Shown: one piece after another, positions 1-64,000 of the stretch | Layout: each line of letters opens with the position of its first letter | How positions within the stretch are numbered: the stretch's first letter is position 1 | Source: Bradyrhizobium sp. B124 | Lineage (GTDB): Bacteria; Pseudomonadota; Alphaproteobacteria; Rhizobiales; Xanthobacteraceae | DNA: 64,000 bases | Direction: 5' to 3' | Assembly (NCBI RefSeq): GCF_038967635.1 | Contig: NZ_CP152413.1 | Span: forward strand, 7,754,001-7,818,000 | The notes under the pieces: model-generated | The model's input: the letters and a program-made list of their open reading frames with translations, nothing else | Databases searched by the model: none | Told to the model about the DNA's origin: nothing | Made by a program: the position numbers and the translations under genes

Positions 1-1859
1 ACGACGGTCTGATCTTTCCGCGCTCGATCGTTCAGATTCCTGGCCATGACCTTTTTGTTATTTCGGACATGGGAGGGTGGCAACGCACGGATGGTCGCTT
101 ACTGATCCTGGATCCTCATGCCGCGGATGGAAAGCGGATCAGGGAAGCGATTACCGGGCTCGAGTATCCTTTCGGATTAGCGATCGGCCCGGACAGCAAG
201 GTCTATGCCTCAACGGCAGAGATGATCTTTCGCTTCGATCCGCTCGCCTCCAATCCGCGCAGTACAATGGAGACGATCATCCAGGGCCTGCCGGGCCGCA
301 GAACAACTCTTTCCGACGGCACGAAGGTAGCGGAGAGCAGCCATTCGCTGAAGCAGTTCGTATTCGACAAGACGGGGAGGATCTTCGTAAACGTCGGCTC
401 GGACAGCGACGATTGCATCCCAAATCCCGGAAAACCTGTGACCAAGGTGTGCCCCACGGGAGAGGGAACATCGCCGCTCGCATCGATCTGGATGTTCACG
501 CCGCCGAATGGTGGCGTCTTCCTCGCGCTCAAGCCCGCCGATCCCAACCCGCCGCGCGAGATCTACGCACGGGGACTACGCAACTCGATGGCGCTGGCGC
601 TGCACTCGCGGTTTCCGGAGCCGGGCTTTGCTTTTCTGCAGGGTGAAAACGGCAGGGACTTGAAGGATTTCTTCAAACCCAACGAAGAGATCAACGCGAT
701 CGAAAAAGGAAAACATTACGGCTGGCCGTATTGCTACGATCTGGCAACACCGAGCCCAGAGTTTAGGTCCGTGTTGCAGAACGGACCGTACAGGAACTTC
801 TGCAACGACACGGCAATCTACAAACCGCCGCATTCGCTGCTGCCGCCCCACGGCGCGCCGCTCGGGATGCTGTATTATCATGGCAGCAAATTTCCGGAGC
901 TCGAGGGCAAGTTGCTGGTCGCTCTGCACGGTTATCGACCTGCGGGCAGCCGGGTCTTGATCTACGACGTCGACGATCACGGCTTTCCAAAGGTCATCGC
1001 TCCGCCAGTCAGCTATAAGGTCAGCTGCGAGGCCGTACCCTCGCGTGCGTTTGAGACCGATGCGGGCAGGGCCCCGGCAGCGCCTTTCGATGAGCTGATT
1101 TCAGGATGGCATAGGGTCAATGGCGCACGACCGCGAGGGGCACCGGTCGGGTTGACTGTCGCGGCCGACGGGGCGATCTGGCTGGTGGAGGACAAGAACA
1201 AGACCGTCATCCGCATTGATCGCGCGCCTGGCGATGCGCCGGATCCGTTGCCGTGCGATATGCGAACCCAAGCACAGATCGACGAGTTGGTTGGCTTCGT
1301 CGCAAGCGATCCTAAGAACCGCGCCCGGCTTACCGCGGTTCGCAGCGGGATTATCGAGAAACATTGCGTTGGCTGCCATTCGGATTTCGCCTTGAAGCAT
1401 GGCCAATCAGACGCGGACAAAGATCAGGCCGCATTGAAATTCATGCTGTCGCAGGACGGCTGGATCTATCCGGGGGATCCCGATTCCGGTAAATTGCGCG
1501 CGCGTCTACGTGGCTTTGGCGCCGAGAGGCTGATGCCGCCCGGAGGAGAGGCCTTGCCGAAGACGGAACCGGGTTATGCGCGCCTTCTCGACTTGGCGGA
1601 CTACCTGGCCGGCACGATGGTTCCCGGTACGCGGATGAAGGTCAAGCAGGGGCCGGCCGAGAGGGATTTCTTCAGCAAGACCGGTAAGATCTGCGGCCAA
1701 ATTCCGACAACCAAGGTCGTTATCGTGACACAAGCGGAGGCCGTAGGTAAGCCGGGTTTTAGCCGAATTTACCGGCCGGCCGATGCTTTCTTGAGCGGAG
1801 AGTGCACTGACGCCGATGGCTATTACATTCCTCAAAAGGCTCTTGTGCCCTTGCGGTAG
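1..1859 (+). CDS. PQQ-type sugar (sorbosone/glucose) dehydrogenase with C-terminal cytochrome c domain, 5' partial
   Basis: The reading frame is open to the left edge (from base 3), so the start lies outside the window; the first in-window ATG at 69 is internal. The N-terminal ~400 residues read as a six-bladed beta-propeller of the glucose/sorbosone dehydrogenase type (GLEYPFGLAIGPD, ARGLRNSMALAL, GWPYCYD). A class I cytochrome c segment follows, with the haem motif CVGCH about residue 433 (counting from base 69) and a likely methionine ligand in LMPPGG. Such proteins oxidise sugars in the periplasm and pass electrons to the attached haem; the substrate cannot be told from sequence. The 3' end overlaps the next gene by 44 bases, suggesting translational coupling with the gluconolactonase-like protein, a sensible partner because aldose oxidation gives lactones. 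Confidence 0.8.
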   Translation, partial: DGLIFPRSIVQIPGHDLFVISDMGGWQRTDGRLLILDPHAADGKRIREAITGLEYPFGLAIGPDSKVYASTAEMIFRFDPLASNPRSTMETIIQGLPGRRTTLSDGTKVAESSHSLKQFVFDKTGRIFVNVGSDSDDCIPNPGKPVTKVCPTGEGTSPLASIWMFTPPNGGVFLALKPADPNPPREIYARGLRNSMALALHSRFPEPGFAFLQGENGRDLKDFFKPNEEINAIEKGKHYGWPYCYDLATPSPEFRSVLQNGPYRNFCNDTAIYKPPHSLLPPHGAPLGMLYYHGSKFPELEGKLLVALHGYRPAGSRVLIYDVDDHGFPKVIAPPVSYKVSCEAVPSRAFETDAGRAPAAPFDELISGWHRVNGARPRGAPVGLTVAADGAIWLVEDKNKTVIRIDRAPGDAPDPLPCDMRTQAQIDELVGFVASDPKNRARLTAVRSGIIEKHCVGCHSDFALKHGQSDADKDQAALKFMLSQDGWIYPGDPDSGKLRARLRGFGAERLMPPGGEALPKTEPGYARLLDLADYLAGTMVPGTRMKVKQGPAERDFFSKTGKICGQIPTTKVVIVTQAEAVGKPGFSRIYRPADAFLSGECTDADGYYIPQKALVPLR

Positions 1860-2778
1860 CGCATTGCTAGTCACGCTCGTGGCGAGCGCTGCGTGCGCAG
1901 GTCCAAAATTGTTCGAGAGCCAGGAGGTGACGCCACCTGGCGAATACACGTTCGGCATCGAAGGACCCGCCGTCGATCGCGATGGGAGTCTGTTTGTCGT
2001 CAATTTCGGGAAGCAGGGCACGATCGGCAAGCTCGCCCCGGGAAGCGCCAGCTCGGAAAAATACCTGGACTTGCCGGAAGGCAGTGTCGGCAACTCCATC
2101 CGCTTTGCTCGCGATGGGACGATGTTCGTCGCCGATTACAAGAAGCACAACATTTTCCAGATCAAGCGAGGCAGCCTGGAACCAGAAGTCTATTTTCATG
2201 CCGACGACATGAGTCAGCCAAATGATATGACTATCGCCCGAGACGGTACGATCTACGCCAGTGACCCGAATTGGAAGGCGCGTAGCGGCCGGATCTGGCG
2301 GATTGCAAAAGCCGCTGACGGGTCGGTGCAGGGCCAGGTGATGACTGCGGCACGATCAATGGGCACAACGAACGGCATCGATTTGAGCCCCGATGAGAAG
2401 ACCCTCTATGTCAGCGAGTCGAACAGCGGCCAGATCTGGGCTTATGAGGTTCGCGGCAACGAACTGACGTCGGCCCGCGCTCTCAAGACCTTCCACGCGG
2501 ATACGGTGGATGGCCTGCGTACCGACACTGCGGGACGATTGCTGATCGCACGAATCCAGAAAGGTAAGATTGCGGTTATGCAAGCCGATGGCGCGCTGCA
2601 GAGAGAGGTCGATCTGCAAGGTCGCGAACCCACCAACCTTGCATTCGGTGGTGCTGATGGAAAGACGGTATTCGTGACGCAGCGTCGAGGCGGCTTCATC
2701 GAAGCTTTTCGCACGGATCACGAGGGACGCGAGCACTGTTTACAAAGGCCCGGTTGCCAGGGGCAAGCGACGCCGTAG
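1816..2778 (+). CDS. secreted SMP-30/gluconolactonase-like beta-propeller protein
   Basis: A 320-residue protein whose first ~27 residues form a signal peptide (FLKRLLCPCGSALLVTLVAS, then AACAG), so it is probably periplasmic. The body contains repeated propeller blades (DGSLFVVNFGKQG, DGTMFVADYKK, DGTIYASDPNW, SPDEKTLYVSES), as in the SMP-30/gluconolactonase/LRE family. Enzymes of this family hydrolyse sugar lactones to aldonic acids. It overlaps the dehydrogenase gene upstream and probably forms a two-gene unit with it that oxidises a sugar and opens the lactone (inference). It could instead be a non-enzymatic NHL-like protein; metal ligands were not assigned. Confidence 0.75.
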   Translation: MAITFLKRLLCPCGSALLVTLVASAACAGPKLFESQEVTPPGEYTFGIEGPAVDRDGSLFVVNFGKQGTIGKLAPGSASSEKYLDLPEGSVGNSIRFARDGTMFVADYKKHNIFQIKRGSLEPEVYFHADDMSQPNDMTIARDGTIYASDPNWKARSGRIWRIAKAADGSVQGQVMTAARSMGTTNGIDLSPDEKTLYVSESNSGQIWAYEVRGNELTSARALKTFHADTVDGLRTDTAGRLLIARIQKGKIAVMQADGALQREVDLQGREPTNLAFGGADGKTVFVTQRRGGFIEAFRTDHEGREHCLQRPGCQGQATP

Positions 2779-2801
2779 CCAACGATCATAAACGACACTC
2801 A

Positions 2802-2837
2802 TTTTCCCGATCCTCCCCGTTTTCCCGCTCCTCCCCG
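2802..2837. repeat. 18-bp tandem repeat, two copies
   Basis: Two adjacent copies of TTTTCCCGATCCTCCCCG, differing at one base (A/C at position 9), directly downstream of the gluconolactonase-like gene. They are most likely a local slippage duplication. Confidence 0.85.
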
Positions 2838-3227
2838 TTGCGCCGTGCGTGATTTCGTAATTCGAAGCCTTGAGTCCGGTGAATCGTTCGTGCGTGCGGA
2901 ACTGTAACCGGAACCCCGCTTGCGGATATTGGACGTAAAAAGGGTTGTTACAGGGATCGAGTCCAATAAAGATAACTTAGGCCCAAACTCCTCGCCAAAT
3001 CCGCATTTGCGTCCGCTGGCGCGCTGAGATTAAGAGCACATCGTCCACGAAAAATCGCCAAGCCTGAATCCATGGATGGGAACAGCTCAGGTGCTAGTTG
3101 TCGAGTGATTGGGTTAGCTCAGAGCTGGGAATTTGTCTGGGTCCGGACGGATGGCGATCGCAATGGGTTTTGGGTTCCGACTGAATACCATCTGAAGGAG
3201 ATTGGCGGCTACTGCCTGCTCGCGCGA

Positions 3228-3265
3228 AGGTGGGCGGGTAGGAGCATTATCGGAGCCGCCCACCT
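3228..3265. other. 10-bp inverted repeat (hairpin)
   Basis: AGGTGGGCGG at 3228-3237 pairs with CCGCCCACCT at 3256-3265 around an 18-base loop. There is no T-run on either side, so it is not a convincing terminator. It could be a regulatory or decayed structure. Confidence 0.6.
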
Positions 3266-3524
3266 CCAGTTTATGTTGCGATCAGTGTAGGCCAGTCATC
3301 TATTGAAATCCTGCGAGATGATGCAGAAAGTCGCTGAACTTCTGCATCGATTTCCTGCATGTTGGCAGCGCAGCAAGTCTCTTCGATTTAAGGAAATATC
3401 CCTTGAGAAGCAGACTGCAAATGGTCTTGACTTGCGCCTCCGGAGCGTTCAACTAAAGGATATTGCAACCTTATATTGTTCTGCGGCGGCGGCTTGCTGA
3501 TTTCAGTTTTGATTGAGGAAGAAA

Positions 3525-5909
3525 ATGCCACGACGCATCGTGCTCCTCTCCGATGGCACCGGCAATTCATCGGCAAAGGTTTGGCGGACAAACGTTTGGC
3601 GCATGTTCAGCGCGCTGGATCTTACCAACGACGATCAAGTCGCTTGCTATGATGACGGCGTTGGGACCTCGTCGTTCAAGCCGCTGGCGGTCCTGGGTGG
3701 CGCCTTCGGGATTGGTCTGCGTCGCAATGTCATCACGCTCTACAAGTTCGCCTGTCGCAACTACCGCAACGAGGGCGACGAGATATTCGCATTCGGCTTC
3801 AGCCGTGGCGCTTTCACTATCCGCGTGACGATGGGCTTGATCCTCGACCAGGGCTTGATTCCGGCGCAGGGCATCTCCGATAGCGAATTGGACCGGCAGG
3901 CGAAAAAGGCCTACCGGGCGTATCACAGAAGTCATTTCCATACGAACTGGTACCTGCTGGTCCTTGGCCTGAAGAAATTGTTTGGAGGAGAAGTGTCTTC
4001 CAAGCCATCGACCGTCCCCGCCGGAAGGCAAACGCCGGTCATCCGCTTTCTGGGGCTGTGGGATACAGTTGCGGCTTACGGTCTTCCGATCGACGAGATG
4101 ACCCAAGGCGTGAGCCAATGGATCTGGCCGCTGGAATTGCCCGGCCACACGCTTCATCCGAGTGTCAAGCGCGCGTGCCATGCGCTTTCCCTCGATGACG
4201 AGCGCACCACATTTCATCCTGTTCTTTGGAATGAGAGACAGGAGAAGCAACTGGCAAGCGGAACTCCTCGTTACACCTCCGCGGAGAGAATTAGCCAGGT
4301 CTGGTTCGTCGGCGTACATGCGAACGTTGGTGGCGGATACCCGGACGATTCCCTCGCTCAGATCCCGCTATACTGGATGATGGAGGAGGCGAGAGCCCAA
4401 GGTCTCTGCTTCAAATTATCGGATCCTGCGGCACTCGCGGAAACCAGGCAGGCGCAGGATAAAGACGGCCGGCTGTATGATTCCCGCGCTGGCGCGGCGA
4501 GCTACTACCGCTATGGGCCACGGCGCATATCCCGCCTGACCGGGCAGCGCTTCTCCTGGACGACGGGCGATGAGGTATATGTCGAGAAGCCTAAGATCCA
4601 CGAGACGGTATTAAGGCGCATAAGGAACAACGCCCATGTCTATGCGCCGATTGGAATTCCACATAACTATGATGTTGTCTCGCCAGAGATAGCGCAAGAC
4701 GGCAGCGTCCGGTTCAGAATCGATAGCCTGCCGGACGGTGCATCGGGGCCGACGATCAACACGCCGGAAACTTCGGAGCAGGCTCAGGCCCGCGTCCTCG
4801 CCGAGCGCCAGGACGTCTGGCCGCTGGTCTACACCCGCGCGGCGCTGTATTTTTTCACATTGGCGGCAACCACAGTGTTCGTCATATTTCCCTTCGCCGG
4901 GCGGAGCGATCCGCTTGGTGAAAGGGTCAATGCGCTCAAATGGGTTTCAGACATTATCCGGACGTTGAGCGGGTTCTTGCCGTCATGGATATCGCAATGG
5001 CTCGCCTCCTATGCACAATATCCCGGGACGTTCCTGATCCTGGTGGGTATCATTGGAGCATTGATCATCGGCGGTGAGCGCGTCGCTTCCGCGATCGACG
5101 ACCGAATGACCGCGCTTTGGCGCAAAGCATTCGCCGGAAAGCTCTCTGCGCCGATGACGGCTCCCAACTCCATGCCGGGCGGTCGTGAACGTATCCTCAT
5201 GGGAGTCCGGTCAGGATGGCGCTACTATCTGGGCCCGGCGCTTTCCGCCGTTATCATTGCATACTTGGCACTCACGGTCGGGGACCGACTTCTATTCACG
5301 GCTGTGGATCAGGCGGGACTGATTTGCAAGCCAACGGGCAAGCTGGACTACATCCCAGATGCCGGAGCGCTGGTCTCCTTTGAAACGTCCGACCCGTGCT
5401 TTGCCACGGGCTACAAGGTCGGCCGCCTCGAGCGATACTACGTTTGGACCAACCCGGACCCGGCTACGCTTGCCCGTCAGTATGGGAACTATTCGACCAG
5501 CAAGGACACATGCAAAGTGGCCGCGGGCGCAGGCGAAGCGATGTTGATGAATGGCGGCGTTGAGACGGACGCGCGCGGATATTCGACCTTCCGCAATCCG
5601 GAGGACGGCACCCAGCTGTCCTGGACCGAGACCATCGTCCATATTCTCGCATTACCGCTGCGGCGCTACTACTTTCAGCCCTGGTTCCAGCCGATGGCAC
5701 GTTATGGCTCGCTTGGCAGCGAAGTGGACTTCCTCGAACCTGACCCCGACCGGCGCGTGAAGAAGATTTCTGAGTACGTGACGCCCAAGGTGACCGACGA
5801 ACTGTTCTTTTACGTAAACGACGCGGTCCTCATCCTTCCGCGCACCTATCAATGGCTCTACGAAGACAATAGAGGCTGTATCTCATTCTTCATCAAGCCG
5901 TCGAAGTAG
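3525..5909 (+). CDS. DUF2235 (Tle1-like) alpha/beta hydrolase with membrane segments
   Basis: About 794 residues. The start is ATG 3525, preceded by GAGGAAG. The N-terminal half is a DUF2235 hydrolase as found in Tle1 phospholipases of type VI secretion: LSDGTGNSS near the N-terminus, nucleophile motif GFSRG at ~91-95, an Asp motif LGLWDTVAAYG and the His motif GVHANVGGGY. The C-terminal half has three likely membrane helices (AALYFFTLAATTVFVIF, GTFLILVGIIGALIIGG, YYLGPALSAVIIAYLAL) separated by soluble stretches, so the enzyme is probably membrane-anchored and not a freely secreted effector. No VgrG, PAAR or other T6SS gene is visible nearby. It leads a co-directional group with a secreted protein and a CHAT protein. 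Lipid hydrolysis is family-based inference. Confidence 0.8.
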   Translation: MPRRIVLLSDGTGNSSAKVWRTNVWRMFSALDLTNDDQVACYDDGVGTSSFKPLAVLGGAFGIGLRRNVITLYKFACRNYRNEGDEIFAFGFSRGAFTIRVTMGLILDQGLIPAQGISDSELDRQAKKAYRAYHRSHFHTNWYLLVLGLKKLFGGEVSSKPSTVPAGRQTPVIRFLGLWDTVAAYGLPIDEMTQGVSQWIWPLELPGHTLHPSVKRACHALSLDDERTTFHPVLWNERQEKQLASGTPRYTSAERISQVWFVGVHANVGGGYPDDSLAQIPLYWMMEEARAQGLCFKLSDPAALAETRQAQDKDGRLYDSRAGAASYYRYGPRRISRLTGQRFSWTTGDEVYVEKPKIHETVLRRIRNNAHVYAPIGIPHNYDVVSPEIAQDGSVRFRIDSLPDGASGPTINTPETSEQAQARVLAERQDVWPLVYTRAALYFFTLAATTVFVIFPFAGRSDPLGERVNALKWVSDIIRTLSGFLPSWISQWLASYAQYPGTFLILVGIIGALIIGGERVASAIDDRMTALWRKAFAGKLSAPMTAPNSMPGGRERILMGVRSGWRYYLGPALSAVIIAYLALTVGDRLLFTAVDQAGLICKPTGKLDYIPDAGALVSFETSDPCFATGYKVGRLERYYVWTNPDPATLARQYGNYSTSKDTCKVAAGAGEAMLMNGGVETDARGYSTFRNPEDGTQLSWTETIVHILALPLRRYYFQPWFQPMARYGSLGSEVDFLEPDPDRRVKKISEYVTPKVTDELFFYVNDAVLILPRTYQWLYEDNRGCISFFIKPSK

Positions 5910-6078
5910 CCAACTGGCTCTCCTTCGTAGGAGCTTGTCTGGCCGCTGCCGATTATGTCAACTTGGTCCCGTCCTTGAAACAGCCGTACGAGGACATTGG
6001 ACGGCAGCCGGCTACGCATTATGTTGGTACGACCCGGGCACTGCGTTTCCGGGAAATGGGCCAGACTCGGGGGCAGGG

Positions 6079-6942
6079 ATGAGATTGAGCATCAGATCAG
6101 CAATGGTATTGGCGTCAGCCGTGCTAACGAGCGCCGCGTTATGGCCCGGACATGCGCTCGCCGATGCCGGAATCCAGGAATACGGATCGGCGCTGGTCCA
6201 ATATTTCAATAGCCTCCGGGGCGGCTACGAGCCGTTCATCATATCCGAGGGCCAGCAAGTCGGTGACCTGATAGACGTGAGGACGCGATCCGTGCTGAAG
6301 CGCCGAGCCGCGTGTTTTCCCAATCTCGTCCCGCCTCAGCCCCAAAAATTCGATCTTCCGAAGTTCGTGGGGATGTCCCAGACGGCGGCTTCCTTCCTTT
6401 TCGAGGTCAAGCAGTGGTTCGGCCTCACGGCCAACGACAAGCTCGTGGACAGCGTCTCGCTGGTGTTCAGCGAGGGCGCCATTGAGGACGTGACGCTCGA
6501 CGATCTGCAGTCCAATCTGTCCAAGGAGTGCGAATTCCTCAAACCGCTGATCATGGAGGGTAAGGTCATCACGTTGTTCGGACGAACCGCGACCCTCATC
6601 CGAACCGTGATCAGGGCCAAGACCAACACCGTCATGTCCTTCGGTACCGACGCCAGCGCGGAGGCAAAGATTGAGCAATTGAAGAACCTACTGCCGGGAG
6701 GTGCGGCAAGCGTTCTGCCGGTCGATGCATCGATCGGGGCCAAGATAGACCTCAAGGGGCAGAAGGCGGTGACGCTCCAGACCGAGGGGCCCTCGTCCGT
6801 CGCGTTCCGGCCGACCCACATCCCGCGCAAGCTGCTCGGCGGGGAGCCTGCAGACGGCTTGATCCCCTTCGATGTGACGAATGGCGTCCAGATCGAAATC
6901 CAGGAGCGCGCTGCTAATGCTTGGATCAAGACACTCAAATAG
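6079..6942 (+). CDS. secreted protein of unknown function
   Basis: I do not recognise this family. The start is placed at ATG 6079, preceded by GGGGGCAGGG. It gives a clear signal peptide (MRLSIRSAMVLASAVLTSAA, then LWPGHALA), and the mature protein has about 257 residues. The frame is open further upstream to 5935, but that extension has no signal or domain character. The mature part is soluble, has few cysteines, and contains two stretches that might be small alpha/beta domains (around KQWFGLTANDKLVDSVSLVF and SVLPVDASIGAKIDLKG). It lies between the DUF2235 hydrolase and the TPR-CHAT protein and its 3' end overlaps the latter by 26 bases, so the three are probably co-expressed and functionally linked. 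Confidence 0.7.
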   Translation: MRLSIRSAMVLASAVLTSAALWPGHALADAGIQEYGSALVQYFNSLRGGYEPFIISEGQQVGDLIDVRTRSVLKRRAACFPNLVPPQPQKFDLPKFVGMSQTAASFLFEVKQWFGLTANDKLVDSVSLVFSEGAIEDVTLDDLQSNLSKECEFLKPLIMEGKVITLFGRTATLIRTVIRAKTNTVMSFGTDASAEAKIEQLKNLLPGGAASVLPVDASIGAKIDLKGQKAVTLQTEGPSSVAFRPTHIPRKLLGGEPADGLIPFDVTNGVQIEIQERAANAWIKTLK

Positions 6943-9874
6943 ACGTCCGCTTCAGCAACGCTTTTCCCAACGCTTTTTGAGATCACTGATCGTCGCCGCG
7001 TTCACTGCCATGCTCGCGGAGCATGCCGCAGCCCAGGGCGGCGGCCTGACCATATGCCCGAGAATCGACCAGCATCTAGCGCCATCGCCTTCCGTCGCAT
7101 CTCTTCTCGCCCGACTGACGTTGGGCAACGATCCAAGGACCCTTGATACGTTAAAGCGCGACCTTATCGCAGAAGGAAATGAGCTCTCGAGCCGCGCTGA
7201 CCACAACGATCCTGGCGTGGCCGCTCAAGCCGCGAAAGACATTTCGTACCTCGACGCCGCCCTTTCGCGCCGGCAGGACACTGCCTGGTCCGACTTCCTG
7301 CCCGACCAGCGAATCCGACTCCGCTTGACGCTGTCGAAGCTTTATCTGCACTTCGGCTGCAGAAGAGAAGCGACGGCAACGCTCGAGGACGCTATCACGC
7401 TCGTGCCAAGCGGTTCGGTACAGCGTGCGCAATTGCTTACGAACCTCGGTGCTCTCTATGCCGACCTGGATCGGTTGGACGAGGCGACCCCGAAGCTGCG
7501 CGAGGCACTCGAGATCGTGCCCTCGTCGAAGGACTACGCTTCAGCCAAGACCAGATTGGGAGCGTTGTCGGCTGCGGCTCGCTTGGCTCGTAAACGCGGC
7601 AGTCGTCAAGAAGCCTTCGAATTCAACAGGTTGCTGATCGCCGAACTCGACGATCCGAAGGTCGTCGACTATTTCCGCGCGGCCGACGCCTCGGACGAAC
7701 ATCAGCGTATTTTGGCGGTCACGCTCATAAACAACGCCATTCTTCTGGGCTACGAAGAGAGAATGGACGAAGCCGGTCCGCTGTTCGAGCGTGCGTACAA
7801 GATGGTGGTCGACCGTCCGGACGCCATCACGTTGGGACTACCCGATCTTCTCATAGCGTGGTCCGACAACCTGCTCGACTCAGGCAACCAGGAAGGCGCG
7901 ATCCGCCGCTTGGACGAAGCGATTGCTCTTCTCAGGGCGAAGGGAGGCCGCCCGGAAGTTCTCGCGAGAGCGCTTCAGAAACGATCGTCGATGGCGATCA
8001 ATTCGGGCGAAGCCAGGAAGGCGGTCGAGCTGATCCGAGAGCTCGACGGCATTCCGCAATCTTCTCTCACTCCGCTGGAACAAGCCAACATAGCGGCCAC
8101 GAAGGGCGCACTGCTCGAAGCAACGGGCCAGTTCAAGCAATCGCTACCCTTCTACGAACAAGCGCTCGCCGGAACGAGGCGAGCGGTGCCCGAGGGAACA
8201 TTCGAGGTTGCGAAGGCGCTGATCGATCTCGCATTCGCAAAAGGCGGGTCGGGCGACCTCGATGCTGCGCTGGAAGGAGCGCGGGCAGCCGACCGCGCGC
8301 TGGGCGCCTGGCTGACCGAGGAATCGTCGGGTTGCCGCGCCGGCGTCACGCCGAACCGTCAATTGGTAGCCAAGGTCCGCGAAAGCCGCGGCATGTTCGC
8401 CATCCTCAAACGGCAGGCGCTGCGCAAGCAGGGAGGCGCAAGCGAAGAGGAGTTCAGAAAGATAGACCGCGACATCTTCGATCTCGTCCAAGAGAGAGAA
8501 CTCGACCGGGTCGGAGTTGCCATCGAGCGTGGCATGATTCGTCGAACAAACGAAGAAACAATAGGACGTCTCCAGCGATCTCTCGCCGAACTCTGCGCAG
8601 CGCGGTCCGCTTTCGACGAGGCAGTCAAATCAATGTGGACGAACCTGGATTTGTCCGTGGAGCGCCTGAACAGGGCACGAGCTGCAATGGCTGAAAGCGA
8701 ACGTACGATCCAATCGGACGTCAGGCTGAAGTTCGCGACCGGAAGGCTCAAAGTGTCGATGGAGGACCTGCCGGATATTCTGCGTGATCGCGAAGCAATG
8801 ATCGCCTTCCGGGTAGGTAGCGATTTCTCGGTCGTATTCATCGCAGCCCGCCGCGGTGCGAACGTCGTCACGGCCTCGGCTCTATCAAGGACCGCAACCC
8901 GGGACGATATCGCCGCGGCCGTCACGTCGGTGATCGATGCGCGGAGGCAGGGGGATTTTCGCGCAGCGACAGATCGGCTCGGGACCGTACTTGGGCTCAA
9001 AGATCTAAAGGGACTCTTCGATGGAACCGACCACGTATTCCTGGTAGCCGACGGAGATCTGCAACGCCTTCCGGCCCACCTGCTACCGATCGGAAGCACA
9101 CTGCTAGGCGACTTGTCCGCAACGTCGACGCTCTCCTCCCTGTCGATGCTGGCCGCATTGCGCAACCCCGCCGTCGCGGACAAGCAACCCTCGCGTTCGT
9201 CGTCCGGATTCGGCGATCCGATGCTTGACGATAGCGGGTGTCCGAAGCCAGACGTGAGCGAACCACGGCAACTCGTGAACTGTCTGGGCAAAGCCTATGG
9301 ATCGGAGGCCCTTCTCCAGGCAACATTCGCAATGTTCGGCGGCGCCGTTCCTCAAACCGGCACCAACGCGACGGTCAAGACCTTTCGCAAAGCCGATTTG
9401 AGCAGGGCGGGGATACTGGTGTTGGCCACCCATGGATTAGTCGGCGGCGACAAGATCTCCAAGCTGCCGGCCATTGTATTGACGCCAGATCCATCCGATC
9501 CGAAAGACAGTGGCCTTTTCACGACCGCAGACATCGCGGGCATGGATCTAGACGGCGTGTCGCTGGCGATAATCGCTGCCTGTCACACCGCTGGAGCCGC
9601 TCCCGGCTCTCTCGAAGAGGGACTCTCCGGCCTCGGACTAGCGTTCGCCACCGCTGGAGCCAAGGCTCTCATACTGTCCTATTGGGATGCCGAACCGAGC
9701 GCGACTGAGAAACTTCTCGAACACGCATTGATGCTGATGAACCGCGATCATCTGTCCGTAGCGGCCGCCTTGACCGCTTCTATGAGCGAGCTCCGCAAGA
9801 ACAGATACACGCCCGAACAATGGGCTCCATTCGTCGTGATCGGAGACGGGGCTGTCAAGATTCCCGAACAGTAG
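6917..9874 (+). CDS. secreted TPR-CHAT domain protein (caspase-like peptidase)
   Basis: About 985 residues. ATG 6917 is favoured because CAGGAG lies nine bases upstream and the resulting N-terminus is an export signal (RSLIVAAFTAMLAEHAAAQ). A longer frame starts at 6881. Residues ~70-620 are helical repeats of TPR type (LLTNLGALYADLDRLDEATP, ALIDLAFAKGGSGDLDAALE). The C-terminal ~330 residues are a CHAT domain, a caspase-family fold, with the catalytic His in LATHGLVGGD (~residue 837) and Cys in IIAACHTAGA (~887), followed by LILSYWDAEP. CHAT proteins are Cys proteases in several bacterial immune and programmed-death systems (family knowledge). Export makes this one unusual compared with cytoplasmic CHAT effectors. 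The overlap with the upstream gene suggests one operon. Confidence 0.85.
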   Translation: MLGSRHSNRRPLQQRFSQRFLRSLIVAAFTAMLAEHAAAQGGGLTICPRIDQHLAPSPSVASLLARLTLGNDPRTLDTLKRDLIAEGNELSSRADHNDPGVAAQAAKDISYLDAALSRRQDTAWSDFLPDQRIRLRLTLSKLYLHFGCRREATATLEDAITLVPSGSVQRAQLLTNLGALYADLDRLDEATPKLREALEIVPSSKDYASAKTRLGALSAAARLARKRGSRQEAFEFNRLLIAELDDPKVVDYFRAADASDEHQRILAVTLINNAILLGYEERMDEAGPLFERAYKMVVDRPDAITLGLPDLLIAWSDNLLDSGNQEGAIRRLDEAIALLRAKGGRPEVLARALQKRSSMAINSGEARKAVELIRELDGIPQSSLTPLEQANIAATKGALLEATGQFKQSLPFYEQALAGTRRAVPEGTFEVAKALIDLAFAKGGSGDLDAALEGARAADRALGAWLTEESSGCRAGVTPNRQLVAKVRESRGMFAILKRQALRKQGGASEEEFRKIDRDIFDLVQERELDRVGVAIERGMIRRTNEETIGRLQRSLAELCAARSAFDEAVKSMWTNLDLSVERLNRARAAMAESERTIQSDVRLKFATGRLKVSMEDLPDILRDREAMIAFRVGSDFSVVFIAARRGANVVTASALSRTATRDDIAAAVTSVIDARRQGDFRAATDRLGTVLGLKDLKGLFDGTDHVFLVADGDLQRLPAHLLPIGSTLLGDLSATSTLSSLSMLAALRNPAVADKQPSRSSSGFGDPMLDDSGCPKPDVSEPRQLVNCLGKAYGSEALLQATFAMFGGAVPQTGTNATVKTFRKADLSRAGILVLATHGLVGGDKISKLPAIVLTPDPSDPKDSGLFTTADIAGMDLDGVSLAIIAACHTAGAAPGSLEEGLSGLGLAFATAGAKALILSYWDAEPSATEKLLEHALMLMNRDHLSVAAALTASMSELRKNRYTPEQWAPFVVIGDGAVKIPEQ

Positions 9875-10184
9875 GGCGGGCCTCGACGATGAAGCAAAAA
9901 GCGAGCTATTTCTTCGCCCGCTTCAGAAACATCCTTGATCGCTTTCTCGGCCAGCACATGGGTGGGTTTCGAGGCATCGATCGGCTGAGGCGGACACGGC
10001 TGGGGTTTTCCGCGACGGACTTGAGCTAGCCTCAAGCCGGGAACCCGGACATGCCGTAAAGCGCTGGGTGGCTGTTCAGCGCATTGAAATACCGTAACTT
10101 TATGATTTAATTGTATTTTTCGTTGAAAATCGTCGGGTTTCTGTGTACATTGAATGTCGGGTTTTTGCTGGAATGGAGGCGGTG
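9875..10184. other. intergenic with AT-rich promoter region of the AbiE pair
   Basis: The left half has a weak minus-strand frame without a recognisable product. The right part (about 10085-10160) is strongly AT-rich compared with its neighbours and probably holds the promoter of the antitoxin gene. Confidence 0.45.
10147..10157. promoter_or_regulatory. palindrome upstream of antitoxin, candidate autoregulatory operator
   Basis: ACATTGAATGT is a perfect palindrome about a central G, 27 bases before the antitoxin start and next to the AT-rich promoter region. AbiEi-type antitoxins are known to repress their own operons by binding inverted repeats, so this is a reasonable operator candidate. 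It is short and could be chance. Confidence 0.35.
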
Positions 10185-10601
10185 ATGCCGAAGCACCAGA
10201 CCTTGCTTAAAAAAATCGAACAGAAGATTGCGCGGAAGAAGGACGAGGCTGTCTTCCTGCCGCGTGAATTCACCAAGCTCGGCGGCGAAGACCAGGTCTT
10301 GCGCGCGCTGCGCACCCTCGTCAGCAAGGGCCGTCTCGTGCGGCTCGGCTACGGCGTTTATGGCCGGGCCATGCCGTCGCGCCTGACGGGCCGACCCGTG
10401 CTGATGAGCGCGGATGGCTTCGCTGGCGTGGCGCGTCAGGCGCTCGACAAGCTCGGCGTGGAATGGGAACCTACCGAAGCCGAACGGGCCTATAATGAGG
10501 GTCGCTCGACCCAGATCCCCGTCAACCCGGTCGTTCGGGTCAAAGGCCGTTTCTCGCGCCATCTGCGTTACGGCGACACGGAGCTTGTCCTTGAACGGTA
10601 A
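10185..10601 (+). CDS. AbiEi/DUF6088-like antitoxin
   Basis: 138 residues from ATG 10185, which has GGAGG just upstream (earlier in-frame starts exist). The N-terminal winged-helix region (AVFLPREFTKLGGEDQVLRA, then LRTLVSKGRLVRLGYGVYGR) is typical of AbiEi and DUF6088 antitoxins. These pair with AbiEii nucleotidyltransferase toxins and repress their own operon. The stop codon overlaps the original toxin start (TTG 10591) by 11 bases, the usual coupled arrangement. The gene looks intact although the toxin downstream is disrupted. Confidence 0.8.
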   Translation: MPKHQTLLKKIEQKIARKKDEAVFLPREFTKLGGEDQVLRALRTLVSKGRLVRLGYGVYGRAMPSRLTGRPVLMSADGFAGVARQALDKLGVEWEPTEAERAYNEGRSTQIPVNPVVRVKGRFSRHLRYGDTELVLER

Positions 10602-11524
10602 GCCGACCCTCGAAGAGCTGCTGGAAGTGCAGGAATACTTCAAGCTCCCGAGTCCGGGGCTGGTTGAGTAGGATTGGTACGTCGCCCAGGCGTGGGCCCG
10701 CGATTGCGGGCATCGACACGGGCGAGTTTCGCCTCGTGTTCGGCGGCGGCACGGCCTTGAGCCGCGCCTACAAGCTCACCAAGCGGATGTCGGAGGATGT
10801 CGATCTCAAGATCGTTCATCCTGGTAATCCCTCGCGCGGGGCCTTGCGCAAGCTACGTGGCGATATCACCGCCGCGCTGCTTGCAGCGGGTTTCGAGTTT
10901 GCCCCCAAGGACGAGAAGTATTTGGTGTCGATATATAAGGGAACGTACACCAAGTACATGTTGCCCTATAAGCTCTTGGCGCAAGCCAAAGTCTTGCGCG
11001 CCGATGTGCGGATCGAGGCCGCACTCAATCCGCTGCGGCGTGATACGGTGGACAAGCCGATCAGTTCTTTCGTGGCCGAAACCTATGGCCGCGCGCCCGA
11101 AGTCGCAAAATTTGCCTGCTCCTCTGTGCTCGAAACGGCCGCCGAAAAGCTTGTCGCGCTGACGTGGCGGGCGGGCTCGGAGCTTGCGGGTCTGCGCACG
11201 GCGCGCGACCCGACCTTGGTGCGGCACATCGACGACATTCATCAAATTCGCGGTGAATACGACGCGGCGGAAGTCGCCGGTTTGCCGCTTGAGGTCATGA
11301 AGGCCGATGCCGCGGAGCGTGGCAACCGCTTCCCCGCCTGGGCCAAAGACCGGCTTGGCGAAACCTTGCGCGCGATCGACGGCATTCCCAAGGACGAAGT
11401 CTTCGTGGATGGCTTCGCGCAATTCCAGCGCGATATGGTCTATGGCGACAAGCCAGACTTCAACACCGCGATGGGCTCCCTGAATGTCTTGCGCGACGAA
11501 CTCAAGAAGCTCGCGAACGCCTGA
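10591..11524 (+). pseudogene. AbiEii/AbiGii-family nucleotidyltransferase toxin, N-terminus broken
   Basis: The original frame starts at TTG 10591 (LNGKPTLEELLEVQEYFKLP), overlapping the antitoxin. It hits TAG at 10669-10671 in front of DWYVAQA, where relatives normally have a lysine codon. A one-base insertion near 10690 then shifts the frame, and the rest (IAGIDTGEFRLVFGGGTALS) runs open to 11524. The nucleotidyltransferase core is intact: FGGGTALSRAY and the acidic motif SEDVDLKI at ~10738-10810. A shortened protein of 286 residues could start at TTG 10664, losing about 25 N-terminal residues. Such toxins transfer nucleotides to tRNA or other targets (family knowledge). I judge it a pseudogene, with residual expression possible. 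Confidence 0.75.
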
Positions 11525-11537
11525 GCCAGTCGATCCG

Positions 11538-11895
11538 TCATTCGCGCCCCGTGTCGGGCTTGTCAGTCTTCGCCTTGGAGGTTCGGGTGTTGTCCACCGG
11601 CTGGACAAAGCCGCGCTCGATGCGAAGCGTCCCGTCACGGTTCGGTCACGACCTCGCCCGCGCGCGCGATCACGTCCGGAGAAGACATCGTCGCCGCGCA
11701 AGACAGCGATGTGGGCTTTGAGCCGCTCGGCCTCGGCCACCGCTTCCTCGGAATCGTTGTCGATTTTAAGGGATTGATAGTGTCTTCGAGAGCGGCAAGC
11801 TGTGTTTCCTCTTCCTCGGCCATGAGACGCAGGGCAGGATACGCACGGCGGAACGCGGCCACAGCGCCGTGGTCAAAGCGCGGCCATGCCGTGCG
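11538..11895 (-). pseudogene. C-terminal remnant of a ParB-like (plasmid/ICE partition) protein
   Basis: Three minus-strand frames join into one family-like sequence: AVAAFRRAYPALRLMAEEEE, TQLAALEDTIN, then EEAVAEAERLKAHIAVLRGDD, then SPDVIARAGEVVT, then DGTLRIERGFVQP, with the stop at 11538. This matches the C-terminal region of ParB-domain proteins of plasmids and integrative elements, as I remember it. At least two frameshifts make it non-functional. The 5' part is missing and is replaced at ~11900 by a truncated lipase gene on the same strand. It hints that a plasmid or conjugative element once occupied this spot. Confidence 0.55.
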
Positions 11896-11902
11896 GCTCG
11901 GT

Positions 11903-12298
11903 TTACCTGAGACTATGCAGATGGTGGAGTGTATTGCATTGATGAATTGTCCAAAACGGACCAAGAACGTTGATGCTTTCGATTCGACGACCGTCACAGT
12001 GTAGTGAGGTTACGAGACTTGAAGGCATTATTTCGAGCTTTGGAAAATTCAGATATGAGTTGCGGTCACCCCAAATGACCGAGCCGCTATCATCGACCAG
12101 GCGCGAGCCCAGGATACCTGGGACAAAGACAAGGGGCCTTTGTGGTTGTGCAACTGCGTCATGAGCCGCTGCGAAGGACAGCATCATTGCGAGAGCAATA
12201 ATCAATGTTGCCATCGTACGCGGAGGCAAGTGCGAGCGGTCGCGCCGCGGCTGAGCGCCCTGTTCCTTCATAGAGTCTGTCCAGTTGGTGTCGGTCAT
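11903..12298 (-). pseudogene. truncated LCAT/PGAP1-like lipase, N-terminal 130 residues only
   Basis: The start is ATG 12298, with GGAGGAG six bases upstream. An N-terminal membrane or signal segment (TMATLIIALAMMLSFAAAHD) precedes the lipase motif PLVFVPGILGSRLVDDSG and VIWGDRNSYLNFPKLEI, typical of lecithin:cholesterol acyltransferase-like hydrolases. Homology-like sequence persists to about VLGPFWTIHQCNTLHHL and then stops abruptly at ~11905. The catalytic GxSxG serine, Asp and His that should follow are absent. The break coincides with the start of the ParB-like remnant, so a deletion or recombination joined the two. Confidence 0.65.
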
Positions 12299-12398
12299 TC
12301 GCTCCTCCGTCTTCCGGAATAAGGTGGGTCGGTTGCGATTGTCGAGGCTGGCGCAATTCCTCACCGGTTCGTGCCGCGGGATCCTTCGCGGTAAAAGG

Positions 12399-13465
12399 TC
12401 AGGGTCGCGGGATCGTCAGGGCGACCGGTGCCCCTTCCTTTTCGCCATCGAACAGGATGAGGACGCGCAGACCGGACGGGCTCTCATCCAGTGGCAGAAT
12501 GGCTTCGGCTTTGCGCGTTCCTCGGTTTTCCCACGACGCCGGCAAGATCTTTGAGAAACTTTGCGTGTTCGCTCTCCCCATCCCACCAATAGATCGCATA
12601 CCGCCCGGGATCGCTTGTGGTCGGCCCTGCGAGCACCAGGACGCCATCGCCGAAGGCGGCGAGGTCACGGACTCCCTGGCCTTCTCCCAAAGGCAAGCGG
12701 TAAAGACGGGCGCTGGCGGTCGCATTGCCGAATATGGCGTCAACGGCTACTGACAGGACGGCGGCGCGGCCATTTGCCAATGAAGGCCCGCGGAACCCCA
12801 CGAGGATTTGTCCGTTCGCTGACTGCGACGCCTTCGATGGTCAGCCCATTGTCCTCCAGCCTGCGATCGAGATAGTTCGACAGGGCCGGCTCCTGATCGA
12901 TGATTGCGCGAAGTTTTCCCTGCCTTTCGACGACAGACAAATCGTGGCTGCCCTCCGGGCGGAAGCGTACGATCTGGCTGCTTGCTGCGATCCGCGCCGC
13001 AGTTTCTTTCTTGCCGAGCTTGTGTTCACTGTCGCGGGGACGGCCGTGCCAACCGATCACGTAAAAGAACCCGTCGGTGTAGGCGACGCCCTCGCCGTCG
13101 AGCTCGAGTGCCTTACCTTTGAAGCGGTTGTCGATGAGCGGAATCATCTCGCCAGCCTGAATCTCGCCATCCTCCACTCTCACGAGCTGCGCCGCCTGCG
13201 CATTGTCGTCGATGACGAGGCAGGTGCGCGGAAAACCAAGAGGACTGGCGCAGGCGATACCGCTCACGTCTTTTGATTTCTTGCCGTTCTTGGCTTGTAC
13301 TGCGCCGTGAACCGGCCGGGTGTCGTCGGCGATGGCCGTGTTTGGCGCAAACAGACCGAGGAGGAGGGCAGCCGCCGAAGCGAGCAACGTGCCAGCTGGT
13401 CTATGTACGTAACGTACTAAGCAAAAACTGCGCACGGCAATAATCGATGTCGAGGCGTGGGGCAT
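12399..13465 (-). pseudogene. DUF3616-type protein, disrupted by two frameshifts
   Basis: Begins at ATG 13465 with a signal peptide (AGTLLASAAALLLGLFAPNT). The first frame reads DVSGIACASPLGFPRTCLVI and LTIEGVAVS, and is then interrupted near 12825. The sequence continues one frame over (GFRGPSLANGRAAVLSVAVD, then YRLPLGEGQGVRDLAAFGDG) and shifts again near 12535 to end with AEAILPLDESPSGLRVLILF. Joined, these give a DUF3616-like beta-propeller protein of about 350 residues with unknown biochemical role. The reconstruction depends on two single-base indels that I placed by reading the frames. Confidence 0.65.
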
Positions 13466-13679
13466 ATCGGCCTCATGAAAAAATCCGTGGTTGTAATTTT
13501 TTGGTGCTGGGCGAATATAGCGCCTTATACAACCTTTGGCTGGACGGCGCTATCTCAAGGCGCGGGTCTTATGCATTCGCATTCGGCCGCGTGGCCGAAG
13601 CCGGGAGTGCGTGTGCCTACCATCCAGCGACCGATTATCAGCTAATTTTGCAAAACCGATCACTTTTTTGGAGAGTGCG

Positions 13680-14597
13680 ATGAAGGCCATTGCGATGATC
13701 CCATTTGCAATATGTTTGTTATTTTCCGGTGACGCCTCCGCGTGGAATCTCCGGGGCCATATGGAGATAGCGGCGATCGCCTGGGATCAGCTGACGCCCG
13801 CAACCAAGGCTAGGGCCAGTCAGCTTCTGAGACTGAACCCGGATTATGATCGCTGGGTTGAGGGCTTCTCGGGCCGCGAGAAAAGCAAGGCCGCCTTCGC
13901 CCGGGCCGCCGGATGGGCCGACGACATCAAGAAAAAGAACGACTACACAGATGACGGCGAGAAGCCGTCAGGTCCGGATTCTGCGCGTAACATTGGATAC
14001 CGCGACAAATTGATGCATCGCTACTGGCACTACAAGGATATTCCGTTCTCGCCGGACAACACCCAGACGCATGACGGGCCCAAGCCTAATGCCGAGACTC
14101 AGATTATTGTCTTTCGTGATGCGCTAGCCTCGGAGGCTTCCGATGACGTGAGATCGTATGACCTCGTCTGGCTGCTTCACCTGGTCGGCGACGTGCACCA
14201 GCCCCTACACGCGACCTCGCGCTTCACCCGGGACTTGCCGGATGGTGATCGTGGCGGCAACGACGTGAAATTGTGTGAAAGGCCATGCAGGAACGAACTG
14301 CACGCCTTCTGGGACAATCTTTTTGGCGCGGGAACGAGCACGCGCGCGGCGATCAATGCAGCGCGAAAGATCGACGATGCGCCGGCCGGGAGCGCCGCCA
14401 ATGAGGACGTCCACGCCTGGATCGTGGAAAGTTTTGAGTTGGCCAAGAGCGACGTTTACAAGCCGCCGATCGGTGTTGGCGGTGGGCCGTTCACCATGAC
14501 CGACACGTACAAGCGAAAGGCGAAGGCGGTTGCGAATGAACGGGCGGCTATCGCGGGAGCACGTCTTGCGAAACTCCTGAACAACGCATTGCAGTAG
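13680..14597 (+). CDS. S1/P1-family zinc nuclease, secreted
   Basis: 305 residues from ATG 13680, with GGAGAG upstream. The signal peptide MKAIAMIPFAICLLFSGDAS ends just before AWNLRGH; in this family the N-terminal Trp of the mature enzyme is a zinc ligand, and WNLRGH fits. Further trinuclear zinc-site residues are visible in GWADDIK, HRYWHYKDIP, LLHLVGDVHQPLHA, DRGGNDVKL and ELHAFWDNLFG. The enzyme should cleave single-stranded DNA and RNA and 3'-nucleotides outside the cytoplasm, giving phosphate and nucleosides. The length matches the family. No operon partner is evident. Confidence 0.9.
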   Translation: MKAIAMIPFAICLLFSGDASAWNLRGHMEIAAIAWDQLTPATKARASQLLRLNPDYDRWVEGFSGREKSKAAFARAAGWADDIKKKNDYTDDGEKPSGPDSARNIGYRDKLMHRYWHYKDIPFSPDNTQTHDGPKPNAETQIIVFRDALASEASDDVRSYDLVWLLHLVGDVHQPLHATSRFTRDLPDGDRGGNDVKLCERPCRNELHAFWDNLFGAGTSTRAAINAARKIDDAPAGSAANEDVHAWIVESFELAKSDVYKPPIGVGGGPFTMTDTYKRKAKAVANERAAIAGARLAKLLNNALQ

Positions 14598-14862
14598 CGG
14601 GGCGCGATATGCGCCGGCAGCGACGATTGTGGGGGCGGATACGGTCCGTTTGCTTTCAGCTCATTGGCGCAGGCCGCTCCGGTGTTCGCTTGCGCCGCCG
14701 GAGTTACGATCGAGGGGCCCTTCGAACAGCATCGGCCTTGTTGCGCGACATTACAATTGGAGCGTCACGCTCTTGCCGCTCCGGGAGGCAAGGCTTTTTC
14801 ACCTTGGTGTCACACGACGTTCCCTGGCGATCAGGACTGAAGTAGAGGTAGGGGGCGATCAC

Positions 14863-15510
14863 GTGGATTTCATCTATCAGCTTATCCAAGATGCGCGGGT
14901 TTGGTCGAAGTATATATTGCACGGCTTGAGCGCCGCCGCTCCCCTCGGAGCGGTCGTGGTCTTTGCGATCGCGCTGGGTCAATATGTGCGGTCCGAGAAC
15001 TGGAAAAAGACCGAATTTGTAGCGAAGCTCTTTAAGGAATTCTCGGAGAACGAGGATTGCAGGAATGCGCGCTGGATGCTCGAGGGCGATCCACGCGAGA
15101 TAACTTACAAGTGCGGCGAAAAATATGAACGCTATTCGTACAATTTCGACGAGCTGGGCAACGCGATTGACAGTGCACTGGGGAAGGCGCCGCTTAGCGC
15201 TCAGCAGCTCCACATGCTCGATAGCCTCGATGGCTTCTTCGTATACATTGAACAGTTTGAACGCGCCATCCAGCGCAAACTGGTCGAGCAGGATGACGTC
15301 TATCCATACCTTGGTTATTGGATCGGAGTTCTGTCCGGTGAGGCAGGCTGGGCCCCGCCAAAGCCAATCTTGCCAAAAATTCACGCCTACATCGAACATG
15401 GCGGTTTCGATGACGTGGAGAACTTCCTGAATCGCAAATGGGATGATACAGATCCTAACCAGGCGAACCAACCCACAGGGAAACACCCCGAAAACCCCGC
15501 TTCGCCTTAA
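14863..15510 (+). CDS. single-pass membrane protein of unknown function
   Basis: I place the start at GTG 14863, preceded by AGAGGTAGGGGG, giving 215 residues; the frame is open further upstream to 14629 without protein-like character. A single transmembrane helix (SAAAPLGAVVVFAIALG) near residue 25 is followed by a hydrophilic, acidic and helical domain (KKTEFVAKLFKEFSENEDCR, LHMLDSLDGFFVYIEQFERA). The topology suggests a cytoplasmic domain tethered to the inner membrane. It resembles small membrane proteins of the DUF4760 type in style, but I cannot assign a family. Confidence 0.6.
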   Translation: MDFIYQLIQDARVWSKYILHGLSAAAPLGAVVVFAIALGQYVRSENWKKTEFVAKLFKEFSENEDCRNARWMLEGDPREITYKCGEKYERYSYNFDELGNAIDSALGKAPLSAQQLHMLDSLDGFFVYIEQFERAIQRKLVEQDDVYPYLGYWIGVLSGEAGWAPPKPILPKIHAYIEHGGFDDVENFLNRKWDDTDPNQANQPTGKHPENPASP

Positions 15511-16002
15511 ACAGATTAATTGCCACGGCCCTCGTTCGGCGGCACAAGCTCCTTGACCCGGATTAAGGATCCAGATGTTGCCAGGCCAGAAATCGCTGTT
15601 CGATGCGCCTGCTCCGCAATTGTGCTGCGGATGTTGTCCGATCCCTCGTCGATCGCGCCCCTGAAGATCGTGAAGAAGGAAATACAACTGCATCGATTGG
15701 ACCGATACCGCCGACCTTGCCAAGTCGCCGCGCGCGCGATGGCGACCCCACCCGGAGGCTGGTTACGGATCGACTGCGACACACATCAGATTGTAGCCCT
15801 CGATATCATGCGTCGAACGAGACGACACCAATCCATGAGCTCGAGCGCGACTTGGGTTGCAAGGACCACTCAAAGGTGCTGCTGGGCTATCCTACGAGCG
15901 CAGCCATCTGGTTGCACTGAGGCCAGCGAGGATTTCGACATGCGGTCCACCGTCGTATTGATGGCCGGGCGAACAATAGAAGAAACGTAGGACTTCAGAC
16001 CA
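15511..16002. other. intergenic, nothing recognised
   Basis: Both strands carry only short, low-quality frames. No repeat, terminator or known fragment was seen. Confidence 0.5.
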
Positions 16003-16881
16003 ATGCAAATGACTCTGCCGGACTATGCTACTCGTTTTGACTCTCTTTCGCTCTCGGCGTGCTTCTTGGATTTGAAAGGCGTAGGCGATGCGCCGCGACA
16101 GGCAACCGGATTTTTTTGGCGGCGTTCAGAGAAGGTGTTTCTAATCACGAATTGGCATGTGGTGACCGGCCTCAACTTGATGGATGGAAAAGCTATAGGC
16201 AATCATTGGGTACCGGAGCGCATCGTATTGCGGTACTTCGTAAAGGGAGCGTCCCAACCAGATGGTTGGCGAAGTATGACCGTGCCGGACATCAATCTTT
16301 CGCTCTTTGAAGATTTTCACAAGCCATATTGGGTTCAGCACCCGATGGCTTACGAGTGGAATGTCGACGTGGTGGCGCTCGACGTGACAGAGAAATTGGG
16401 CGGAGGAGACGTGTTTTGCGTCAACGACTATACCTACCCAAGGCTATATCACTTTGCCGGAAGCGAGATTTTTGTGCTGGGCCACGCACTGCCCGAAACC
16501 ACGAACGCCTATCCTGTGCCATTTCCCATTTGGAAGCGGGGAAGTATCGCAAGTGAGATTATCGTCCCATGGAACATGCGACCGGCGTTCCTGATCGATA
16601 GTCGGACCTCAAAGGGTATGTCAGGTTCTCCAGTTTTCGCGCGGGTCTTTGGACCTGCAGCACACGGGGATGGCTCCATTCACGCCGACAACATCTTAGT
16701 CTCGGAGTTCATGGGCATTTATTCTGGAAGACTGTTCGACGATGAAAACAATGCCAGCGTTGGACTGGTGTGGCACCGCAACTTGATCGACCAACTCTTG
16801 GCCGAGCCAGTCTCCGGCTCAAGAGATTGGAAAAAGAGTGAGTCAATTCAAATGTTTACTTCAGTGCGCGGCAAAGAATAG
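16003..16881 (+). CDS. trypsin-like serine peptidase (cytoplasmic)
   Basis: 292 residues, ATG 16003 with AGGA upstream. There is no signal peptide. The chymotrypsin-fold triad is readable: His in FLITNWHVVTG (~residue 51), Asp in VDVVALDV (~121) and Ser in KGMSGSPVF (~205). FFWRRSEKVFLITNWHV is the typical first beta-barrel entry of HtrA/trypsin-like peptidases. There is no PDZ domain. Stand-alone cytoplasmic trypsin-like proteins of this size occur in bacterial accessory and defence islands, often linked to other genes; here the only neighbour is a Fic remnant on the other strand. Substrate unknown. Confidence 0.75.
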   Translation: MQMTLPDYATRFDSLSLSACFLDLKGVGDAPRQATGFFWRRSEKVFLITNWHVVTGLNLMDGKAIGNHWVPERIVLRYFVKGASQPDGWRSMTVPDINLSLFEDFHKPYWVQHPMAYEWNVDVVALDVTEKLGGGDVFCVNDYTYPRLYHFAGSEIFVLGHALPETTNAYPVPFPIWKRGSIASEIIVPWNMRPAFLIDSRTSKGMSGSPVFARVFGPAAHGDGSIHADNILVSEFMGIYSGRLFDDENNASVGLVWHRNLIDQLLAEPVSGSRDWKKSESIQMFTSVRGKE

Positions 16882-16899
16882 CTGCGCGGGGAGAGTATT

Positions 16900-17385
16900 G
16901 GACGTCATTCGCCGGATCGGCTGCCGCACTGGGCGCATTCTTCACGGGCAATCTCCATTCCATCACTACCAACCAGGCCGCGATCTCGGGCCCGATTGGG
17001 CCTGAGACCACCTGCATCCGACCGGTTTCAGCAGTACGCCACGCGCCGACAACGATTTTCATCATGCCGCTTCGCCCCGGTAGGGAAAGAGCGCTGCGTG
17101 CCAGACATGGAGACGCTTGGCTGTGAGATCGGCAGCGTAGTGTTCAGTGACATCGAGGATCATTTCCACCGCGCCTTCCACATGGAGGTCCGCCGGCGGC
17201 CGGGCCCCAATATCCATGCAAAGTCGGCGGGCAATGGATGATCTGGGATTTGGTCGCGATTCAGAACCTCGCCGCCGCCCTCACTGGACTTCACGACTTC
17301 TTCAGTGAGGATCTGGAGAGTCGCTTGGCTTTGAGCGGGACGCTCCATCCGCCCGAGCAGGCGGCCCTGCTATTGGCGTAGAGTA
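16900..17385 (-). pseudogene. Fic-family protein remnant (DUF4172 N-terminal region), frameshifted
   Basis: Minus-strand fragments in different frames line up with Fic proteins: GRMERPAQSQATLQILTEEV and VVKSSEGGGEVLNRDQ (~17340-17260), then RRLCMDIGARPPADLHVEGA, VEMILDVTEHYAADLTAKRL and WHAALFP (~17250-17080), then MKIVVGAWRTAETGRMQVVS and GPIG (~17065-16990). Beyond this the sequence loses the family pattern, and the catalytic HPFxDGNGR segment is absent. Frameshifts fall near 17255 and 17070. Fic enzymes AMPylate target proteins; this copy cannot be active. Confidence 0.7.
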
Positions 17386-17647
17386 GCTAAGCGGTCTGCA
17401 ATCCGTTGCACGTTCCAATAGAAGGCCGGCCACTACCAACCTATAAATACTGTCCATAATCTTGTCATTGCTTGCAAATACTGCGGCCTATTCGCGCCAT
17501 CGACAAGTCTATTATTGTCAAATTTGCAGTGAAAGGAGAGGGTAATCTCTACCGACACCAAGATCTGGAAAACTGAATGACGTTGATATTGTCGGTATGC
17601 CGGGTATAACTTGAATGTTGATTTGATGCTCCGAAGAGGGAATTGAT

Positions 17648-18868
17648 ATGGGCGTTGCCACCGTTCCTCAGTCTTCTGCAGAGTGGTCCATGCTGTCACT
17701 TGCCGATAAGGATCCTTTTCCGACTTATGATCTGCTTCGGGAGAGGGGGCGGGTCGTTTGGGATCCCGGTATGAACTGTTGGCTGATCCTGACTTATGAC
17801 CTCTGCAAGGAGGTTGAATCGGACGAGAGTGCATATCGAATTACTTACGCCGACGCGCCTCCATTGGTGTTCGAGATCAGAGGAGGTGAGGGGCTTTCGG
17901 CGCTTATGGGAGAGAGGCACGCCCGTATGCGTCGGGTCTACCTCAAGCTTCTCGCACCGTCTGCCATGCCGAAATATCGTGACCAGCACATCGTCCCGAT
18001 CATCAACGAAACCATTGATCGCTTTGCCGACAATGGAAGTGCCGAACTCGTCTCTCAATTTTGTGAACCGATAACCGGTAAGGTCATGGCAAGCCTTTTC
18101 GGACTTCCTTGGAACGACGATGCGCTTCTCCACGATATGGCTGGGTGGCACAGGGACATTGTGGCCTGGATCGGTATGAAGTATTCGGGCGAGGATCTAA
18201 CTAGGAAGGCCCAGCTGGCATGTAAGGAATTGAATGGAATTCTTTTGCCTCGTATCCTTGAGCGAAAGAACAATCGCGGCAGCGATTTCGTGAGCTTGGT
18301 TTGGTCTCAAGCCGAGCAAGATTGCGGCGAGGTCGCGGTAGATGATGTGCTGGGAGTTGTGAGGGAGTTGGCGCTCGGCGCCGGCGAGAACACGGCAAAT
18401 GCGACTGCCAACGCCATTTATCTCTTCTTGACCAATTCCGCGGTGCGAGCCGCAGTGACAGGCGATCTGGAAGGTTCTCTCAATGCGTTTGTCGAAGAGA
18501 CGTTCCGGCTCTTTGGGTCGGTTCAATTTCGCTACCGAGTTGCCAATCGTGACGTGTCGCTCGGCGGCGTGACGATCAAAAAGGACGATACGATTTGCCT
18601 TCTCCACGCAGCCGCAAATCGAGATTCCGAACACTATGCATGTCCGCATATCGTCGATTTGGGACGTCCGCGTTTGACCGATCACCTGGCATTTAACGTA
18701 GGCCCGAGGGTCTGCGTGGGCATGCATCTGGCGAGGCTCGAAGTAAGGGAGAGCCTCAAGGCGCTTATCACACGTTGTCCAAATCTACGCCTCGATCCCT
18801 CCAGGGAAGCTCCGCGGTTCCTGGATTTTTATCATCGGTATTTTGGTCCGTTGCATTCGCGATTTTAG
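17648..18868 (+). CDS. cytochrome P450
   Basis: 406 residues, ATG 17648 with AGAGGGA eight bases upstream. This is a soluble bacterial P450: I-helix oxygen motif LGAGENTANA (~242-252, with Asn where Thr is usual after GENT), ExxR in EETFRLFG (~282) and the haem loop FNVGPRVCVG (348-357) carrying the Cys ligand. The length is normal. The gene stands alone on the plus strand; no ferredoxin or reductase is nearby, so electrons must come from elsewhere. Rhizobia often carry P450s in symbiosis regions. Its position beside a divergent block of amino-acid-type biosynthetic genes and a GntR regulator suggests a role in specialised metabolism (inference). Confidence 0.93.
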   Translation: MGVATVPQSSAEWSMLSLADKDPFPTYDLLRERGRVVWDPGMNCWLILTYDLCKEVESDESAYRITYADAPPLVFEIRGGEGLSALMGERHARMRRVYLKLLAPSAMPKYRDQHIVPIINETIDRFADNGSAELVSQFCEPITGKVMASLFGLPWNDDALLHDMAGWHRDIVAWIGMKYSGEDLTRKAQLACKELNGILLPRILERKNNRGSDFVSLVWSQAEQDCGEVAVDDVLGVVRELALGAGENTANATANAIYLFLTNSAVRAAVTGDLEGSLNAFVEETFRLFGSVQFRYRVANRDVSLGGVTIKKDDTICLLHAAANRDSEHYACPHIVDLGRPRLTDHLAFNVGPRVCVGMHLARLEVRESLKALITRCPNLRLDPSREAPRFLDFYHRYFGPLHSRF

Positions 18869-18881
18869 GACCAAAGAACGT

Positions 18882-18911
18882 GGTGCTTTACGACGAGGTG
18901 CTTTACGACGA
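18882..18911. repeat. 15-bp perfect tandem duplication
   Basis: GGTGCTTTACGACGA occurs twice back to back immediately after the P450 stop codon, followed by GG of a third partial copy. This is probably a recent slippage event in the short space between the P450 and the convergent GntR gene. Confidence 0.9.
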
Positions 18912-19034
18912 GGCTTATGCACCGGCAGGGCCTGGCTAACGGCCGCTGTCCGTCTTGCATCGGCCGGCGCGACAGGTCCGCATAGGCGGCGGGACCTTGC
19001 CAGCTCTGTTCCTGCTGAAGACTTGGCGCAGCTT

Positions 19035-19781
19035 TCAAGACCTCTGCGTTGGCGCGTGGATTTCGTCTATTTTGTTCAGATGTACCGAGCATGCCAGCCG
19101 GTCAAATGGCGATTCGGAAATTCCAAATACCGTGAAGGCAGGCTCTATGGTCGTAAGTTCATAAAGCCGTCGCAGGGTGGGATATCCATTAGGAATCCCG
19201 AATGCCTGCTGTGCTTCTTCCGACGCTGGTGCGGCATCGATAAGCAGGCTTATCTTTCCATGGTTCGCGCCGCACCCGTGCAGTGCCTCGCAGGCAAGCT
19301 CGTCTCCGAATTCATCGAACACTCGGTCGAAGGAAAGTGGAAAGTACGAAGTATCGAATATTAATGGTATGCCATCGGCCGATATTACCTTTCGTAGGCA
19401 CAGCATTGTTCCAGTAGGTGCGCCAAACTCGCTAAACGACGGATGGCAGATCGCCTCTCTTGATACTGATCTCAACTGAATGCGCGGCTTGCACTCAACG
19501 TCCTGCTCATCCTTGGGTGATGTGAAGCCGAAATTGACGTCGCGAATGAACCTGTGCCTTTCCCGTATAAAGGTTCCAAGCCCAGAGACGGTACGCAGGA
19601 CGCCGGTGGATTGAAGGTCGCGCAGCGCACGTTTGATCGTTATTGCGCTTACGCCAAACTCCTCCGCCAATGCCGCGACCGATGGCAGAGGCTCCCCTGT
19701 CTTGTATTCGTTTTTCATCACTCGCCGCGCGATCTCTTGTCTGACCGTTTCATGCAGCAAACCGGTAACCGTCTTCTGCAT
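19035..19781 (-). CDS. GntR-family (HutC/UTRA) transcriptional regulator
   Basis: 248 residues. The N-terminal winged helix (residues ~8-75) shows GEPLPSVAALAEEFGVSAIT and IKRALRDLQSTGVLRTVSGL, classic for GntR. Residues ~90-235 are a UTRA ligand-binding domain of the HutC group (TMLCLRKVISADGIPLIFDT, LRRLYELTTIEPAFTVFG). Such regulators respond to small metabolites, often amino acids or sugars. It lies between the convergent P450 and the GNAT/PLP-enzyme/kinase operon on its own strand, with a ~440-base gap. It may control one or both; no operator was identified. Confidence 0.9.
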   Translation of the reverse strand: MQKTVTGLLHETVRQEIARRVMKNEYKTGEPLPSVAALAEEFGVSAITIKRALRDLQSTGVLRTVSGLGTFIRERHRFIRDVNFGFTSPKDEQDVECKPRIQLRSVSREAICHPSFSEFGAPTGTMLCLRKVISADGIPLIFDTSYFPLSFDRVFDEFGDELACEALHGCGANHGKISLLIDAAPASEEAQQAFGIPNGYPTLRRLYELTTIEPAFTVFGISESPFDRLACSVHLNKIDEIHAPTQRS

Positions 19782-19856
19782 TGGGAGACTCCCAGAAATT
19801 GACCAAACGAACCTGAGATGCTTCTCTGGCTCATGTACTCCCCGCCGTACAGCAGC

Positions 19857-20165
19857 TCAGCTCAAGACGAATCGGACAGATTCGTGACGGGCGTCGATGC
19901 GAGCGTCATCGGGACGCGCTCGTCGCGGTGGAACTAAGGAAGTGTTCGGAAGCTGGTCCGTGTTCCTGCTGAACCAGACAAGGCCCCGGAAAGCACCAAA
20001 TCCAAAAAGGAAACATTGTAGTCGACGCACCAGCTCGCATTGCTTTCGAATGTCCGCGCAGCCATAGAAATAATGGCGCAGCGGACGGTCGCGATGCACC
20101 ATAGCAAAGCTTCTTAAATCGCTATGCTTCAAGCAAGCTTGTGCCTCATCAACTATGATGGCCAT
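19857..20165 (-). CDS. short hypothetical frame downstream of the GNAT gene
   Basis: A 102-residue open frame starting 60 bases after the GNAT stop and on the same strand. The first ~65 residues (MAIIVDEAQACLKHSDLRSF and following) look protein-like; the tail is rich in Arg and Pro. No family is recognised and the ribosome site is weak. It may be a remnant or a chance frame in the gap before the GntR gene. Confidence 0.2.
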   Translation of the reverse strand: MAIIVDEAQACLKHSDLRSFAMVHRDRPLRHYFYGCADIRKQCELVRRLQCFLFGFGAFRGLVWFSRNTDQLPNTSLVPPRRARPDDARIDARHESVRFVLS

Positions 20166-20224
20166 CCGATATCTCTGCTCTGCCTTTTGTCGAAAGCCGA
20201 AAAGACAGCGATGCTCCTCATTTT

Positions 20225-20761
20225 CTAGCGCATTTCATATTCAAGAATGTTCTGGATGCCGACCGGGCCGAGGTAGGTAGCGCCCGTGTCACGAAAGCCA
20301 GACTTCAAATAAAGGTTCCTAGCTGTCCCATTGCGGGCATTCACTGCGAGCATGAGGTGATCGACGCATGGTCGGTTTGTCAGGATCCATTGAACCGCAA
20401 GTCTCATTGCTGCCATACCGTACCCATTGCTTTGGTATGCTGGGCCGACACGGAGGCCGTGCAAAGTAATCACGTCTGGTGGTGCCCACTCCGGTACAGC
20501 CGTCCTTTCACGCAGCACAAAAAAGCCGACGACCTTGTTGCCAGCAACGATCGAGAACGGGTGCTTTAGTTCGGGACAAGAGTTGCTTCGAAGTTCGGAG
20601 AACACTAACTCTATCGGATCTACAAACTGCTCCTGCTCGGGGCAAAGGGTTAAATGCGTGACTGTCGCCTCATCAAAGTGAGACAATGCTTTCAGGGCTG
20701 CAACGCAGGTGTCCTGGATAGCTTTGGTCGATTTACGGTGTGCCATGTCGATACGATCCAC
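20225..20761 (-). CDS. GNAT N-acetyltransferase
   Basis: 178 residues from GTG 20761; AAGG lies just before it, and an in-frame ATG at 20746 has no ribosome site. The acetyl-CoA motif A appears as LRVGPAYQSNGYGMAAM, followed by NARNGTARNLYLKSGFRDTG, the usual motif B region. It starts six bases after the stop of the PLP-enzyme gene, so the two are co-transcribed and probably translationally coupled. Acceptor specificity is unknown. In this operon it could acetylate the amino acid made by the kinase and PLP enzyme, either as a biosynthetic step or to protect the producer (inference). Confidence 0.85.
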   Translation of the reverse strand: MDRIDMAHRKSTKAIQDTCVAALKALSHFDEATVTHLTLCPEQEQFVDPIELVFSELRSNSCPELKHPFSIVAGNKVVGFFVLRERTAVPEWAPPDVITLHGLRVGPAYQSNGYGMAAMRLAVQWILTNRPCVDHLMLAVNARNGTARNLYLKSGFRDTGATYLGPVGIQNILEYEMR

Positions 20762-20767
20762 CGGGCC

Positions 20768-21841
20768 TTAGATCGCCGAACCGAGGAGAGACTGGACTAT
20801 GCGTCTTGGAGCATGGTTTGGAGCATGGTCGACCAGTCTGGAAAGCACTTCGTCAAGTGCCCGCCTGCCCCAGGTATAAGAGGACCAGCCCTTCAGGTTT
20901 TCGGTGGGGGCTGTGACAGCCAGTGGCTCTTCGCGTGCTGACGTCGGCCACTCAGGAATGGCGGACAGCCATTCTTCGTTATAGGCGGTTTCAGTGTAAC
21001 GATGGCCCTCATCCGGGAAGATGGCAACAACCCTCTTGCCCGGATTCAGTTTTGACCACCAGTTCGCAACCTTAAACGCAGCCCCGCTGGTGGGGCCCAT
21101 GAATAATCCATGGTCCCGGTGTAACCGATGAGTTGCGTGAACTGCCTCTGCCGCCGTCAGCCAATGCACCTCATCAAACTGTCTGTGGTCGAGATTGGAG
21201 GGTAGGGTGTCACCTCCCAGCCCGCTGAAGTATCGTCGGCCACTGGGCTGCCCAAACAGAACGGATCCTGGAGCATCAACGCCGATGGCATGCAGTTCGG
21301 GGAATAGTACCCTTAGGGCCTTGGACGTGCCGCACGTCGAACCGCCTGACCCGACGGCGCCAACCAGGCAGTCAATCTTTCCGATCCTGTCGATGAGCGT
21401 GGCTGCGAATTTCGCGTAAGCAAGCGGACAGTCCGGGTTGGTATGCTGTGAGGGCCAATAGCTGTCAGGTGTTTCTTTCAGGTATGCGGCAAGTCTGTCC
21501 AACCGCGCGCGCTGAAATCCGCCACTGGGTGCTGGATTTGGGGCGATGTCTAGGTGCACCCCAAGATCGCTGAGGCGCTTATGAAGGTGCCGATCGAGGG
21601 TGGGGTCGCTCACCAGAGTGAGTTTGTATCCATGCTGCACGGCAAGCATGGCCAGGGCCAACCCAAAATTGCCCGAAGAGGACGCGCAAATGCGCCCACC
21701 CGGTTTGAGAAAACCCTGCTCCGCGGCCCGCTCAAGGATGAAGCGGGCAGGGAGAAGCTTCAGAAGAAAGAAACTGGCAGCATACAGGCCATCTCTCAAC
21801 TGGATGATTCTCGGATTCTCGAAATCCTCGAGCTTGCGCAT
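20768..21841 (-). CDS. cysteine synthase/CBS-family PLP enzyme (beta-substitution), copy 1
   Basis: 357 residues from ATG 21841; a TTG at 21871 would overlap the kinase gene and is less likely. This is a fold-type II PLP enzyme of the CysK/SbnA group. The Schiff-base Lys is in FFLLKLLPAR: it lies 15 residues before GFLKPG, the same spacing as in CysK. The substrate loop is ASSSGNFGLAL, the phosphate-binding loop GAVGSGGSTCG and the C-terminal serine motif GPTSGAAFKVA. These enzymes replace a leaving group on O-acetyl- or O-phospho-serine/threonine. It sits between a threonine/serine-kinase-like GHMP gene and a GNAT in one operon, so O-phospho-Ser or O-phospho-Thr is a likely substrate. It differs clearly from the second copy at 23.4-24.5 kb. 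Confidence 0.85.
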   Translation of the reverse strand: MRKLEDFENPRIIQLRDGLYAASFFLLKLLPARFILERAAEQGFLKPGGRICASSSGNFGLALAMLAVQHGYKLTLVSDPTLDRHLHKRLSDLGVHLDIAPNPAPSGGFQRARLDRLAAYLKETPDSYWPSQHTNPDCPLAYAKFAATLIDRIGKIDCLVGAVGSGGSTCGTSKALRVLFPELHAIGVDAPGSVLFGQPSGRRYFSGLGGDTLPSNLDHRQFDEVHWLTAAEAVHATHRLHRDHGLFMGPTSGAAFKVANWWSKLNPGKRVVAIFPDEGHRYTETAYNEEWLSAIPEWPTSAREEPLAVTAPTENLKGWSSYTWGRRALDEVLSRLVDHAPNHAPRRIVQSLLGSAI

Positions 21842-21851
21842 GAGAGCTCGG

Positions 21852-22772
21852 CTAGCCAATCGTTGCTCCAAATGTCATTCGGTTCCGGAAGATCGATGGC
21901 TCGAAGCCTGACTTTCGCAGGTCATGCATCGCTAGATCCATGTGCTTGGTGGTTCTGGCGCTTGCTGGATCGAACAGCAAACCGACAACAGTCCCACTGT
22001 GCGCAACCTGCACGCCAACAGCGCCATGGCGAGTGCCGATTGCCTGGATTTCGTCCAGGCGCGGCTTTGGGAGGAATCTCTGGTTGATCAGCGCACTTGC
22101 GGTAGCAACGCGGCCAAGTAGTCCAAGGTCGGCGTCCCTGATCGCCCGACGCATAAGACTCCGGAGCGGACGAAAAAGCTCGACCTCGAAAGAATCGTAC
22201 CGTGCCGGCTCAAACACCAGCGTATCGACGCTTTGGTCGGGAGCTGCATCGACGCTGATGAAATCGAACGCTGGAAGCGAGGTTCGAAAAGACTCTATCA
22301 CGATCCCTTCACGATGTGCAAAGAGCACTGCCTGCTGCGAAAACAACGTGGAGTCGCATGCCGTCTCCGCTCTCACCGCGATTTCCATGACCCGGTCAGG
22401 CGTTGCTTCGACGTGCAGATAATCGAGAACGGCCGAGATGCTGGCCAGGACGTCGGCTGTCGATGAGCCCATGCCGCGCGCAACAGGGATATTGCTTGCT
22501 ATTGTCAGATGCCCGCCAACTCTGATCCTTGCGAACCTCGCAAGCGCGAGCTCGGCGGCGCGTTTCGACTTTTCACAACACACTGGAGTGACGGTCACCC
22601 CGTCTTCGTTGCTCGCCTTGAACGTTGCTGTAGATTTAAGATCGCGGCAGGGCAGCGATGTCAGACCACGGTGCAGACGAGCATTTTCGTCCTCGAATAT
22701 GCCCTGAAGCAGCTCTCCATGGTGACCGATAGCCTCACCGTAGCCTAGTGATGCAGGAACAGTTGATCTCAT
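21852..22772 (-). CDS. GHMP kinase, PduX-like (L-threonine/L-serine kinase)
   Basis: 306 residues from ATG 22772; a TTG-initiated extension to 22853 is possible, but neither has a strong ribosome site. The N-terminal motif GYGEAIGHHGELLQG matches PduX-type threonine kinases, and the ATP-binding GHMP motif is PVARGMGSSTADV (~95-107). The C-terminal part (HGAVGVQVAHSGTVVGLLFD) is the usual third GHMP motif region. PduX phosphorylates L-threonine for cobalamin synthesis, but no cobalamin gene is present here. The next gene, ten bases downstream, is a cysteine-synthase-like PLP enzyme, so the phosphorylated amino acid probably feeds a beta-replacement reaction. It is the first gene behind the sigma-54-like promoter at 22.9 kb. 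Confidence 0.85.
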   Translation of the reverse strand: MRSTVPASLGYGEAIGHHGELLQGIFEDENARLHRGLTSLPCRDLKSTATFKASNEDGVTVTPVCCEKSKRAAELALARFARIRVGGHLTIASNIPVARGMGSSTADVLASISAVLDYLHVEATPDRVMEIAVRAETACDSTLFSQQAVLFAHREGIVIESFRTSLPAFDFISVDAAPDQSVDTLVFEPARYDSFEVELFRPLRSLMRRAIRDADLGLLGRVATASALINQRFLPKPRLDEIQAIGTRHGAVGVQVAHSGTVVGLLFDPASARTTKHMDLAMHDLRKSGFEPSIFRNRMTFGATIG

Positions 22773-22890
22773 GGATCCGAGCGAAAGTTGAGTGTACAGC
22801 CGATGATCAAGATTCGGTGCCTGAGTTGATTGCGGGTTGTTCGAGATTGGCAAGTTGCGGATGCGCCGTTGCGACGCCTTGCGGCCACAA

Positions 22891-22907
22891 CTTCAAAAAT
22901 CGTGCCA
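22891..22907 (-). promoter_or_regulatory. sigma-54 (RpoN)-like -24/-12 promoter of the kinase operon
   Basis: On the minus strand the sequence reads TTGGCACGATTTTTGAAG. The -24 part TGGCACG is a perfect match and is followed, after four bases, by TTGAA where the consensus is TTGCA. The GG to GN spacing of ten bases is correct. It lies about 120 bases before ATG 22772 (38 before the alternative TTG). The one departure is A for C at -12. Support comes from a near-identical element before the second PLP-enzyme gene and a NifA-type site ~97 bases upstream. Confidence 0.6.
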
Positions 22908-22993
22908 ATGTGGAGGAAGGATCTTGGAACTGGCCGCTGAAAGCTTACCAACAGCTTAGATGGGCAGCCCTTAAAAGAGCGTCCGAGCACGAT

Positions 22994-23009
22994 TGTGCTG
23001 AACACGACA
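22994..23009. promoter_or_regulatory. candidate NifA upstream activator sequence
   Basis: TGTGCTGAACACGACA fits TGT-N10-ACA, the NifA binding consensus. It is centred about 97 bases upstream of the -24 element, the normal distance for NifA activation by looping. Such a site occurs by chance about once per 4 kb, so the value lies in its position. Confidence 0.55.
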
Positions 23010-23424
23010 GAACGGTCGTTCATTGAACATCCTGGCGGTCCTTCACGCTCATTCATGTCGCTATTCCTGGAATGAGGATATCCCGATCGACGGAGATACC
23101 AGATGGGTTTTGGAGGTCCGGAGGCGGCGCATGACCATTTCCAACGGCGAGCGCACGAGCTTGCAGACTGGCCTCCGAGCAACGAACGTGCTGGCGCGCG
23201 AACGTGGATTGCGCAACGCCGTGGCGAGGAGGGCCCTGTGGGCCTATGCGACGGGAGGATGATCCGATGAGCCATGGCAAATCGCATTGGTGAGGTCGAC
23301 GCGGCTTGGTAACCGACCAGGGAGACGCCGCAGCAATCAGTTCGGATGATCCATCGTGTTGCCTTGAAACCTCGCGGTGGCTAGTTCACGCACCGAACAC
23401 CGAGATAGTCAGGTAGAAAGGGCG
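23010..23424. other. intergenic between kinase control region and second PLP-enzyme gene
   Basis: Only short shadow-like frames are present, and nothing is recognised. The second PLP-enzyme gene ends here on the minus strand; no terminator with a T-run was seen. Confidence 0.4.
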
Positions 23425-24519
23425 TTACGGATTATACCCAGCAGGTCGGGGCGCCGGATCGACCCCGGCGACATCCCGGTATTTGCGTCGGCCCCACATG
23501 AATCGGCACCATCCTTCCGATACCTCCTGTAGTGAAGCGATGTCTCTTGGCCCTGCCCAATCACGACTAAGGTCCTCGTTCCAGTTGTTCAACCATCCAG
23601 GGTTAAACATTGTTTCCACATAACGGACGCCGTGGTCCGGTAGAATAGTCAGAACGGTACGCGAGGGGTCCTGAGCTGCAAACCACTCCGCAACCGTAAG
23701 AGCGGCACCACTCGACGGTCCGACAAGCATTCCGCTACGTCGATGAAAATCGTGTACCTTTTGCACCATCTTCGGCACTGGGACCCAGTGGACCTCGTCG
23801 CAACGTTCAAAATCTACGTTGCCCATGGGAATTCCGGCTCCCATTGCCAGAATTTGCTCGAACGTTTCCCTGCACATCTTGCTGATCCGCCGAGCTTGGG
23901 CACCAAAAATAACGCTTCTATTGTGATCGACAGCGACGACCTTCAAATCGGGATTCGCGTGTTGCAAGACTGACGCAACTCCAAACAGGGATCCACCGCT
24001 GCCCACCGTACCAACGATCACATCAATTTTTGGCTGTGTCAGCAGAACACGCTCGGCGATCGGCCTGTAAGAAAAAGAGTTCAGATAATTTGTGTACTGT
24101 TGTGGCCAAAAGCTCTTGGGAATCGATGAGCGCAACCCGGCCAGCACCTCAAGGCGGGCTTGCTGGATTCCGCCTTCGCAGTTCTTGCTGGCGTGAACTG
24201 TATGTAGGACTGCGCCCAGATTCTCTAGGCGCCAGCGGACCACGTCAGATGTTGGACCGGTAACCAGCGTGAGGCGGAGGTCATATAAAGAGCACAGGAT
24301 AGCCAGCGCCAAGGCAAACGTGCCAGAACTGCTTTCAATCACATGTCCGTCAGCCCGCAGTCGTCCAGTTGCCAGTGCGATATCAAGTATACATTTCGCC
24401 GGCGTGAACTTCATAAGATCGAATTTCGCGGCAATCAAATTGTGCGTGACTTGTACGAACGTTGGGAAGGAAAGCATTTCGACAACATCGGCGGTGAACG
24501 GCTTTGTAGGTGCATTCAT
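23425..24519 (-). CDS. cysteine synthase/CBS-family PLP enzyme, divergent copy 2
   Basis: 364 residues from ATG 24519, with AGGA upstream at loose spacing; the frame extends to 24555. It has the same fold-type II family and layout as the enzyme at 20.8-21.8 kb: Lys in KFDLMKFTPAK, phosphate loop GTVGSGGSLFG and C-terminal GPSSGAALTVAEW. The substrate loop is ESSSGTFALAL, so the Asn normally found in SGNTG is replaced by Thr, which may change substrate or reaction. PEHGVRY-like DHGVRYVETMFNPGWL corresponds to DEGHRYTETAYNEEWL in copy 1, showing common ancestry. It is not in the same operon but has its own copy of the sigma-54-like element, so both are probably expressed together and may act in sequence. 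Confidence 0.8.
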   Translation of the reverse strand: MNAPTKPFTADVVEMLSFPTFVQVTHNLIAAKFDLMKFTPAKCILDIALATGRLRADGHVIESSSGTFALALAILCSLYDLRLTLVTGPTSDVVRWRLENLGAVLHTVHASKNCEGGIQQARLEVLAGLRSSIPKSFWPQQYTNYLNSFSYRPIAERVLLTQPKIDVIVGTVGSGGSLFGVASVLQHANPDLKVVAVDHNRSVIFGAQARRISKMCRETFEQILAMGAGIPMGNVDFERCDEVHWVPVPKMVQKVHDFHRRSGMLVGPSSGAALTVAEWFAAQDPSRTVLTILPDHGVRYVETMFNPGWLNNWNEDLSRDWAGPRDIASLQEVSEGWCRFMWGRRKYRDVAGVDPAPRPAGYNP

Positions 24520-24740
24520 GCTGCGATTGTTCCTGAGTGTCGGACGAGTGGCCAACGGCTAGGCGCCGTTTGGCGTCTCATCCTGGGCGGTGCTTACGGT
24601 GCTTTAGTTGCGGAGTAAGAAAGCCGGCGCGAAACGCGAATGCGCGTCGTAGATGTGACATTATGCTCGTCTTGCTTCCCTCAATAGGTCGGGTCTCGCG
24701 AAGCGATAGTGATGACCATCTATGGCGGCCAGGCAAAAGA

Positions 24741-24756
24741 TTCAAAAATCGTACCA
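24741..24756 (-). promoter_or_regulatory. sigma-54-like element upstream of second PLP enzyme
   Basis: On the minus strand it reads TTGGTACGATTTTTGAAT, matching the element before the kinase operon at all but three of 18 positions. -24 is TGGTACG (C to T), -12 is TTGAA, with correct spacing. It lies about 220 bases before ATG 24519. No perfect TGT-N10-ACA was found upstream; only TGT-N10-GCA at 24785-24800, too close to be convincing. Confidence 0.5.
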
Positions 24757-26218
24757 ATTTGGATGAGGAGACGAGAATTGCCGATGTTGCTTCAGCTGCA
24801 TCTCCGAGCGATGTCGGGTCGTGGTGGGTGCTATCGCGGGCGCGGGATTGGATTGGCGAGCTGTGAAGTAATGGGCGAGCCATGGTCCGATGTTGGCGCC
24901 TGAGCGTCGCTGCATCCGCAGTGCAGCGGAAAATTGCCGGTCTTAACGTCTATCGGCCAAGGTTCGGTATGGTTCGAGCGGCCAATATGCGGGTAGGTTT
25001 CGACGCGATCCGGCAAATGTCCCGTCCAGGCCACACGTCGCGAACATCGCCAGGCGGACTTGAAGCAGGAATGGCGGCAGGCTGCGGTCCGCAATGAGCT
25101 GTTGTAGTCGCTCAGCCGATACAGAGCTACGCGGGCACGCGAGGGCGATTGCAGCTAGTGCCGTTCGCGGCCAGAGTTCTCGCCCTCTTCGAGCTTGATA
25201 ACAACTGGTTGCGGAAATTGCCGGAATCCCGTCATCGCAACCGATCGAGGATGGGCGTCTGGCTTGCACATTCGAACGTCTTGTGAATCTGCAGCGCTGG
25301 GCCGCAGGGCCCGTGAGCTTCAGAGAGAGCTTATGATTGGCAGCTTGTGGGTTGTCAGCCGCCAAAGCTAGTAGTTGATCCAGCGTGCCGCGGCATGCGA
25401 CCTCTCGGGTAAGGAGGGTTGGCCGGTCATCGACAAAGCGCTGGTTAGCTCAGTGTTCACTCGCAAAAAGAAGTGCAGCATGCGGCATCGATTGCAATCT
25501 GTTGACGCCGCCTGGTGTCGGTCGATGTGCTGGCTGATGGCGTGGAGAGATGTTGTGTTGCTCTGCCTCGGCATCCTTGTTCTTGCTGAGGTGATGGACC
25601 GTCTCGCTGACGTGCATCGCGGTCGTGCCCACGCGATGATCGAGGCCGCCCGCTCACATGTTGAGCTAGGAGGCTGGCTTCGACAAGTAAGCGCTTCGCC
25701 AACTGAACGCAGTCGAGGTAGTGGTCTGACAAGCGAGAGTTGGCATGCTGGGCAATGACGAAATGAAGCGCGGCCTCTCGCTTGTCGGGACAGGCCTCCA
25801 CGTCAGGGCTCCGCGATCTGAGCCCGCTGGTGATCGGGGCTATATTGTCGACGATAATGCTCGCAGCGCGTGCCGGCCTACGGCATCTCGTTGCGTATTT
25901 ATCGTCGGTTACTCATACGCAACGGAACGCGGTCACGCGGACAGCGCTCGTCTAATTGGAAGCAGTGAGTGCAAGCATATCAGGCTGCTGTTGGATGGTT
26001 CCATCAAGAACGCAGAACATCGATCTGGCAACTCCTGTGCGCGGGGTGGCGCCGAGCGATTTGGGAACGGAGGCCTGCGCGAGATAGGGAGATCGATGAG
26101 CTGGTCTTGATCGCTAAGAGCCCCTTGGGAATGGTGCGAACTCGAGGGGATCATCGGCGGTGACGTGCTGACAGGATCGTTCGTACGAGTGCATCTGCAG
26201 GTCAGGAGCGATGGCGTA
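24757..26218. other. 1.46-kb stretch without a supported gene
   Basis: Several open frames occur on both strands (for example 25375-25758 plus and 25933-26274 minus), but none shows a family motif, a good ribosome site or coding-like composition. Part may be decayed coding DNA. Confidence 0.4.
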
Positions 26219-26242
26219 ATGCCCAAGCGGCAATTTGGGCAT
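26219..26242. promoter_or_regulatory. 24-bp palindrome upstream of methyltransferase gene, candidate operator
   Basis: ATGCCCAA at 26219-26226 and TTGGGCAT at 26235-26242 form a perfect 8-bp inverted repeat with an 8-base spacer, 53 bases before ATG 26296. It has no following T-run, so it is not a terminator. Size and position suit a dimeric regulator such as a GntR or LysR protein. Confidence 0.4.
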
Positions 26243-26295
26243 TGCGAGTTGCCGCGGCCATTGCACTCTAACAATCAATGGCTGTGGAGACAAAG

Positions 26296-27078
26296 ATGCA
26301 AGGTGTTAAGAGACCGTCTTTTGGAAGCTTTTCCGAAATTGCAGAGTTTTATCCTGCGTTCCCACCCTACTCACGGCGGCTGCTTCAGGTCCTTGTCGAC
26401 CAGGTCAAGCACCTAACCGGGAGCCCGGTGTTCGGTGATATCGGCGCAGGTACGGGCGCAATCGCCTATACGTTAGCTGACATGGGTCTTGCCGGCTACG
26501 CGATCGAACCCGAGAGTCAAATGGTTGCAGTGGGGCAGAGGCGCAGCCCAACGTATCCTGCCATATCCTGGATTAATGCGCCGGGAGAAAACACCACCCT
26601 TGCCGACGAGTCGCTAGATTGGGTTTGCTACAGCCTGTCATTCCATTTGACGAACGCGGCGGAAGCACTTCGGGAAAGCATGCGAATCCTACGGCCTCGC
26701 GGTTTCTTCACAATAACGCACGTCCTCGCGGATCTTGAGACTGATCCCTTTCAGCTCGAAATCGAAAATCTTATACGCGACATGGCACCGGCTCTACGAC
26801 GGTCGCGGACCGCCCTCATCGGCCAGATGGGCACCTACGAGGCGCTCCTCAACCAGTATCCTGGCCTCGGGAACTGTATTTTTCTCGCGACCAGCCAAGC
26901 GATACCGATGAGCGAGGAGCGGTATGTCAACTACTGGCGTGGGCGGCATGATATTCCCAGTCAGGTCTCCTCGGAATTGTGGAATTCCATACTGCAAATG
27001 ATCGGGGAGACCTTCCGAAGGCGGCAGCCGGTCAACCTGAGATTCCGCTCTGCAGCTTGGCATGCGCAAAGGGTGTGA
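26296..27078 (+). CDS. class I SAM-dependent methyltransferase
   Basis: 260 residues from ATG 26296, preceded by GGAGA at five bases; an upstream ATG at 26278 has no ribosome site. Motif I is FGDIGAGTGAIAYTLADMGL, the acidic end of strand 2 is YAIEPESQM, and the later motif LDWVCYSLSFHLTNAAEALR plus RILRPRGFFTI are typical of UbiE/COQ5-like enzymes. It should move a methyl group from SAM to a small molecule. It lies about 200 bases before an LLM flavin monooxygenase on the same strand and may be co-transcribed. The substrate is unknown. Confidence 0.88.
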   Translation: MQGVKRPSFGSFSEIAEFYPAFPPYSRRLLQVLVDQVKHLTGSPVFGDIGAGTGAIAYTLADMGLAGYAIEPESQMVAVGQRRSPTYPAISWINAPGENTTLADESLDWVCYSLSFHLTNAAEALRESMRILRPRGFFTITHVLADLETDPFQLEIENLIRDMAPALRRSRTALIGQMGTYEALLNQYPGLGNCIFLATSQAIPMSEERYVNYWRGRHDIPSQVSSELWNSILQMIGETFRRRQPVNLRFRSAAWHAQRV

Positions 27079-27274
27079 TGTGCTCGCCATGTCTCAAGAT
27101 GATCAAGAAGGCTGAGCCAGCGGTGGTTCGCCACTGTGACTTCGCTCGAAATGGACGAGGCAGAGCCGGCAGCCGTTGCGGCATAGCAAGGGTGATGCTG
27201 GCTGGTAGGGCAACGTGCAGGACCTGCCAGCTGAGCACGGTTCGCAAGGATGTCAAATTCAGCAGGAGGACAGT

Positions 27275-28657
27275 ATGGGACGCAATGGTGAAATGAAGCT
27301 GGGGGTGTACCTCGCACAAGCGGGAGTTCACGAAGGAGCGTGGCGCGATCCGAGCGTGCCGGCAAACGGTGGCGTCGATATCGGTTATTATGCTGATCTG
27401 GCAACTCTCGCCGAAAGCGCAGCATTGCATTTCGTATTCCTCCCCGATAGCCCAAGCGTCTTGGAACGGGATGAGGCCACGATCGCTCGGTCGAGCCGAA
27501 ACGATGCGTTCGAGCCGATCACGCTGTTGTCGGCACTCTCGATGAAAACAGACAGGATCGGTCTCATCGGGACAGCTACAACGACCTACAATCAGCCCTA
27601 TCATCTTGCGCGCTTGTTCGCCTCGCTCGACCACCTCTCGCGTGGACGCGCGGGCTGGAACATTGTTACGTCGGGGTACAAGTTCGAAGCACAGAATTTC
27701 GGTGAAAGCGAACTTCCGGATCATGACACGCGCTATGCTCGAGCCAAGGAATTCGTGCAAGTTGTCACGGGCCTTTGGGACACATGGGAAGATGACGCTT
27801 TCGTCCGCGACAAGCAAAGTGGTATTTTCGTAGACACCAAGAAGCTGCATTTGCTTAACCACCGAGGGGAGCACTTGTCAGTTCGCGGCCCCCTTAATAT
27901 TGCAAGGCCGCCGCAAGGATATCCCGTATTGGTTCAAGCTGGCGCATCTGATACCGGAACAGCATTCGCCGCCAAATTCGGCGAGATCGTGTTCGGCGCC
28001 GCCCCCTACGTAGAGGATGGAAAACGACAGTATGCAACCCTCAAAGAGAAAGCGCGCGCATTCGGGCGCGAGGACGATCAGGTGCAAGTCATGCCTGGCA
28101 TTGTACCGGTCGTTGGGAGGACAAAGCAGGAGGCCTCCGACAAGCTTGAAAGGCTGCACTCAGCTGTGCACATCGACGTTCTGACCGGACTAGCCGATCG
28201 GTTACTGGGCTTTGTCACCGAGCTGCGTTCAACGGACCTCGACTCGCTGGTTCCCGAGACGCTACCGCAGACAAATTTCATCCAGAGCCGTCAAAAGCTG
28301 CTCCTCGAGATGGCCGCTCGCGAGAAATTCAGCTGGAGACAACTGATCCGCTATATATCGGATAGCAAAGGCCAGCTCTTGGTTGTTGGTACGCCGGACG
28401 AAATTGCAGACGTCATGGTGGATAGGTTTGATCAACGCGCGGCCGATGGATTTAACATTATACCGGAAACCTTTCCCGGCGGACTGAAGGATTTTGTTGA
28501 GCTCGTCGTGCCCGAGTTGCGTCGACGAGGCAAATTCAGATCCAAATACTCCGGACAAACACTAAGAGACAACCTGGGCCTCAAGCGGCCGGTTAATCGG
28601 TTCACGAGCGCAGGTGTAAGCGACGTCCGTGCAGAAGTGCCGCAGCCCTCGCACTAA
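27275..28657 (+). CDS. LLM-class flavin monooxygenase, NtaA/SnaA/DszA group
   Basis: 460 residues from ATG 27275, with AGGAGGA five bases upstream. The N-terminus MKLGVYLAQAGVHEGAWRDP and the segment LDHLSRGRAGWNIVTSGY are hallmarks of the nitrilotriacetate/pristinamycin/dibenzothiophene-sulfone monooxygenase group. Further markers are YYADLATLAES and FNIIPETFPGG near the C-terminus. These enzymes use FMNH2 from a separate reductase to oxygenate C-N or C-S bonds or to oxidise N-containing rings. No flavin reductase is adjacent, though the nitroreductase-type flavoprotein at 29 kb is close. It follows the methyltransferase on the same strand. Confidence 0.9.
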   Translation: MGRNGEMKLGVYLAQAGVHEGAWRDPSVPANGGVDIGYYADLATLAESAALHFVFLPDSPSVLERDEATIARSSRNDAFEPITLLSALSMKTDRIGLIGTATTTYNQPYHLARLFASLDHLSRGRAGWNIVTSGYKFEAQNFGESELPDHDTRYARAKEFVQVVTGLWDTWEDDAFVRDKQSGIFVDTKKLHLLNHRGEHLSVRGPLNIARPPQGYPVLVQAGASDTGTAFAAKFGEIVFGAAPYVEDGKRQYATLKEKARAFGREDDQVQVMPGIVPVVGRTKQEASDKLERLHSAVHIDVLTGLADRLLGFVTELRSTDLDSLVPETLPQTNFIQSRQKLLLEMAAREKFSWRQLIRYISDSKGQLLVVGTPDEIADVMVDRFDQRAADGFNIIPETFPGGLKDFVELVVPELRRRGKFRSKYSGQTLRDNLGLKRPVNRFTSAGVSDVRAEVPQPSH

Positions 28658-29029
28658 ACCTGTTTTGGCAGGGAGATCGCAAGCTCTCGGCCATTGCGAG
28701 GATCGAAAGCTTGCATTCAATTGGGAATGAGCAAGCTGCGTGCGGTTTTCAAGAGGAGCCTGGTTGGTGGTCCTGTCGTCAAGCGGGGACAGTGTCGACC
28801 CCAGTAGATAGGACAGTTTGCTAGCAGGTTCATGGCCTTCGCAGTCGTCTCTTCGCCGGGAGCGCCGCATAGCTATATTCACGGGGGCGTCAGCCCGATG
28901 TTGTCCTGAGGGCCTTAAGTCCCGCTTGATGCGTTGCCGCAGAATACAGGGTCCCACCTAACTGGAAGTTGAAGGCGATCGTTAAGTCGGGTGCCCCGGG
29001 GGGCTTCAACAAGCGATGTCGATTATGCG
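28658..29029. other. intergenic between convergent monooxygenase and nitroreductase genes
   Basis: No gene was recognised. A GC-rich short inverted repeat near 28990-29003 (GTGCCCCGGGGGGC) lies just past the nitroreductase stop on the minus strand but lacks a T-run. Confidence 0.4.
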
Positions 29030-29650
29030 TCAGCTCTTGAAGCGATCGGGAAACAAGCCGCTGGCTACAAAGTCCCCGACAGGGGAACGCGCGCTCGGCT
29101 GTTCACGTTGCGCGAGAGTCGGCGCCAGGTGTGCACCGTCGCCCTTGCGCCCAACGGCAATCGCGATCTCGACGGCAAAGGTCTTGGGCACCTTGAGCAC
29201 GGCGCGAGCCCTGTCCACGTCAAATCCGCTCATGCCATGCGCGGCCCAACCTGCGGCCATCGCTTGGTTGGCAAAATTGGCCCAGGCGGCGCCGCTGTCA
29301 AAGGAATGCGTACGTGAAAATTGCGCGTTGGTCTTTCCGTGTGGTGTGAAGTCCTTGCGGGACAACAGATAGACCAGCGCTGCCGCGTGTCGTGCCCAAC
29401 CCTGGTTAAATTCGATCAAGGGAGCAAGAAAGGCCTGGAATTCCGACTGGCTGCGCAAGGCATAGAGGAAGCGCCACGGCTGGGAGTTAAACGCCGACGG
29501 CGCCCATCGAGCAGCCTCGAAGAAGGTGTTCAGAATTGGCTCCGAAATCGGGTCCTGGGAGAAGCCACGCGGCGACCAGCGATCGACGAACATACGGTCA
29601 GCAGGATGTTCGGGGACGCGAATTCTGGAGGCTTGGTCTTGAGTGGTCAC
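29030..29650 (-). CDS. nitroreductase-family flavoprotein
   Basis: 206 residues from GTG 29650, which has AAGGAG at good spacing; ATG 29665 in the same frame has a weak site. The FMN-binding start DRWSPRGFSQDPISEPILNT and FFEAARWAPSAFNSQPWRFL is diagnostic for the nitroreductase family. The region AAGWAAHGMSGFDVDRAR and IAIAVGRKGD is also typical. These enzymes reduce nitro groups, quinones or enones with NAD(P)H, and some act as dehydrogenases in natural-product pathways. It converges with the LLM monooxygenase gene. Confidence 0.9.
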   Translation of the reverse strand: MTTQDQASRIRVPEHPADRMFVDRWSPRGFSQDPISEPILNTFFEAARWAPSAFNSQPWRFLYALRSQSEFQAFLAPLIEFNQGWARHAAALVYLLSRKDFTPHGKTNAQFSRTHSFDSGAAWANFANQAMAAGWAAHGMSGFDVDRARAVLKVPKTFAVEIAIAVGRKGDGAHLAPTLAQREQPSARSPVGDFVASGLFPDRFKS

Positions 29651-29889
29651 TCTCGTCTCCTTCATCTTTTTTGTTTGAATGGTTGATTGTTATCGGAACC
29701 TGCCATGTGCAGCCTCGATCGGGATGCCGGTCTTGAATGTGGTGCCCTCCGTCCCGTGTAAGCGTAATATCGCTCGTGATCTCGAACGACCATCGCTTTC
29801 CGGGTACCTGCCACTTACAACTCGCAGCGCGCTAGTCGCGACAGTCTCGTTCTTGAGGGTAAAGGATACAGGCAAGAGTTTGGGTAGTC

Positions 29890-30480
29890 GTCCTACCAAC
29901 TCTGAAGGGGAGAATTGCAGCGCATCCAATATCGTTGCTGGCACTTGCCGCGCCTGACGGCGCGGCCGGCTTCCGATAGCGGTCTATCGTGCGGCTCTGT
30001 GTCTTCATGCACCACCGTCCGTACCTGCTCGAGCCAGCATAGCTCCCGTTCGGGCGGGTGCCTATAGGTTGAGGCGCACTTGATGAGCATGTGGCGGACA
30101 GGGCCGTTACCGGTTTTGCTGATGCCACCGCGCCTGACACTCGCTCCAGTCGATAGCTCGCTCGGCACCAGGCCAGATAGCCCACCAGTTGAAGCGAGCT
30201 TTCAAAACGAATTGCGTCACCAACCTCGCTGGCGAATGTCTCTGCGAGGATCAGATCGATTCCTCTCGACGCCTGCAGCACCCTCATGAGCGGCGGTCGA
30301 CACAATCGGCCTCTAACAGAATTGCACACGATCGAGCGCCTGACGATCCATTCAGTGATTGGCCAACGCTGTTCAACCATCATTTTGACGTCACTGAAGA
30401 GACGAACCTTCTCTTCCGGCCTGGATTTCGCGACTGCGACGGTGTTTGTCAGCTTGGCGGGGCCCGATTCGCACAAATGC
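29890..30480 (-). pseudogene. IS110-family transposase remnant (transposase_20 part)
   Basis: Minus-strand frame one reads ASRGIDLILAETFASEVGDA and IRFESSLQLVGYLA; after a frameshift near 30150 it continues as LSTGASVRRGGISKTGNGPV and RHMLIKCASTYRHPPE. This order is the C-terminal transposase_20 domain of IS110/IS116/IS902 elements. The N-terminal DEDD domain is not visible, so the gene is a fragment. Confidence 0.75.
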
Positions 30481-30852
30481 ATCTCTGTCGTCGACCACCA
30501 CTCGTCTTCCGGTGATCAGGATTGACTCGAACCGCCTGAGCAAACCTCGGTCCCGTAGGGTAGGACGATCCACCTCACCGGCAGAGGCGGTTATTACCGT
30601 CTTTCGGGCGCGGCTTTTGCTTGACTCAGGTCTGGTTGCCACGACGTAAGGGTAGGTCGTTGGCGCTGCTCCGAGCAACGTTTTTGCAACCGCGGCAACC
30701 AGCCCTCAAGCAGTTGGAATCCGGCGAAAAGAGATGCTCGACAGCGGGATTTGAGCGCCAAGCCGGGATTCATTGCATTAATGAAGAACGAAACATCGCT
30801 ACATTCAGCGCGATAGCCGCAGAAATCGAGATGCCAGGAGACGGACGGCATT

Positions 30853-31680
30853 ATGACCGACCACGTGCCCGCGTGCTTGGAGACGCTTGACAGCACGGAA
30901 CAGGCAGCTCTGAAGCAGAGCGCCGGCACACCGCAAGTCCTTCGTCAGCTTGGCAAGATGCTTCCTAATACGCGGTCTTTCGTCCAAAATGAGATCCTGG
31001 GGAGAGTTTCTCCTCAAGCTTTCGCAGCCATTGAGGAGTTCCTTGAGCCGATCGCCCTGAAAGAGCGCATGGTGCTGCTAGAGCCGAAGAGGCACCTTGG
31101 CCATGTCTATTTCATCGATTCTGGCCTCGTCTCGCTCAGGATTGTCGCGGCGGGAGGCGTCCTTGAAACGGCGGTACTGGGACATCGGGCCGCGGCCGGC
31201 GCTTCGCTCCTGGTCGGAGGGCATCTCTCGACACACCAATACGTGGTGCTCTTTGCCGGAGCTGCGCGCAGAATCCGCGTCGAGGATTTGCGTCGGGTGA
31301 CGAATGAGCACCTTGAAGTCCGAGAATATCTTTCTCGGTATAATCAAGCGCTCGCCTTGCATTGCGCTCAGACAGGACTATGCGGGGTTCGGCACGGTAG
31401 CGAAAAACGGATCGCGAGCTGGCTGTGCCTGGCGAGTGACGCTGTTGGTGATCATGTGCTTCCCGTTACCCACGAATACCTTTCGTCCGTCTTGGGATTG
31501 CGCCGGCCTGGGGTGACGGAGACCCTGATCCGCTTCGAAGCACAAAAATTGATTCGCAAGAGGCGCGGCGTCTTGGAGATTGATGAACGCAAGAACCTCG
31601 AGCAAAGGGCATGTGGCTGTTACAAGCTGATCTCAGATGCTTATGCCGGTTCGGAAACCGGAAGCACAACGGGCGACTAG
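30853..31680 (+). CDS. Crp/Fnr-family transcriptional regulator
   Basis: 275 residues, ATG 30853 preceded by GGAGACGGACGGC. An N-terminal extension of ~45 residues precedes a cyclic-nucleotide-binding-like barrel (LEPKRHLGHVYFIDSGLVSL). The C-terminal helix-turn-helix is THEYLSSVLGLRRPGVTETL, followed by IRKRRGVLEIDERKNLEQRA. The four FNR-type cysteines for an iron-sulphur cluster are not present at the N-terminus, so direct oxygen sensing like FNR is unlikely. It resembles the many Crp-like proteins of unknown ligand in Bradyrhizobium. There is no clear target next to it. Confidence 0.88.
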   Translation: MTDHVPACLETLDSTEQAALKQSAGTPQVLRQLGKMLPNTRSFVQNEILGRVSPQAFAAIEEFLEPIALKERMVLLEPKRHLGHVYFIDSGLVSLRIVAAGGVLETAVLGHRAAAGASLLVGGHLSTHQYVVLFAGAARRIRVEDLRRVTNEHLEVREYLSRYNQALALHCAQTGLCGVRHGSEKRIASWLCLASDAVGDHVLPVTHEYLSSVLGLRRPGVTETLIRFEAQKLIRKRRGVLEIDERKNLEQRACGCYKLISDAYAGSETGSTTGD

Positions 31681-32039
31681 CTAAGCGGTCGCTCCAGGCG
31701 ATCCGCTCACCTCATCTGTTCTGCCTGGAAGCGAACCTTCGCCTCTCGTTGGAAGGGCGGCGCACGATCTGGCCAAAAGAGTGGACAGAGCTAAGCCGCT
31801 TTCCGCTACATCTCGATCGAGGCGATGTATCCCCGATGGCAGAAGGGGAATCGGATTCGATTACAGAATCTTTCAATGTAATTAAGGCGAAAAGATATCG
31901 AGCTGTGTCTCGGCTCGGGTGATGCCCGTTTTGCATTCGGCCAGAAACGAATCCCCTCAGCTAACTCGGAATGATTGTCCAAGCCCCCACCAAATGCTCT
32001 GTAAAAGCAGCGGTAGCCTCCGCCGAGCCACACTGTCAA
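31681..32039. other. intergenic, nothing recognised
   Basis: A minus-strand frame (31806-32039) ends with a stretch vaguely like the last part of IS5 transposases (NYIERFCNRIRF), but the match is too short to support a call. Confidence 0.35.
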
Positions 32040-32075
32040 AAGATGAAAGTCCGACTCTCGTCGGACTTTTTATCT
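32040..32075 (-). terminator. rho-independent terminator (works in both directions)
   Basis: AAAGTCCGAC at 32046-32055 pairs perfectly with GTCGGACTTT at 32060-32069 around the tetraloop TCTC. A T-rich run follows on both strands, so it can stop transcription from either side. It lies seven bases after the stop of the small zinc-ribbon gene on the minus strand. Confidence 0.85.
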
Positions 32076-32082
32076 TGAACAA

Positions 32083-32322
32083 TCATTTCGGTTGATGGTC
32101 TGCGTACACGAGCAATCGCCATCGGATTGATCCTTGGGCCGTCGTGTGCGCATGATGTCCTTGCGGGGGCAAGACGTGTCCTGACGCAATGCCGATTTCA
32201 CGGTGACAACCCATGCATCGATAGATGCCGGCATTGGGAGCCTTAGCTCCTGGTCCGTGATCCTGATCAAAAGCCTCGCTGTTAGATTGCTCCAGATAGC
32301 TTCCGTACTTATAGCTGGCCAT
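32083..32322 (-). CDS. small zinc-ribbon protein (79 aa)
   Basis: The start is ATG 32322, with GAGAAAG six bases upstream. The core YRCMGCHREIGIASGHVLPP carries a CxxC pair and a conserved-looking GHVLPP, and GSIRWRLLVYA lies near the C-terminus. This matches a family of short proteins I recall from rhizobial genomes, without known function. A strong terminator directly downstream supports a real, monocistronic gene. It may bind zinc through the CxxC and His residues, but a second CxxC is missing, so this is uncertain. Confidence 0.7.
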   Translation of the reverse strand: MASYKYGSYLEQSNSEAFDQDHGPGAKAPNAGIYRCMGCHREIGIASGHVLPPQGHHAHTTAQGSIRWRLLVYADHQPK

Positions 32323-33179
32323 TCTAGTCTTTCTCAAATGATTGGCTTGGGTCGCCAGATGGGCCTCCGCCGTTGGCGCGCTAGCTCCGGACGAAACTGG
32401 AATGCCCACCACCGGCGCGCGCAAAATTGCGGCTCGAACCCCTCCGTCGCGGCGGTGAAATTAGACGTGTGATTGCGTTCGCTGCGTGCGTTTTTTTGAT
32501 TGCGATGCAGCATTTGTGCTTTGCGTCGCCATTGGCGCGGAAAAGCATCCATGAGAAAAGCGGCTGGCAAAGGAACGCCGCTCTCCAAGGCCTCCTCACG
32601 AGTCACGAGATGATCTCCACGAAGCCTAGCGAGGTGCACAACGCCGCGATCGGGTCTTCTGTTTTGGAGGCGGCCAAGGTGATGGTCTGGTCGCTTCAAG
32701 TTTCGCGATCGCGATAAGAACGATGCTCGTTTCGACCCTTTTTCGGACCATTCTCTGAGCGCCGCGATGGCGGGCCGATGCCACGGAAAAGCGCGCGGGC
32801 GGCGGGAGGAACCATCCGCGCGAGTTTAGGCCAAGCTGGGCTGTCTCATGGGGGTACGCGAAAGTACGAGCAGCCGAGCCACACATGTCTCAGCAACTAG
32901 CGTGCCAGAAAGTCAGGGAGTGCAAGAGGGATAAAAATGATGCGCCCTCACACCTCATGCGGCGAACCCTTCGCTTCGGTAGCCACTGCCGGACATACAT
33001 GTCGTCAACCGGACACGCGAAAAGCGATCTTGCCAGTTCCGAGTTCCGATCAACGGTTGGTAGTGATGTACTCATGCAGTTTCGTAGACCACCAACGCCA
33101 GCGTGGCGCCTGATAGAACAGCTTGCTAAACTCGGTGAAGGGCTCCTCGGCAGTGCCGACATAGTTGCCATTGTCACAG
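32323..33179. other. intergenic, no supported gene
   Basis: Overlapping open frames on both strands have no recognisable domain. They are bounded on the right by an IS30 remnant, so the area is probably decayed. Confidence 0.4.
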
Positions 33180-33640
33180 TGTGCTTGAGCTGGCCGTCTC
33201 GACAACGCCAGTTCAATCGGCCCGTCTGCCCAAACTTACCAAGCTTGCACTCGACCCAACCCTGCACTCCTAGGTGGAGTCGGAACCTGGCCGGCGTCGT
33301 CGTGACATCGAGCAGCGCCCCCGCTCCAAGCCCCGCGTTCTGTGAAGGCTGATGGTGCGGCCCGAGAACGGATCGAGAATCGCGAGAGCTTAAAGCCCGG
33401 ATTAGATTGCTGAACGCTTGCCGATTGACTTCGCGGACGACAAGCCGATGCGCATCGGTCACCAAGCCATCAATCAGGCCTATTTGCTCAGAGCCGGGGC
33501 GCGTTTCGCCGTGAACTCACGACCTGCTCGCGAACCGGACGCCGTTGCGAGCGCCGAAAGCGCGCGCAGGTGCGTGCATTTGACAGCGACCATTCAGACG
33601 AGCGGTCGATCGTGCCCGATGCGTCGAAGTCGCAACGAGA
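33180..33640 (+). pseudogene. IS30-family transposase remnant
   Basis: Plus-strand fragments read ARLPKLTKLALDPTLH (~33210) and, after stops and frameshifts, ERLPIDFADDKPMRIGHQAI and NQA (~33412-33475). A part then resembles RGALRRELTACLRTGR in mixed frames. This is the middle region of IS30 transposases (PYDFPDDExMRVSHEAIYQAL). Stops at 33273 and several indels make it dead. Neither end of the element was found. Confidence 0.6.
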
Positions 33641-33811
33641 GTCCAAATTTGCGGGATTTCTTCAATCCATGGCCGATTTTCGCGGCCATTATGCGTCGCC
33701 AGCGGCTTACCGACGCACGAACGCAGAGCGGGCTCTATGATGATTCAACGGCGTCTGGACGCCGGCGACCGCTCCGATTTCTAGATGCCTAAGCTGGCAG
33801 TTGGAGAAGGT

Positions 33812-36800
33812 ATGTACGCGCGGGGGTCTGAATGGCGGGAGTGGGATTTGCACATCCACTCGCCGGCGTCTTTTCACTGGAATGGCGAGCAGTTCGGAAT
33901 CATCACAGAGCGAAATGAACAGCTGGTCGACGAGATGATCAGTGGCCTCAATGACGCCGCGCCGGTAGCATTTGGGCTTATGGACTATTGGACCTTTGAT
34001 GGTTGGTTCGCCCTGAAAGCGCGGCTGGCGCAAGCCAATGCACCTGCACTCACCAAGACGGTCTTCCCGGGCATTGAACTGCGCTTGGCCGCGCCAATGG
34101 AAGGGAGACTCAATGCCCACGTGCTATTCTCAAATGAGATCAGCGACCAACATCTCCGCGATTTTCTCTCTCGGTTGAAGCTCGAGCTCATTGATCAACC
34201 TCTGTCTCGCGATGCACTCATCGAGTACGCGCGATATGCAGGCGCAGACAAATTGGCGAAACACGGCATTGAAAAAAGCAAAATTGCTTCGGACGATGGC
34301 GCGGCGTTCGTCGCTGGCTGCAAGATCGCTGAAGTGAACGTTGATTCGTATAAGAAGGCAATTCGCCTCGTGCCTGGTGGTCGAGCGGTTGGCTTTATGC
34401 CGTTTTCCACCAACGACGGACTTAATTCAGTCGACTGGACTGAGCACTACGCTTATGCGCTCGCCTTGTTCGAATCGTCCCCGATATTTGAAACAAGAAA
34501 TCCCGATCTCTGGGCAGCCTTCTGCGGGGTCGAGACGACAAATAACAAGAAATGGCTCGGCAACTTTCAAGCTGCATTGAAAGGTATTCCTCGGCTCGCC
34601 GTCTCCGGCAGCGATGCTCACTGCTATCGCGGCAACGGCACGAACGATAAGCGTGGCTATGGAGAGTTTCCGTCCGGCAAGCGCACCTGGATTAAGGCTG
34701 ATCCAACTTGGAGAGGATTGTTGCAGGCTCTGAAAGAGCCGGCCAAACGTTCATTCCTTGGTGAACGCCCACCGAAGCTCGAGCGGATTAATCGACACAA
34801 GACGTTCTACATAGATCGAATACGCGTGAACAAAGTTCCCGATAGCGAGCTAGCCGATATTTGGCTCGACGGAACCGAAATTCCTCTGAATTTCGACCTC
34901 ATTGCAATCATCGGCAACAAGGGGAGCGGCAAGAGCGCGCTCGCTGACATCATGGCGTTACTGGGCAACTCCCAGCAGAGCGCTCACTTCTCGTTTCTGA
35001 AGCGGGATCGCTTCCGCGGAAAGGCGGGGGAGCCGGCACGCCAGTTCGTTGGCGAGCTATCCTGGCTTGCTGGCGATCCCTGCGAGATGAGTCTGGCCGA
35101 CGACCCATCCGTCGAACGCGTCGAACTCGTTCGCTACATCCCCCAAGGACGGTTCGAAGCCCTATGTAATGACCATGTATCGGGAAAGACGGACGAGTTC
35201 GAGAAGGAACTCCGCGACGTCATCTTCTCGCATGTCCCGACCGACGTGCGTCTTGATGCTCTGAGCTTCGATCAGCTCATTGACAAGCAAGAGAACGTTT
35301 TTCGCGCTCGGGCGAGCGAGCTTCGCAAATCGCTGCGATCGGTCAATGAGGAGATCGTCGATATCGAAGATCAGCTTCATCCCAATATGCAGAAGAATGT
35401 CGAGGAGCAGATCCGACTTAAGCTGAAGCAGATAGAGGAGCACGCGGCGATTAAGCCGACGGTGGTCGAACAACCAGCAGCCGAACTCGACGCCGATCAG
35501 CAACAGGCTAGCGCCAGGCTTGCAGAAATCGGCGTGGCGCTGCAGCAACTTAAGGACGAGAGTAGAAAAGCGGCCGATGACAGACAAGTCAACGGTAGAA
35601 GGCAGCGATCGATCCGCAGTATCGGCGAGCGCATCGACCTCTTTCAAAAGCAGTTTGACAATTTCGTGAGCGAGATCGCTGACGATCTCGCCACTGCCGG
35701 ATTGAAGGTAGATGAACTGATTACTTTGGCCGTTAGGCGCAATGTCCTGATTCTCCAGCAGCGGGCGCTAGCCACGAGTGACGAGGAGATTGGGCGAAAG
35801 ATCGCAAGCGGTGTAGCAGCAGAAGCCGCGCTGGTGGGGGAACAAAAGCAGCTTTCGGAGACACTGAACGAGCCGCAGCAGAAATATCAAAAGTACACGC
35901 AAGCGCTAACGGAATGGCAAACCGCCTTGGAGGACATTGAAGGTTCGGAGACAGAGCCCGAAACTCTTAAGGGGTTGCAGCGGAGGCTCGCCCAAATAAA
36001 GGAGCTGCCGACGGTGCTCACACAAAAGCGAGCATCACGGTTGGATATTACAGCCCAGATATTTGCGGTACTGGAGGAGCAGCGCGCTGCACGGGAAAAG
36101 CTATTTGCGCCGCTGCAGCACCTGATTCAGACTAATTCTCTGGTCCGATATGAATACAAACTTCAATTCCAAGCTAAACTCCTCGGCTCTCCCGACGCGA
36201 TCGCAACAAACCTATTTGGCGCGATCAAGCAGAATATTGGCGAGCTCAGAGGCGAGGACGAGAGTTTCGCTGCGGTTCGTAGCCGATTTGAGAAATATGG
36301 ATTTGAGATTGCCGACGACGCGACTGGATTTGCCGAGGAGATGGCGTTCCTGTTGGCGGAGAGCGCCGATAAGGCAGCCAGCAAGGTCCCAGGCATCAGA
36401 GTCCTCATGCGAAAGGACAAGAATCCGGTAGAGGTCTACAATTATCTTTTTGGCCTTCAGTACCTTGAGCCGAAGTATACGTTGCTCTTTCAGGATACCC
36501 AGATCGAACAGCTGTCACCTGGGCAGCGCGGCGCTCTTCTATTGATCTTTTACCTTCTGGTCGACAAGGGCCGTAATCCGATTGTGCTCGATCAGCCTGA
36601 GGAGAATCTGGATAATGAGACGGTCGTAAGTCTGCTGGTGCCGGTCCTCAATGAGGCCAAGAAGTCTCGGCAGATCATTATGGTCACTCACAATCCAAAT
36701 TTGGCGGTGGTTTGCGACGCCGAGCAGATCATCCACGCAACCTTCGATAGGAAAAGCGGCGCGCGTATTTGCTATCGGTCAGGCTCGATCGAAGACGGCC

Positions 36801-36877
36801 TGATGAACAGGGCCGTCGTCGACGTCCTTGAAGGAACGAAGATCGCATTTGATAACAGGGGACAAAAATATCATTAA
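33812..36877 (+). CDS. TrlF-like protein: PHP phosphoesterase domain fused to SMC-type ATPase
   Basis: About 1021 residues from ATG 33812, preceded by GGAGAAGG; the frame extends to ATG 33785 without a ribosome site. The N-terminal ~300 residues are a PHP metallo-phosphoesterase domain: WDLHIHSPASFHW holds the HxH metal site, with later motifs FPGIELRL and AVSGSDAHCY. The rest is an SMC/RecF-like ATPase: Walker A IIGNKGSGKSALAD (~366-379), a long coiled coil (~500-760), signature QLSPGQRGALLL, Walker B PIVLDQPEENLDN and H-loop MVTHNPN. PHP-SMC fusions of this type occur in defence islands; a nuclease or phosphatase gated by a DNA-sensing ATPase is a reasonable model (inference). The gene looks intact. 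Confidence 0.85.
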   Translation: MYARGSEWREWDLHIHSPASFHWNGEQFGIITERNEQLVDEMISGLNDAAPVAFGLMDYWTFDGWFALKARLAQANAPALTKTVFPGIELRLAAPMEGRLNAHVLFSNEISDQHLRDFLSRLKLELIDQPLSRDALIEYARYAGADKLAKHGIEKSKIASDDGAAFVAGCKIAEVNVDSYKKAIRLVPGGRAVGFMPFSTNDGLNSVDWTEHYAYALALFESSPIFETRNPDLWAAFCGVETTNNKKWLGNFQAALKGIPRLAVSGSDAHCYRGNGTNDKRGYGEFPSGKRTWIKADPTWRGLLQALKEPAKRSFLGERPPKLERINRHKTFYIDRIRVNKVPDSELADIWLDGTEIPLNFDLIAIIGNKGSGKSALADIMALLGNSQQSAHFSFLKRDRFRGKAGEPARQFVGELSWLAGDPCEMSLADDPSVERVELVRYIPQGRFEALCNDHVSGKTDEFEKELRDVIFSHVPTDVRLDALSFDQLIDKQENVFRARASELRKSLRSVNEEIVDIEDQLHPNMQKNVEEQIRLKLKQIEEHAAIKPTVVEQPAAELDADQQQASARLAEIGVALQQLKDESRKAADDRQVNGRRQRSIRSIGERIDLFQKQFDNFVSEIADDLATAGLKVDELITLAVRRNVLILQQRALATSDEEIGRKIASGVAAEAALVGEQKQLSETLNEPQQKYQKYTQALTEWQTALEDIEGSETEPETLKGLQRRLAQIKELPTVLTQKRASRLDITAQIFAVLEEQRAAREKLFAPLQHLIQTNSLVRYEYKLQFQAKLLGSPDAIATNLFGAIKQNIGELRGEDESFAAVRSRFEKYGFEIADDATGFAEEMAFLLAESADKAASKVPGIRVLMRKDKNPVEVYNYLFGLQYLEPKYTLLFQDTQIEQLSPGQRGALLLIFYLLVDKGRNPIVLDQPEENLDNETVVSLLVPVLNEAKKSRQIIMVTHNPNLAVVCDAEQIIHATFDRKSGARICYRSGSIEDGLMNRAVVDVLEGTKIAFDNRGQKYH

Positions 36878-37541
36878 GTGGAGAGAAGAATATAGACGGC
36901 GGCTCTGACGCGATGCCACCGTTCTGAAATGAATCCGGTCAGCGTTCCGACCCGTCGACGGCATCGGCGTCTGGTTCGGCGCCGCGCTGTTCGGCAACGA
37001 TCGCCATCCAGAGCGGGGCCAACCAATTTGAGTGACCTACGGCCAACGAGCATCAAATCGTAGTCGGAAGCAGAGTTTCAAATTTGAACCAGGCCCGCAT
37101 CAGATCGAACGTTGGCCGAAGCGCGCCTCTCGCGGTTGGCTCAGTTGCTTCCACGCCAGCGTTTTTGCATCAACTAAACATAGGGACGGATATCAAAAGT
37201 GCGTTGAAGTTGCATTCGTTGAATGATTGATGTTTAATCATAGAGCTGTGTGTGGCGAGGCGCGATCGAAAATGGATCGAACCGTTGCGAGCTGGATAAC
37301 GTCCACGGTCCGCTTTGGCATGCGAGTCTTACATTCGTGTTGTTGTCGACATGTGATCAAGAAGACATGCGCGAGTTTGAGTAACCGTTGTTGCGCTCCC
37401 AGGGTCGCTCTTGCCTGCCTATCACTCCGGATGACATTCGGCCGATAGGGCAATTGCGAGCTCGCTCAGTTCGCTATCAACGCCAAAGGCTGCATGCTGT
37501 CCGCATCTGAATCGTAACAAGCCGGCTGGTTGGGGAATGTA
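36878..37541. other. intergenic between PHP-SMC gene and phosphoesterase cassette
   Basis: No convincing frame. The first ~170 bases read on the minus strand like scattered basic peptide and may be an insertion-sequence end. A separate promoter for the downstream cassette must lie here; the AT-rich stretch around 37190-37240 is a candidate. Confidence 0.35.
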
Positions 37542-38864
37542 GTGACAAGTACAACTACGGTCCGAATTCTGCAGATCGGCGACATTCACTATCCGAGCGC
37601 GACGACCAGCCGGCCCTCCGCCGATCTAAAGCGCGACGCATTTGATATCTCGGGCGAGATCGCTCCGGAAGGGGCGCGCTTCCAGAAGATCACGCAGACG
37701 CTCTCACAGTATACCTCGGGATACTTTCATGGCATCGTCTTCATGGGTGATTACACCACTGGCAGCCCGAACGTTTCCAGTCAGCTCGCGGGCCTCACTT
37801 CGTGTCTTGATTATGTGCAGAGGAATATTTTGAGCCCGCTTCTGGGAAAAGACTCGCGTGTCAAAGCCTTATTTGTCCCTGGAAACCATGATGTCGACCG
37901 CACGAGGTGTCCGACCACCCCAGACACAAGAAGCTCAAAATTCGAGCACTACGTTAATACACTCGGTGCGCTAGGCCACAAGAATATTTCGGGAGATACC
38001 GTCAGCCGGGTGTCTCTCACAGTCGACGATTCCGAAGTGATTCTATACGGTTTGAATAGTTGCCTCGGCTGCGGTGAGTATATGTCGTTTCCTGAGAAGA
38101 CAAAGGCTGACCTGGCCGCGCAACTCGCCGACCTGTTTAAGCGCGGCGTATCGGAGGTTGCCGAGAATATCATCACCGACTTCTTCGATCTCACCGAGCA
38201 ATTAGATGCGCCGGTGATTGATGGGGCCACACTTCATGAGCTTGATCTGCAGCTGGAGAAATGCTCCCGGAGACCGGATGCTGTCCAAATCGTCGTTGGC
38301 TATCACAGTCTGTTGCCGCAACCTATACCGCGCGTGGCACCATTCAGTGAACTCGTCAATTCTGGTGAGCTTCGTGCCTTTCTTTCAACTAAGGAAACTC
38401 CAATAGTCTACTTGCATGGCCACATTCATCAGAATCCGATTGAAATCGTGTACTCTCAAGAAAGGCCAGATAGCTGCGTTATATCGATATCAGCTCCCGA
38501 ATTCTCTAGCGGGTACAACATCCTCGAGGTCGAATTCGACGAGAATGGTGTTCCACTCGGGATAGTTGTTATTCCAATTCGTCAAGACGGTCTCGGCAAG
38601 ATCTCGAAACCATCGCCTCGGAAGATTCCTTTTCGCCAAGGCAAGCATCGCATTGCCGCCATAACCGAGCTGGCTCGGGAAATTTTTTACAAGACCTTCT
38701 CCGCGAACAGCCAGTTCCACTTCAACGAGTTATGCAAGGCATATTCAAGTGCTCAAGCTGAAGCGGTCGAACGTGCCGTGGTCGAACTGGAGTGGCTAGG
38801 CTTGGTTGAGATCGCAAACCGCCACCGGAAACCCGAACAGTGGAACATCAGGTCTGCAGTATGA
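37542..38864 (+). CDS. calcineurin-like metallophosphoesterase with C-terminal helical domain
   Basis: 440 residues from GTG 37542, with GGGGA at six bases; the frame also opens at TTG 37530. All metallophosphoesterase motifs are present: QIGDIHYPS (DxH), FMGDYTTGS (GD), FVPGNHDVDR (GNHD), VVGYHSLLP (H) and YLHGHIHQNP (GHxH). The last ~80 residues (AITELAREIFYKTFSANSQF, AVVELEWLGLVEIANRHRKP) look like a winged-helix domain. The stop overlaps the start of the next gene (ATGA), so the two are translationally coupled. Such phosphoesterases hydrolyse nucleotides, nucleic acids or phosphoproteins; with an ATPase partner it may be part of a defence or DNA-processing complex (inference). Confidence 0.88.
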   Translation: MTSTTTVRILQIGDIHYPSATTSRPSADLKRDAFDISGEIAPEGARFQKITQTLSQYTSGYFHGIVFMGDYTTGSPNVSSQLAGLTSCLDYVQRNILSPLLGKDSRVKALFVPGNHDVDRTRCPTTPDTRSSKFEHYVNTLGALGHKNISGDTVSRVSLTVDDSEVILYGLNSCLGCGEYMSFPEKTKADLAAQLADLFKRGVSEVAENIITDFFDLTEQLDAPVIDGATLHELDLQLEKCSRRPDAVQIVVGYHSLLPQPIPRVAPFSELVNSGELRAFLSTKETPIVYLHGHIHQNPIEIVYSQERPDSCVISISAPEFSSGYNILEVEFDENGVPLGIVVIPIRQDGLGKISKPSPRKIPFRQGKHRIAAITELAREIFYKTFSANSQFHFNELCKAYSSAQAEAVERAVVELEWLGLVEIANRHRKPEQWNIRSAV

Positions 38865-40871
38865 GAAGCTGGACCAAATCCGACAATCCTTTCGCGCAGC
38901 ACCGGTGGGAGACCGAGATCTCGCACAACATTTGGGTGCCTCCAAGTGTATCGATTGCTGCCTCCACAAAGGCGTGTCTAATAAGCGGTCTTCGCGGCAC
39001 AGGAAAAACGGCGCTTCTGAACTGTCTGGATCCCCTTGCGCCATTTAAGAAAACGTACAAATTTCTCAATCCCGATGCGCTGCCGACGTCGTGCATTGGC
39101 GTATATATCAACATCTTGCACGAATTTACTGATTATCTGCCGCTACTGGCGCCGGTTACTACGTTGCCACCTGAGGCAGTCCTCCACCACGGCTCACGCA
39201 TACATGCGCAGGCCTTCCCTCACCTATCTCATCTTTACCGCTATTGCGCGTTCCCTCCAGGCGATCGATGAATGTCGACGTAAGGACATACTTTCCTATG
39301 ACGCCAAGCAAGAAATGGAGTTTGTCGAGACGTTTTGGCAGCAGCTCTGGCTAAATGCTTTCGAGCTTGGCGCCAACTCAAGCAAGCCTGATAGCCTACT
39401 TGCGTGCGCGTCACTGCTTCTCAAGATGTGCATGGCCGTGCGCATCAACAGCCTGCGACTCTATACCGACAGAGTCGTTGCGCTGGTTCAGGGCGTGCAG
39501 CCGGTGCAATTCTACCGGACCGCTTGCCGGATCTTGGCCGACAGCCAGTTGCTACACAGCCGCGGTCACAGATTCCATGTCAAGGTTTCGCTCGATGATG
39601 TTCATCGATTTCGACGAGATGATCAAGCTCTCCTAAATGGTCTGATCGAACTTAACACAGCCCCAATCTCATGGAATTTGTCGTTCGTCTCAAATCACTA
39701 TGATGCTGGATTGTCGAGCGACAGAGATGCGCCTCTTTCGGGCCATGATGTCGAACGTATCGATCTGAATTACGCTAAGGAGCCCAAGGCGTTCCGCCGG
39801 CTTTGTCTGCGGTTGTATGAAATGCGAGTTGGTTTGCCGCCAGCCAGCGACGACCAAGAGGAGCTTCGCTCGCCCGGCTATGATAAGGTATTGGGCAATC
39901 CTAACGTGAGCGTGTTGTTCGATCATCTTCTCGAGACAACGTCCAGCGAAGGATTTCGCGAGCGGATATACGAACACCTTGACTACATTGCAGCACTGCT
40001 GAACTCAGCGGAGAGGACGGGCAGTCGCCCAAGTCGACCGGCCGATCCACGCAAGTACCTTTACCACACCTATATATTCATCTCGCTGTTTGAAGCTGAC
40101 CGCAACAAATTTGTAAGCTTCCTGAGCTCTCGTACACCCAAACAGGTCGACAATTATTTCCGACAGAAAAACGTAGCGGCGTTGGTCTGCGCATCCAATG
40201 AGCTCGGGCGCGCTGTGCCGTACGCTGGTACTAACGCGCTTGCCGCAATGTCGGACGGCTGCGTGCGGGATTTCTTGAGAATTCTCGCTTGCCTCTATGA
40301 GAGCGCTCGCACGGGTATTCACCAGCGTCAGTCGCGGCGCCCTCCGTTTGACTATTTCTCAGCAGCTTCAGCGACTAGGCAGATCCCGGTTGGAGAGCAG
40401 AGCCGCGGCTTTTTCGAAGCGAGCCGTGACTATATCGAGCAATTTGATGTGCCTACGGTACGTGCCGAACGCGTGCTCGCCGATGTCGTTAACGGCGTAG
40501 GCGAGTTCATACGCCTGCTGCAGTCAAGAGATCGCGCACGTGCGCTGTCATTGCCTGAGCGAGGTATAATACGGCTCGATTTGACCGAAGTAACACTACT
40601 AGGCGTCAAACGAGCCAGGTTGAGTTGCTTCGACGGGCGCTCGATATCGGTCAGTACAAGGGAATTATCCGGCTGCACGAAGGTAAGTTCATGTCAAGCG
40701 CGGGCGCGAGTGGTACGGACGTTGATTGCATTTCGCCTGCATCGACTTGCTGCGCCTGCGTTCAATATATCCAGTCGCGGACCTCAGAGGGTGGTGGATG
40801 TACCGCTCCATTTTTTCTTGAATTTGTCGAGTCTCGTCGGGTTTCCCAAAAAAATTGGGCGCAACGAGTAA
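38861..40871 (+). pseudogene. P-loop (ORC/CDC6-like) ATPase with frameshifts
   Basis: Starts at ATG 38861, overlapping the phosphoesterase stop. The N-terminal frame shows NPFAQHRW and the Walker A motif ISGLRGTGKTALLNCL, resembling ORC-CDC6-like AAA proteins. Near 39210 the protein-like sequence jumps to another frame (PSLTYLIFTAIARSLQAIDE and on) that stays open to the stop at 40869-40871. Between ~40600 and ~40700 the better-looking sequence lies in a third frame (VELLRRALDIGQYKGIIRLH, EGKF) before returning to RTLIAFRLHRLAAPAFNISS, suggesting a compensated pair of indels. At least the first break would remove most of the protein. A sequencing error cannot be excluded. Confidence 0.7.
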
Positions 40872-40956
40872 TGGGCGGATTCAGCGACATAGACGAGGAT
40901 TCGTCGAACAGCGCTGCCGTTCAATCTGACCTTCTCTGATCATAGCATCACAGTGG

Positions 40957-41964
40957 ATGGGCTTGATGAAACGAGTTGGTTGGTTTGAAATCGCAGTTGC
41001 TGAAGTCGCCGATAGGCCACCCGAGGACGGGTACACCGTCGCCCTTGTCGGCCAAGACACGCTCGACCGAATTGGATCCCCCGCTTGGCGTGATGCAATC
41101 GGCGTCAGCCCAGTGCTTTTCAACACCAGGGGGATGCTGATCGAAACATCGGAGGTGCGGAGACAATTATTGCAGTTCACTACGGTATGTTGGCACGACG
41201 TGGCCTCCGTGGCGGGTGTGGCGCGCCTGCTTATGGAGGCGCGGGACGAAATCACGAAAGTATTGAACGGCGCGAACGGAGAGGTGCGCGTCGTTATCGA
41301 CGCTAACTCCATGCCGAAGGCGCTCTTCGCCGCATTGCTCGGCATGCTCATCAGAACACGAATTGCTGCGAAAATTGACGTCCTGTACCAGTCTTTCGAG
41401 TACCTGTATCGAGCCTTCCCGCTCAATGAAGTCTTCGCGGGATCCGATTTTCAACAGGACATCAACGACGTGGAGTTTTTGTTCTCTGCCGTTCCATATG
41501 CTGAGGGAAAATATAAGTCAGCGCTTGGTCGCCACATAATAATGCTTTGCGGCCTTGACTACCAGCGGACCATGGCGAAGCTTCTCGAACTTGAGCCTGC
41601 ACGCGTCGACATCGTGCTCGAATCAGAAGCGATTGCGCTTCCAACGGCGTTACCTGTCTTCCAGAAATGTTGTAGACACATAGACGTTGATCCCGATAGG
41701 GTACCGATCGTTGGGCGAACAGATCTAGATACCAACTTTCGAGCGATCGAGAGCGCCTTGATGAATGGACGGGACGAGGGGCTTCATTCGATCATTATCG
41801 CCTCGTCCGGTAAGCCAGCAACTCTGGCCGCGACTCTCTTTAGTGTCTTGCAATCTGAGACCCCGCTCTTGGTCACGATCCCTGATCGCGTAGTCGAACT
41901 GGAGGCGCGCGCAAACGGGCCAATGCTGTTGTATCGTCTCACAGATCGCACAGCGATCGCCTAG
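40957..41964 (+). CDS. unrecognised protein, fourth member of the PHP-SMC/phosphoesterase locus
   Basis: 335 residues from ATG 40957 (or ATG 40966), without a good ribosome site. I do not know the family. The body looks like an alpha/beta Rossmann-like protein in two halves: RVVIDANSMPKALFAALLGM and LIRTRIAAKIDVLY, then IIMLCGLDYQRTMAKLLELE and HSIIIASSGKPATLAATLFS. The original start may be ATG 40871, which overlaps the TAA of the ATPase gene (TAATG): MGGFSDIDEDSSNSAAVQ, then FNLTFSDHSITVDGLDETSW in the next frame, then FEIAVAEVADRPP. If so, two one-base insertions at about 40925 and 40975 have broken the 5' end. Overlaps link it to the phosphoesterase and ATPase as one operon. Confidence 0.6.
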   Translation: MGLMKRVGWFEIAVAEVADRPPEDGYTVALVGQDTLDRIGSPAWRDAIGVSPVLFNTRGMLIETSEVRRQLLQFTTVCWHDVASVAGVARLLMEARDEITKVLNGANGEVRVVIDANSMPKALFAALLGMLIRTRIAAKIDVLYQSFEYLYRAFPLNEVFAGSDFQQDINDVEFLFSAVPYAEGKYKSALGRHIIMLCGLDYQRTMAKLLELEPARVDIVLESEAIALPTALPVFQKCCRHIDVDPDRVPIVGRTDLDTNFRAIESALMNGRDEGLHSIIIASSGKPATLAATLFSVLQSETPLLVTIPDRVVELEARANGPMLLYRLTDRTAIA

Positions 41965-42498
41965 ACGATCGGCGGGTGTAGGAACCGCTACCTGTTGCCT
42001 GCGGCGTCCTTCGGTTCGGATTGACCGTCATCTTATGAGGAGGAGCGGGGGAACCGTCTGTGCGCGCCGTTGCCGCGACCTAGCGTGGCGCCTCCTACTC
42101 CAGGGCGATCCTGAGCGCATCATCCGGTTACTCCTGATTGGCGAGGATCGAAGGGATCGGCTGGACCTGGTCGCGGCGCAGTTCCGAATGCTCGTACCCG
42201 CTGTGCCAAACGCGCCTGCCGTGCTTGCGATGACAATATCCTGCCAGTGCCGGCCTCAGCCCCGCTCGAGGGCGGATAGCCGACCGAAATGCGACGAAAT
42301 TGCACCCCTTGTCGTTCTCAGACAAACAACCAGTCGAGCAGCCGCTATACTGGCAGGATACAGAACTGGAACCACCCGGCGAAACCATTCATTGGCGTCA
42401 AACCTCGCGATTGAATTGCCTTCGGTACGGGTGATGGGAAAAGGGGTGCAAGCTCTCGTTGCCGTCCTTGTGCGGCAACGTCAACAAAGGGAGTGCCG
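41965..42498. other. intergenic, nothing recognised
   Basis: A long plus-strand frame (42035-42616) overlaps the MaoC gene and has no domain character or ribosome site. It is probably a chance frame. Confidence 0.4.
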
Positions 42499-43359
42499 AT
42501 GCCAATCGACTACCCAGCCGTACTCAATCTCAAAACCGATTCCGCTCCCTATTCGTGGGGCGATCGTGAGGTCATGCTTTATGCGCTTGGCATCGGCATG
42601 GGCTCAGATCCTCTAAACGAAAAGGAGCTGCAATTTGTTAACGAGACATTTGCAGTGCCCAAGCCACTGAAGGTCGTTCCGACCTTTGCTTCGGTCTGCG
42701 TTTGGGGGGCACGACCGGGAGTCATCGACCTCAACCGCGTCTTGCTTGTTGACGGTGAACGGGACATCACCTTTCACAAGCCGATCCCTGTCATAGCCAG
42801 GGTTACCGCAGATGCTCGCGTGCGCGGCGTGTACGACAAGGGCAAAGGAAAAGGTGCGATCATTCAGAACGAAATCATCGTCAGGGATTGCGATGGTGAG
42901 AAGATCGTCACGATCACTTCTTCGACCTTTGCGAGGGGCGACGGTGGCTTTGGCGGACCTTCGAAGGGGGAGGGCGAACCGCATCAGGTACCCCGCCGAG
43001 CTCCGGACAGGTCAATCGATATCCCGATCCGCGCCGACCAATCTCTGATCTATCGTCTGTCCGGTGATCGGAATCCCTTGCACAGCGATCCAGAATTCGC
43101 CCGTCGGGGTGGTTTTCCCCGGCCGATTCTCCATGGTATGTGCACCTATGGCCTGACCTGCAGGGCCGTGTTGCAGACCTATGCCGACTACGATCCCTGT
43201 GCTTTCCGCCGTCATCGCGCGCGCTTTTCGGCCCCGGTGTTCCCTGGTGAGACGATCACGATCAATCTATGGAAGGACGGCAACTCGATTTCGTTCGAAG
43301 GTCATGTTCGAGAGCGCCAAGTTACCGTCGTCAAGAACGGGCAGACGGTGTTAGGCTGA
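42499..43359 (+). CDS. MaoC-type enoyl-CoA hydratase (double hot-dog)
   Basis: 286 residues, ATG 42499 preceded by AAAGGGAG; a GTG at 42493 is too close to that site. The N-terminal half is an inactive-type hot-dog (VMLYALGIGMGSDPLNEKEL). The C-terminal half carries the hydratase motif LSGDRNPLHSDPEFARRGGF then PRPILHGMCTYG, with the catalytic Asp and His. This layout matches the R-specific 2-enoyl-CoA hydratases of peroxisomal MFE-2 type and their bacterial relatives. It hydrates trans-2-enoyl-CoA to 3-hydroxyacyl-CoA. No thiolase or dehydrogenase is adjacent; the acyl-CoA ligase at 52 kb and SDR at 47.6 kb could be partners (inference). Confidence 0.9.
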   Translation: MPIDYPAVLNLKTDSAPYSWGDREVMLYALGIGMGSDPLNEKELQFVNETFAVPKPLKVVPTFASVCVWGARPGVIDLNRVLLVDGERDITFHKPIPVIARVTADARVRGVYDKGKGKGAIIQNEIIVRDCDGEKIVTITSSTFARGDGGFGGPSKGEGEPHQVPRRAPDRSIDIPIRADQSLIYRLSGDRNPLHSDPEFARRGGFPRPILHGMCTYGLTCRAVLQTYADYDPCAFRRHRARFSAPVFPGETITINLWKDGNSISFEGHVRERQVTVVKNGQTVLG

Positions 43360-43442
43360 AAGCTTTCGAGCTCGCTCCGACCGAACTGGGACGCGCGGTA
43401 TCATCTCGGATGCGCTACGATCCGAACCATTGAGCTGCGAGT

Positions 43443-43964
43443 TCACGTCTGCCTTGCAGATCGCCTTCGGTAGTCGCTTGGGGCGAGGCCAAAGCGGGCT
43501 TTGAACAGTCGAGAGAAGTGAGCCAAGCTTGCGAATCCAGATGAATAAGCGACCTCGGAGATGCATTCCTCTTCTATGGACAATCGATAGGCGGCAACAG
43601 ACAGGCGGATCTCCGTAAGCACGTTTCGGAAAGTCGTTCCATTGTCAGCGCAGGTTCTGTGGATCGTGCGCGAGGAGCACTTGAACTCCTTCGCTGCATG
43701 CAGAGGACGGAGTCCCTCTCTAGCAAGGTTACAGCAAATGAACTGAATAATCCGGGTCATCCGACCCTCAGCTGTTGAGATGCTCCGTTGTCCAGTTACC
43801 AAGACCTCGAGCGACCGCCGCAGGCGACTAGCAAGCACCCCCGCTTCACAGGCCTGGGGCAGATCTTGAGCGTACAATTGCCGCGTCAGACGGGCATTTA
43901 TGAGAGCTGCTGAAAAGGTCTTGGGGATGTGCAGTTCCGGACAGGCCGTTTTTGCCGTTATCAT
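43443..43964 (-). CDS. AraC-family regulator, short (C-terminal DNA-binding half only)
   Basis: 173 residues. The C-terminal ~100 residues are an AraC/XylS DNA-binding domain with two helix-turn-helix units (LHAAKEFKCSSRTIHRTCAD and ISEVAYSSGFASLAHFSRLF, then KARFGLAPSDYRR). Full-length family members have ~300 residues with an N-terminal sensor; only about 70 residues precede the domain here, and no continuation was found upstream. It is probably a truncated gene, perhaps still able to bind DNA. It converges with the MaoC gene. Confidence 0.7.
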   Translation of the reverse strand: MITAKTACPELHIPKTFSAALINARLTRQLYAQDLPQACEAGVLASRLRRSLEVLVTGQRSISTAEGRMTRIIQFICCNLAREGLRPLHAAKEFKCSSRTIHRTCADNGTTFRNVLTEIRLSVAAYRLSIEEECISEVAYSSGFASLAHFSRLFKARFGLAPSDYRRRSARQT

Positions 43965-45049
43965 CTTCTTTGCGCCTTACCAACCTGGGAAATCGATCGC
44001 CAGAATCTGAGGCCCGTCGAAGACCGACAGAGCTGCCCGCTGCTGAGCGAACGACACAGCAACGCGCGCGACAGACGCGGCCAAGGTTCAATTGGCGGGT
44101 CCGCACTCAACAGTGCAGCGTCCATTGCATTGATCCGGATCAATCGAGCAAGTCTCATCTGATCTCCTGGGCGGTGATTGCGGAGCGGCCATGGCCGTAA
44201 CGGATACTTAGCCAGCGCTAGCAATCGGCATGCCGCAAAAGAGACGTGCGTGCTTTGTTTGAAAAGGACGAGACTATGTGTTTCGTCCCGCGCAGGCGGA
44301 ACGCTCGTGCCAGTTCGCCGCGAATCGATCGCTCAAGGAACTTGTTGCCCTCTCGATGCTACCGAGCGCGGAAAGCGATCGCGCGACGCGATAGCCGGTG
44401 AACACCAGAGGGAGATAACAGAACGCCGATCCTTGCTGATTTCAACCGGCGTTCGCCAGCGTCGAGGAGCAACGCTTTCGTGGCGCCCGTGAGGCCCTCT
44501 ACAGAGTAGGTCTGAGCTTAGATTCGTCTGCTGCGTCTTTGCAATAGCCACCGCCGAAGCAGGTCGCTCGCGAGGGTCGTGACTTAATAACAATCTTGGG
44601 CCACATTACGTAACACACATGACCAGACTTTGAAGGAACATCTACAATCCGATTGAAAGCACACAATTTCAGCCCGTGGTCCTTCTTGAACATCAAAAAT
44701 AGACTTGTCGATCCTGTTGCAACGCGGGTCTGGTCCATCGTTCCAGGTCTCGGTTACCACCACATCGGCACAGCGTCGCGCGCAAGGCTCTCCAATGATC
44801 ATCGTGAGTGCAGAGGGATTAGCGAGCTCTAAGACCCGAGTGCCAACGGTTGCGCCAATGTCCCGAATGTGGAGCATTCCCCTTGCGGAAAACTGAACTG
44901 AGATGTTCAGCGCGTATTTCAATTGGACATAGACCCTCCGCAGCGACGGCCCGAGGATTGAAGGCTTCCACGTTGCGTTGCCTTCCCCAGTAACCGATAC
45001 GCCTTAGTTTTACCAAGTAACTCCACGAATTGGTCCGCAAAGTGTCACA
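43965..45049. other. 1.1-kb stretch, mostly without a supported gene
   Basis: The only protein-like frame is on the minus strand at 44584-44922 (112 residues, starting MKYALNISVQFSARGMLHIR). It has a loose resemblance to rhizobial PilZ-like proteins (RDIGATVGTRVLELANPSAL) and five to six cysteines. I do not consider it established. Confidence 0.3.
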
Positions 45050-46303
45050 TCACCTCAAAGGGTAGGGCTTCCCGGTCGTTTCTGCCACTCTTTCCAAGAT
45101 GCAATTGCATAGTCGCTCTATGTCGCGGGCCGCGTGCTCGGCTGTAATCCATACCCAAACTCCCGCTTTCCGCTGCCCGACCGTTGGTAAGAACGTCCCC
45201 AAGGTATAGAAACCGCCGTCAAGAAGCCCTCTTGCGATTGCGATCGCATTGGCCTCCGATCCGACGGCGATCGTTCTGATCGGCAATGAATTGCCTTGCC
45301 CAACGGTTGCGACACGACGGTCAAAGAGCTCGATGCGTTGCGCCAGTCGCGCTTGCCGCTGCCCGAGTTCTGCCGAGCGGTGAATCTTGCACGACCCAAG
45401 CGCCGCACCGATCGCCGCTAGAGTGGGTGCCGCCGAGCAGACACCGGGAATGGAGTAACGTCGAAACAGCGACTCGTGGTCGGCGGTTCCAAACATCAAT
45501 ATTCCGCCCGATGCACCGAAGCCCTTGGCGAGCGAGGCTGCTATGATCGTCCGTTCACTGAGCTCTTGCGGAAAATGAGAGCGCGCGAACCCTTCGCCAT
45601 GGCATCCGAAGATCGATAAGCCGTGAGTATCATCAATATAGAGAAAGAGCCCATAACGTTCCTGGAGCTGACGGAGTTCCTTGATGGGCGAATACTCTCC
45701 CATAGAATAAACACCCTCGCATACATAGGCGACCACGAGATTTTCACGGCACAAGCGTTCGAGAGCGTCAATGTCGTTGTGGGCGATCGTTTTCACCCAC
45801 GTTTTATCTGCCATCGGCTGACAGGCGAGGGAGTTATGCGCAAAGCTATCAAACACTAAGACGGGCTTCCTTCCGCCGGTCAATTGGCCCGAAGCAAGGA
45901 TGGGCATCGCAGCTAGATTGGCGAGCATGACATCGGAAAAGGCGAGCACACGCGCGCAGAACATTTCGGAAAGACGTTCTTCAAGTTCTCGCAGCAAATC
46001 GAAATTGAGTTGGGCTCGGGCCCAGGACCAGTGCAATGACCGCTGCGCCTCGATCGCCTCGATCGCCCCAGCGACGATCACCGGATGATTGTCGAGGCCC
46101 AGATAAGAGCTTCCTATGAAGTCAATTACCTGTGGGCAACTGTCAAGCGGCCTGTCGCCCCAAGCACCCGTACGTCCACGTCCATAGCCAGCCATGACAC
46201 CGCCCATTCTAGCTGCATCAAAATACGGCGCGTTCATCCGAGCGTGTTCAATCGGGTGACCACCATCGAAGCGAGCGATCCGCTGTTGCATTTCATGCGC
46301 CAT
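45050..46303 (-). CDS. alpha-oxoamine synthase family PLP enzyme (AONS/KBL/SPT-like)
   Basis: 417 residues from ATG 46303, preceded by GAGG at good spacing. Family motifs: VIDFIGSSYLGLDNHPVIVA, then ALNSWSWAR-like LHWSWARAQLNFDL, YIDDTHGLSIFGCHGEG with the cofactor-binding Asp and His, and the PLP lysine in IIAASLAKGFGASGG (~residue 257). These enzymes condense an amino acid with an acyl-CoA with loss of CO2, giving an alpha-aminoketone (as in biotin, haem, threonine breakdown or sphingolipid synthesis). None of those pathways has neighbours here, and several motifs are divergent (SDVMLANLA in place of the usual SG-rich loop). It may belong to a specialised pathway. No acyl carrier protein is next to it. 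Confidence 0.85.
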   Translation of the reverse strand: MAHEMQQRIARFDGGHPIEHARMNAPYFDAARMGGVMAGYGRGRTGAWGDRPLDSCPQVIDFIGSSYLGLDNHPVIVAGAIEAIEAQRSLHWSWARAQLNFDLLRELEERLSEMFCARVLAFSDVMLANLAAMPILASGQLTGGRKPVLVFDSFAHNSLACQPMADKTWVKTIAHNDIDALERLCRENLVVAYVCEGVYSMGEYSPIKELRQLQERYGLFLYIDDTHGLSIFGCHGEGFARSHFPQELSERTIIAASLAKGFGASGGILMFGTADHESLFRRYSIPGVCSAAPTLAAIGAALGSCKIHRSAELGQRQARLAQRIELFDRRVATVGQGNSLPIRTIAVGSEANAIAIARGLLDGGFYTLGTFLPTVGQRKAGVWVWITAEHAARDIERLCNCILERVAETTGKPYPLR

Positions 46304-47571
46304 ACTAACCTCTAAAGGATATGCAGCCGACCGCTCAGCAGCACCTCGCTCGACAGCAGGCTTGGCGAAATTGAGCCGAACCGGAGATTCTGTAAGAATC
46401 GTACGGGAAGTTCGATTGGTTTCCCATCGAGCTAAACCATTGGCTACGCGCCAGGGCAGCTACCAAGTCAAATAGGTCTGCCTAGAGCGCGTGAGGGGCG
46501 TTGCTGTAGCAGCGCCAGTAGCCACGGAGTAGATGGCCGGCGCTTCCTTTTGGGCTGTATCGATAGGACATGCATGCCAGCTTCAGCAGCTGTTAGCACG
46601 GCAGGTTGGGGCATCCGACGACGATCAATCAACATACGTGAAGCAGACCCCGATGTGAGGATCCCGAACTGCGCCGGCTTGAGCTCGGGCCGGGCGACCA
46701 AACTCGAACCGTTCGGCCTGACCGAACCCACAGAGCCGGCGTCCAGGACGTTGATGCCGGGGCCGGATCCGCCCCTTCGCCAACTCGGTATGCGCGGCGA
46801 TATCGTCAAAACCGTGCATTAGACGATGCGTGCCAGCTCGAAATATCTCCAACGTTCTCTGCGAAAGAGAGCGCTTGGCCGTCTGCCGGCATCTGGCTAA
46901 AGGTCGCGTCGATCACTTTGTTGACAAGACCTGCAGGAAGCAACGCGAGCCATCGCTCTCGCTGCCGCATACCCGCTTCTCCAATTGTTCCTCACTAGAG
47001 TCGGTAGTTGTCTCGACCCTTGTTTGTGATGTACCAAGAATTGGGCTCTAAGTATCGCATAGTGATAGGAGACAAGGTGCAAAAATGGTGAAGACTTGAT
47101 CCATTTTAATGTCTCTGGTCTGCGACGAACGTCGCCAATAAACCTTCGAACAAGACCCCCCGAGAATGTGCACCGCGTCGTGCTGTGTGCGCACCTCCAT
47201 TCGAAGCTCGTCGCGAATGAGAAGCTGCGCGCTGCGACGTTCGAGCTCCCTTGTCATGACATGCGTGATCAACAGTTGTCTCCGTCAGGCGGGGGCCAGA
47301 TGGAGCAGGTCAAGGTCTGTGAAATCCGGCCCCGGCTCCATCGGGTCGCCTTTTCTACATGGCGGAGTTGGCGCAGCGCGAACTCACCGGCGTCATGGCG
47401 AACGCCGCAAACATGGCCGGGAAAAGGGATGCTTAAGTCTGCAGACTTCAGAACGGACAGTTGCGGGCTGCCGCCACGCAGGCCGGTTCGGCCAGCAGGG
47501 CCGGCTTAGAAAGAAAAACTTCAAGCTGCGGCTATAAACTCCTTTATGGCACCTGATTTGGAGCACGGTTC
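46304..47571. other. 1.27-kb stretch without a supported gene
   Basis: Short frames on both strands show no known domain. The segment 46985-47045 is a diverged copy of sequence at 51445-51500 (see findings). The left edge should contain the promoter of the alpha-oxoamine synthase gene. Confidence 0.4.
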
Positions 47572-48345
47572 ATGGCTCTTTCTCTCTCTCTCTCCGGCCG
47601 ACGAGCCATCGTCTCCGCGGCGACATCCGGTATCGGGCGCGTTATTGCCGAAACTCTGTCGGAAGCGGGAGCCCGGGTGGAAGTGTGCGGCATGGATCAG
47701 GCGAAGGTTGCGGAGATAGAACGACATTCTCCTGCCGTTGGCGCATTCTCTTGTAATCTTGCCGATGCGGCTGCTACCGAGCGCTTCTTCGCCGGTGCGG
47801 TCGAGCGGCTCGGCGGGCTCGACATTCTCATTAACAATGCAGGCATAGCCGGTCCCATCGAGCCCGCCGAAATGATCGCGCTCGAGGCATGGAACCGTAC
47901 GCTGGCGATCAACCTGACGAGCCATTTTCTGCTCGCCCGGCTCGCGGCGCCTTTCATGCGCAAGGCGGGCGGCGGCGCGATCGTCAATATCTCGTCGACG
48001 GCAGGGCTCGAAGGCCACGCGCGGCGTTCGCCCTACAACGCGTCGAAATGGGGTGTCATCGGTCTGACCAAAAGCCTCGCGAAGGAGTTGGGCCCCTCAC
48101 GAATCCGTGTCAACGTCATCTGCCCAGGCTTCGTCGACGGGGACCGTATGGAGCGCGTCATCGCCGAGACTGCGGCGCAGAAGGCAGTCGAGCCCGAGGA
48201 GGTCCGCGCCCGCTTGCTCGCCGCTTCGTCTATGGGCACGCCGGTGCGACCCGATGATGTCGCCGCCATGCTCCTCTTTCTGGTGTCGGATCTGGGTGCG
48301 CGGATGTCAGGTCACGTCTTCGTGGTGGATGCCGACGCGATGTGA
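47572..48345 (+). CDS. short-chain dehydrogenase/reductase (SDR)
   Basis: 257 residues, ATG 47572 with GGAG nine bases upstream. This is a classical SDR: cofactor motif SAATSGIGRVIAETL (TGxxxGIG with first Gly replaced), NNAG in ILINNAGIAGP, the catalytic Ser in IVNISSTAG, YxxxK in YNASKWGVIGLTKSLAKELG and PGFVDGDRM. It is probably an NAD(P)-dependent 3-oxoacyl or polyol dehydrogenase; substrate cannot be told. It stands alone between IS-rich regions. G+C content looks higher than in the surrounding decayed DNA. Confidence 0.92.
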   Translation: MALSLSLSGRRAIVSAATSGIGRVIAETLSEAGARVEVCGMDQAKVAEIERHSPAVGAFSCNLADAAATERFFAGAVERLGGLDILINNAGIAGPIEPAEMIALEAWNRTLAINLTSHFLLARLAAPFMRKAGGGAIVNISSTAGLEGHARRSPYNASKWGVIGLTKSLAKELGPSRIRVNVICPGFVDGDRMERVIAETAAQKAVEPEEVRARLLAASSMGTPVRPDDVAAMLLFLVSDLGARMSGHVFVVDADAM

Positions 48346-49006
48346 GGTACCGCCGAGTAGCTGAGCCTTGACGCCGAAAGCACGGTGCCAGCGACATCGA
48401 TATCTAGTTGAAATTTGCTCCTCGACGAGGGCGACGTTCGCCGCGGCCACACGCTATTGAGAAGATTCGTCAGGTTAACCCCCGACAAGGAATACGACGG
48501 CGCCTAGGACTGAGGACATCATATAGTTATCTTGGGAGCGGACCCCCCACGGCTAGCGGCCGCAAAACGCTTCGCGATACAACATGGTTATTTGACAGCA
48601 GGCGTCACGGTCGTTGAAACGCTCCTCAGCCAGTTCGAGGTAAGGCCACGATCGCAGCATATCTGCACTTCCAGTGCACAAGGGTGCAAAAAAATGCATT
48701 ATATCCCTTATGACTGCAGGATTAATGCGCCGACAGTCTAAGATTCAATCTGCCAAACAGCTCGATCAAACGATTGATGCTCTCTCCTCTGCCGTTCCAT
48801 GGTGTTGTTTGTTCGCCGCAGCTTCCTGGCGCTGATTGCGGCTGCTTTCGAGTTGGTCTGCTGGAGCTTGGTCGTCTTTGCCTTCACTGAAGCGAACGCG
48901 CTCGTAGCGTTCGATCGTGGAAGCTAGCCCCGTGCCTAACCTTCCCGTGATCTGCCGCCGCCTAACCGCAGTCGGTCAATGAAAGACATGCAATTTGGAT
49001 CCTTTA
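48346..49006. other. intergenic, nothing recognised
   Basis: Only fragments without family features. The minus strand near 48780-48930 reads as a charged helical peptide (TIERYERVRFSEGKDDQAPA) that may be a remnant. The IS5-type element begins at the right end. Confidence 0.35.
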
Positions 49007-49865
49007 GGTGGTGTGGACTCTAAGGATTCCCTTTTAGGAGCAAATCAGATTCAAGGCTGCTTTTGGGGAGGCCGCCTTGGGTGTGATGGACCGTTTGGTA
49101 TTGAGCGACGCGGCGTGGGAGCGGATAGCGCCGCTGATCATAGGGCGCCCCGATCAGAAGGGCTCCACCGGGCGCGACAACCGGATGTTCGTGGAAGGTG
49201 TGCTGTGGATCGTGCGTACGGGGTCTCCCTGGCGCGATCTTCCGGAGGTGTTTGGGGACTGGAACAGCGTGTTCCGGCGCTTCAGTCGATGGAGCATCAA
49301 GGGTGTTTGGTGGCGGATCTTCGAGGCGATGTCCGATGATCCGGACTTCGAATATCTGATCGTCGATTCCACCATTGTTCGGGCGCATCAGCACGCCGCC
49401 GGCGCCAAAAAGGGGGGTCTGAAGATCAAGCGGAAGATCAAGCGATCGGCCGCTCGCGCGGCGGCCTGAGCACCAAGATACATATGGCCGTTCGAGGCTT
49501 GGGATGTCCGGTGCGGTTCACGCTTACCGCAGGTCAGAAGGGCGATGCACCGCAAGCCGCCGCATTGATCGAAGGCTTATCCGCCGAGGTCGTCATGGCC
49601 GATACGGCCTATGACGCCGATCACTTGCGCCAAGCCATCGCCGCCAAAGGCGCGCTCGCCGTGATCCCCAACAACCCGTCACGCGCGCTCAAATATCCAC
49701 TCGACAAGCATTTCTATGCCCAGCGTCATCTCGTCGAATGCTGCTTCTCAAAGCTCAAGCAGTTCCGCCGCGTCGCAACCCGCTTCGAAAAAACGGCCCG
49801 GAACTACCGGGCCGTCGTCACTCTCGCAGCCATCGTTCTATGGATGCGCTAGTGTCCACACCACC
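49007..49865 (+). mobile_element. complete IS5-family (IS427-group-like) insertion sequence, 859 bp
   Basis: Inverted repeats GGTGGTGTGGAC at 49007-49018 and GTCCACACCACC at 49854-49865 match perfectly over 12 bases, with further matching inside (CTCTA against CACTA). The element is flanked on both sides by TA, consistent with a short target duplication. It encodes a transposase in two frames joined by likely programmed frameshifting. It looks intact and is probably a recent arrival. Confidence 0.88.
49077..49852 (+). CDS. IS5-family transposase, two frames joined by -1 frameshift
   Basis: The first frame (49077-49469) encodes the N-terminal DUF4096-like part (LSDAAWERIAPLI, GVLWIVRTGSPWRDLPEVFG) and the first catalytic Asp in YLIVDSTIVRAHQHA. 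At about 49408 the run AAAAAGGGGGG allows a -1 slip into the frame that ends at 49852. That frame reads SEDQAEDQAIGRSRGGLSTK, then MADTAYDADHLRQAIAAKGA with the second Asp, and LVECCFSKLKQFRRVATRFE with the Glu. The DDE set is complete. A perfect 12-base duplication (GAAGATCAAGCG twice, ~49418-49441) adds four residues (EDQA) just after the slip site; it is in frame, so activity may remain. Confidence 0.85.
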
Positions 49866-49915
49866 TAGCCTTCAACAAAGTTATACACAATTAGAATTAT
49901 GGTATGGAGGGTGTC

Positions 49916-50188
49916 ATGGGCTACCTTCTGCTCATCGTTGCAATCGCAGTTTCCGTCCTGGTTGACTTTGGGTCGCATTCGAGCGCCGCTGCACGAAATC
50001 GAGCGGGATACGCGCTTCCGGCTCGACAGGATATTTATTGTTTGCAAGGACGTGCCTGGGGCGGATATCCGGGCACTTGCCAGTTCTCGACTCATAACCA
50101 GTGCAAGGCCACCGCGTCCGGCGCAGGTGGCTATTGCGGTATCAATCCGGTTTACGCATTCGCGCAACACCGGTGGCAATCGCGATAG
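49916..50188 (+). CDS. DUF3551 small secreted protein
   Basis: 90 residues from ATG 49916, preceded by GGAGGG. The N-terminal signal is MGYLLLIVAIAVSVLVDFGS, then HSSAAA. The mature part has the DUF3551 pattern: YCLQGRAWGGYPGTCQFSTH, NQCKATASGAGGYCG and a terminal Asn-Pro-Val-Tyr. Four cysteines are at conserved spacings. The family is very common in Bradyrhizobium and relatives; its function is unknown. It lies directly after the IS5-type element and may have lost its native upstream region. Confidence 0.85.
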   Translation: MGYLLLIVAIAVSVLVDFGSHSSAAARNRAGYALPARQDIYCLQGRAWGGYPGTCQFSTHNQCKATASGAGGYCGINPVYAFAQHRWQSR

Positions 50189-50299
50189 TGGGACCGGGTA
50201 CTGAAACCGGCAAACCGAGGGCTAGGCGCAGGTAACGGCGACTGATAGCGCCATGTCGCGCAATGAGGCCGCCGAATAGTTCGGGATCAGCAGAGCAAG

Positions 50300-50650
50300 A
50301 GACTGGATGGATCTGGCCGAAGAGACCCCGCAGCGTTGCTCTGGACGACTAACTTGCGGGGATGGGTGCCATGCGGCCCAGGCCTCCGCCAAGGTTCCTC
50401 GCGGCCGCTGGAAGACCATGACCGATCTGGCGGTCCTGCGCCATGACCGGATCAATGTGCCATGGTTGATCTAGGGACGGGTGGATGGCGACAGCATTCA
50501 GACTAATGCCGAGAAGGGTTTCCTGCCGACCGCTCCGTCCGACGATATCGTGGTCAAAGGACAATCTCGGCAGCACAACGGCAAGGTCGTTCGTCAGCCT
50601 ATCCGCCCGGGCGGAGCCAAGCTATTTTTCCCAAATACTCACTCGACCAT
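50300..50650 (+). pseudogene. IS630-family transposase remnant
   Basis: The plus frame reads AKVPRGRWKTMTDLAVLRHD and RINVPWLI, then a TAG at 50471-50473, then VDGDSIQTNAEKGFLPTAPS, DDIVVKGQSRQHNGKVVRQP and GGAKLFFPNTHS. This is the DDE part of IS630 transposases (family form: DNLGSHKGKAVR, GAKLFFLPKYSPDLNPIEQ). The stop codon, loss of the catalytic Asp in the DNLGSH segment and truncation before DLNPIE show it is dead. Confidence 0.75.
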
Positions 50651-50654
50651 GAAT

Positions 50655-50890
50655 CATAGAGGAACGAGGGCCTGAGGGGAATCGTCTCCTGGTCGGTGAT
50701 CGGGAATCCGTAGGCCGCGATGCAGAGCACGCCGTGATGCTGGAAGCCGCGGCAACCGCGCCCCTCAAAGTGGTCAAGGTCGGTCTCCTGCTTGAGCTCC
50801 TGGTAGTCGCGCTCGATGCGCTAGCGTAACTCGGCGAGGCCCGTCACGGAAAAAACCGATATCGGGCGGGGAGGCTCGACAGCCAGGACT
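50655..50890 (-). pseudogene. IS701-family transposase C-terminal remnant
   Basis: The minus strand reads VFSVTGLAELR, a stop in place of Trp at ~50823, then RIERDYQELKQETDLDHFEG, RGCRGFQHHGVLCIAAYGFP and ITDQETIPLR. This is the C-terminal part of IS701-type DDE transposases (RWRIERDYQELKQE...GRGWRGFHHHATLCIAAYGF). Only this end remains, butted against the IS630 remnant. Confidence 0.7.
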
Positions 50891-51239
50891 TGTCGGTTCT
50901 TCTTGCCGTTTAAAGGTCGCTTCATTGTCGATTCTTTGGCTCGCGCGCAAAGAGCGCTTGGAGTCGGCTGCACGCAATGCATAGGCGCGGTTCCGTTCTC
51001 GGAATGGCTGCACTCCTGCACCGCGTGTGAAAGGTGTCCGCACATTCTCTTGCGCAATCGATATTCGATCTCCACCAGAAGCGGCCAACCCTGCCGGTGA
51101 GTTCAAGCCGCATCTCGGCGATCGCCAGCATCTCGTGGGCTCGGGCGAGGGCGCTAATGCGCGGGATGCGCATCCAGACCTCAAGTCGTGGGAGCAGAGC
51201 AAACGAGCATTGCGACATTGAGCTAACGGCATCGGCGAG

Positions 51240-51943
51240 GCGGCCCGGTCCCGTCTACGGATAGCGAGGCGGCCGAAGACTTACGCCCGTTAGGCCGCAA
51301 CCGACCGCGATCGCAATGCGATCCGGAGAGCTACATGCCGACACTGGATAGCGTAACCGCGATCATTCACGCAGCTCCCGCTGCATTGCCGCCCTTGAAT
51401 TCTGATACGTGCCAATACCGCTTCTTCAAACGGCCAAAACAGTATCCCTCACCAGAGTAGGTAGTGTCTGGATCATCGTTGACGATGTACCAAGGACTAC
51501 TAACGCCCCGTATAGGCGCCGTGGCGCCGTATAGGCTATGACCCCGGCGCATCAACATAGGACAAGGTGATCCAATGGCAAGGGTAGTTAATCCGCGGCG
51601 TCATCTTATGCTTGTTCGCGTACAGGATAAAACGCCGTTATAAAAAAGGATCACCAAACTCTCGATGGATGTCTTGGTCATGCGAGCCTGTATCGACTGC
51701 GTTAGCGTCGTCCGACATAGATGCGAGTGAGGGCTGCGCGTTGCCACGCTCAAGCCCCCGCTCAAGGGGGCAATGATTAATGGCCGAGTCTCTGTCGCGC
51801 ACGCTGAACGGCAGGCAGTGGTCTGGGAAATCCACGTGGCTTGGCGCTAGCTCTGGTGATCGGCAACCTTCAGCTCTCAGATCGAGCGGTTGTGTTCGTT
51901 TTCAGGCCTGCCTACGTCCCACCAATTCCAAGGTTTTCCAAGG
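51240..51943. other. intergenic with possible small-protein remnant
   Basis: The minus-strand frame 51558-51367 (63 residues) contains SPWYIVNDDPDTTYSGEGYC, which reads like a short rhizobial protein. A diverged copy exists near 47 kb. Nothing else was recognised before the ligase gene. Confidence 0.3.
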
Positions 51944-53596
51944 ATGATCGCTACAAAATTGACAAAATCTGAACTGCAAGAGCGCGTCGCAAATGTGCTG
52001 CGCAGAACCGAGGCGCTGGAATCCGCATATGAGACGATCACGATCGGAGAACTGGTTTCAAGGCGGGCGAGAACGCACGGTTCAAAGACGGCAATTGACG
52101 TCTTCGACCGCGGCGAGCGCGCGACGTACTCCGAAATGGATCGATCGTCGAACAAATATGCACGTGCGCTGCAAGCATTCGGCGTACGCAAGGGTGATCA
52201 CATTGGGGTGATGCTGCCCAATCGCATCGAATTTCCGATCCTATGGTTCGCGATCGCCAAGCTCGGTGCGGTGATGATCCCGATCAACATGCGCTACACA
52301 CCGAGGGAGATCGAATACGTTCTGAGCGATACGCGGGCCGAGTTCGCCGTCGTCGACGAATCCGCGTGGTCAGCGTTTTCGGGGATGGACCCTTGGCCTC
52401 AAGACCTCGGCAAAGAGCGAGTAATCTCCGTTGGACAGCTCTCGGGTAGGACGGCCACTAATCTCAATCAATTGCTCAACGGTATCGACGGCTCTCCGGT
52501 AGAGGAGGATATCCAACCCGATGACCTGTTGAACATTCAATATACCTCGGGGACAACGGGCTTTCCGAAGGGATGCATGTTGACGCACGACTACTTTGGC
52601 GTGTTTTCGTTCCAGGGGGCGTGTTGGGACGAGCAGCCTTACCAGAGATATTTGTCCGTGCAGCCGTTCTTCTATATCGATCCGCCAATTCATCTTCTAA
52701 ATTCGTACCGGCAGGGCGGGACACTCTACCTCGGCCCGCAACTCAGTTCGACGCGCTTCCTTGGTTGGCTCAAGCAGCACCGCATCGAGTGGTGCCAGGT
52801 TCCCCAGCTAGTAGCACGCCAAGCGGAGGCGGCCAACGAAGACGGGGCAACATGCCTGAAGCAGACCCTTAATTGGGGTTGGAGTCCTGATACGGTGCGT
52901 CAATTTCGGAAGCGGTTTCGGGTGGGTACCCAGGAGGCTTACGGGATGACGGAGATCGGCTTCGGCACACGAATGGCGAACGATTTCGACGAGCTTGCCG
53001 ACTCGGGTTCGGTGGGGATTTGCGCACCTTTTCGGGCGCTGCGGCTGATGAACGAGGATGGCAGCCCCACGCGGGTTGGCGACGTCGGCGAGCTGTGGGT
53101 CAGGGGGCGCGGAATCTTCAAGGGATATTGGGACAAGCCGGACGCAAATGCCGCATTGTTTGAAGGCGACTGGTTCAAGACCGGTGATCTCATGCATCGC
53201 GATGAGTTCGGCTTTCATTGGCTGGTGGGGCGTACAAAGGACATGATCCGACGCTCAAGTGAGAACATTGCTGCACGCGAGGTGGAGACTGTCATCCGCG
53301 AAATTCCCGAGATTGTGGATGTGGCCGCTGTGCCCGTTCGCGATGTGAAGCGCGGCGAGGAGGTGAAGATTCACGTCGAATTGAGTGAAGGCGTCACGCC
53401 AGACAATCAGGTGGTTGAGCGCATTCTCGAGCATGCTCGTGCGCACCTTGCATCGTTCAAGGTGCCGCGTTACATTGCCTTTACTCCGTCGCTTCCTAGA
53501 ACCGCCACCAGCAATAAAGTGCTCAAACGTGAGCTGATGGCCGTGAGCGATCCGTTTGCCGGAACCTACGACACTGAGGAGAGGCGTTGGCGCTGA
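51944..53596 (+). CDS. AMP-binding acyl-CoA ligase (class I adenylate-forming enzyme)
   Basis: 550 residues from ATG 51944, with AAGG at ten bases; the frame opens earlier at 51890. Adenylation motifs are complete: P-loop IQYTSGTTGFPKGCMLTHD (~199), QEAYGMTEIGFGT (~330), DWFKTGDLMHRDEFGF (~408), GRTKDMIRRSSENIAAREVE, and the C-terminal lysine in TATSNKVLKREL. Sequence style is that of long- or medium-chain/aromatic acyl-CoA ligases such as CaiC and relatives. It converts a carboxylic acid, ATP and CoA to acyl-CoA. Partners could be the BKACE enzyme downstream and the MaoC hydratase at 42.5 kb (inference). Regulation is not visible. Confidence 0.9.
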   Translation: MIATKLTKSELQERVANVLRRTEALESAYETITIGELVSRRARTHGSKTAIDVFDRGERATYSEMDRSSNKYARALQAFGVRKGDHIGVMLPNRIEFPILWFAIAKLGAVMIPINMRYTPREIEYVLSDTRAEFAVVDESAWSAFSGMDPWPQDLGKERVISVGQLSGRTATNLNQLLNGIDGSPVEEDIQPDDLLNIQYTSGTTGFPKGCMLTHDYFGVFSFQGACWDEQPYQRYLSVQPFFYIDPPIHLLNSYRQGGTLYLGPQLSSTRFLGWLKQHRIEWCQVPQLVARQAEAANEDGATCLKQTLNWGWSPDTVRQFRKRFRVGTQEAYGMTEIGFGTRMANDFDELADSGSVGICAPFRALRLMNEDGSPTRVGDVGELWVRGRGIFKGYWDKPDANAALFEGDWFKTGDLMHRDEFGFHWLVGRTKDMIRRSSENIAAREVETVIREIPEIVDVAAVPVRDVKRGEEVKIHVELSEGVTPDNQVVERILEHARAHLASFKVPRYIAFTPSLPRTATSNKVLKRELMAVSDPFAGTYDTEERRWR

Positions 53597-54264
53597 AGTG
53601 ACTTTTCACACACCGTTAGCGTACACGCGCAGTTGCCGCTTCAATCCTTCAAGCAATCAAAGGGCCTGCACCGCCGGCGTTCCGCTATTTGGGAATCTCG
53701 AACCACCTGTTTATGATTCGCTTCTTTGGCTACGTCAGAGGCCAATACGGACGGGAAAATCTTGTTCTCGGAAGGTTCGAAAGCGTCTTGTGCCTGGTGC
53801 GTGCCTTAACGCGGGTTGGCGCTTATGCGATCCACTCAGCTGTCAGAAAACTCAACACATCTTCCCAAGCGAGAAATACGGCGACCTACGCACCAAGTTC
53901 GGCGGTGGCTACAATACGCTGAAGCCCAAATGACGTGTTGCTCCGCCGCGGCAGCCGTTGCCTGGAAGCTGGAGGCGCGAGTACTTCCCTGGCTGAGGAG
54001 AGAGTCTGAATGGGTATTTGCGCGCCGGACACAGGCACCTGCATAGGTGACGTGGTAGAGACGTGATCCATAACGCCAACGTGCGCTGGGGCAATCAGAT
54101 GACGCGATCGTGTTCGAACGTCTTCATTGGCCACATGCCATAGCCGTGCAATCAACACCATAGGGCGCGAGCCTAAACAAAATGGGGCGCTGACAGGAAA
54201 AATCGAGAAAAATACCGATCTGGCTTTGACCAGAGCAAGCTATCATCGAAAGGAGAGGCTGAGC
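53597..54264. other. intergenic, nothing recognised
   Basis: Only short overlapping frames. The BKACE gene's ribosome site lies at the right end. Confidence 0.4.
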
Positions 54265-55146
54265 ATGATTTCGGAGGTGTTCATCACCTGTGCAGTCACG
54301 GGGGGCGCGGCCGCCAGGCAGCCGAACGTGCCGATAACCCCAGAGCAGATCGCGGAGGCGGCGATCGAGGCAACGAGGGCGGGGGCGGCGGTCGTGCATA
54401 TCCATGTCCGGGATCCCAAAACCGGAAAAAGTTCGCGGGATCTGGCGCTTTTTCGGGAGGTGGTGCAGCGGATCCGCAAGTCGGACGTAAACCCAGTCCT
54501 CAACCTGACCGCCGGTACGGGCAGTGACCTCGTGTTGGGCGGGCCGGACTCTCCTCTGCCACCGGCGCCGCGGACGGATATGCCAGGCGCGATTGAGCGA
54601 CTGGTGCATGTGGAAGAGCTGCGCCCCGAGATTTGCACTGTGGATTGCGGTTCTATGAACTTCGGGCCTGGCGAATTCATCATGGCCAACACGCCGGGAA
54701 TGCTGAGCGCGTTAAGTAAGCGCGTGCAAGAGCTTGGAGTACGTCCTGAGCTCGAAGTGTTCGATACGGGTCATCTGGTCCAGGTGCACGATTTGATCAA
54801 AGAGGGGGTCGTGAACAATCCGCCGCTCATCCAGCTTTGCATGGGGATCCGCTATGGAGCCCCAGACGATCTCGGCACTCTGATGGCGCTGGTGCATCAA
54901 CTTCCGCCTGGCGCTATCTACTCGGCCTTCTCGATCGGTCGGAGGCAGCTCCCATACGTTGCACTGGCGCCCCTGGTTGGCGCTAATGTGCGGGTAGGAT
55001 TGGAGGACAACCTCTATCTCTCGTTCGGTAGGCTGGCGACCAACGCCGAGCTCGTGGAGAGGGCAGTCGAGATTCTTGAGCGGATCGGGGTGCGGGTGCT
55101 GAGTCCGGACGAGGTGCGCGAAAAGCTCGTGCTCAAAGTTTCCTGA
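54265..55146 (+). CDS. BKACE (DUF849) beta-keto acid cleavage enzyme
   Basis: 293 residues, ATG 54265 with AAGGAGAGG upstream. Zinc and substrate motifs are present: AVTGGAAARQPNVPITPEQI, AAVVHIHVRDPKTGKSSRD (HxH zinc ligands), NLTAGTGSD, CTVDCGSMNFG, PELEVFDTGHLVQ and NVRVGLEDNLYLSFG. BKACE enzymes, named for 3-keto-5-aminohexanoate cleavage in lysine fermentation, combine a beta-keto acid with acetyl-CoA to give acetoacetate and a new acyl-CoA. The family is broad and the real substrate is unknown. It lies after an acyl-CoA ligase on the same strand but 670 bases away, so co-transcription is uncertain. Confidence 0.92.
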   Translation: MISEVFITCAVTGGAAARQPNVPITPEQIAEAAIEATRAGAAVVHIHVRDPKTGKSSRDLALFREVVQRIRKSDVNPVLNLTAGTGSDLVLGGPDSPLPPAPRTDMPGAIERLVHVEELRPEICTVDCGSMNFGPGEFIMANTPGMLSALSKRVQELGVRPELEVFDTGHLVQVHDLIKEGVVNNPPLIQLCMGIRYGAPDDLGTLMALVHQLPPGAIYSAFSIGRRQLPYVALAPLVGANVRVGLEDNLYLSFGRLATNAELVERAVEILERIGVRVLSPDEVREKLVLKVS

Positions 55147-56821
55147 AAGATCAGTTCGCTTCCACGTTCGCATCTGACAGGCGGCCGTGAGTAGTCGGAC
55201 TTTTGGGAACGAGACTATTGGTGTGTCAGCTGACGACATACCGCCAAGCGTTGGTCAGCATCTTCTGCATACGCACCTATGCGAGGCGGCGCGTGGGCTG
55301 CACAGTTTATCCTAAGCGGAGCTCAAAGGCGCGTCCGATGGTGCCGTTACGGGCCGAGGGAGCGTTGACGGTGGTAGAGCCGGTGGCGGACACGGTGCCC
55401 GAGATGAATCGCAGGCAGGGGACAAATCGTCTTGAGTTTAAGCAACGGCTGCGGGCGGCGGCGTCGGAGGCCCCGATCTGTTCGTCGACCTCGGGCTTCG
55501 GCGGTCACTGCTACACTCGGAGATCGACCACACCAACCAGTTCAGGCGTTCGCAAAGAGGTGAACAGGCTCATCTCAAATCGGCTGCAGGAGGCGGTGTA
55601 GCGCGAGGCGCTGAGGCTGGTGCACGACGATGTTGTCACCGCGATCGTTAATCGTCTGCTGCACCACAGCCACGCATCTCGATCCGCCGCTACAGGTAGC
55701 GGTTGAAGGAGAATCGTCGCAGCGGATTTCTGCTGAAGCCCGCCGCGCCACATGCCAAATCAGAGAAGAAGCCTTAACGCAAGCCGCTCGCTCGCTAAGG
55801 CGCTATGAGGGGCGTGCTTTGCGGTCGGCTTGCTTCATTTCCAGCAAAACGAGGTCAATTCGTCGTCGCGAGGTTAAATCAGGAGGTAGCTTGACGGGGC
55901 GATGGAAATTTCTTTGCGACGGCGATGCCGGTAGCGCGTGGGTTGGTCCTTCCAAAGCCTATTCTACATGTCATGCGCATCTATGCACCGTCGCAGACTT
56001 ATGCCGATTAGGAACCCCACTGTCATCATGTTCTCTTTTCTACCCGGTATCGCCGGGGAGAGATACCGAGCATGCGGTTGTTCACCGTGAGCAGAGCGAC
56101 AGGCGGCAGTTCCGATGTTTCGGACCGGTGATCTGTTAGTGCAGCAGTGACTCATCAACGCGATCTGGGGCACGGAATATGAGCCGGGCACCCGAAGTGT
56201 CCATCGCATGTCGCGGTGCTTGGCCTATGCCTGGAACCGCGATGCCTCGCCAGACCAGCTCCCCCGAATTTGCGCGGTCAATACCAGGATTAGACGAGGA
56301 CGCTGGGGAGTGCCTCGGGCTTGAGATCGGTATGGGGACATTGTGCTGGCGCCACCGTCACCATTCGACGTTCCCTCTTGTCGTGTTCGGTATGTCTTGA
56401 AGATGTCTATGTCAGGCACCGGACATCGAGCCGCAAATGTCGCACGGGCGCGGCTCGAAGCATGCGCTTTCGCCCTCTCCCGGCAAGTCTGTTAACCAGG
56501 TCGGTCGGCACGCCGCTTGCTTGGACGCGGTGACGGATTAGCAACGACCATGGCGGTCTCGGAGCAGCGGGCCTTGGGAGTTGACCAATGGCGAAGCAGG
56601 TCATCGAGGCAGGGTTACCGGCTCTGCGGGGCGTATTGGATGGGCTCCCGCTCGGAGGCCATCCATCGCGATTCAAACAGCACGTTGCAGGCGAGGGCGT
56701 TTGCACGTGATGAAGAAAGTTTAACGCTTGCGCGACTCTCCGGCTCTACGCACTAACTGCCCGGTCTGGTCCGATGCTTTAGTAGATGTCTGAATCCCGT
56801 CGCAACGGCTAGTGGCCCAAG
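55147..56821. other. 1.67-kb stretch, decayed; possible IS21 IstB fragment
   Basis: Near 55618-55675 the plus strand reads LVHDDVVTAIVNRLLHHSHA, similar to the C-terminal end of IstB ATPases of IS21 elements (family form: DAILDRLLHHSH). The rest of IstB is not readable. Elsewhere only short frames without family signs occur. Confidence 0.3.
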
Positions 56822-58252
56822 ATGAACATCGATGCACATCTTCTTATTGACGGTCAATGGGAGGTAGGTAAGTCCGGTTTGCAACCGAACATTGATCCGG
56901 GAACTGGTGAAGCGGTCGGTGTCGTGACATTGGCAGATACGGCCCAGGTTCAGGCCGCCTTGGAGTCCGCGCATCGGGCTTCCTCGACGTGGGGGATGCA
57001 GCCGGGCCAAGCACGAGGTGCAATATTGAAGAAAGCATCAGCCCTGCTGGCAGACCGGATCCAAGAGGTCGCGAAGGGTCTTGTCCAGGAGTCTGGCAAG
57101 ACGCAGGCCGATGCCATCAGTGAGCTTCGACGCACGATCGAAACGCTGGCGTGGAATGGCGAGGAGGCGAGCCGAATTAGTGGAAAGGTTCACCAGGGCC
57201 TCGTCGTCGGCAGCGCCCGGTTGTCTGTGCCCACACCTTTGGGGGTAGTCATCGCGATCACGCCCTGGAACTTCCCAGCCGTGGTGATCGGCCGCAAGTT
57301 GGGCGCTGCCTTGGCCGCGGGTTGCACGGTAGTTCTGAAGGCTTCTGAATTCACACCCTATACCGCACGAGCGATCGTTCAAGCGTTGGTGGACGCTGGC
57401 ATGCCAGATGGCGTGGTCAATCTGATCTTCGGTGAGCCAGCGGCCGTCAGCAGGCAGCTGATGGCGTCTTCGCTGGTTAAGGCGGTTTCTTTCACCGGCT
57501 CCACGAGTGTTGGCAAGCAGCTCGCGGCACTGGCAGCGCCAAACCTTATTCGCCCGATTTTTGAACTGGGCGGGCACGCCCCAGTTATCGTGTGGAAGGG
57601 TGCAGACATTGAGAACGTCGTGCGAGTCACAGCTCCCGCGAAATTTGGGTCAGCGGGCCAGTCGTGCGTGGCACCCACGCGCTTCCTTGCGCATCATTCG
57701 ATCCACGATGCACTGGTTGATGCGCTCGTGGCGAAAGCAAGGACCTATAAGCTTGGGCATGGCGGTGAGCATACCACTACGCTGGGACCCGTAGCTCACG
57801 CCGGACGCGTGGCCTCCTTTTTGCATCTCGTTGAAGATGCCGTCGCCAAAGGCGCCGTAATCAACACTGGTGGCAAGAGGCTCGAGCGTTCTGGCTTCTA
57901 TGTTGAGCCAACGGTGCTTTCGTCCGTGTCGCGGGACGCCGAGATCCTGCTCGAAGAACCATTCGGCCCGGTCGCGACGGTCCAGTCCGTTGGGACGATC
58001 GATCACGCTATTGAATTGGCAAACGCCGGAGAATATTCCTTCGCCGCCTACGTCTTCACGGATTCGATCAGTGTACGGGACGAGCTGGTGCATCGTCTGA
58101 ATGCATCGAACATTGGCGTCAATCAGACTGCGTTTTCCCAACCCGATGTTCCCTTGGGGGGGCTTGGCAACAGCGGTTACGGATACGAAGGCGGAACGGA
58201 AGGCGTGCTCGCTTATATGCATCTTCGATTGATCAGCCAGTCACCGGCCTGA
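56822..58252 (+). CDS. NAD(P)-dependent aldehyde dehydrogenase (succinate-semialdehyde-dehydrogenase-like)
   Basis: 476 residues. The ALDH fold motifs are complete: TPWNFPAVVIGRKLGAALAA, VVLKASEFTP, FTGSTSVGKQL, catalytic Glu in FELGGHAPVIV (~247) and Cys in GSAGQSCVAPTR (~280), EEPFGPVATVQ and a C-terminal GGTEGVLAYM. The style is that of succinate-semialdehyde dehydrogenases and related enzymes. It oxidises an aldehyde to the acid with NAD(P). The next gene, 46 bases after the stop, is methylaspartate ammonia-lyase, so the two likely form an operon. The pair could process a C4-C5 semialdehyde derived from or leading to mesaconate (inference). No strong ribosome site precedes ATG 56822. Confidence 0.92.
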   Translation: MNIDAHLLIDGQWEVGKSGLQPNIDPGTGEAVGVVTLADTAQVQAALESAHRASSTWGMQPGQARGAILKKASALLADRIQEVAKGLVQESGKTQADAISELRRTIETLAWNGEEASRISGKVHQGLVVGSARLSVPTPLGVVIAITPWNFPAVVIGRKLGAALAAGCTVVLKASEFTPYTARAIVQALVDAGMPDGVVNLIFGEPAAVSRQLMASSLVKAVSFTGSTSVGKQLAALAAPNLIRPIFELGGHAPVIVWKGADIENVVRVTAPAKFGSAGQSCVAPTRFLAHHSIHDALVDALVAKARTYKLGHGGEHTTTLGPVAHAGRVASFLHLVEDAVAKGAVINTGGKRLERSGFYVEPTVLSSVSRDAEILLEEPFGPVATVQSVGTIDHAIELANAGEYSFAAYVFTDSISVRDELVHRLNASNIGVNQTAFSQPDVPLGGLGNSGYGYEGGTEGVLAYMHLRLISQSPA

Positions 58253-58298
58253 CCTTCCTGCCGATGTGAAAAATCTAGCAAAACGTTTCAACCCTCAT

Positions 58299-59552
58299 AT
58301 GTCGATCTTGATAACAATCCGAGAAGTGCTCGCGAGTCCAGGCCTTGGCTCATTCTTCTTTGACGACCAGGCAGCAATCAAGGCCGGCGCACGCCGCGAG
58401 GGTGCCGCCTACATTGGTCAAGCGCAAACGCCTGGCTTCAAAGCAATCCGTGAGCCCTCCGAGTCAGTCTCCGTCATGCTCGTGTTGAGCGACGGATATG
58501 TAGCGAAGGGTGATTGCGCAAGCGTGCAATACACGGGCGTTGGCGGCCGCGAGCCGCGTTTCCACGCAGCTCATTTGGCAGCCCAAATAGAAGAACAATT
58601 GGCGCCACGCTTGAGGGGGTTGGAAGTGCGGTCTTTTCGTCAGATGGCGATACTTGCCGAGAAGATCATTGATGAATCTTTGCAATCCCCACGCGCAGCG
58701 GCATATGGAATGTCACAGGCGCTGCTCGATGCCGCCGCTCACGTGGCGGGTCATCATCTGATGGCGCAAGTCATCAAGGACGAATGGCAGATCAAGAGGC
58801 CGTTTGCGATCGTCCCGATTTACGGCCAGTGTGGCGACGCGCGTTACAGGAATGTCGACAAGATGATTCCCAAGAACGTGCCGGTCTTGCCTCACGGCTT
58901 GATCAACACGCCAGACCTAGTTGGTGTCGATGGCAAAAAGCTTGAAGAATACATTCGTTGGGTAAATGCGCGCATTGCGCAATTGCGCGTTTCGCATGAC
59001 TATCATCCAGTCATCCACATTGACGTATACGGTTTGATCGGCACATGCGCCGCCGGTTCGATAGACTCGACCGCGAACATCATCCAACGGCTCGAATCCG
59101 CGGCCTGTCCGCATCAGCTGCGCATCGAACATCCATTGGACGCTGGTGGCCGGGACGCGCAGATCGAAGCATTAGGTACTCTGCGCCATACCCTCAGGAG
59201 TCGCGGCTGTAAGGTGGCCATCGTCGCGGACGAATGGGCAAACACGGCCGATGACGTGCATCTGTTTGCAGAGGCTGGAGCGGCCGATATGGTGCACATT
59301 AAGACGCCTGATCTCGGTTCCCTGCACAACACCATCAACGCCATACTTGATTGTCATGAACACGGCGTAGGTTCGTTTTTGGGCGGTAGCTGCACAGAAA
59401 CTGATTTGTCCGCGCGCGCTACCGCCAACGTCGGTATTGCCACTGGGGTTACGCAGGTGCTGGCCAAGCCGGGCATGGGTTTCGATGAAGGCTTCAGTAT
59501 TGTCCTCAATGAAATGAACCGCGCACTGCGCATCGCGCAGATACTTAGTTGA
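58299..59552 (+). CDS. methylaspartate ammonia-lyase
   Basis: 417 residues from ATG 58299, close to the known enzyme length (~413); the frame opens earlier at GTG 58266. Enolase-superfamily motifs fit this enzyme: SFFFDDQAAIKAGA, DCASVQYTGVGGRE, YGQCGDARYRNVDKMI, IHIDVYGLIG, RIEHPLDAGG, VADEWANT with metal ligands, HIKTPDLGSLHNTI with the base Lys, and GGSCTETDLSA. It catalyses reversible conversion of L-threo-3-methylaspartate to mesaconate and ammonia. The usual partner glutamate mutase is not in the window, so the reaction is not part of a complete glutamate-fermentation cluster. It follows the aldehyde dehydrogenase closely. Confidence 0.93.
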   Translation: MSILITIREVLASPGLGSFFFDDQAAIKAGARREGAAYIGQAQTPGFKAIREPSESVSVMLVLSDGYVAKGDCASVQYTGVGGREPRFHAAHLAAQIEEQLAPRLRGLEVRSFRQMAILAEKIIDESLQSPRAAAYGMSQALLDAAAHVAGHHLMAQVIKDEWQIKRPFAIVPIYGQCGDARYRNVDKMIPKNVPVLPHGLINTPDLVGVDGKKLEEYIRWVNARIAQLRVSHDYHPVIHIDVYGLIGTCAAGSIDSTANIIQRLESAACPHQLRIEHPLDAGGRDAQIEALGTLRHTLRSRGCKVAIVADEWANTADDVHLFAEAGAADMVHIKTPDLGSLHNTINAILDCHEHGVGSFLGGSCTETDLSARATANVGIATGVTQVLAKPGMGFDEGFSIVLNEMNRALRIAQILS

Positions 59553-61027
59553 CGGATCTGAGCGGGGTGACGATTAAATCCGGTCGCATAGTGAGCAGCG
59601 TCAGTAGATGTGGGTTTGACGTCCGCCCGTGACGACCTCGCGGATTGGCCCTATTGTTGTTTGGCGGCGTAGAGGTGGAAGCTTGGAGTTGCCTGCATTG
59701 CTCGGCGCCAGCCAGCGATTGCGTCAGAATTCTGCGAATGTTAGCCAGTCTTGGCGCCGCTGGTTGATCGGGGAAGCCAGTCGCGCTGTTGTCGAGCTCA
59801 ATCGACGGCGTATCGCGACTGTTCGCGTTCTCCGCTTGGTCGCTTCGCTGGCGTGCTCACGAGGCCGATTCGCTATGGTATTACCCATGTGCGATTGCAA
59901 AGCTCTTGGCTAGTCTGACCAACACCAGCGCAATCGTCGCTCATCAAATCGCAGCTCCCAGTCTCGCAATCTGGCCTACATCCGTTTGGCATCAGCATAG
60001 CGGGGCCCGTGCGTGTGATGACCGTGAGCTCGGCCGCAAAGTAGGGCCCGGGTGTTAAGCGGGGTCTATTCGCGATACTGCTGGTATGCTGGTCGCGGCT
60101 GATGACCCGCAGTGGTCGCCGCGCGTCTTCGCCGAATATTTTTGGACGAATCGCCGGGCGGTGCCGACGCGATGAGTCAACTGACTGCAAAACGTCTCGA
60201 GGCAGGATTCTTCACTAATGCCCGGCAGAGCACGGTGACGGGAAGCCTGTGCAGGACTGAGAGCCGAGCGGGGTACCACCTCTGTTGCTTGTTGGTTAAC
60301 CAGCGTTTCCATCGACAATGTGTTAGCGTGAAGTTCAGCCTAGATGCCTGGGGATCTGAATGGTTGATCAGTGAAACGCTTCTCAATCTGAACGAAGCCT
60401 CAATATGATAAAGAGTTGAGTCGTTCTTCGCGAACGACGCCGCCAGAAATGCGCGGTACCTGTACGGCTCTCGGGGTTGAGCAAAAGAGCTGCTAATCGC
60501 CTCCCGATCCACGATCGGCTGACAACTTAAGTCAGCTATTAACCCATGGTTGCGGCTCTCGATTGCACTCAACTACGCGAAACACTCAAGGAACTCAGTG
60601 TCCCGAACTCGACGACGCGCACCTACACATCGGAAACGCAGACTTAGCGCTGGATCACAGAAGAACTACCAGCCTTAGTAGGTTCGTTGTTCGCGTTTCT
60701 TAGGTAAGTGAAGGGAACCATTCTGGGATACGTGCGTCAAGCAAATGTGGTCTGACAGGCAAGTTGCTGCAAGAGGCGAGAGAACGGCGATCAAACGGCA
60801 AGGCCACCATGATTGCCCCGTTGCAACAGGTCTTGATTGCCTAGCAACGAAAACTACGAGATGCATCGATCAAAGGCACAGCTTGCGTGCACAATGACGT
60901 AATCCGAGGCGATCTCAATCGAATCGTGAGCGTAATTGCGACGTCACACAGACGATCCCCCGATGACCATTACCGAACCTCAATCATTGCATCCTCATCC
61001 TCAATCACGCACGACAGGATCACGCCA
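59553..61027. other. 1.47-kb stretch without a supported gene
   Basis: Both strands have only short frames lacking domain features; it is probably decayed sequence. The promoter of the oxygenase gene should be near the right end. Confidence 0.4.
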
Positions 61028-61870
61028 ATGGCAACTGCCCGGGTATCTCAACCGCCGTCAATCTCACCACTTTCGATCAGAGAGCGGACCGGTTCGATCA
61101 GCACCGCGGAGATCGTCTCAATGCTGAAAGGGGAGATCACCGGCCTGCACATCAAGAAAGCCTTTAGTATCGAGGTGGCCGAAGAGATCTCCGCGAATTT
61201 TTTTCGCAATCCTGGTCGCAAGGAGCGCAAAGATGGCGTTCCGGGACAATATATCGGCGCATCTCACTACAGCAAGGACGCGGCCACCTATTTCGGAGAG
61301 TCGGAGACTGCGCGGCCGTTCGTCCACGCCCTTTTCGGCGATTTAGTTGATCCGGTCCGCGGACTATTCAGTGCATTGAAACGAGACCTTCGTGATCACG
61401 GCATTGAGTTGCGGCTGGCCCGTTCGGAGCACGGTCAAGCCAATGTTTGCCGTGCTCTTTGGTGGTCTGGAACGGGCACGTATGCCTTGGAACCTCACGA
61501 CGATGTCGCTCAGGTTCTGTGTGCTGGGAACGATTACGAGCTTGCTGCGGTGGCGAACAACACCGTCGTTGCACTCAACTTCTATCCCAGTATGCCCGAA
61601 GAAGGTGGAAACTTGCGAATCTGGAGCCATAAGCCGACGGTCGCGGACCGAAAGTCGCAGAATGTTGAAACCACGGGCTATCCCTATTCGACGGATTATC
61701 TCAAGGCTGTTCCGTCCCACGATTTTGAGCTCAAGGTCGGGGATGTCGCGTTGATCGACGGCGGTTTTGTTCATGGTGTTACCCGACAATTGGGCAACGA
61801 AAATCGTCGCCTTCTGCTGAACAGCTTCTTTGGGTTTGCGCGGCCGGATCTCGTTCTGTGGTGGACCTAA
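61028..61870 (+). CDS. 2-oxoglutarate/Fe(II)-dependent oxygenase-like protein
   Basis: 280 residues from ATG 61028, preceded by AGGA at nine bases; the frame opens earlier at 60887. The jelly-roll iron site is visible: HxD in YALEPHDDVAQVL (~157-159), distal His in GGFVHGVTRQ (~247) and an Arg for 2-oxoglutarate in ENRRLLLNSFFGFARPDLV (~259). The central strand VVALNFYPSMPEEGGNLRIW is typical of this fold. The layout resembles free-amino-acid hydroxylases and halogenases of the BesD-like group. Because HxD is kept (halogenases have Gly or Ala at the Asp position), hydroxylation is more likely. The substrate is unknown; an amino acid would fit other enzymes in the window. Confidence 0.75.
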   Translation: MATARVSQPPSISPLSIRERTGSISTAEIVSMLKGEITGLHIKKAFSIEVAEEISANFFRNPGRKERKDGVPGQYIGASHYSKDAATYFGESETARPFVHALFGDLVDPVRGLFSALKRDLRDHGIELRLARSEHGQANVCRALWWSGTGTYALEPHDDVAQVLCAGNDYELAAVANNTVVALNFYPSMPEEGGNLRIWSHKPTVADRKSQNVETTGYPYSTDYLKAVPSHDFELKVGDVALIDGGFVHGVTRQLGNENRRLLLNSFFGFARPDLVLWWT

Positions 61871-63104
61871 GTCGGACATCGTCGCAACTGGCGGCCTTTG
61901 CGCGGCTAAGGCATTTACCCGCCCTGTCAGAGCGAGCGCTGTACACCTTCGTGAGTTGCGCAGGACTTGTCGGTCGCACAACACTTGGAGACGCGATGTC
62001 GATTTTTCCCTACATCTTCTGCGTAGCTAGGGGGGCTGGCTTGGTGCTGGGCCCGGCATTTGGCCTTGCGCGGTACTACGGCATTTCTAACGCATGTCAG
62101 CTTCGGAACTCGGGCCCCTCGGCGAAGTACCGATGCGGCAACCAGCTACGGCTGAGAGAGGGAGTTCGCCGATGCAGAGCGGTCCGAATTCGCACGAACC
62201 ATTGTTAAGTGACAGCTCCAGCCCCCGTGGATCGAACGCGCGACAGGCGAAGTGGAGGTCGATATCAATGTCATCGGCGGCGGACACACGCGGCTTCCCC
62301 GACGCTCCAGGTTGCGGAGACGGTCGACGCGTCGCCGCCGGTGTCGTCCGAAATCCAGTTTAATGCGCCGGTCACAATGTCGGCCGGTCAATGCGGGTAT
62401 GTGGGTGATGCTAGCCATTCTCACGACGACGCTTGAACAGGCGTTTTGGTCAGCGCCTGATCGAGCTGCTCGGTCGCGGACGACCATGGCCTCGATCCAG
62501 TAGAGAGGCACAGCATTGAATGTTGGCCGGAGCGTGTGGAGTCGTTTCACGTAAGGCTTCAGGGATTGGAGAGCGAGTGCTCGGGCCGAACGGTGGTAGC
62601 GGCGTGCTGTCCCCGTCGAGGTCCTCAGCGCCAGAGATGCGTACCGGAAAGATTGACCCTAGCGATCATGTCGGTGCGCTCCTGGATACGCGTGCTGCCG
62701 GGACTCTCGGGCATATGGTCTTGCACGTGTCGCGCCCGCGGCATGTGTATGGGCATTGCCCCCAAGCTGCTGTTCCAGCCTCCAGCGACAGCGGTTCGCG
62801 TTGGAAGATAAGGCAAGCGGACCGGTGTTGCAGAGTAGTCATCGTTGCTGCCGCTGCCTATCCGCGTGTCTTAATTCAACGTCACGACCAGCTACTGTCA
62901 GAGAGCTTGACAGCGGTCGATCCTGTGCAAGCTGCGGGGACCTCGGCCACGAAGCAGATGCTCAGCCCATTTCGCTTAGACAGCGAATCAGCGCGTCATG
63001 TCCGTCGCGCTACTTAATCCTAAGACGATTGGTTCGAGCGCTTCAGGGCGCGTAGATGTTACGAGCCTTAAAATGCAAATTATTCATACCAGCAGCGCGG
63101 TGTC
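61871..63104. other. 1.2-kb stretch without a supported gene
   Basis: Several short frames on both strands have no recognisable features. An AT-rich segment at about 63050-63100 probably carries the promoter of the LysR gene. Confidence 0.4.
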
Positions 63105-64000
63105 ATGTCGCTGAATGCTTACCAGGTGTTTGTTGCGATCGCGGAGCGCGGTAGCTTTGCCTCGGCTGCGCATCAACTGAATCTGTCGCCGTCAGCGGTT
63201 AGCCATGCATTGGCTTCGTTTGAGAAAGAACTGGGGTTTACACTTTTTGGCAGAACTCGCAGTGGCGCTCGTCTAACTGCTGGTGGTGAAGCACTGCTAC
63301 CGACCGTGAGAGAAGTGCTTCAATGTAATGATAAGTTGAGACAGCAGGCAGCGGAGCTTCTCGGGTTTGAGTCGGGGACTGTGCGTATCGGCGCGTTCAC
63401 TTGCGTCAGCGTCGCGTGGCTGCCGAAGATCATTCGCTCGTTCGCCACCCGCTATCCGCAAATAGAGGTGTCCATTGAACAAGGGGCGCACGACGATGTG
63501 GCTAAATGGGTCATGAACAGCCGGGTTGATCTGGGCTTTACCATATTTCCTGCGCCGCCTGGGTTAGAATCAACGCCCCTATATGCGGACCCACTCATGT
63601 GTATCGCGCCGCTCGGCTTTGCGCCAAAAGGCAAAGCATGTATCACGGTTCCTGAGCTGACCGACCACAATGTCGTGCTACAAGAAGAAAACCAAGGAAA
63701 AGAAACGGAGAAGGTTCTAGCGAACCACAAAATCTCGATTAGATCCGGCGCGCGGGCGATCGACGATGCGGCCATCCTTGCAATGGTCGAGAGCGGGCTT
63801 GGATTAAGCGTCATGCCTCAACTGGCACTGCTTGGCCATAAGAGTGCGGTGCAGGTGCTTCCATTGTATCCACTCGAAAGCCGGGTCATTGTGCTGGCCT
63901 CGCTAGGCCAACAAAGCTTGGCGCCTGCGACCAAGGCGATGCACCAACATATCGAAAAGTTTGTTGCCGGGTGGTCCACCGGTGAGGACTGCAGTCAAAG
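63105..64000 (+). CDS. LysR-family transcriptional regulator, 3' partial
   Basis: ATG 63105; the frame is still open at the window end (298 codons), so only the last few residues are missing. The N-terminal winged helix is classic LysR: YQVFVAIAERGSFASAAHQL, then NLSPSAVSHALASFEKELGF, TLFGRTRSGARLT. The periplasmic-binding-like effector domain follows (GTVRIGAFTCVSVAWLPKII, NSRVDLGFTIFPAP, AILAMVESGLGLSVMPQLAL). The target is unknown; it could regulate genes beyond the right edge or the oxygenase upstream. Confidence 0.93.
   Translation, partial: MSLNAYQVFVAIAERGSFASAAHQLNLSPSAVSHALASFEKELGFTLFGRTRSGARLTAGGEALLPTVREVLQCNDKLRQQAAELLGFESGTVRIGAFTCVSVAWLPKIIRSFATRYPQIEVSIEQGAHDDVAKWVMNSRVDLGFTIFPAPPGLESTPLYADPLMCIAPLGFAPKGKACITVPELTDHNVVLQEENQGKETEKVLANHKISIRSGARAIDDAAILAMVESGLGLSVMPQLALLGHKSAVQVLPLYPLESRVIVLASLGQQSLAPATKAMHQHIEKFVAGWSTGEDCSQ

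Follow-up and report, generated by a model that had tools for sequence, protein, structure and literature searches.

PduX and BluE are L-threonine kinases of the cobalamin side chain, and SbnA acts in the 2,3-diaminopropionate pathway of staphyloferrin B. Cassettes for 2,3-diaminobutyrate (Dab) occur in lipopeptide clusters such as those of friulimicin and gausemycin, and EDDS biosynthesis is used below as a comparison for chelators. Rhizopine (mos/moc) systems combine symbiotically regulated synthesis genes with inosamine chemistry, and in symbiosis research NifA-regulated genes without an assigned purpose are an open question. Genes for a cysteine synthase and an argininosuccinate lyase are reported from a Dab-containing peptide cluster in an excerpt of PMC12471526, and moc genes are mentioned in an excerpt of PMC3538637. 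No published enzyme activity was found in the literature for the gene set described here.

The window, that is the whole 64-kb stretch of Bradyrhizobium DNA analysed, carries a GHMP kinase, a PALP-family enzyme (PLP1), a GNAT acetyltransferase and a second PALP-family protein (PLP2), all on the minus strand; Pfam domains confirm the presence of the four genes named in the original prediction, at the place given there. The features are as follows:

19035..19781, minus strand, GntR/UTRA-family regulator (PF00392 and PF07702 over cut-off)
20225..20761, minus strand, GNAT N-acetyltransferase (PF00583, 45.8 bits, over cut-off)
20768..20770, minus strand, in-frame TAA splitting PLP1 from GNAT (from the open frames of relatives)
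20768..21841, minus strand, PLP1, SbnA-like fold-type-II PLP enzyme (TIGR03945, 211 bits; best PDB sequence match SbnA)
21852..22772, minus strand, PduX-type GHMP kinase, predicted amino-acid kinase, probably for L-threonine (PF00288 and PF08544 over cut-off)
22892..22908, minus strand, putative sigma-54-type promoter TTGGCACGATTTTTGAA of the kinase operon, nifH-type with A at -12 (sequence match)
22994..23009, minus strand, putative NifA upstream activator sequence TGTCGTGTTCAGCACA, TGT-N10-ACA (pattern match)
23425..24519, minus strand, PLP2, second SbnA-like PLP enzyme (listed ORF extends to 24555)
24741..24757, minus strand, second putative sigma-54-type element TTGGTACGATTTTTGAA, upstream of PLP2 (sequence match)

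The kinase probably starts at the ATG at 22772 and not at the TTG at 22853, up to which the listed ORF extends: of 30 aligned homologs (48-74% identity), the majority begin at the equivalent Met, and G192, a relative, has a stop codon immediately before the equivalent ATG. The starts of PLP1 at 21841 and PLP2 at 24519 are likewise probable, revised from the lengths of their database copies (357 aa for PLP1, 364 aa for PLP2). The five genes are under purifying selection and are not chance coding, with dN/dS values of 0.15-0.30 in the comparison with a Bradyrhizobium relative and 0.10-0.30 in that with a Mesorhizobium one. A monooxygenase of the NtaA/DmoA family, which includes oxidisers of sulfur compounds, lies about 2.7 kb from PLP2.

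Both GHMP domains (N and C) are found in the kinase, as expected of the PduX type, and some of its homologs carry the source names 'propanediol utilization' (PduX) or 'threonine kinase'. A homolog (E<=1e-20) occurs in 14 of 195 Bradyrhizobium genomes and is close in three of the 14; the gene is therefore too rare for a house-keeping function, which the original prediction had also considered unlikely. In the table of 113 loci, where L015 and L056 are one plasmid and L016 and L029 are partial, a PLP1-type match accompanies the kinase in 105. Of 120 confirmed related loci the best 80 were kept, and the context classes ia to iv used below were defined after the loci had been inspected. L056 duplicates L015 and is counted once in the class counts, L121, with kinase and PLP1~GNAT rearranged, is placed in 'other', and the short G-handle loci L032-L045 are excluded, with G192 and G144 re-entered as L142 and L143. 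A GntR/UTRA regulator gene downstream is a conserved trait of the class-ia arrangement: ten of the 14 class-ia loci give a match above 60 bits, and no locus of another class does.

PLP1 and GNAT are in the same frame, separated by one TAA and two codons. Their treatment as separate genes in the original prediction holds here but not in relatives, as PLP1~GNAT is a single open frame in 11 of 14 class-ia loci (L013, L014, L017, L018, L046-L049, L057, L058, L143). The TAA falls at the identical point in the window and in G192, the two are annotated as overlapping pieces in L019, and the window GNAT shares 42-65% identity with the GNAT portion of the fused orthologs. Against the SbnA model TIGR03945, PLP1 scores 211.4 and PLP2 172.6 bits, both under the curated cut-off of 349.95. 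Lys38 of PLP1, presumably the Schiff-base lysine, and the equivalent of SbnA Arg132, which we take to be the phosphate-side arginine, are conserved, and both residues are also present in PLP2; the former position is K in 96 of 96 and the latter R in 93 of 94 PLP1-type proteins read there. Tyr152 and Ser185, the SbnA positions varied in PDB entries 5d86 and 5d87, are not both retained, with His/Gly in the window PLP1 and Tyr/Gly in PLP2.

The loop site 'SGTFA' of PLP2 had been described as altered, a description that has to be reversed: T is the family norm, found in 79 of 79 PLP2 relatives having a residue there and at the 'SGT' position of 87 of 95 PLP1-type proteins, and the variant is the N of PLP1, present in 5 of 95. 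The N/H active-site change in PLP1 occurs in all four PLP2-bearing and none of the ten PLP2-lacking class-ia loci, and it counts as one event because its carriers form one clade; in a few close homologs (P0250, P0243, P0244), Y or R occupies the second changed position (H). PLP2 had also been presented as a constant partner, which it is not, as it is absent from the fetched flanks in G144 and nine beta-rhizobial loci and occurs in G027 without a close kinase. Thus, of the genes expected to co-occur, PLP2 is found apart, whereas kinase, PLP1 and GNAT stay together in the class-ia type. In a PLP1 tree thinned to at most nine class-ii and eight class-iii rows, the class ia-ic enzymes nest among those of kinase-PLP1-ATP-grasp-ArgH clusters, one of which is located inside a Streptomyces NRPS cluster.

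The shared promoter-like element noticed earlier proved to be specific to this locus: kinase and PLP2 are each preceded by TTGGYACGATTTTTGAA, a predicted nifH-type sigma-54 promoter, whose only two exact copies in the 9.17-Mb genome are these, with two further sites at two mismatches. At up to two mismatches, the 16-mer gives three matches in the window against 0.06 expected by chance. For the scan, the NifA box was presumed to be TGT-N10-ACA. The pattern is printed as TGT-N10-AGA in the available part of PMC3538637. Upstream of the kinase, both the -24 GG and a NifA box are present, the latter (TGTCGTGTTCAGCACA) 102 bp upstream of the -24 element; the -12 position is A, not C. According to PMC3538637, A at -12 occurs in 9 of 186 Rhizobiales RpoN promoters; the nifH promoters of M. 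loti and R. etli have it, the former being TTGGCACGAGTTTTGAA (Table 1). A -12A element and the box are found together in the window, L142, L013 and L046, and the strict -12A motif in 4 of 14 class-ia loci. An exact box lies no more than 400 bp from the start of the kinase in 6 of 14 class-ia, 2 of 7 class-ib and 0 of 7 class-ic loci, against 1 of 73 in classes ii, iii, iv and other (class ia versus the 73, Fisher p 3.8e-5, relatedness ignored and L057/L058 near-identical); eight class-ia loci, P. phymatum among them, have none at that distance. No TGT-N10-ACA box was found within 700 bp of the PLP2 start, and the sigma-54-type element before PLP2 is missing in L013, L046 and L127.

In bean nodules, the Paraburkholderia phymatum relative of the gene set is on together with nitrogenase. 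RNA-seq of nodules formed by a P. phymatum nifA mutant, compared with wild type, gave log2FC values of -8.24 for Bphy_7478 (kinase), -6.85 for Bphy_7479 (PLP1~GNAT) and -4.44 for Bphy_7481 (GntR), next to -7.40 for nifH Bphy_7753 (PMC8305402 Table 1). Among 49 genomes tested from 50 loci (L056 included, L079 left out), all 6 class-ia genomes carry nodC, compared with 14 of the 43 that have another arrangement (ib 5/6, ic 1/5, ii 0/5, iii 7/26, other 1/1); in the window's own chromosome, nifH and nodC flank the window, one on either side. Regulation of the gene set by NifA and sigma-54 is well supported, and for the window genome itself NifA-dependent expression is inferred by analogy. This regulation and the link to nodulating bacteria are what the original prediction missed.

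On this basis, we consider it rather probable that the genes form a bacteroid-specific pathway under NifA/sigma-54, leading from threonine through O-phospho-threonine and a beta-N-substituted intermediate to an N-acetyl product. The set would be a symbiosis operon of a nodulating Bradyrhizobium, transcribed in bacteroids by sigma-54 RNA polymerase with NifA. The kinase would form O-phospho-L-threonine (phosphoserine being less likely), and PLP1 would eliminate phosphate to give an enzyme-bound aminocrotonate, adding an amine nucleophile at C-beta. The nucleophile would probably be aspartate, yielding an opine-like N-substituted aspartate, or alternatively an equivalent leading to 2,3-diaminobutyrate; GNAT would acetylate the amine of the PLP1 product, and PLP2, where present, may draw on the kinase product as well, forming an additional or alternative beta-substituted amino acid. 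This chemistry, including kinase substrate, nucleophile, acetylation site and PLP2 role, is inferred from gene families and neighbours. Activation of Ser or Thr by a kinase, SbnA-like beta-replacement and acetylation, as originally proposed, fits the gene content, the fusion and the conserved Lys and Arg. Neither the window nor the flanking DNA fetched for class-ia loci gave an ArgH match, so the window offers nothing that would release the diamine of an aspartate adduct. The product could be rhizopine-like, a metallophore or a nitrogen store.

A wider reading, which we regard as rather doubtful, is that of a nodule 'opine': bacteroids of alpha- and beta-rhizobia would make, at the command of NifA, an N-acetylated, threonine-derived, aspartate-linked amino acid that several rhizobia import and degrade, in the manner of rhizopines, with the SGT-to-SGN and Tyr-to-His changes of PLP1 reflecting work-sharing with PLP2. 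An amino-acid ABC importer, a DoeB-like deacylase, an M24 hydrolase, a threonine-synthase-like PLP enzyme and an iminodisuccinate-epimerase-like protein form the candidate uptake and breakdown set; the DoeB-like query, which had no positive control, gave no match in the window's own genome.

Sulfur metabolism is an unlikely alternative, in which PLP1 and PLP2 would be cysteine-, S-sulfocysteine- or cysteate-type synthases using sulfide, thiosulfate or sulfite on the phospho-amino acid. A published suggestion is that Bphy_7479-type enzymes make cysteine. Against the sulfur alternative, SbnA is the best match by model, sequence and structure, the kinase is dedicated, GNAT is fused in relatives, class-ii neighbours of the kinase are ArgH and ATP-grasp, and an NCBIfam scan of 16 window proteins revealed no cysteine-assimilation family over cut-off. 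That SbnA serves a siderophore (PDB titles) suggests instead an aminopolycarboxylate chelator, staphyloferrin-, EDDS- or staphylopine-like, feeding metal to nitrogenase-forming bacteroids, with the two PLP enzymes giving a bis-substituted amine. In its favour, class-ib L022 encodes an MFS transporter that resembles EntS and an H+ antiporter model only weakly, with scores below cut-off, and an MmgE/PrpD protein whose best solved-structure match is iminodisuccinate epimerase. This role is nonetheless unlikely, as GNAT capping would cost one donor amine, control is by NifA and not by metal, and the annotated plasmid loci, whose gene tables are incomplete, name neither a siderophore receptor nor a metal regulator next to these genes.

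It is equally improbable that the product serves as a compatible solute or as a nitrogen store, with an N-acetyl diamino acid accumulating in bacteroids by an analogue of the ectoine pathway. Several classes do have a DoeB-like deacylase gene close to the kinase (ia 1/9, ib 2/5, ic 5/5, iii 7/32; ii 0/14, iv 0/2, other 0/7), the P. phymatum copy best matching N-acetyl-2,4-diaminobutyrate deacetylase, and mass features named threonine, ectoine and 5-hydroxyectoine are lower in rpoN nodules (PMC5979394 Table 2). However, flow-injection MS is blind to isomers, those features can be accounted for by a separate NifA-dependent pair, ectB and a GNAT gene, on the same plasmid, and loss of nifA in P. 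phymatum raises osmotolerance instead of lowering it. Least probable of all is that the genes came to Bradyrhizobium by transfer and are now decaying there, no longer yielding their product. The in-frame TAA, the shortened kinase (239 aa) and PLP1 (325 aa) of Bradyrhizobium sp. USDA 3364 and the presence of a close kinase in just 3 of 195 Bradyrhizobium genomes point that way; against it, dN/dS between two strains is 0.15-0.18 for kinase, PLP2 and GntR and 0.28-0.30 for PLP1/GNAT, their compared stretches contain no stop, the PLP1 and GNAT halves are conserved on both sides of a stop position that two strains have in common, and the promoters are conserved. The split, the dN/dS of PLP1/GNAT and the short USDA 3364 copies may indicate weakened use in Bradyrhizobium.

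The NifA/sigma-54-controlled pathway we favour would rest on a compact, conserved enzyme set that both alpha- and beta-rhizobia carry. In a nifA mutant its expression drops as sharply as that of nif genes, and the protein families involved point to a specific small molecule; such a pathway would suggest an uncharacterised nodule compound. Compared with PduX/BluE, the window kinase belongs to the same GHMP family and has homologs named for propanediol utilization, but it adjoins PLP1 and occurs in 14 of 195 Bradyrhizobium genomes. SbnA shares with PLP1 and PLP2 the fold, the active-site Lys, the Arg132 equivalent and the phospho-amino-acid logic, and is the best structural match of PLP2; in contrast, both enzymes fall below its family cut-off and have Gly for Ser185, a dedicated kinase is present here, and GNAT is fused to PLP1 in relatives. 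As in Dab cassettes, exemplified by the Streptomyces NRPS locus L028, the kinase adjoins a PLP1-type enzyme, whereas class ia lacks adjacent ArgH and ATP-grasp and differs in its GNAT fusion, NifA control and nodule setting. Rhizopine systems are similar in the symbiotic regulation of synthesis genes and in the uptake- and breakdown-like genes found nearby in some relatives; unlike them, this gene set would perform amino-acid and not inosamine chemistry, and the breakdown-like genes of P. phymatum are largely NifA-dependent too.

The functional unit is the three-gene set of a PduX-type GHMP kinase, an SbnA-like PLP enzyme (PLP1) and an N-acetyltransferase (GNAT), with a second SbnA-like enzyme (PLP2) as an optional partner. 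Among 195 Bradyrhizobium genomes, 14 encode the kinase at E<=1e-20 and three a close kinase (at least 66% identity), namely the genome of the window (G000), G192 and G144, while PLP2 at an identity of at least 79% occurs in G000, G192 and G027. PLP2 is considered optional because G144 carries a fused PLP1~GNAT gene and lacks PLP2, and G027 has PLP2 and no close kinase. The original prediction, that the kinase travels with both PLP enzymes, holds for the kinase, PLP1 and GNAT in loci of the window's type and fails for PLP2.

The open reading frames of PLP1 and GNAT lie in the same frame, separated by one TAA and two codons. This region is a single open frame in 11 of the 14 loci of the window's type (class ia), and many database homologs have both Pfam domains on one protein; such fusion in relatives is good evidence that the two would act in one pathway. 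As the TAA of G192 falls at the same point and both halves are constrained (dN/dS against G192 of 0.30 for PLP1 and 0.28 for GNAT), the stop appears to mark a long-standing split and not recent decay. The kinase, PLP2 and the downstream GntR regulator registered values of 0.17, 0.15 and 0.18, respectively.

Kinase loci from a plasmid collection, genome contigs (the best 80 of 120 confirmed loci) and the genomes of relatives, 102 in all, were sorted by neighbour genes into classes drawn up after the loci had been viewed.

Context classes of the kinase loci
Class ia: kinase-PLP1~GNAT; 14 loci
Class ib: kinase-PLP1-MFS-GNAT-PrpD; 7 loci
Class ic: kinase-PLP1-ATP-grasp without ArgH; 7 loci
Class ii: with ArgH; 19 loci
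Class iii: with threonine synthase/LuxI/transketolase; 41 loci
Class iv: NTP transferase/CDP-alcohol/AsnB; 3 loci
Other: 11 loci

In a FastTree phylogeny rooted on PLP2, the PLP1 proteins of class ia and of the rearranged locus L121 form one clade (support 0.94), joined in turn by class ib (0.997), three class ic sequences (0.98), two more of class ic (0.67) and then Azospirillum class ii proteins (0.98). Of the genomes tested for the nodulation gene nodC, it is present in 6/6 of class ia, 5/6 of ib, 1/5 of ic, 0/5 of ii, 7/26 of iii and 1/1 of the others (ia versus rest, Fisher p 0.003, a test which ignores relatedness).

The kinase promoter, TTGGCACGATTTTTGAA, is one base off the Mesorhizobium loti nifH promoter, TTGGCACGAGTTTTGAA (PMC3538637 Table 1). 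At -12, an A is uncommon (9/186), although the nifH promoters of M. loti, R. etli and R. leguminosarum typically have it (PMC3538637); nifH of the window genome carries a C-type element, TTGGCATGGCGGTTGCT. Upstream of the kinase, a TGT-N10-ACA box precedes the -24 element by 102 bp. Both box and -12A element recur at the G192 locus (L142) and at L013, and L046 combines the box with a variant -12A element, GGCCCGATTTTTGA. The box is found no more than 400 bp from the start of the kinase in 6/14 loci of class ia, 2/7 of ib, 0/7 of ic, 0/18 of ii, 1/41 of iii, 0/3 of iv and 0/11 of the others. The strict -12A motif occurs in 4/14 loci of class ia and 1/87 of all other classes. The absence of the exact box within this distance in 8/14 class ia loci, that of Paraburkholderia phymatum included, counts against NifA control. 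Before PLP2, a sigma-54-type element is present in the window and L142 and was not found in L013, L046 and L127; none of these five loci has the box there.

Published expression data contrast bean nodules formed by wild-type P. phymatum with those of its nifA mutant (PMC8305402; values below are log2 fold changes). In the mutant nodules, the pBPHY02 orthologs of the kinase (Bphy_7478, -8.24), PLP1~GNAT (Bphy_7479, -6.85) and GntR (Bphy_7481, -4.44) fell alongside nifH (Bphy_7753, -7.40) and nifD (-10.05) (PMC8305402). Taken together, the data are confidently read as an operon that is conserved, under constraint and linked to nodulation, that has promoters of NifA/sigma-54 architecture, and whose orthologs are reported to be NifA-dependent in nodules. 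The authors proposed that Bphy_7479 serves cysteine synthesis and Bphy_7498 threonine synthesis (PMC8305402). For Bphy_7478, 7479, 7498 and 7500 this was the only article found, and titles and passages revealed no account of a kinase-PLP1-GNAT pathway in rhizobia, in a search outside which most subscription journals lay.

The window (C1:7754001-7818000) lies inside a 9.17-Mb single-contig genome, flanked by nifH (C1:7428895) and nodC (C1:8072657), each with one copy over cut-off, and is therefore probably part of a symbiosis region. Its other features include:

26278-28657, + strand: methyltransferase and NtaA/DmoA-type FMN monooxygenase (93% and 91% identity to G192)
45050-46303, - strand: alpha-oxoamine-synthase-like protein (NF005697, a 'hypothetical protein' subfamily, 412 bits, over cut-off)
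51890-53596: AMP-binding ligase, upstream of methylaspartate ammonia-lyase
54127-55146: BKACE protein, upstream of methylaspartate ammonia-lyase
56822-58252: aldehyde dehydrogenase, adjoining methylaspartate ammonia-lyase
58266-59552, + strand: methylaspartate ammonia-lyase (TIGR01502, 511 bits, cut-off 286)
60887-61870, + strand: weak match to the WelO5 family of carrier-independent halogenases (42 bits, over cut-off)

Of the neighbours that were compared with G192, the methyltransferase and monooxygenase show the highest conservation. The 45050-46303 protein matches BioF below cut-off (130 bits). An HDD motif, read by eye under the HxD rule, suggests that the 60887-61870 protein is a hydroxylase rather than a halogenase.

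PLP2 relatives form a group separate from PLP1 (FastTree). On a 21-kb Tabrizicola plasmid, a 46%-identical PLP2 relative adjoins a GHMP kinase of 36% identity, a pairing that suggests a phospho-amino acid as the substrate of PLP2 as well. Class ia loci with PLP2 (4/4) encode a PLP1 whose loop reads SGN and whose residue at the position of SbnA Tyr152 is H; in those without PLP2 (10/10), T replaces the N of the loop and the second position is Y. This change hints at a division of labour between PLP1 and PLP2 and is not proof, because the four PLP2-bearing loci are one clade. A close PLP1 homolog (P0250), on a contig equal in length (6,805 bases) to a PLP2-bearing one (P0126), combines N with Y.

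Class ii loci have an ArgH-type lyase after PLP1, in one case within a Streptomyces NRPS cluster. Dab/ArgH chemistry is the basis for reading ArgH as the remover of fumarate from an aspartate adduct, and we infer that its position is as expected if PLP1 were to join aspartate to a phospho-amino acid. Class ib has no ArgH; the MmgE/PrpD protein of its locus L022 has as its best match iminodisuccinate epimerase 2hp0 (E 3.5e-20), an enzyme acting on another N-substituted aspartate. Because of these two partners, aspartate is favoured over free ammonia as the PLP1 nucleophile. Phospho-threonine-dependent beta-substitution, followed by N-acetylation, is predicted with moderate confidence.

A second, mostly NifA-dependent P. 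phymatum set, about 20 kb from the kinase-PLP1~GNAT genes on pBPHY02, comprises an MmgE/PrpD protein (Bphy_7496, -5.97), a PLP enzyme (Bphy_7498, -3.19), an M24 protein (Bphy_7500, -6.59) and ABC transporter genes (PMC8305402). Between Bphy_7498 and Bphy_7500 sits a DoeB-like gene, BPHY_RS37095, which is not among the genes in Table 1 of that article. Its product best matches N-acetyl-2,4-diaminobutyrate deacetylase (238 bits) and scores 288 bits against TIGR02994, below the cut-off of 402.7. DoeB-like genes occur in the fetched kinase flanks of 1/9 loci of class ia, 2/5 of ib, 5/5 of ic, 7/32 of iii, 0/14 of ii, 0/2 of iv and 0/7 of the others; the query, run without a positive control, found no match in the window's genome. 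Together with this uptake- and breakdown-like set, such genes invite a rhizopine-like role by analogy. The reading is limited, since the set is itself largely NifA-dependent and a second ectB and GNAT pair, Bphy_7266/7268, NifA-dependent in P. phymatum nodules (PMC8305402), could be its real source. A NifA-dependent ectB-like transaminase followed by a GNAT lies within a hydrogenase region of pBPHY02 (L145, 18316-21085), and ectC is absent among the genes listed in that stretch.

Other plasmids place the kinase in further contexts. In Mesorhizobium, Pelagibacterium and Sinorhizobium plasmids (L026, L030, L031), it accompanies an NTP transferase, a CDP-alcohol phosphatidyltransferase and an asparagine synthase, a combination that may serve a lipid or nucleotide pathway of the phosphothreonine or phosphoserine type. 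On plasmids of Bosea, Mesorhizobium, Aminobacter and Paracoccus (L020, L021, L022, L024, L029), the kinase and PLP1 (partial in L029) lie near LuxR/LuxI-type genes, with trb conjugation genes also near the kinase in L022 and L029. This arrangement brings to mind the coupling of opines and quorum sensing in Ti plasmids.
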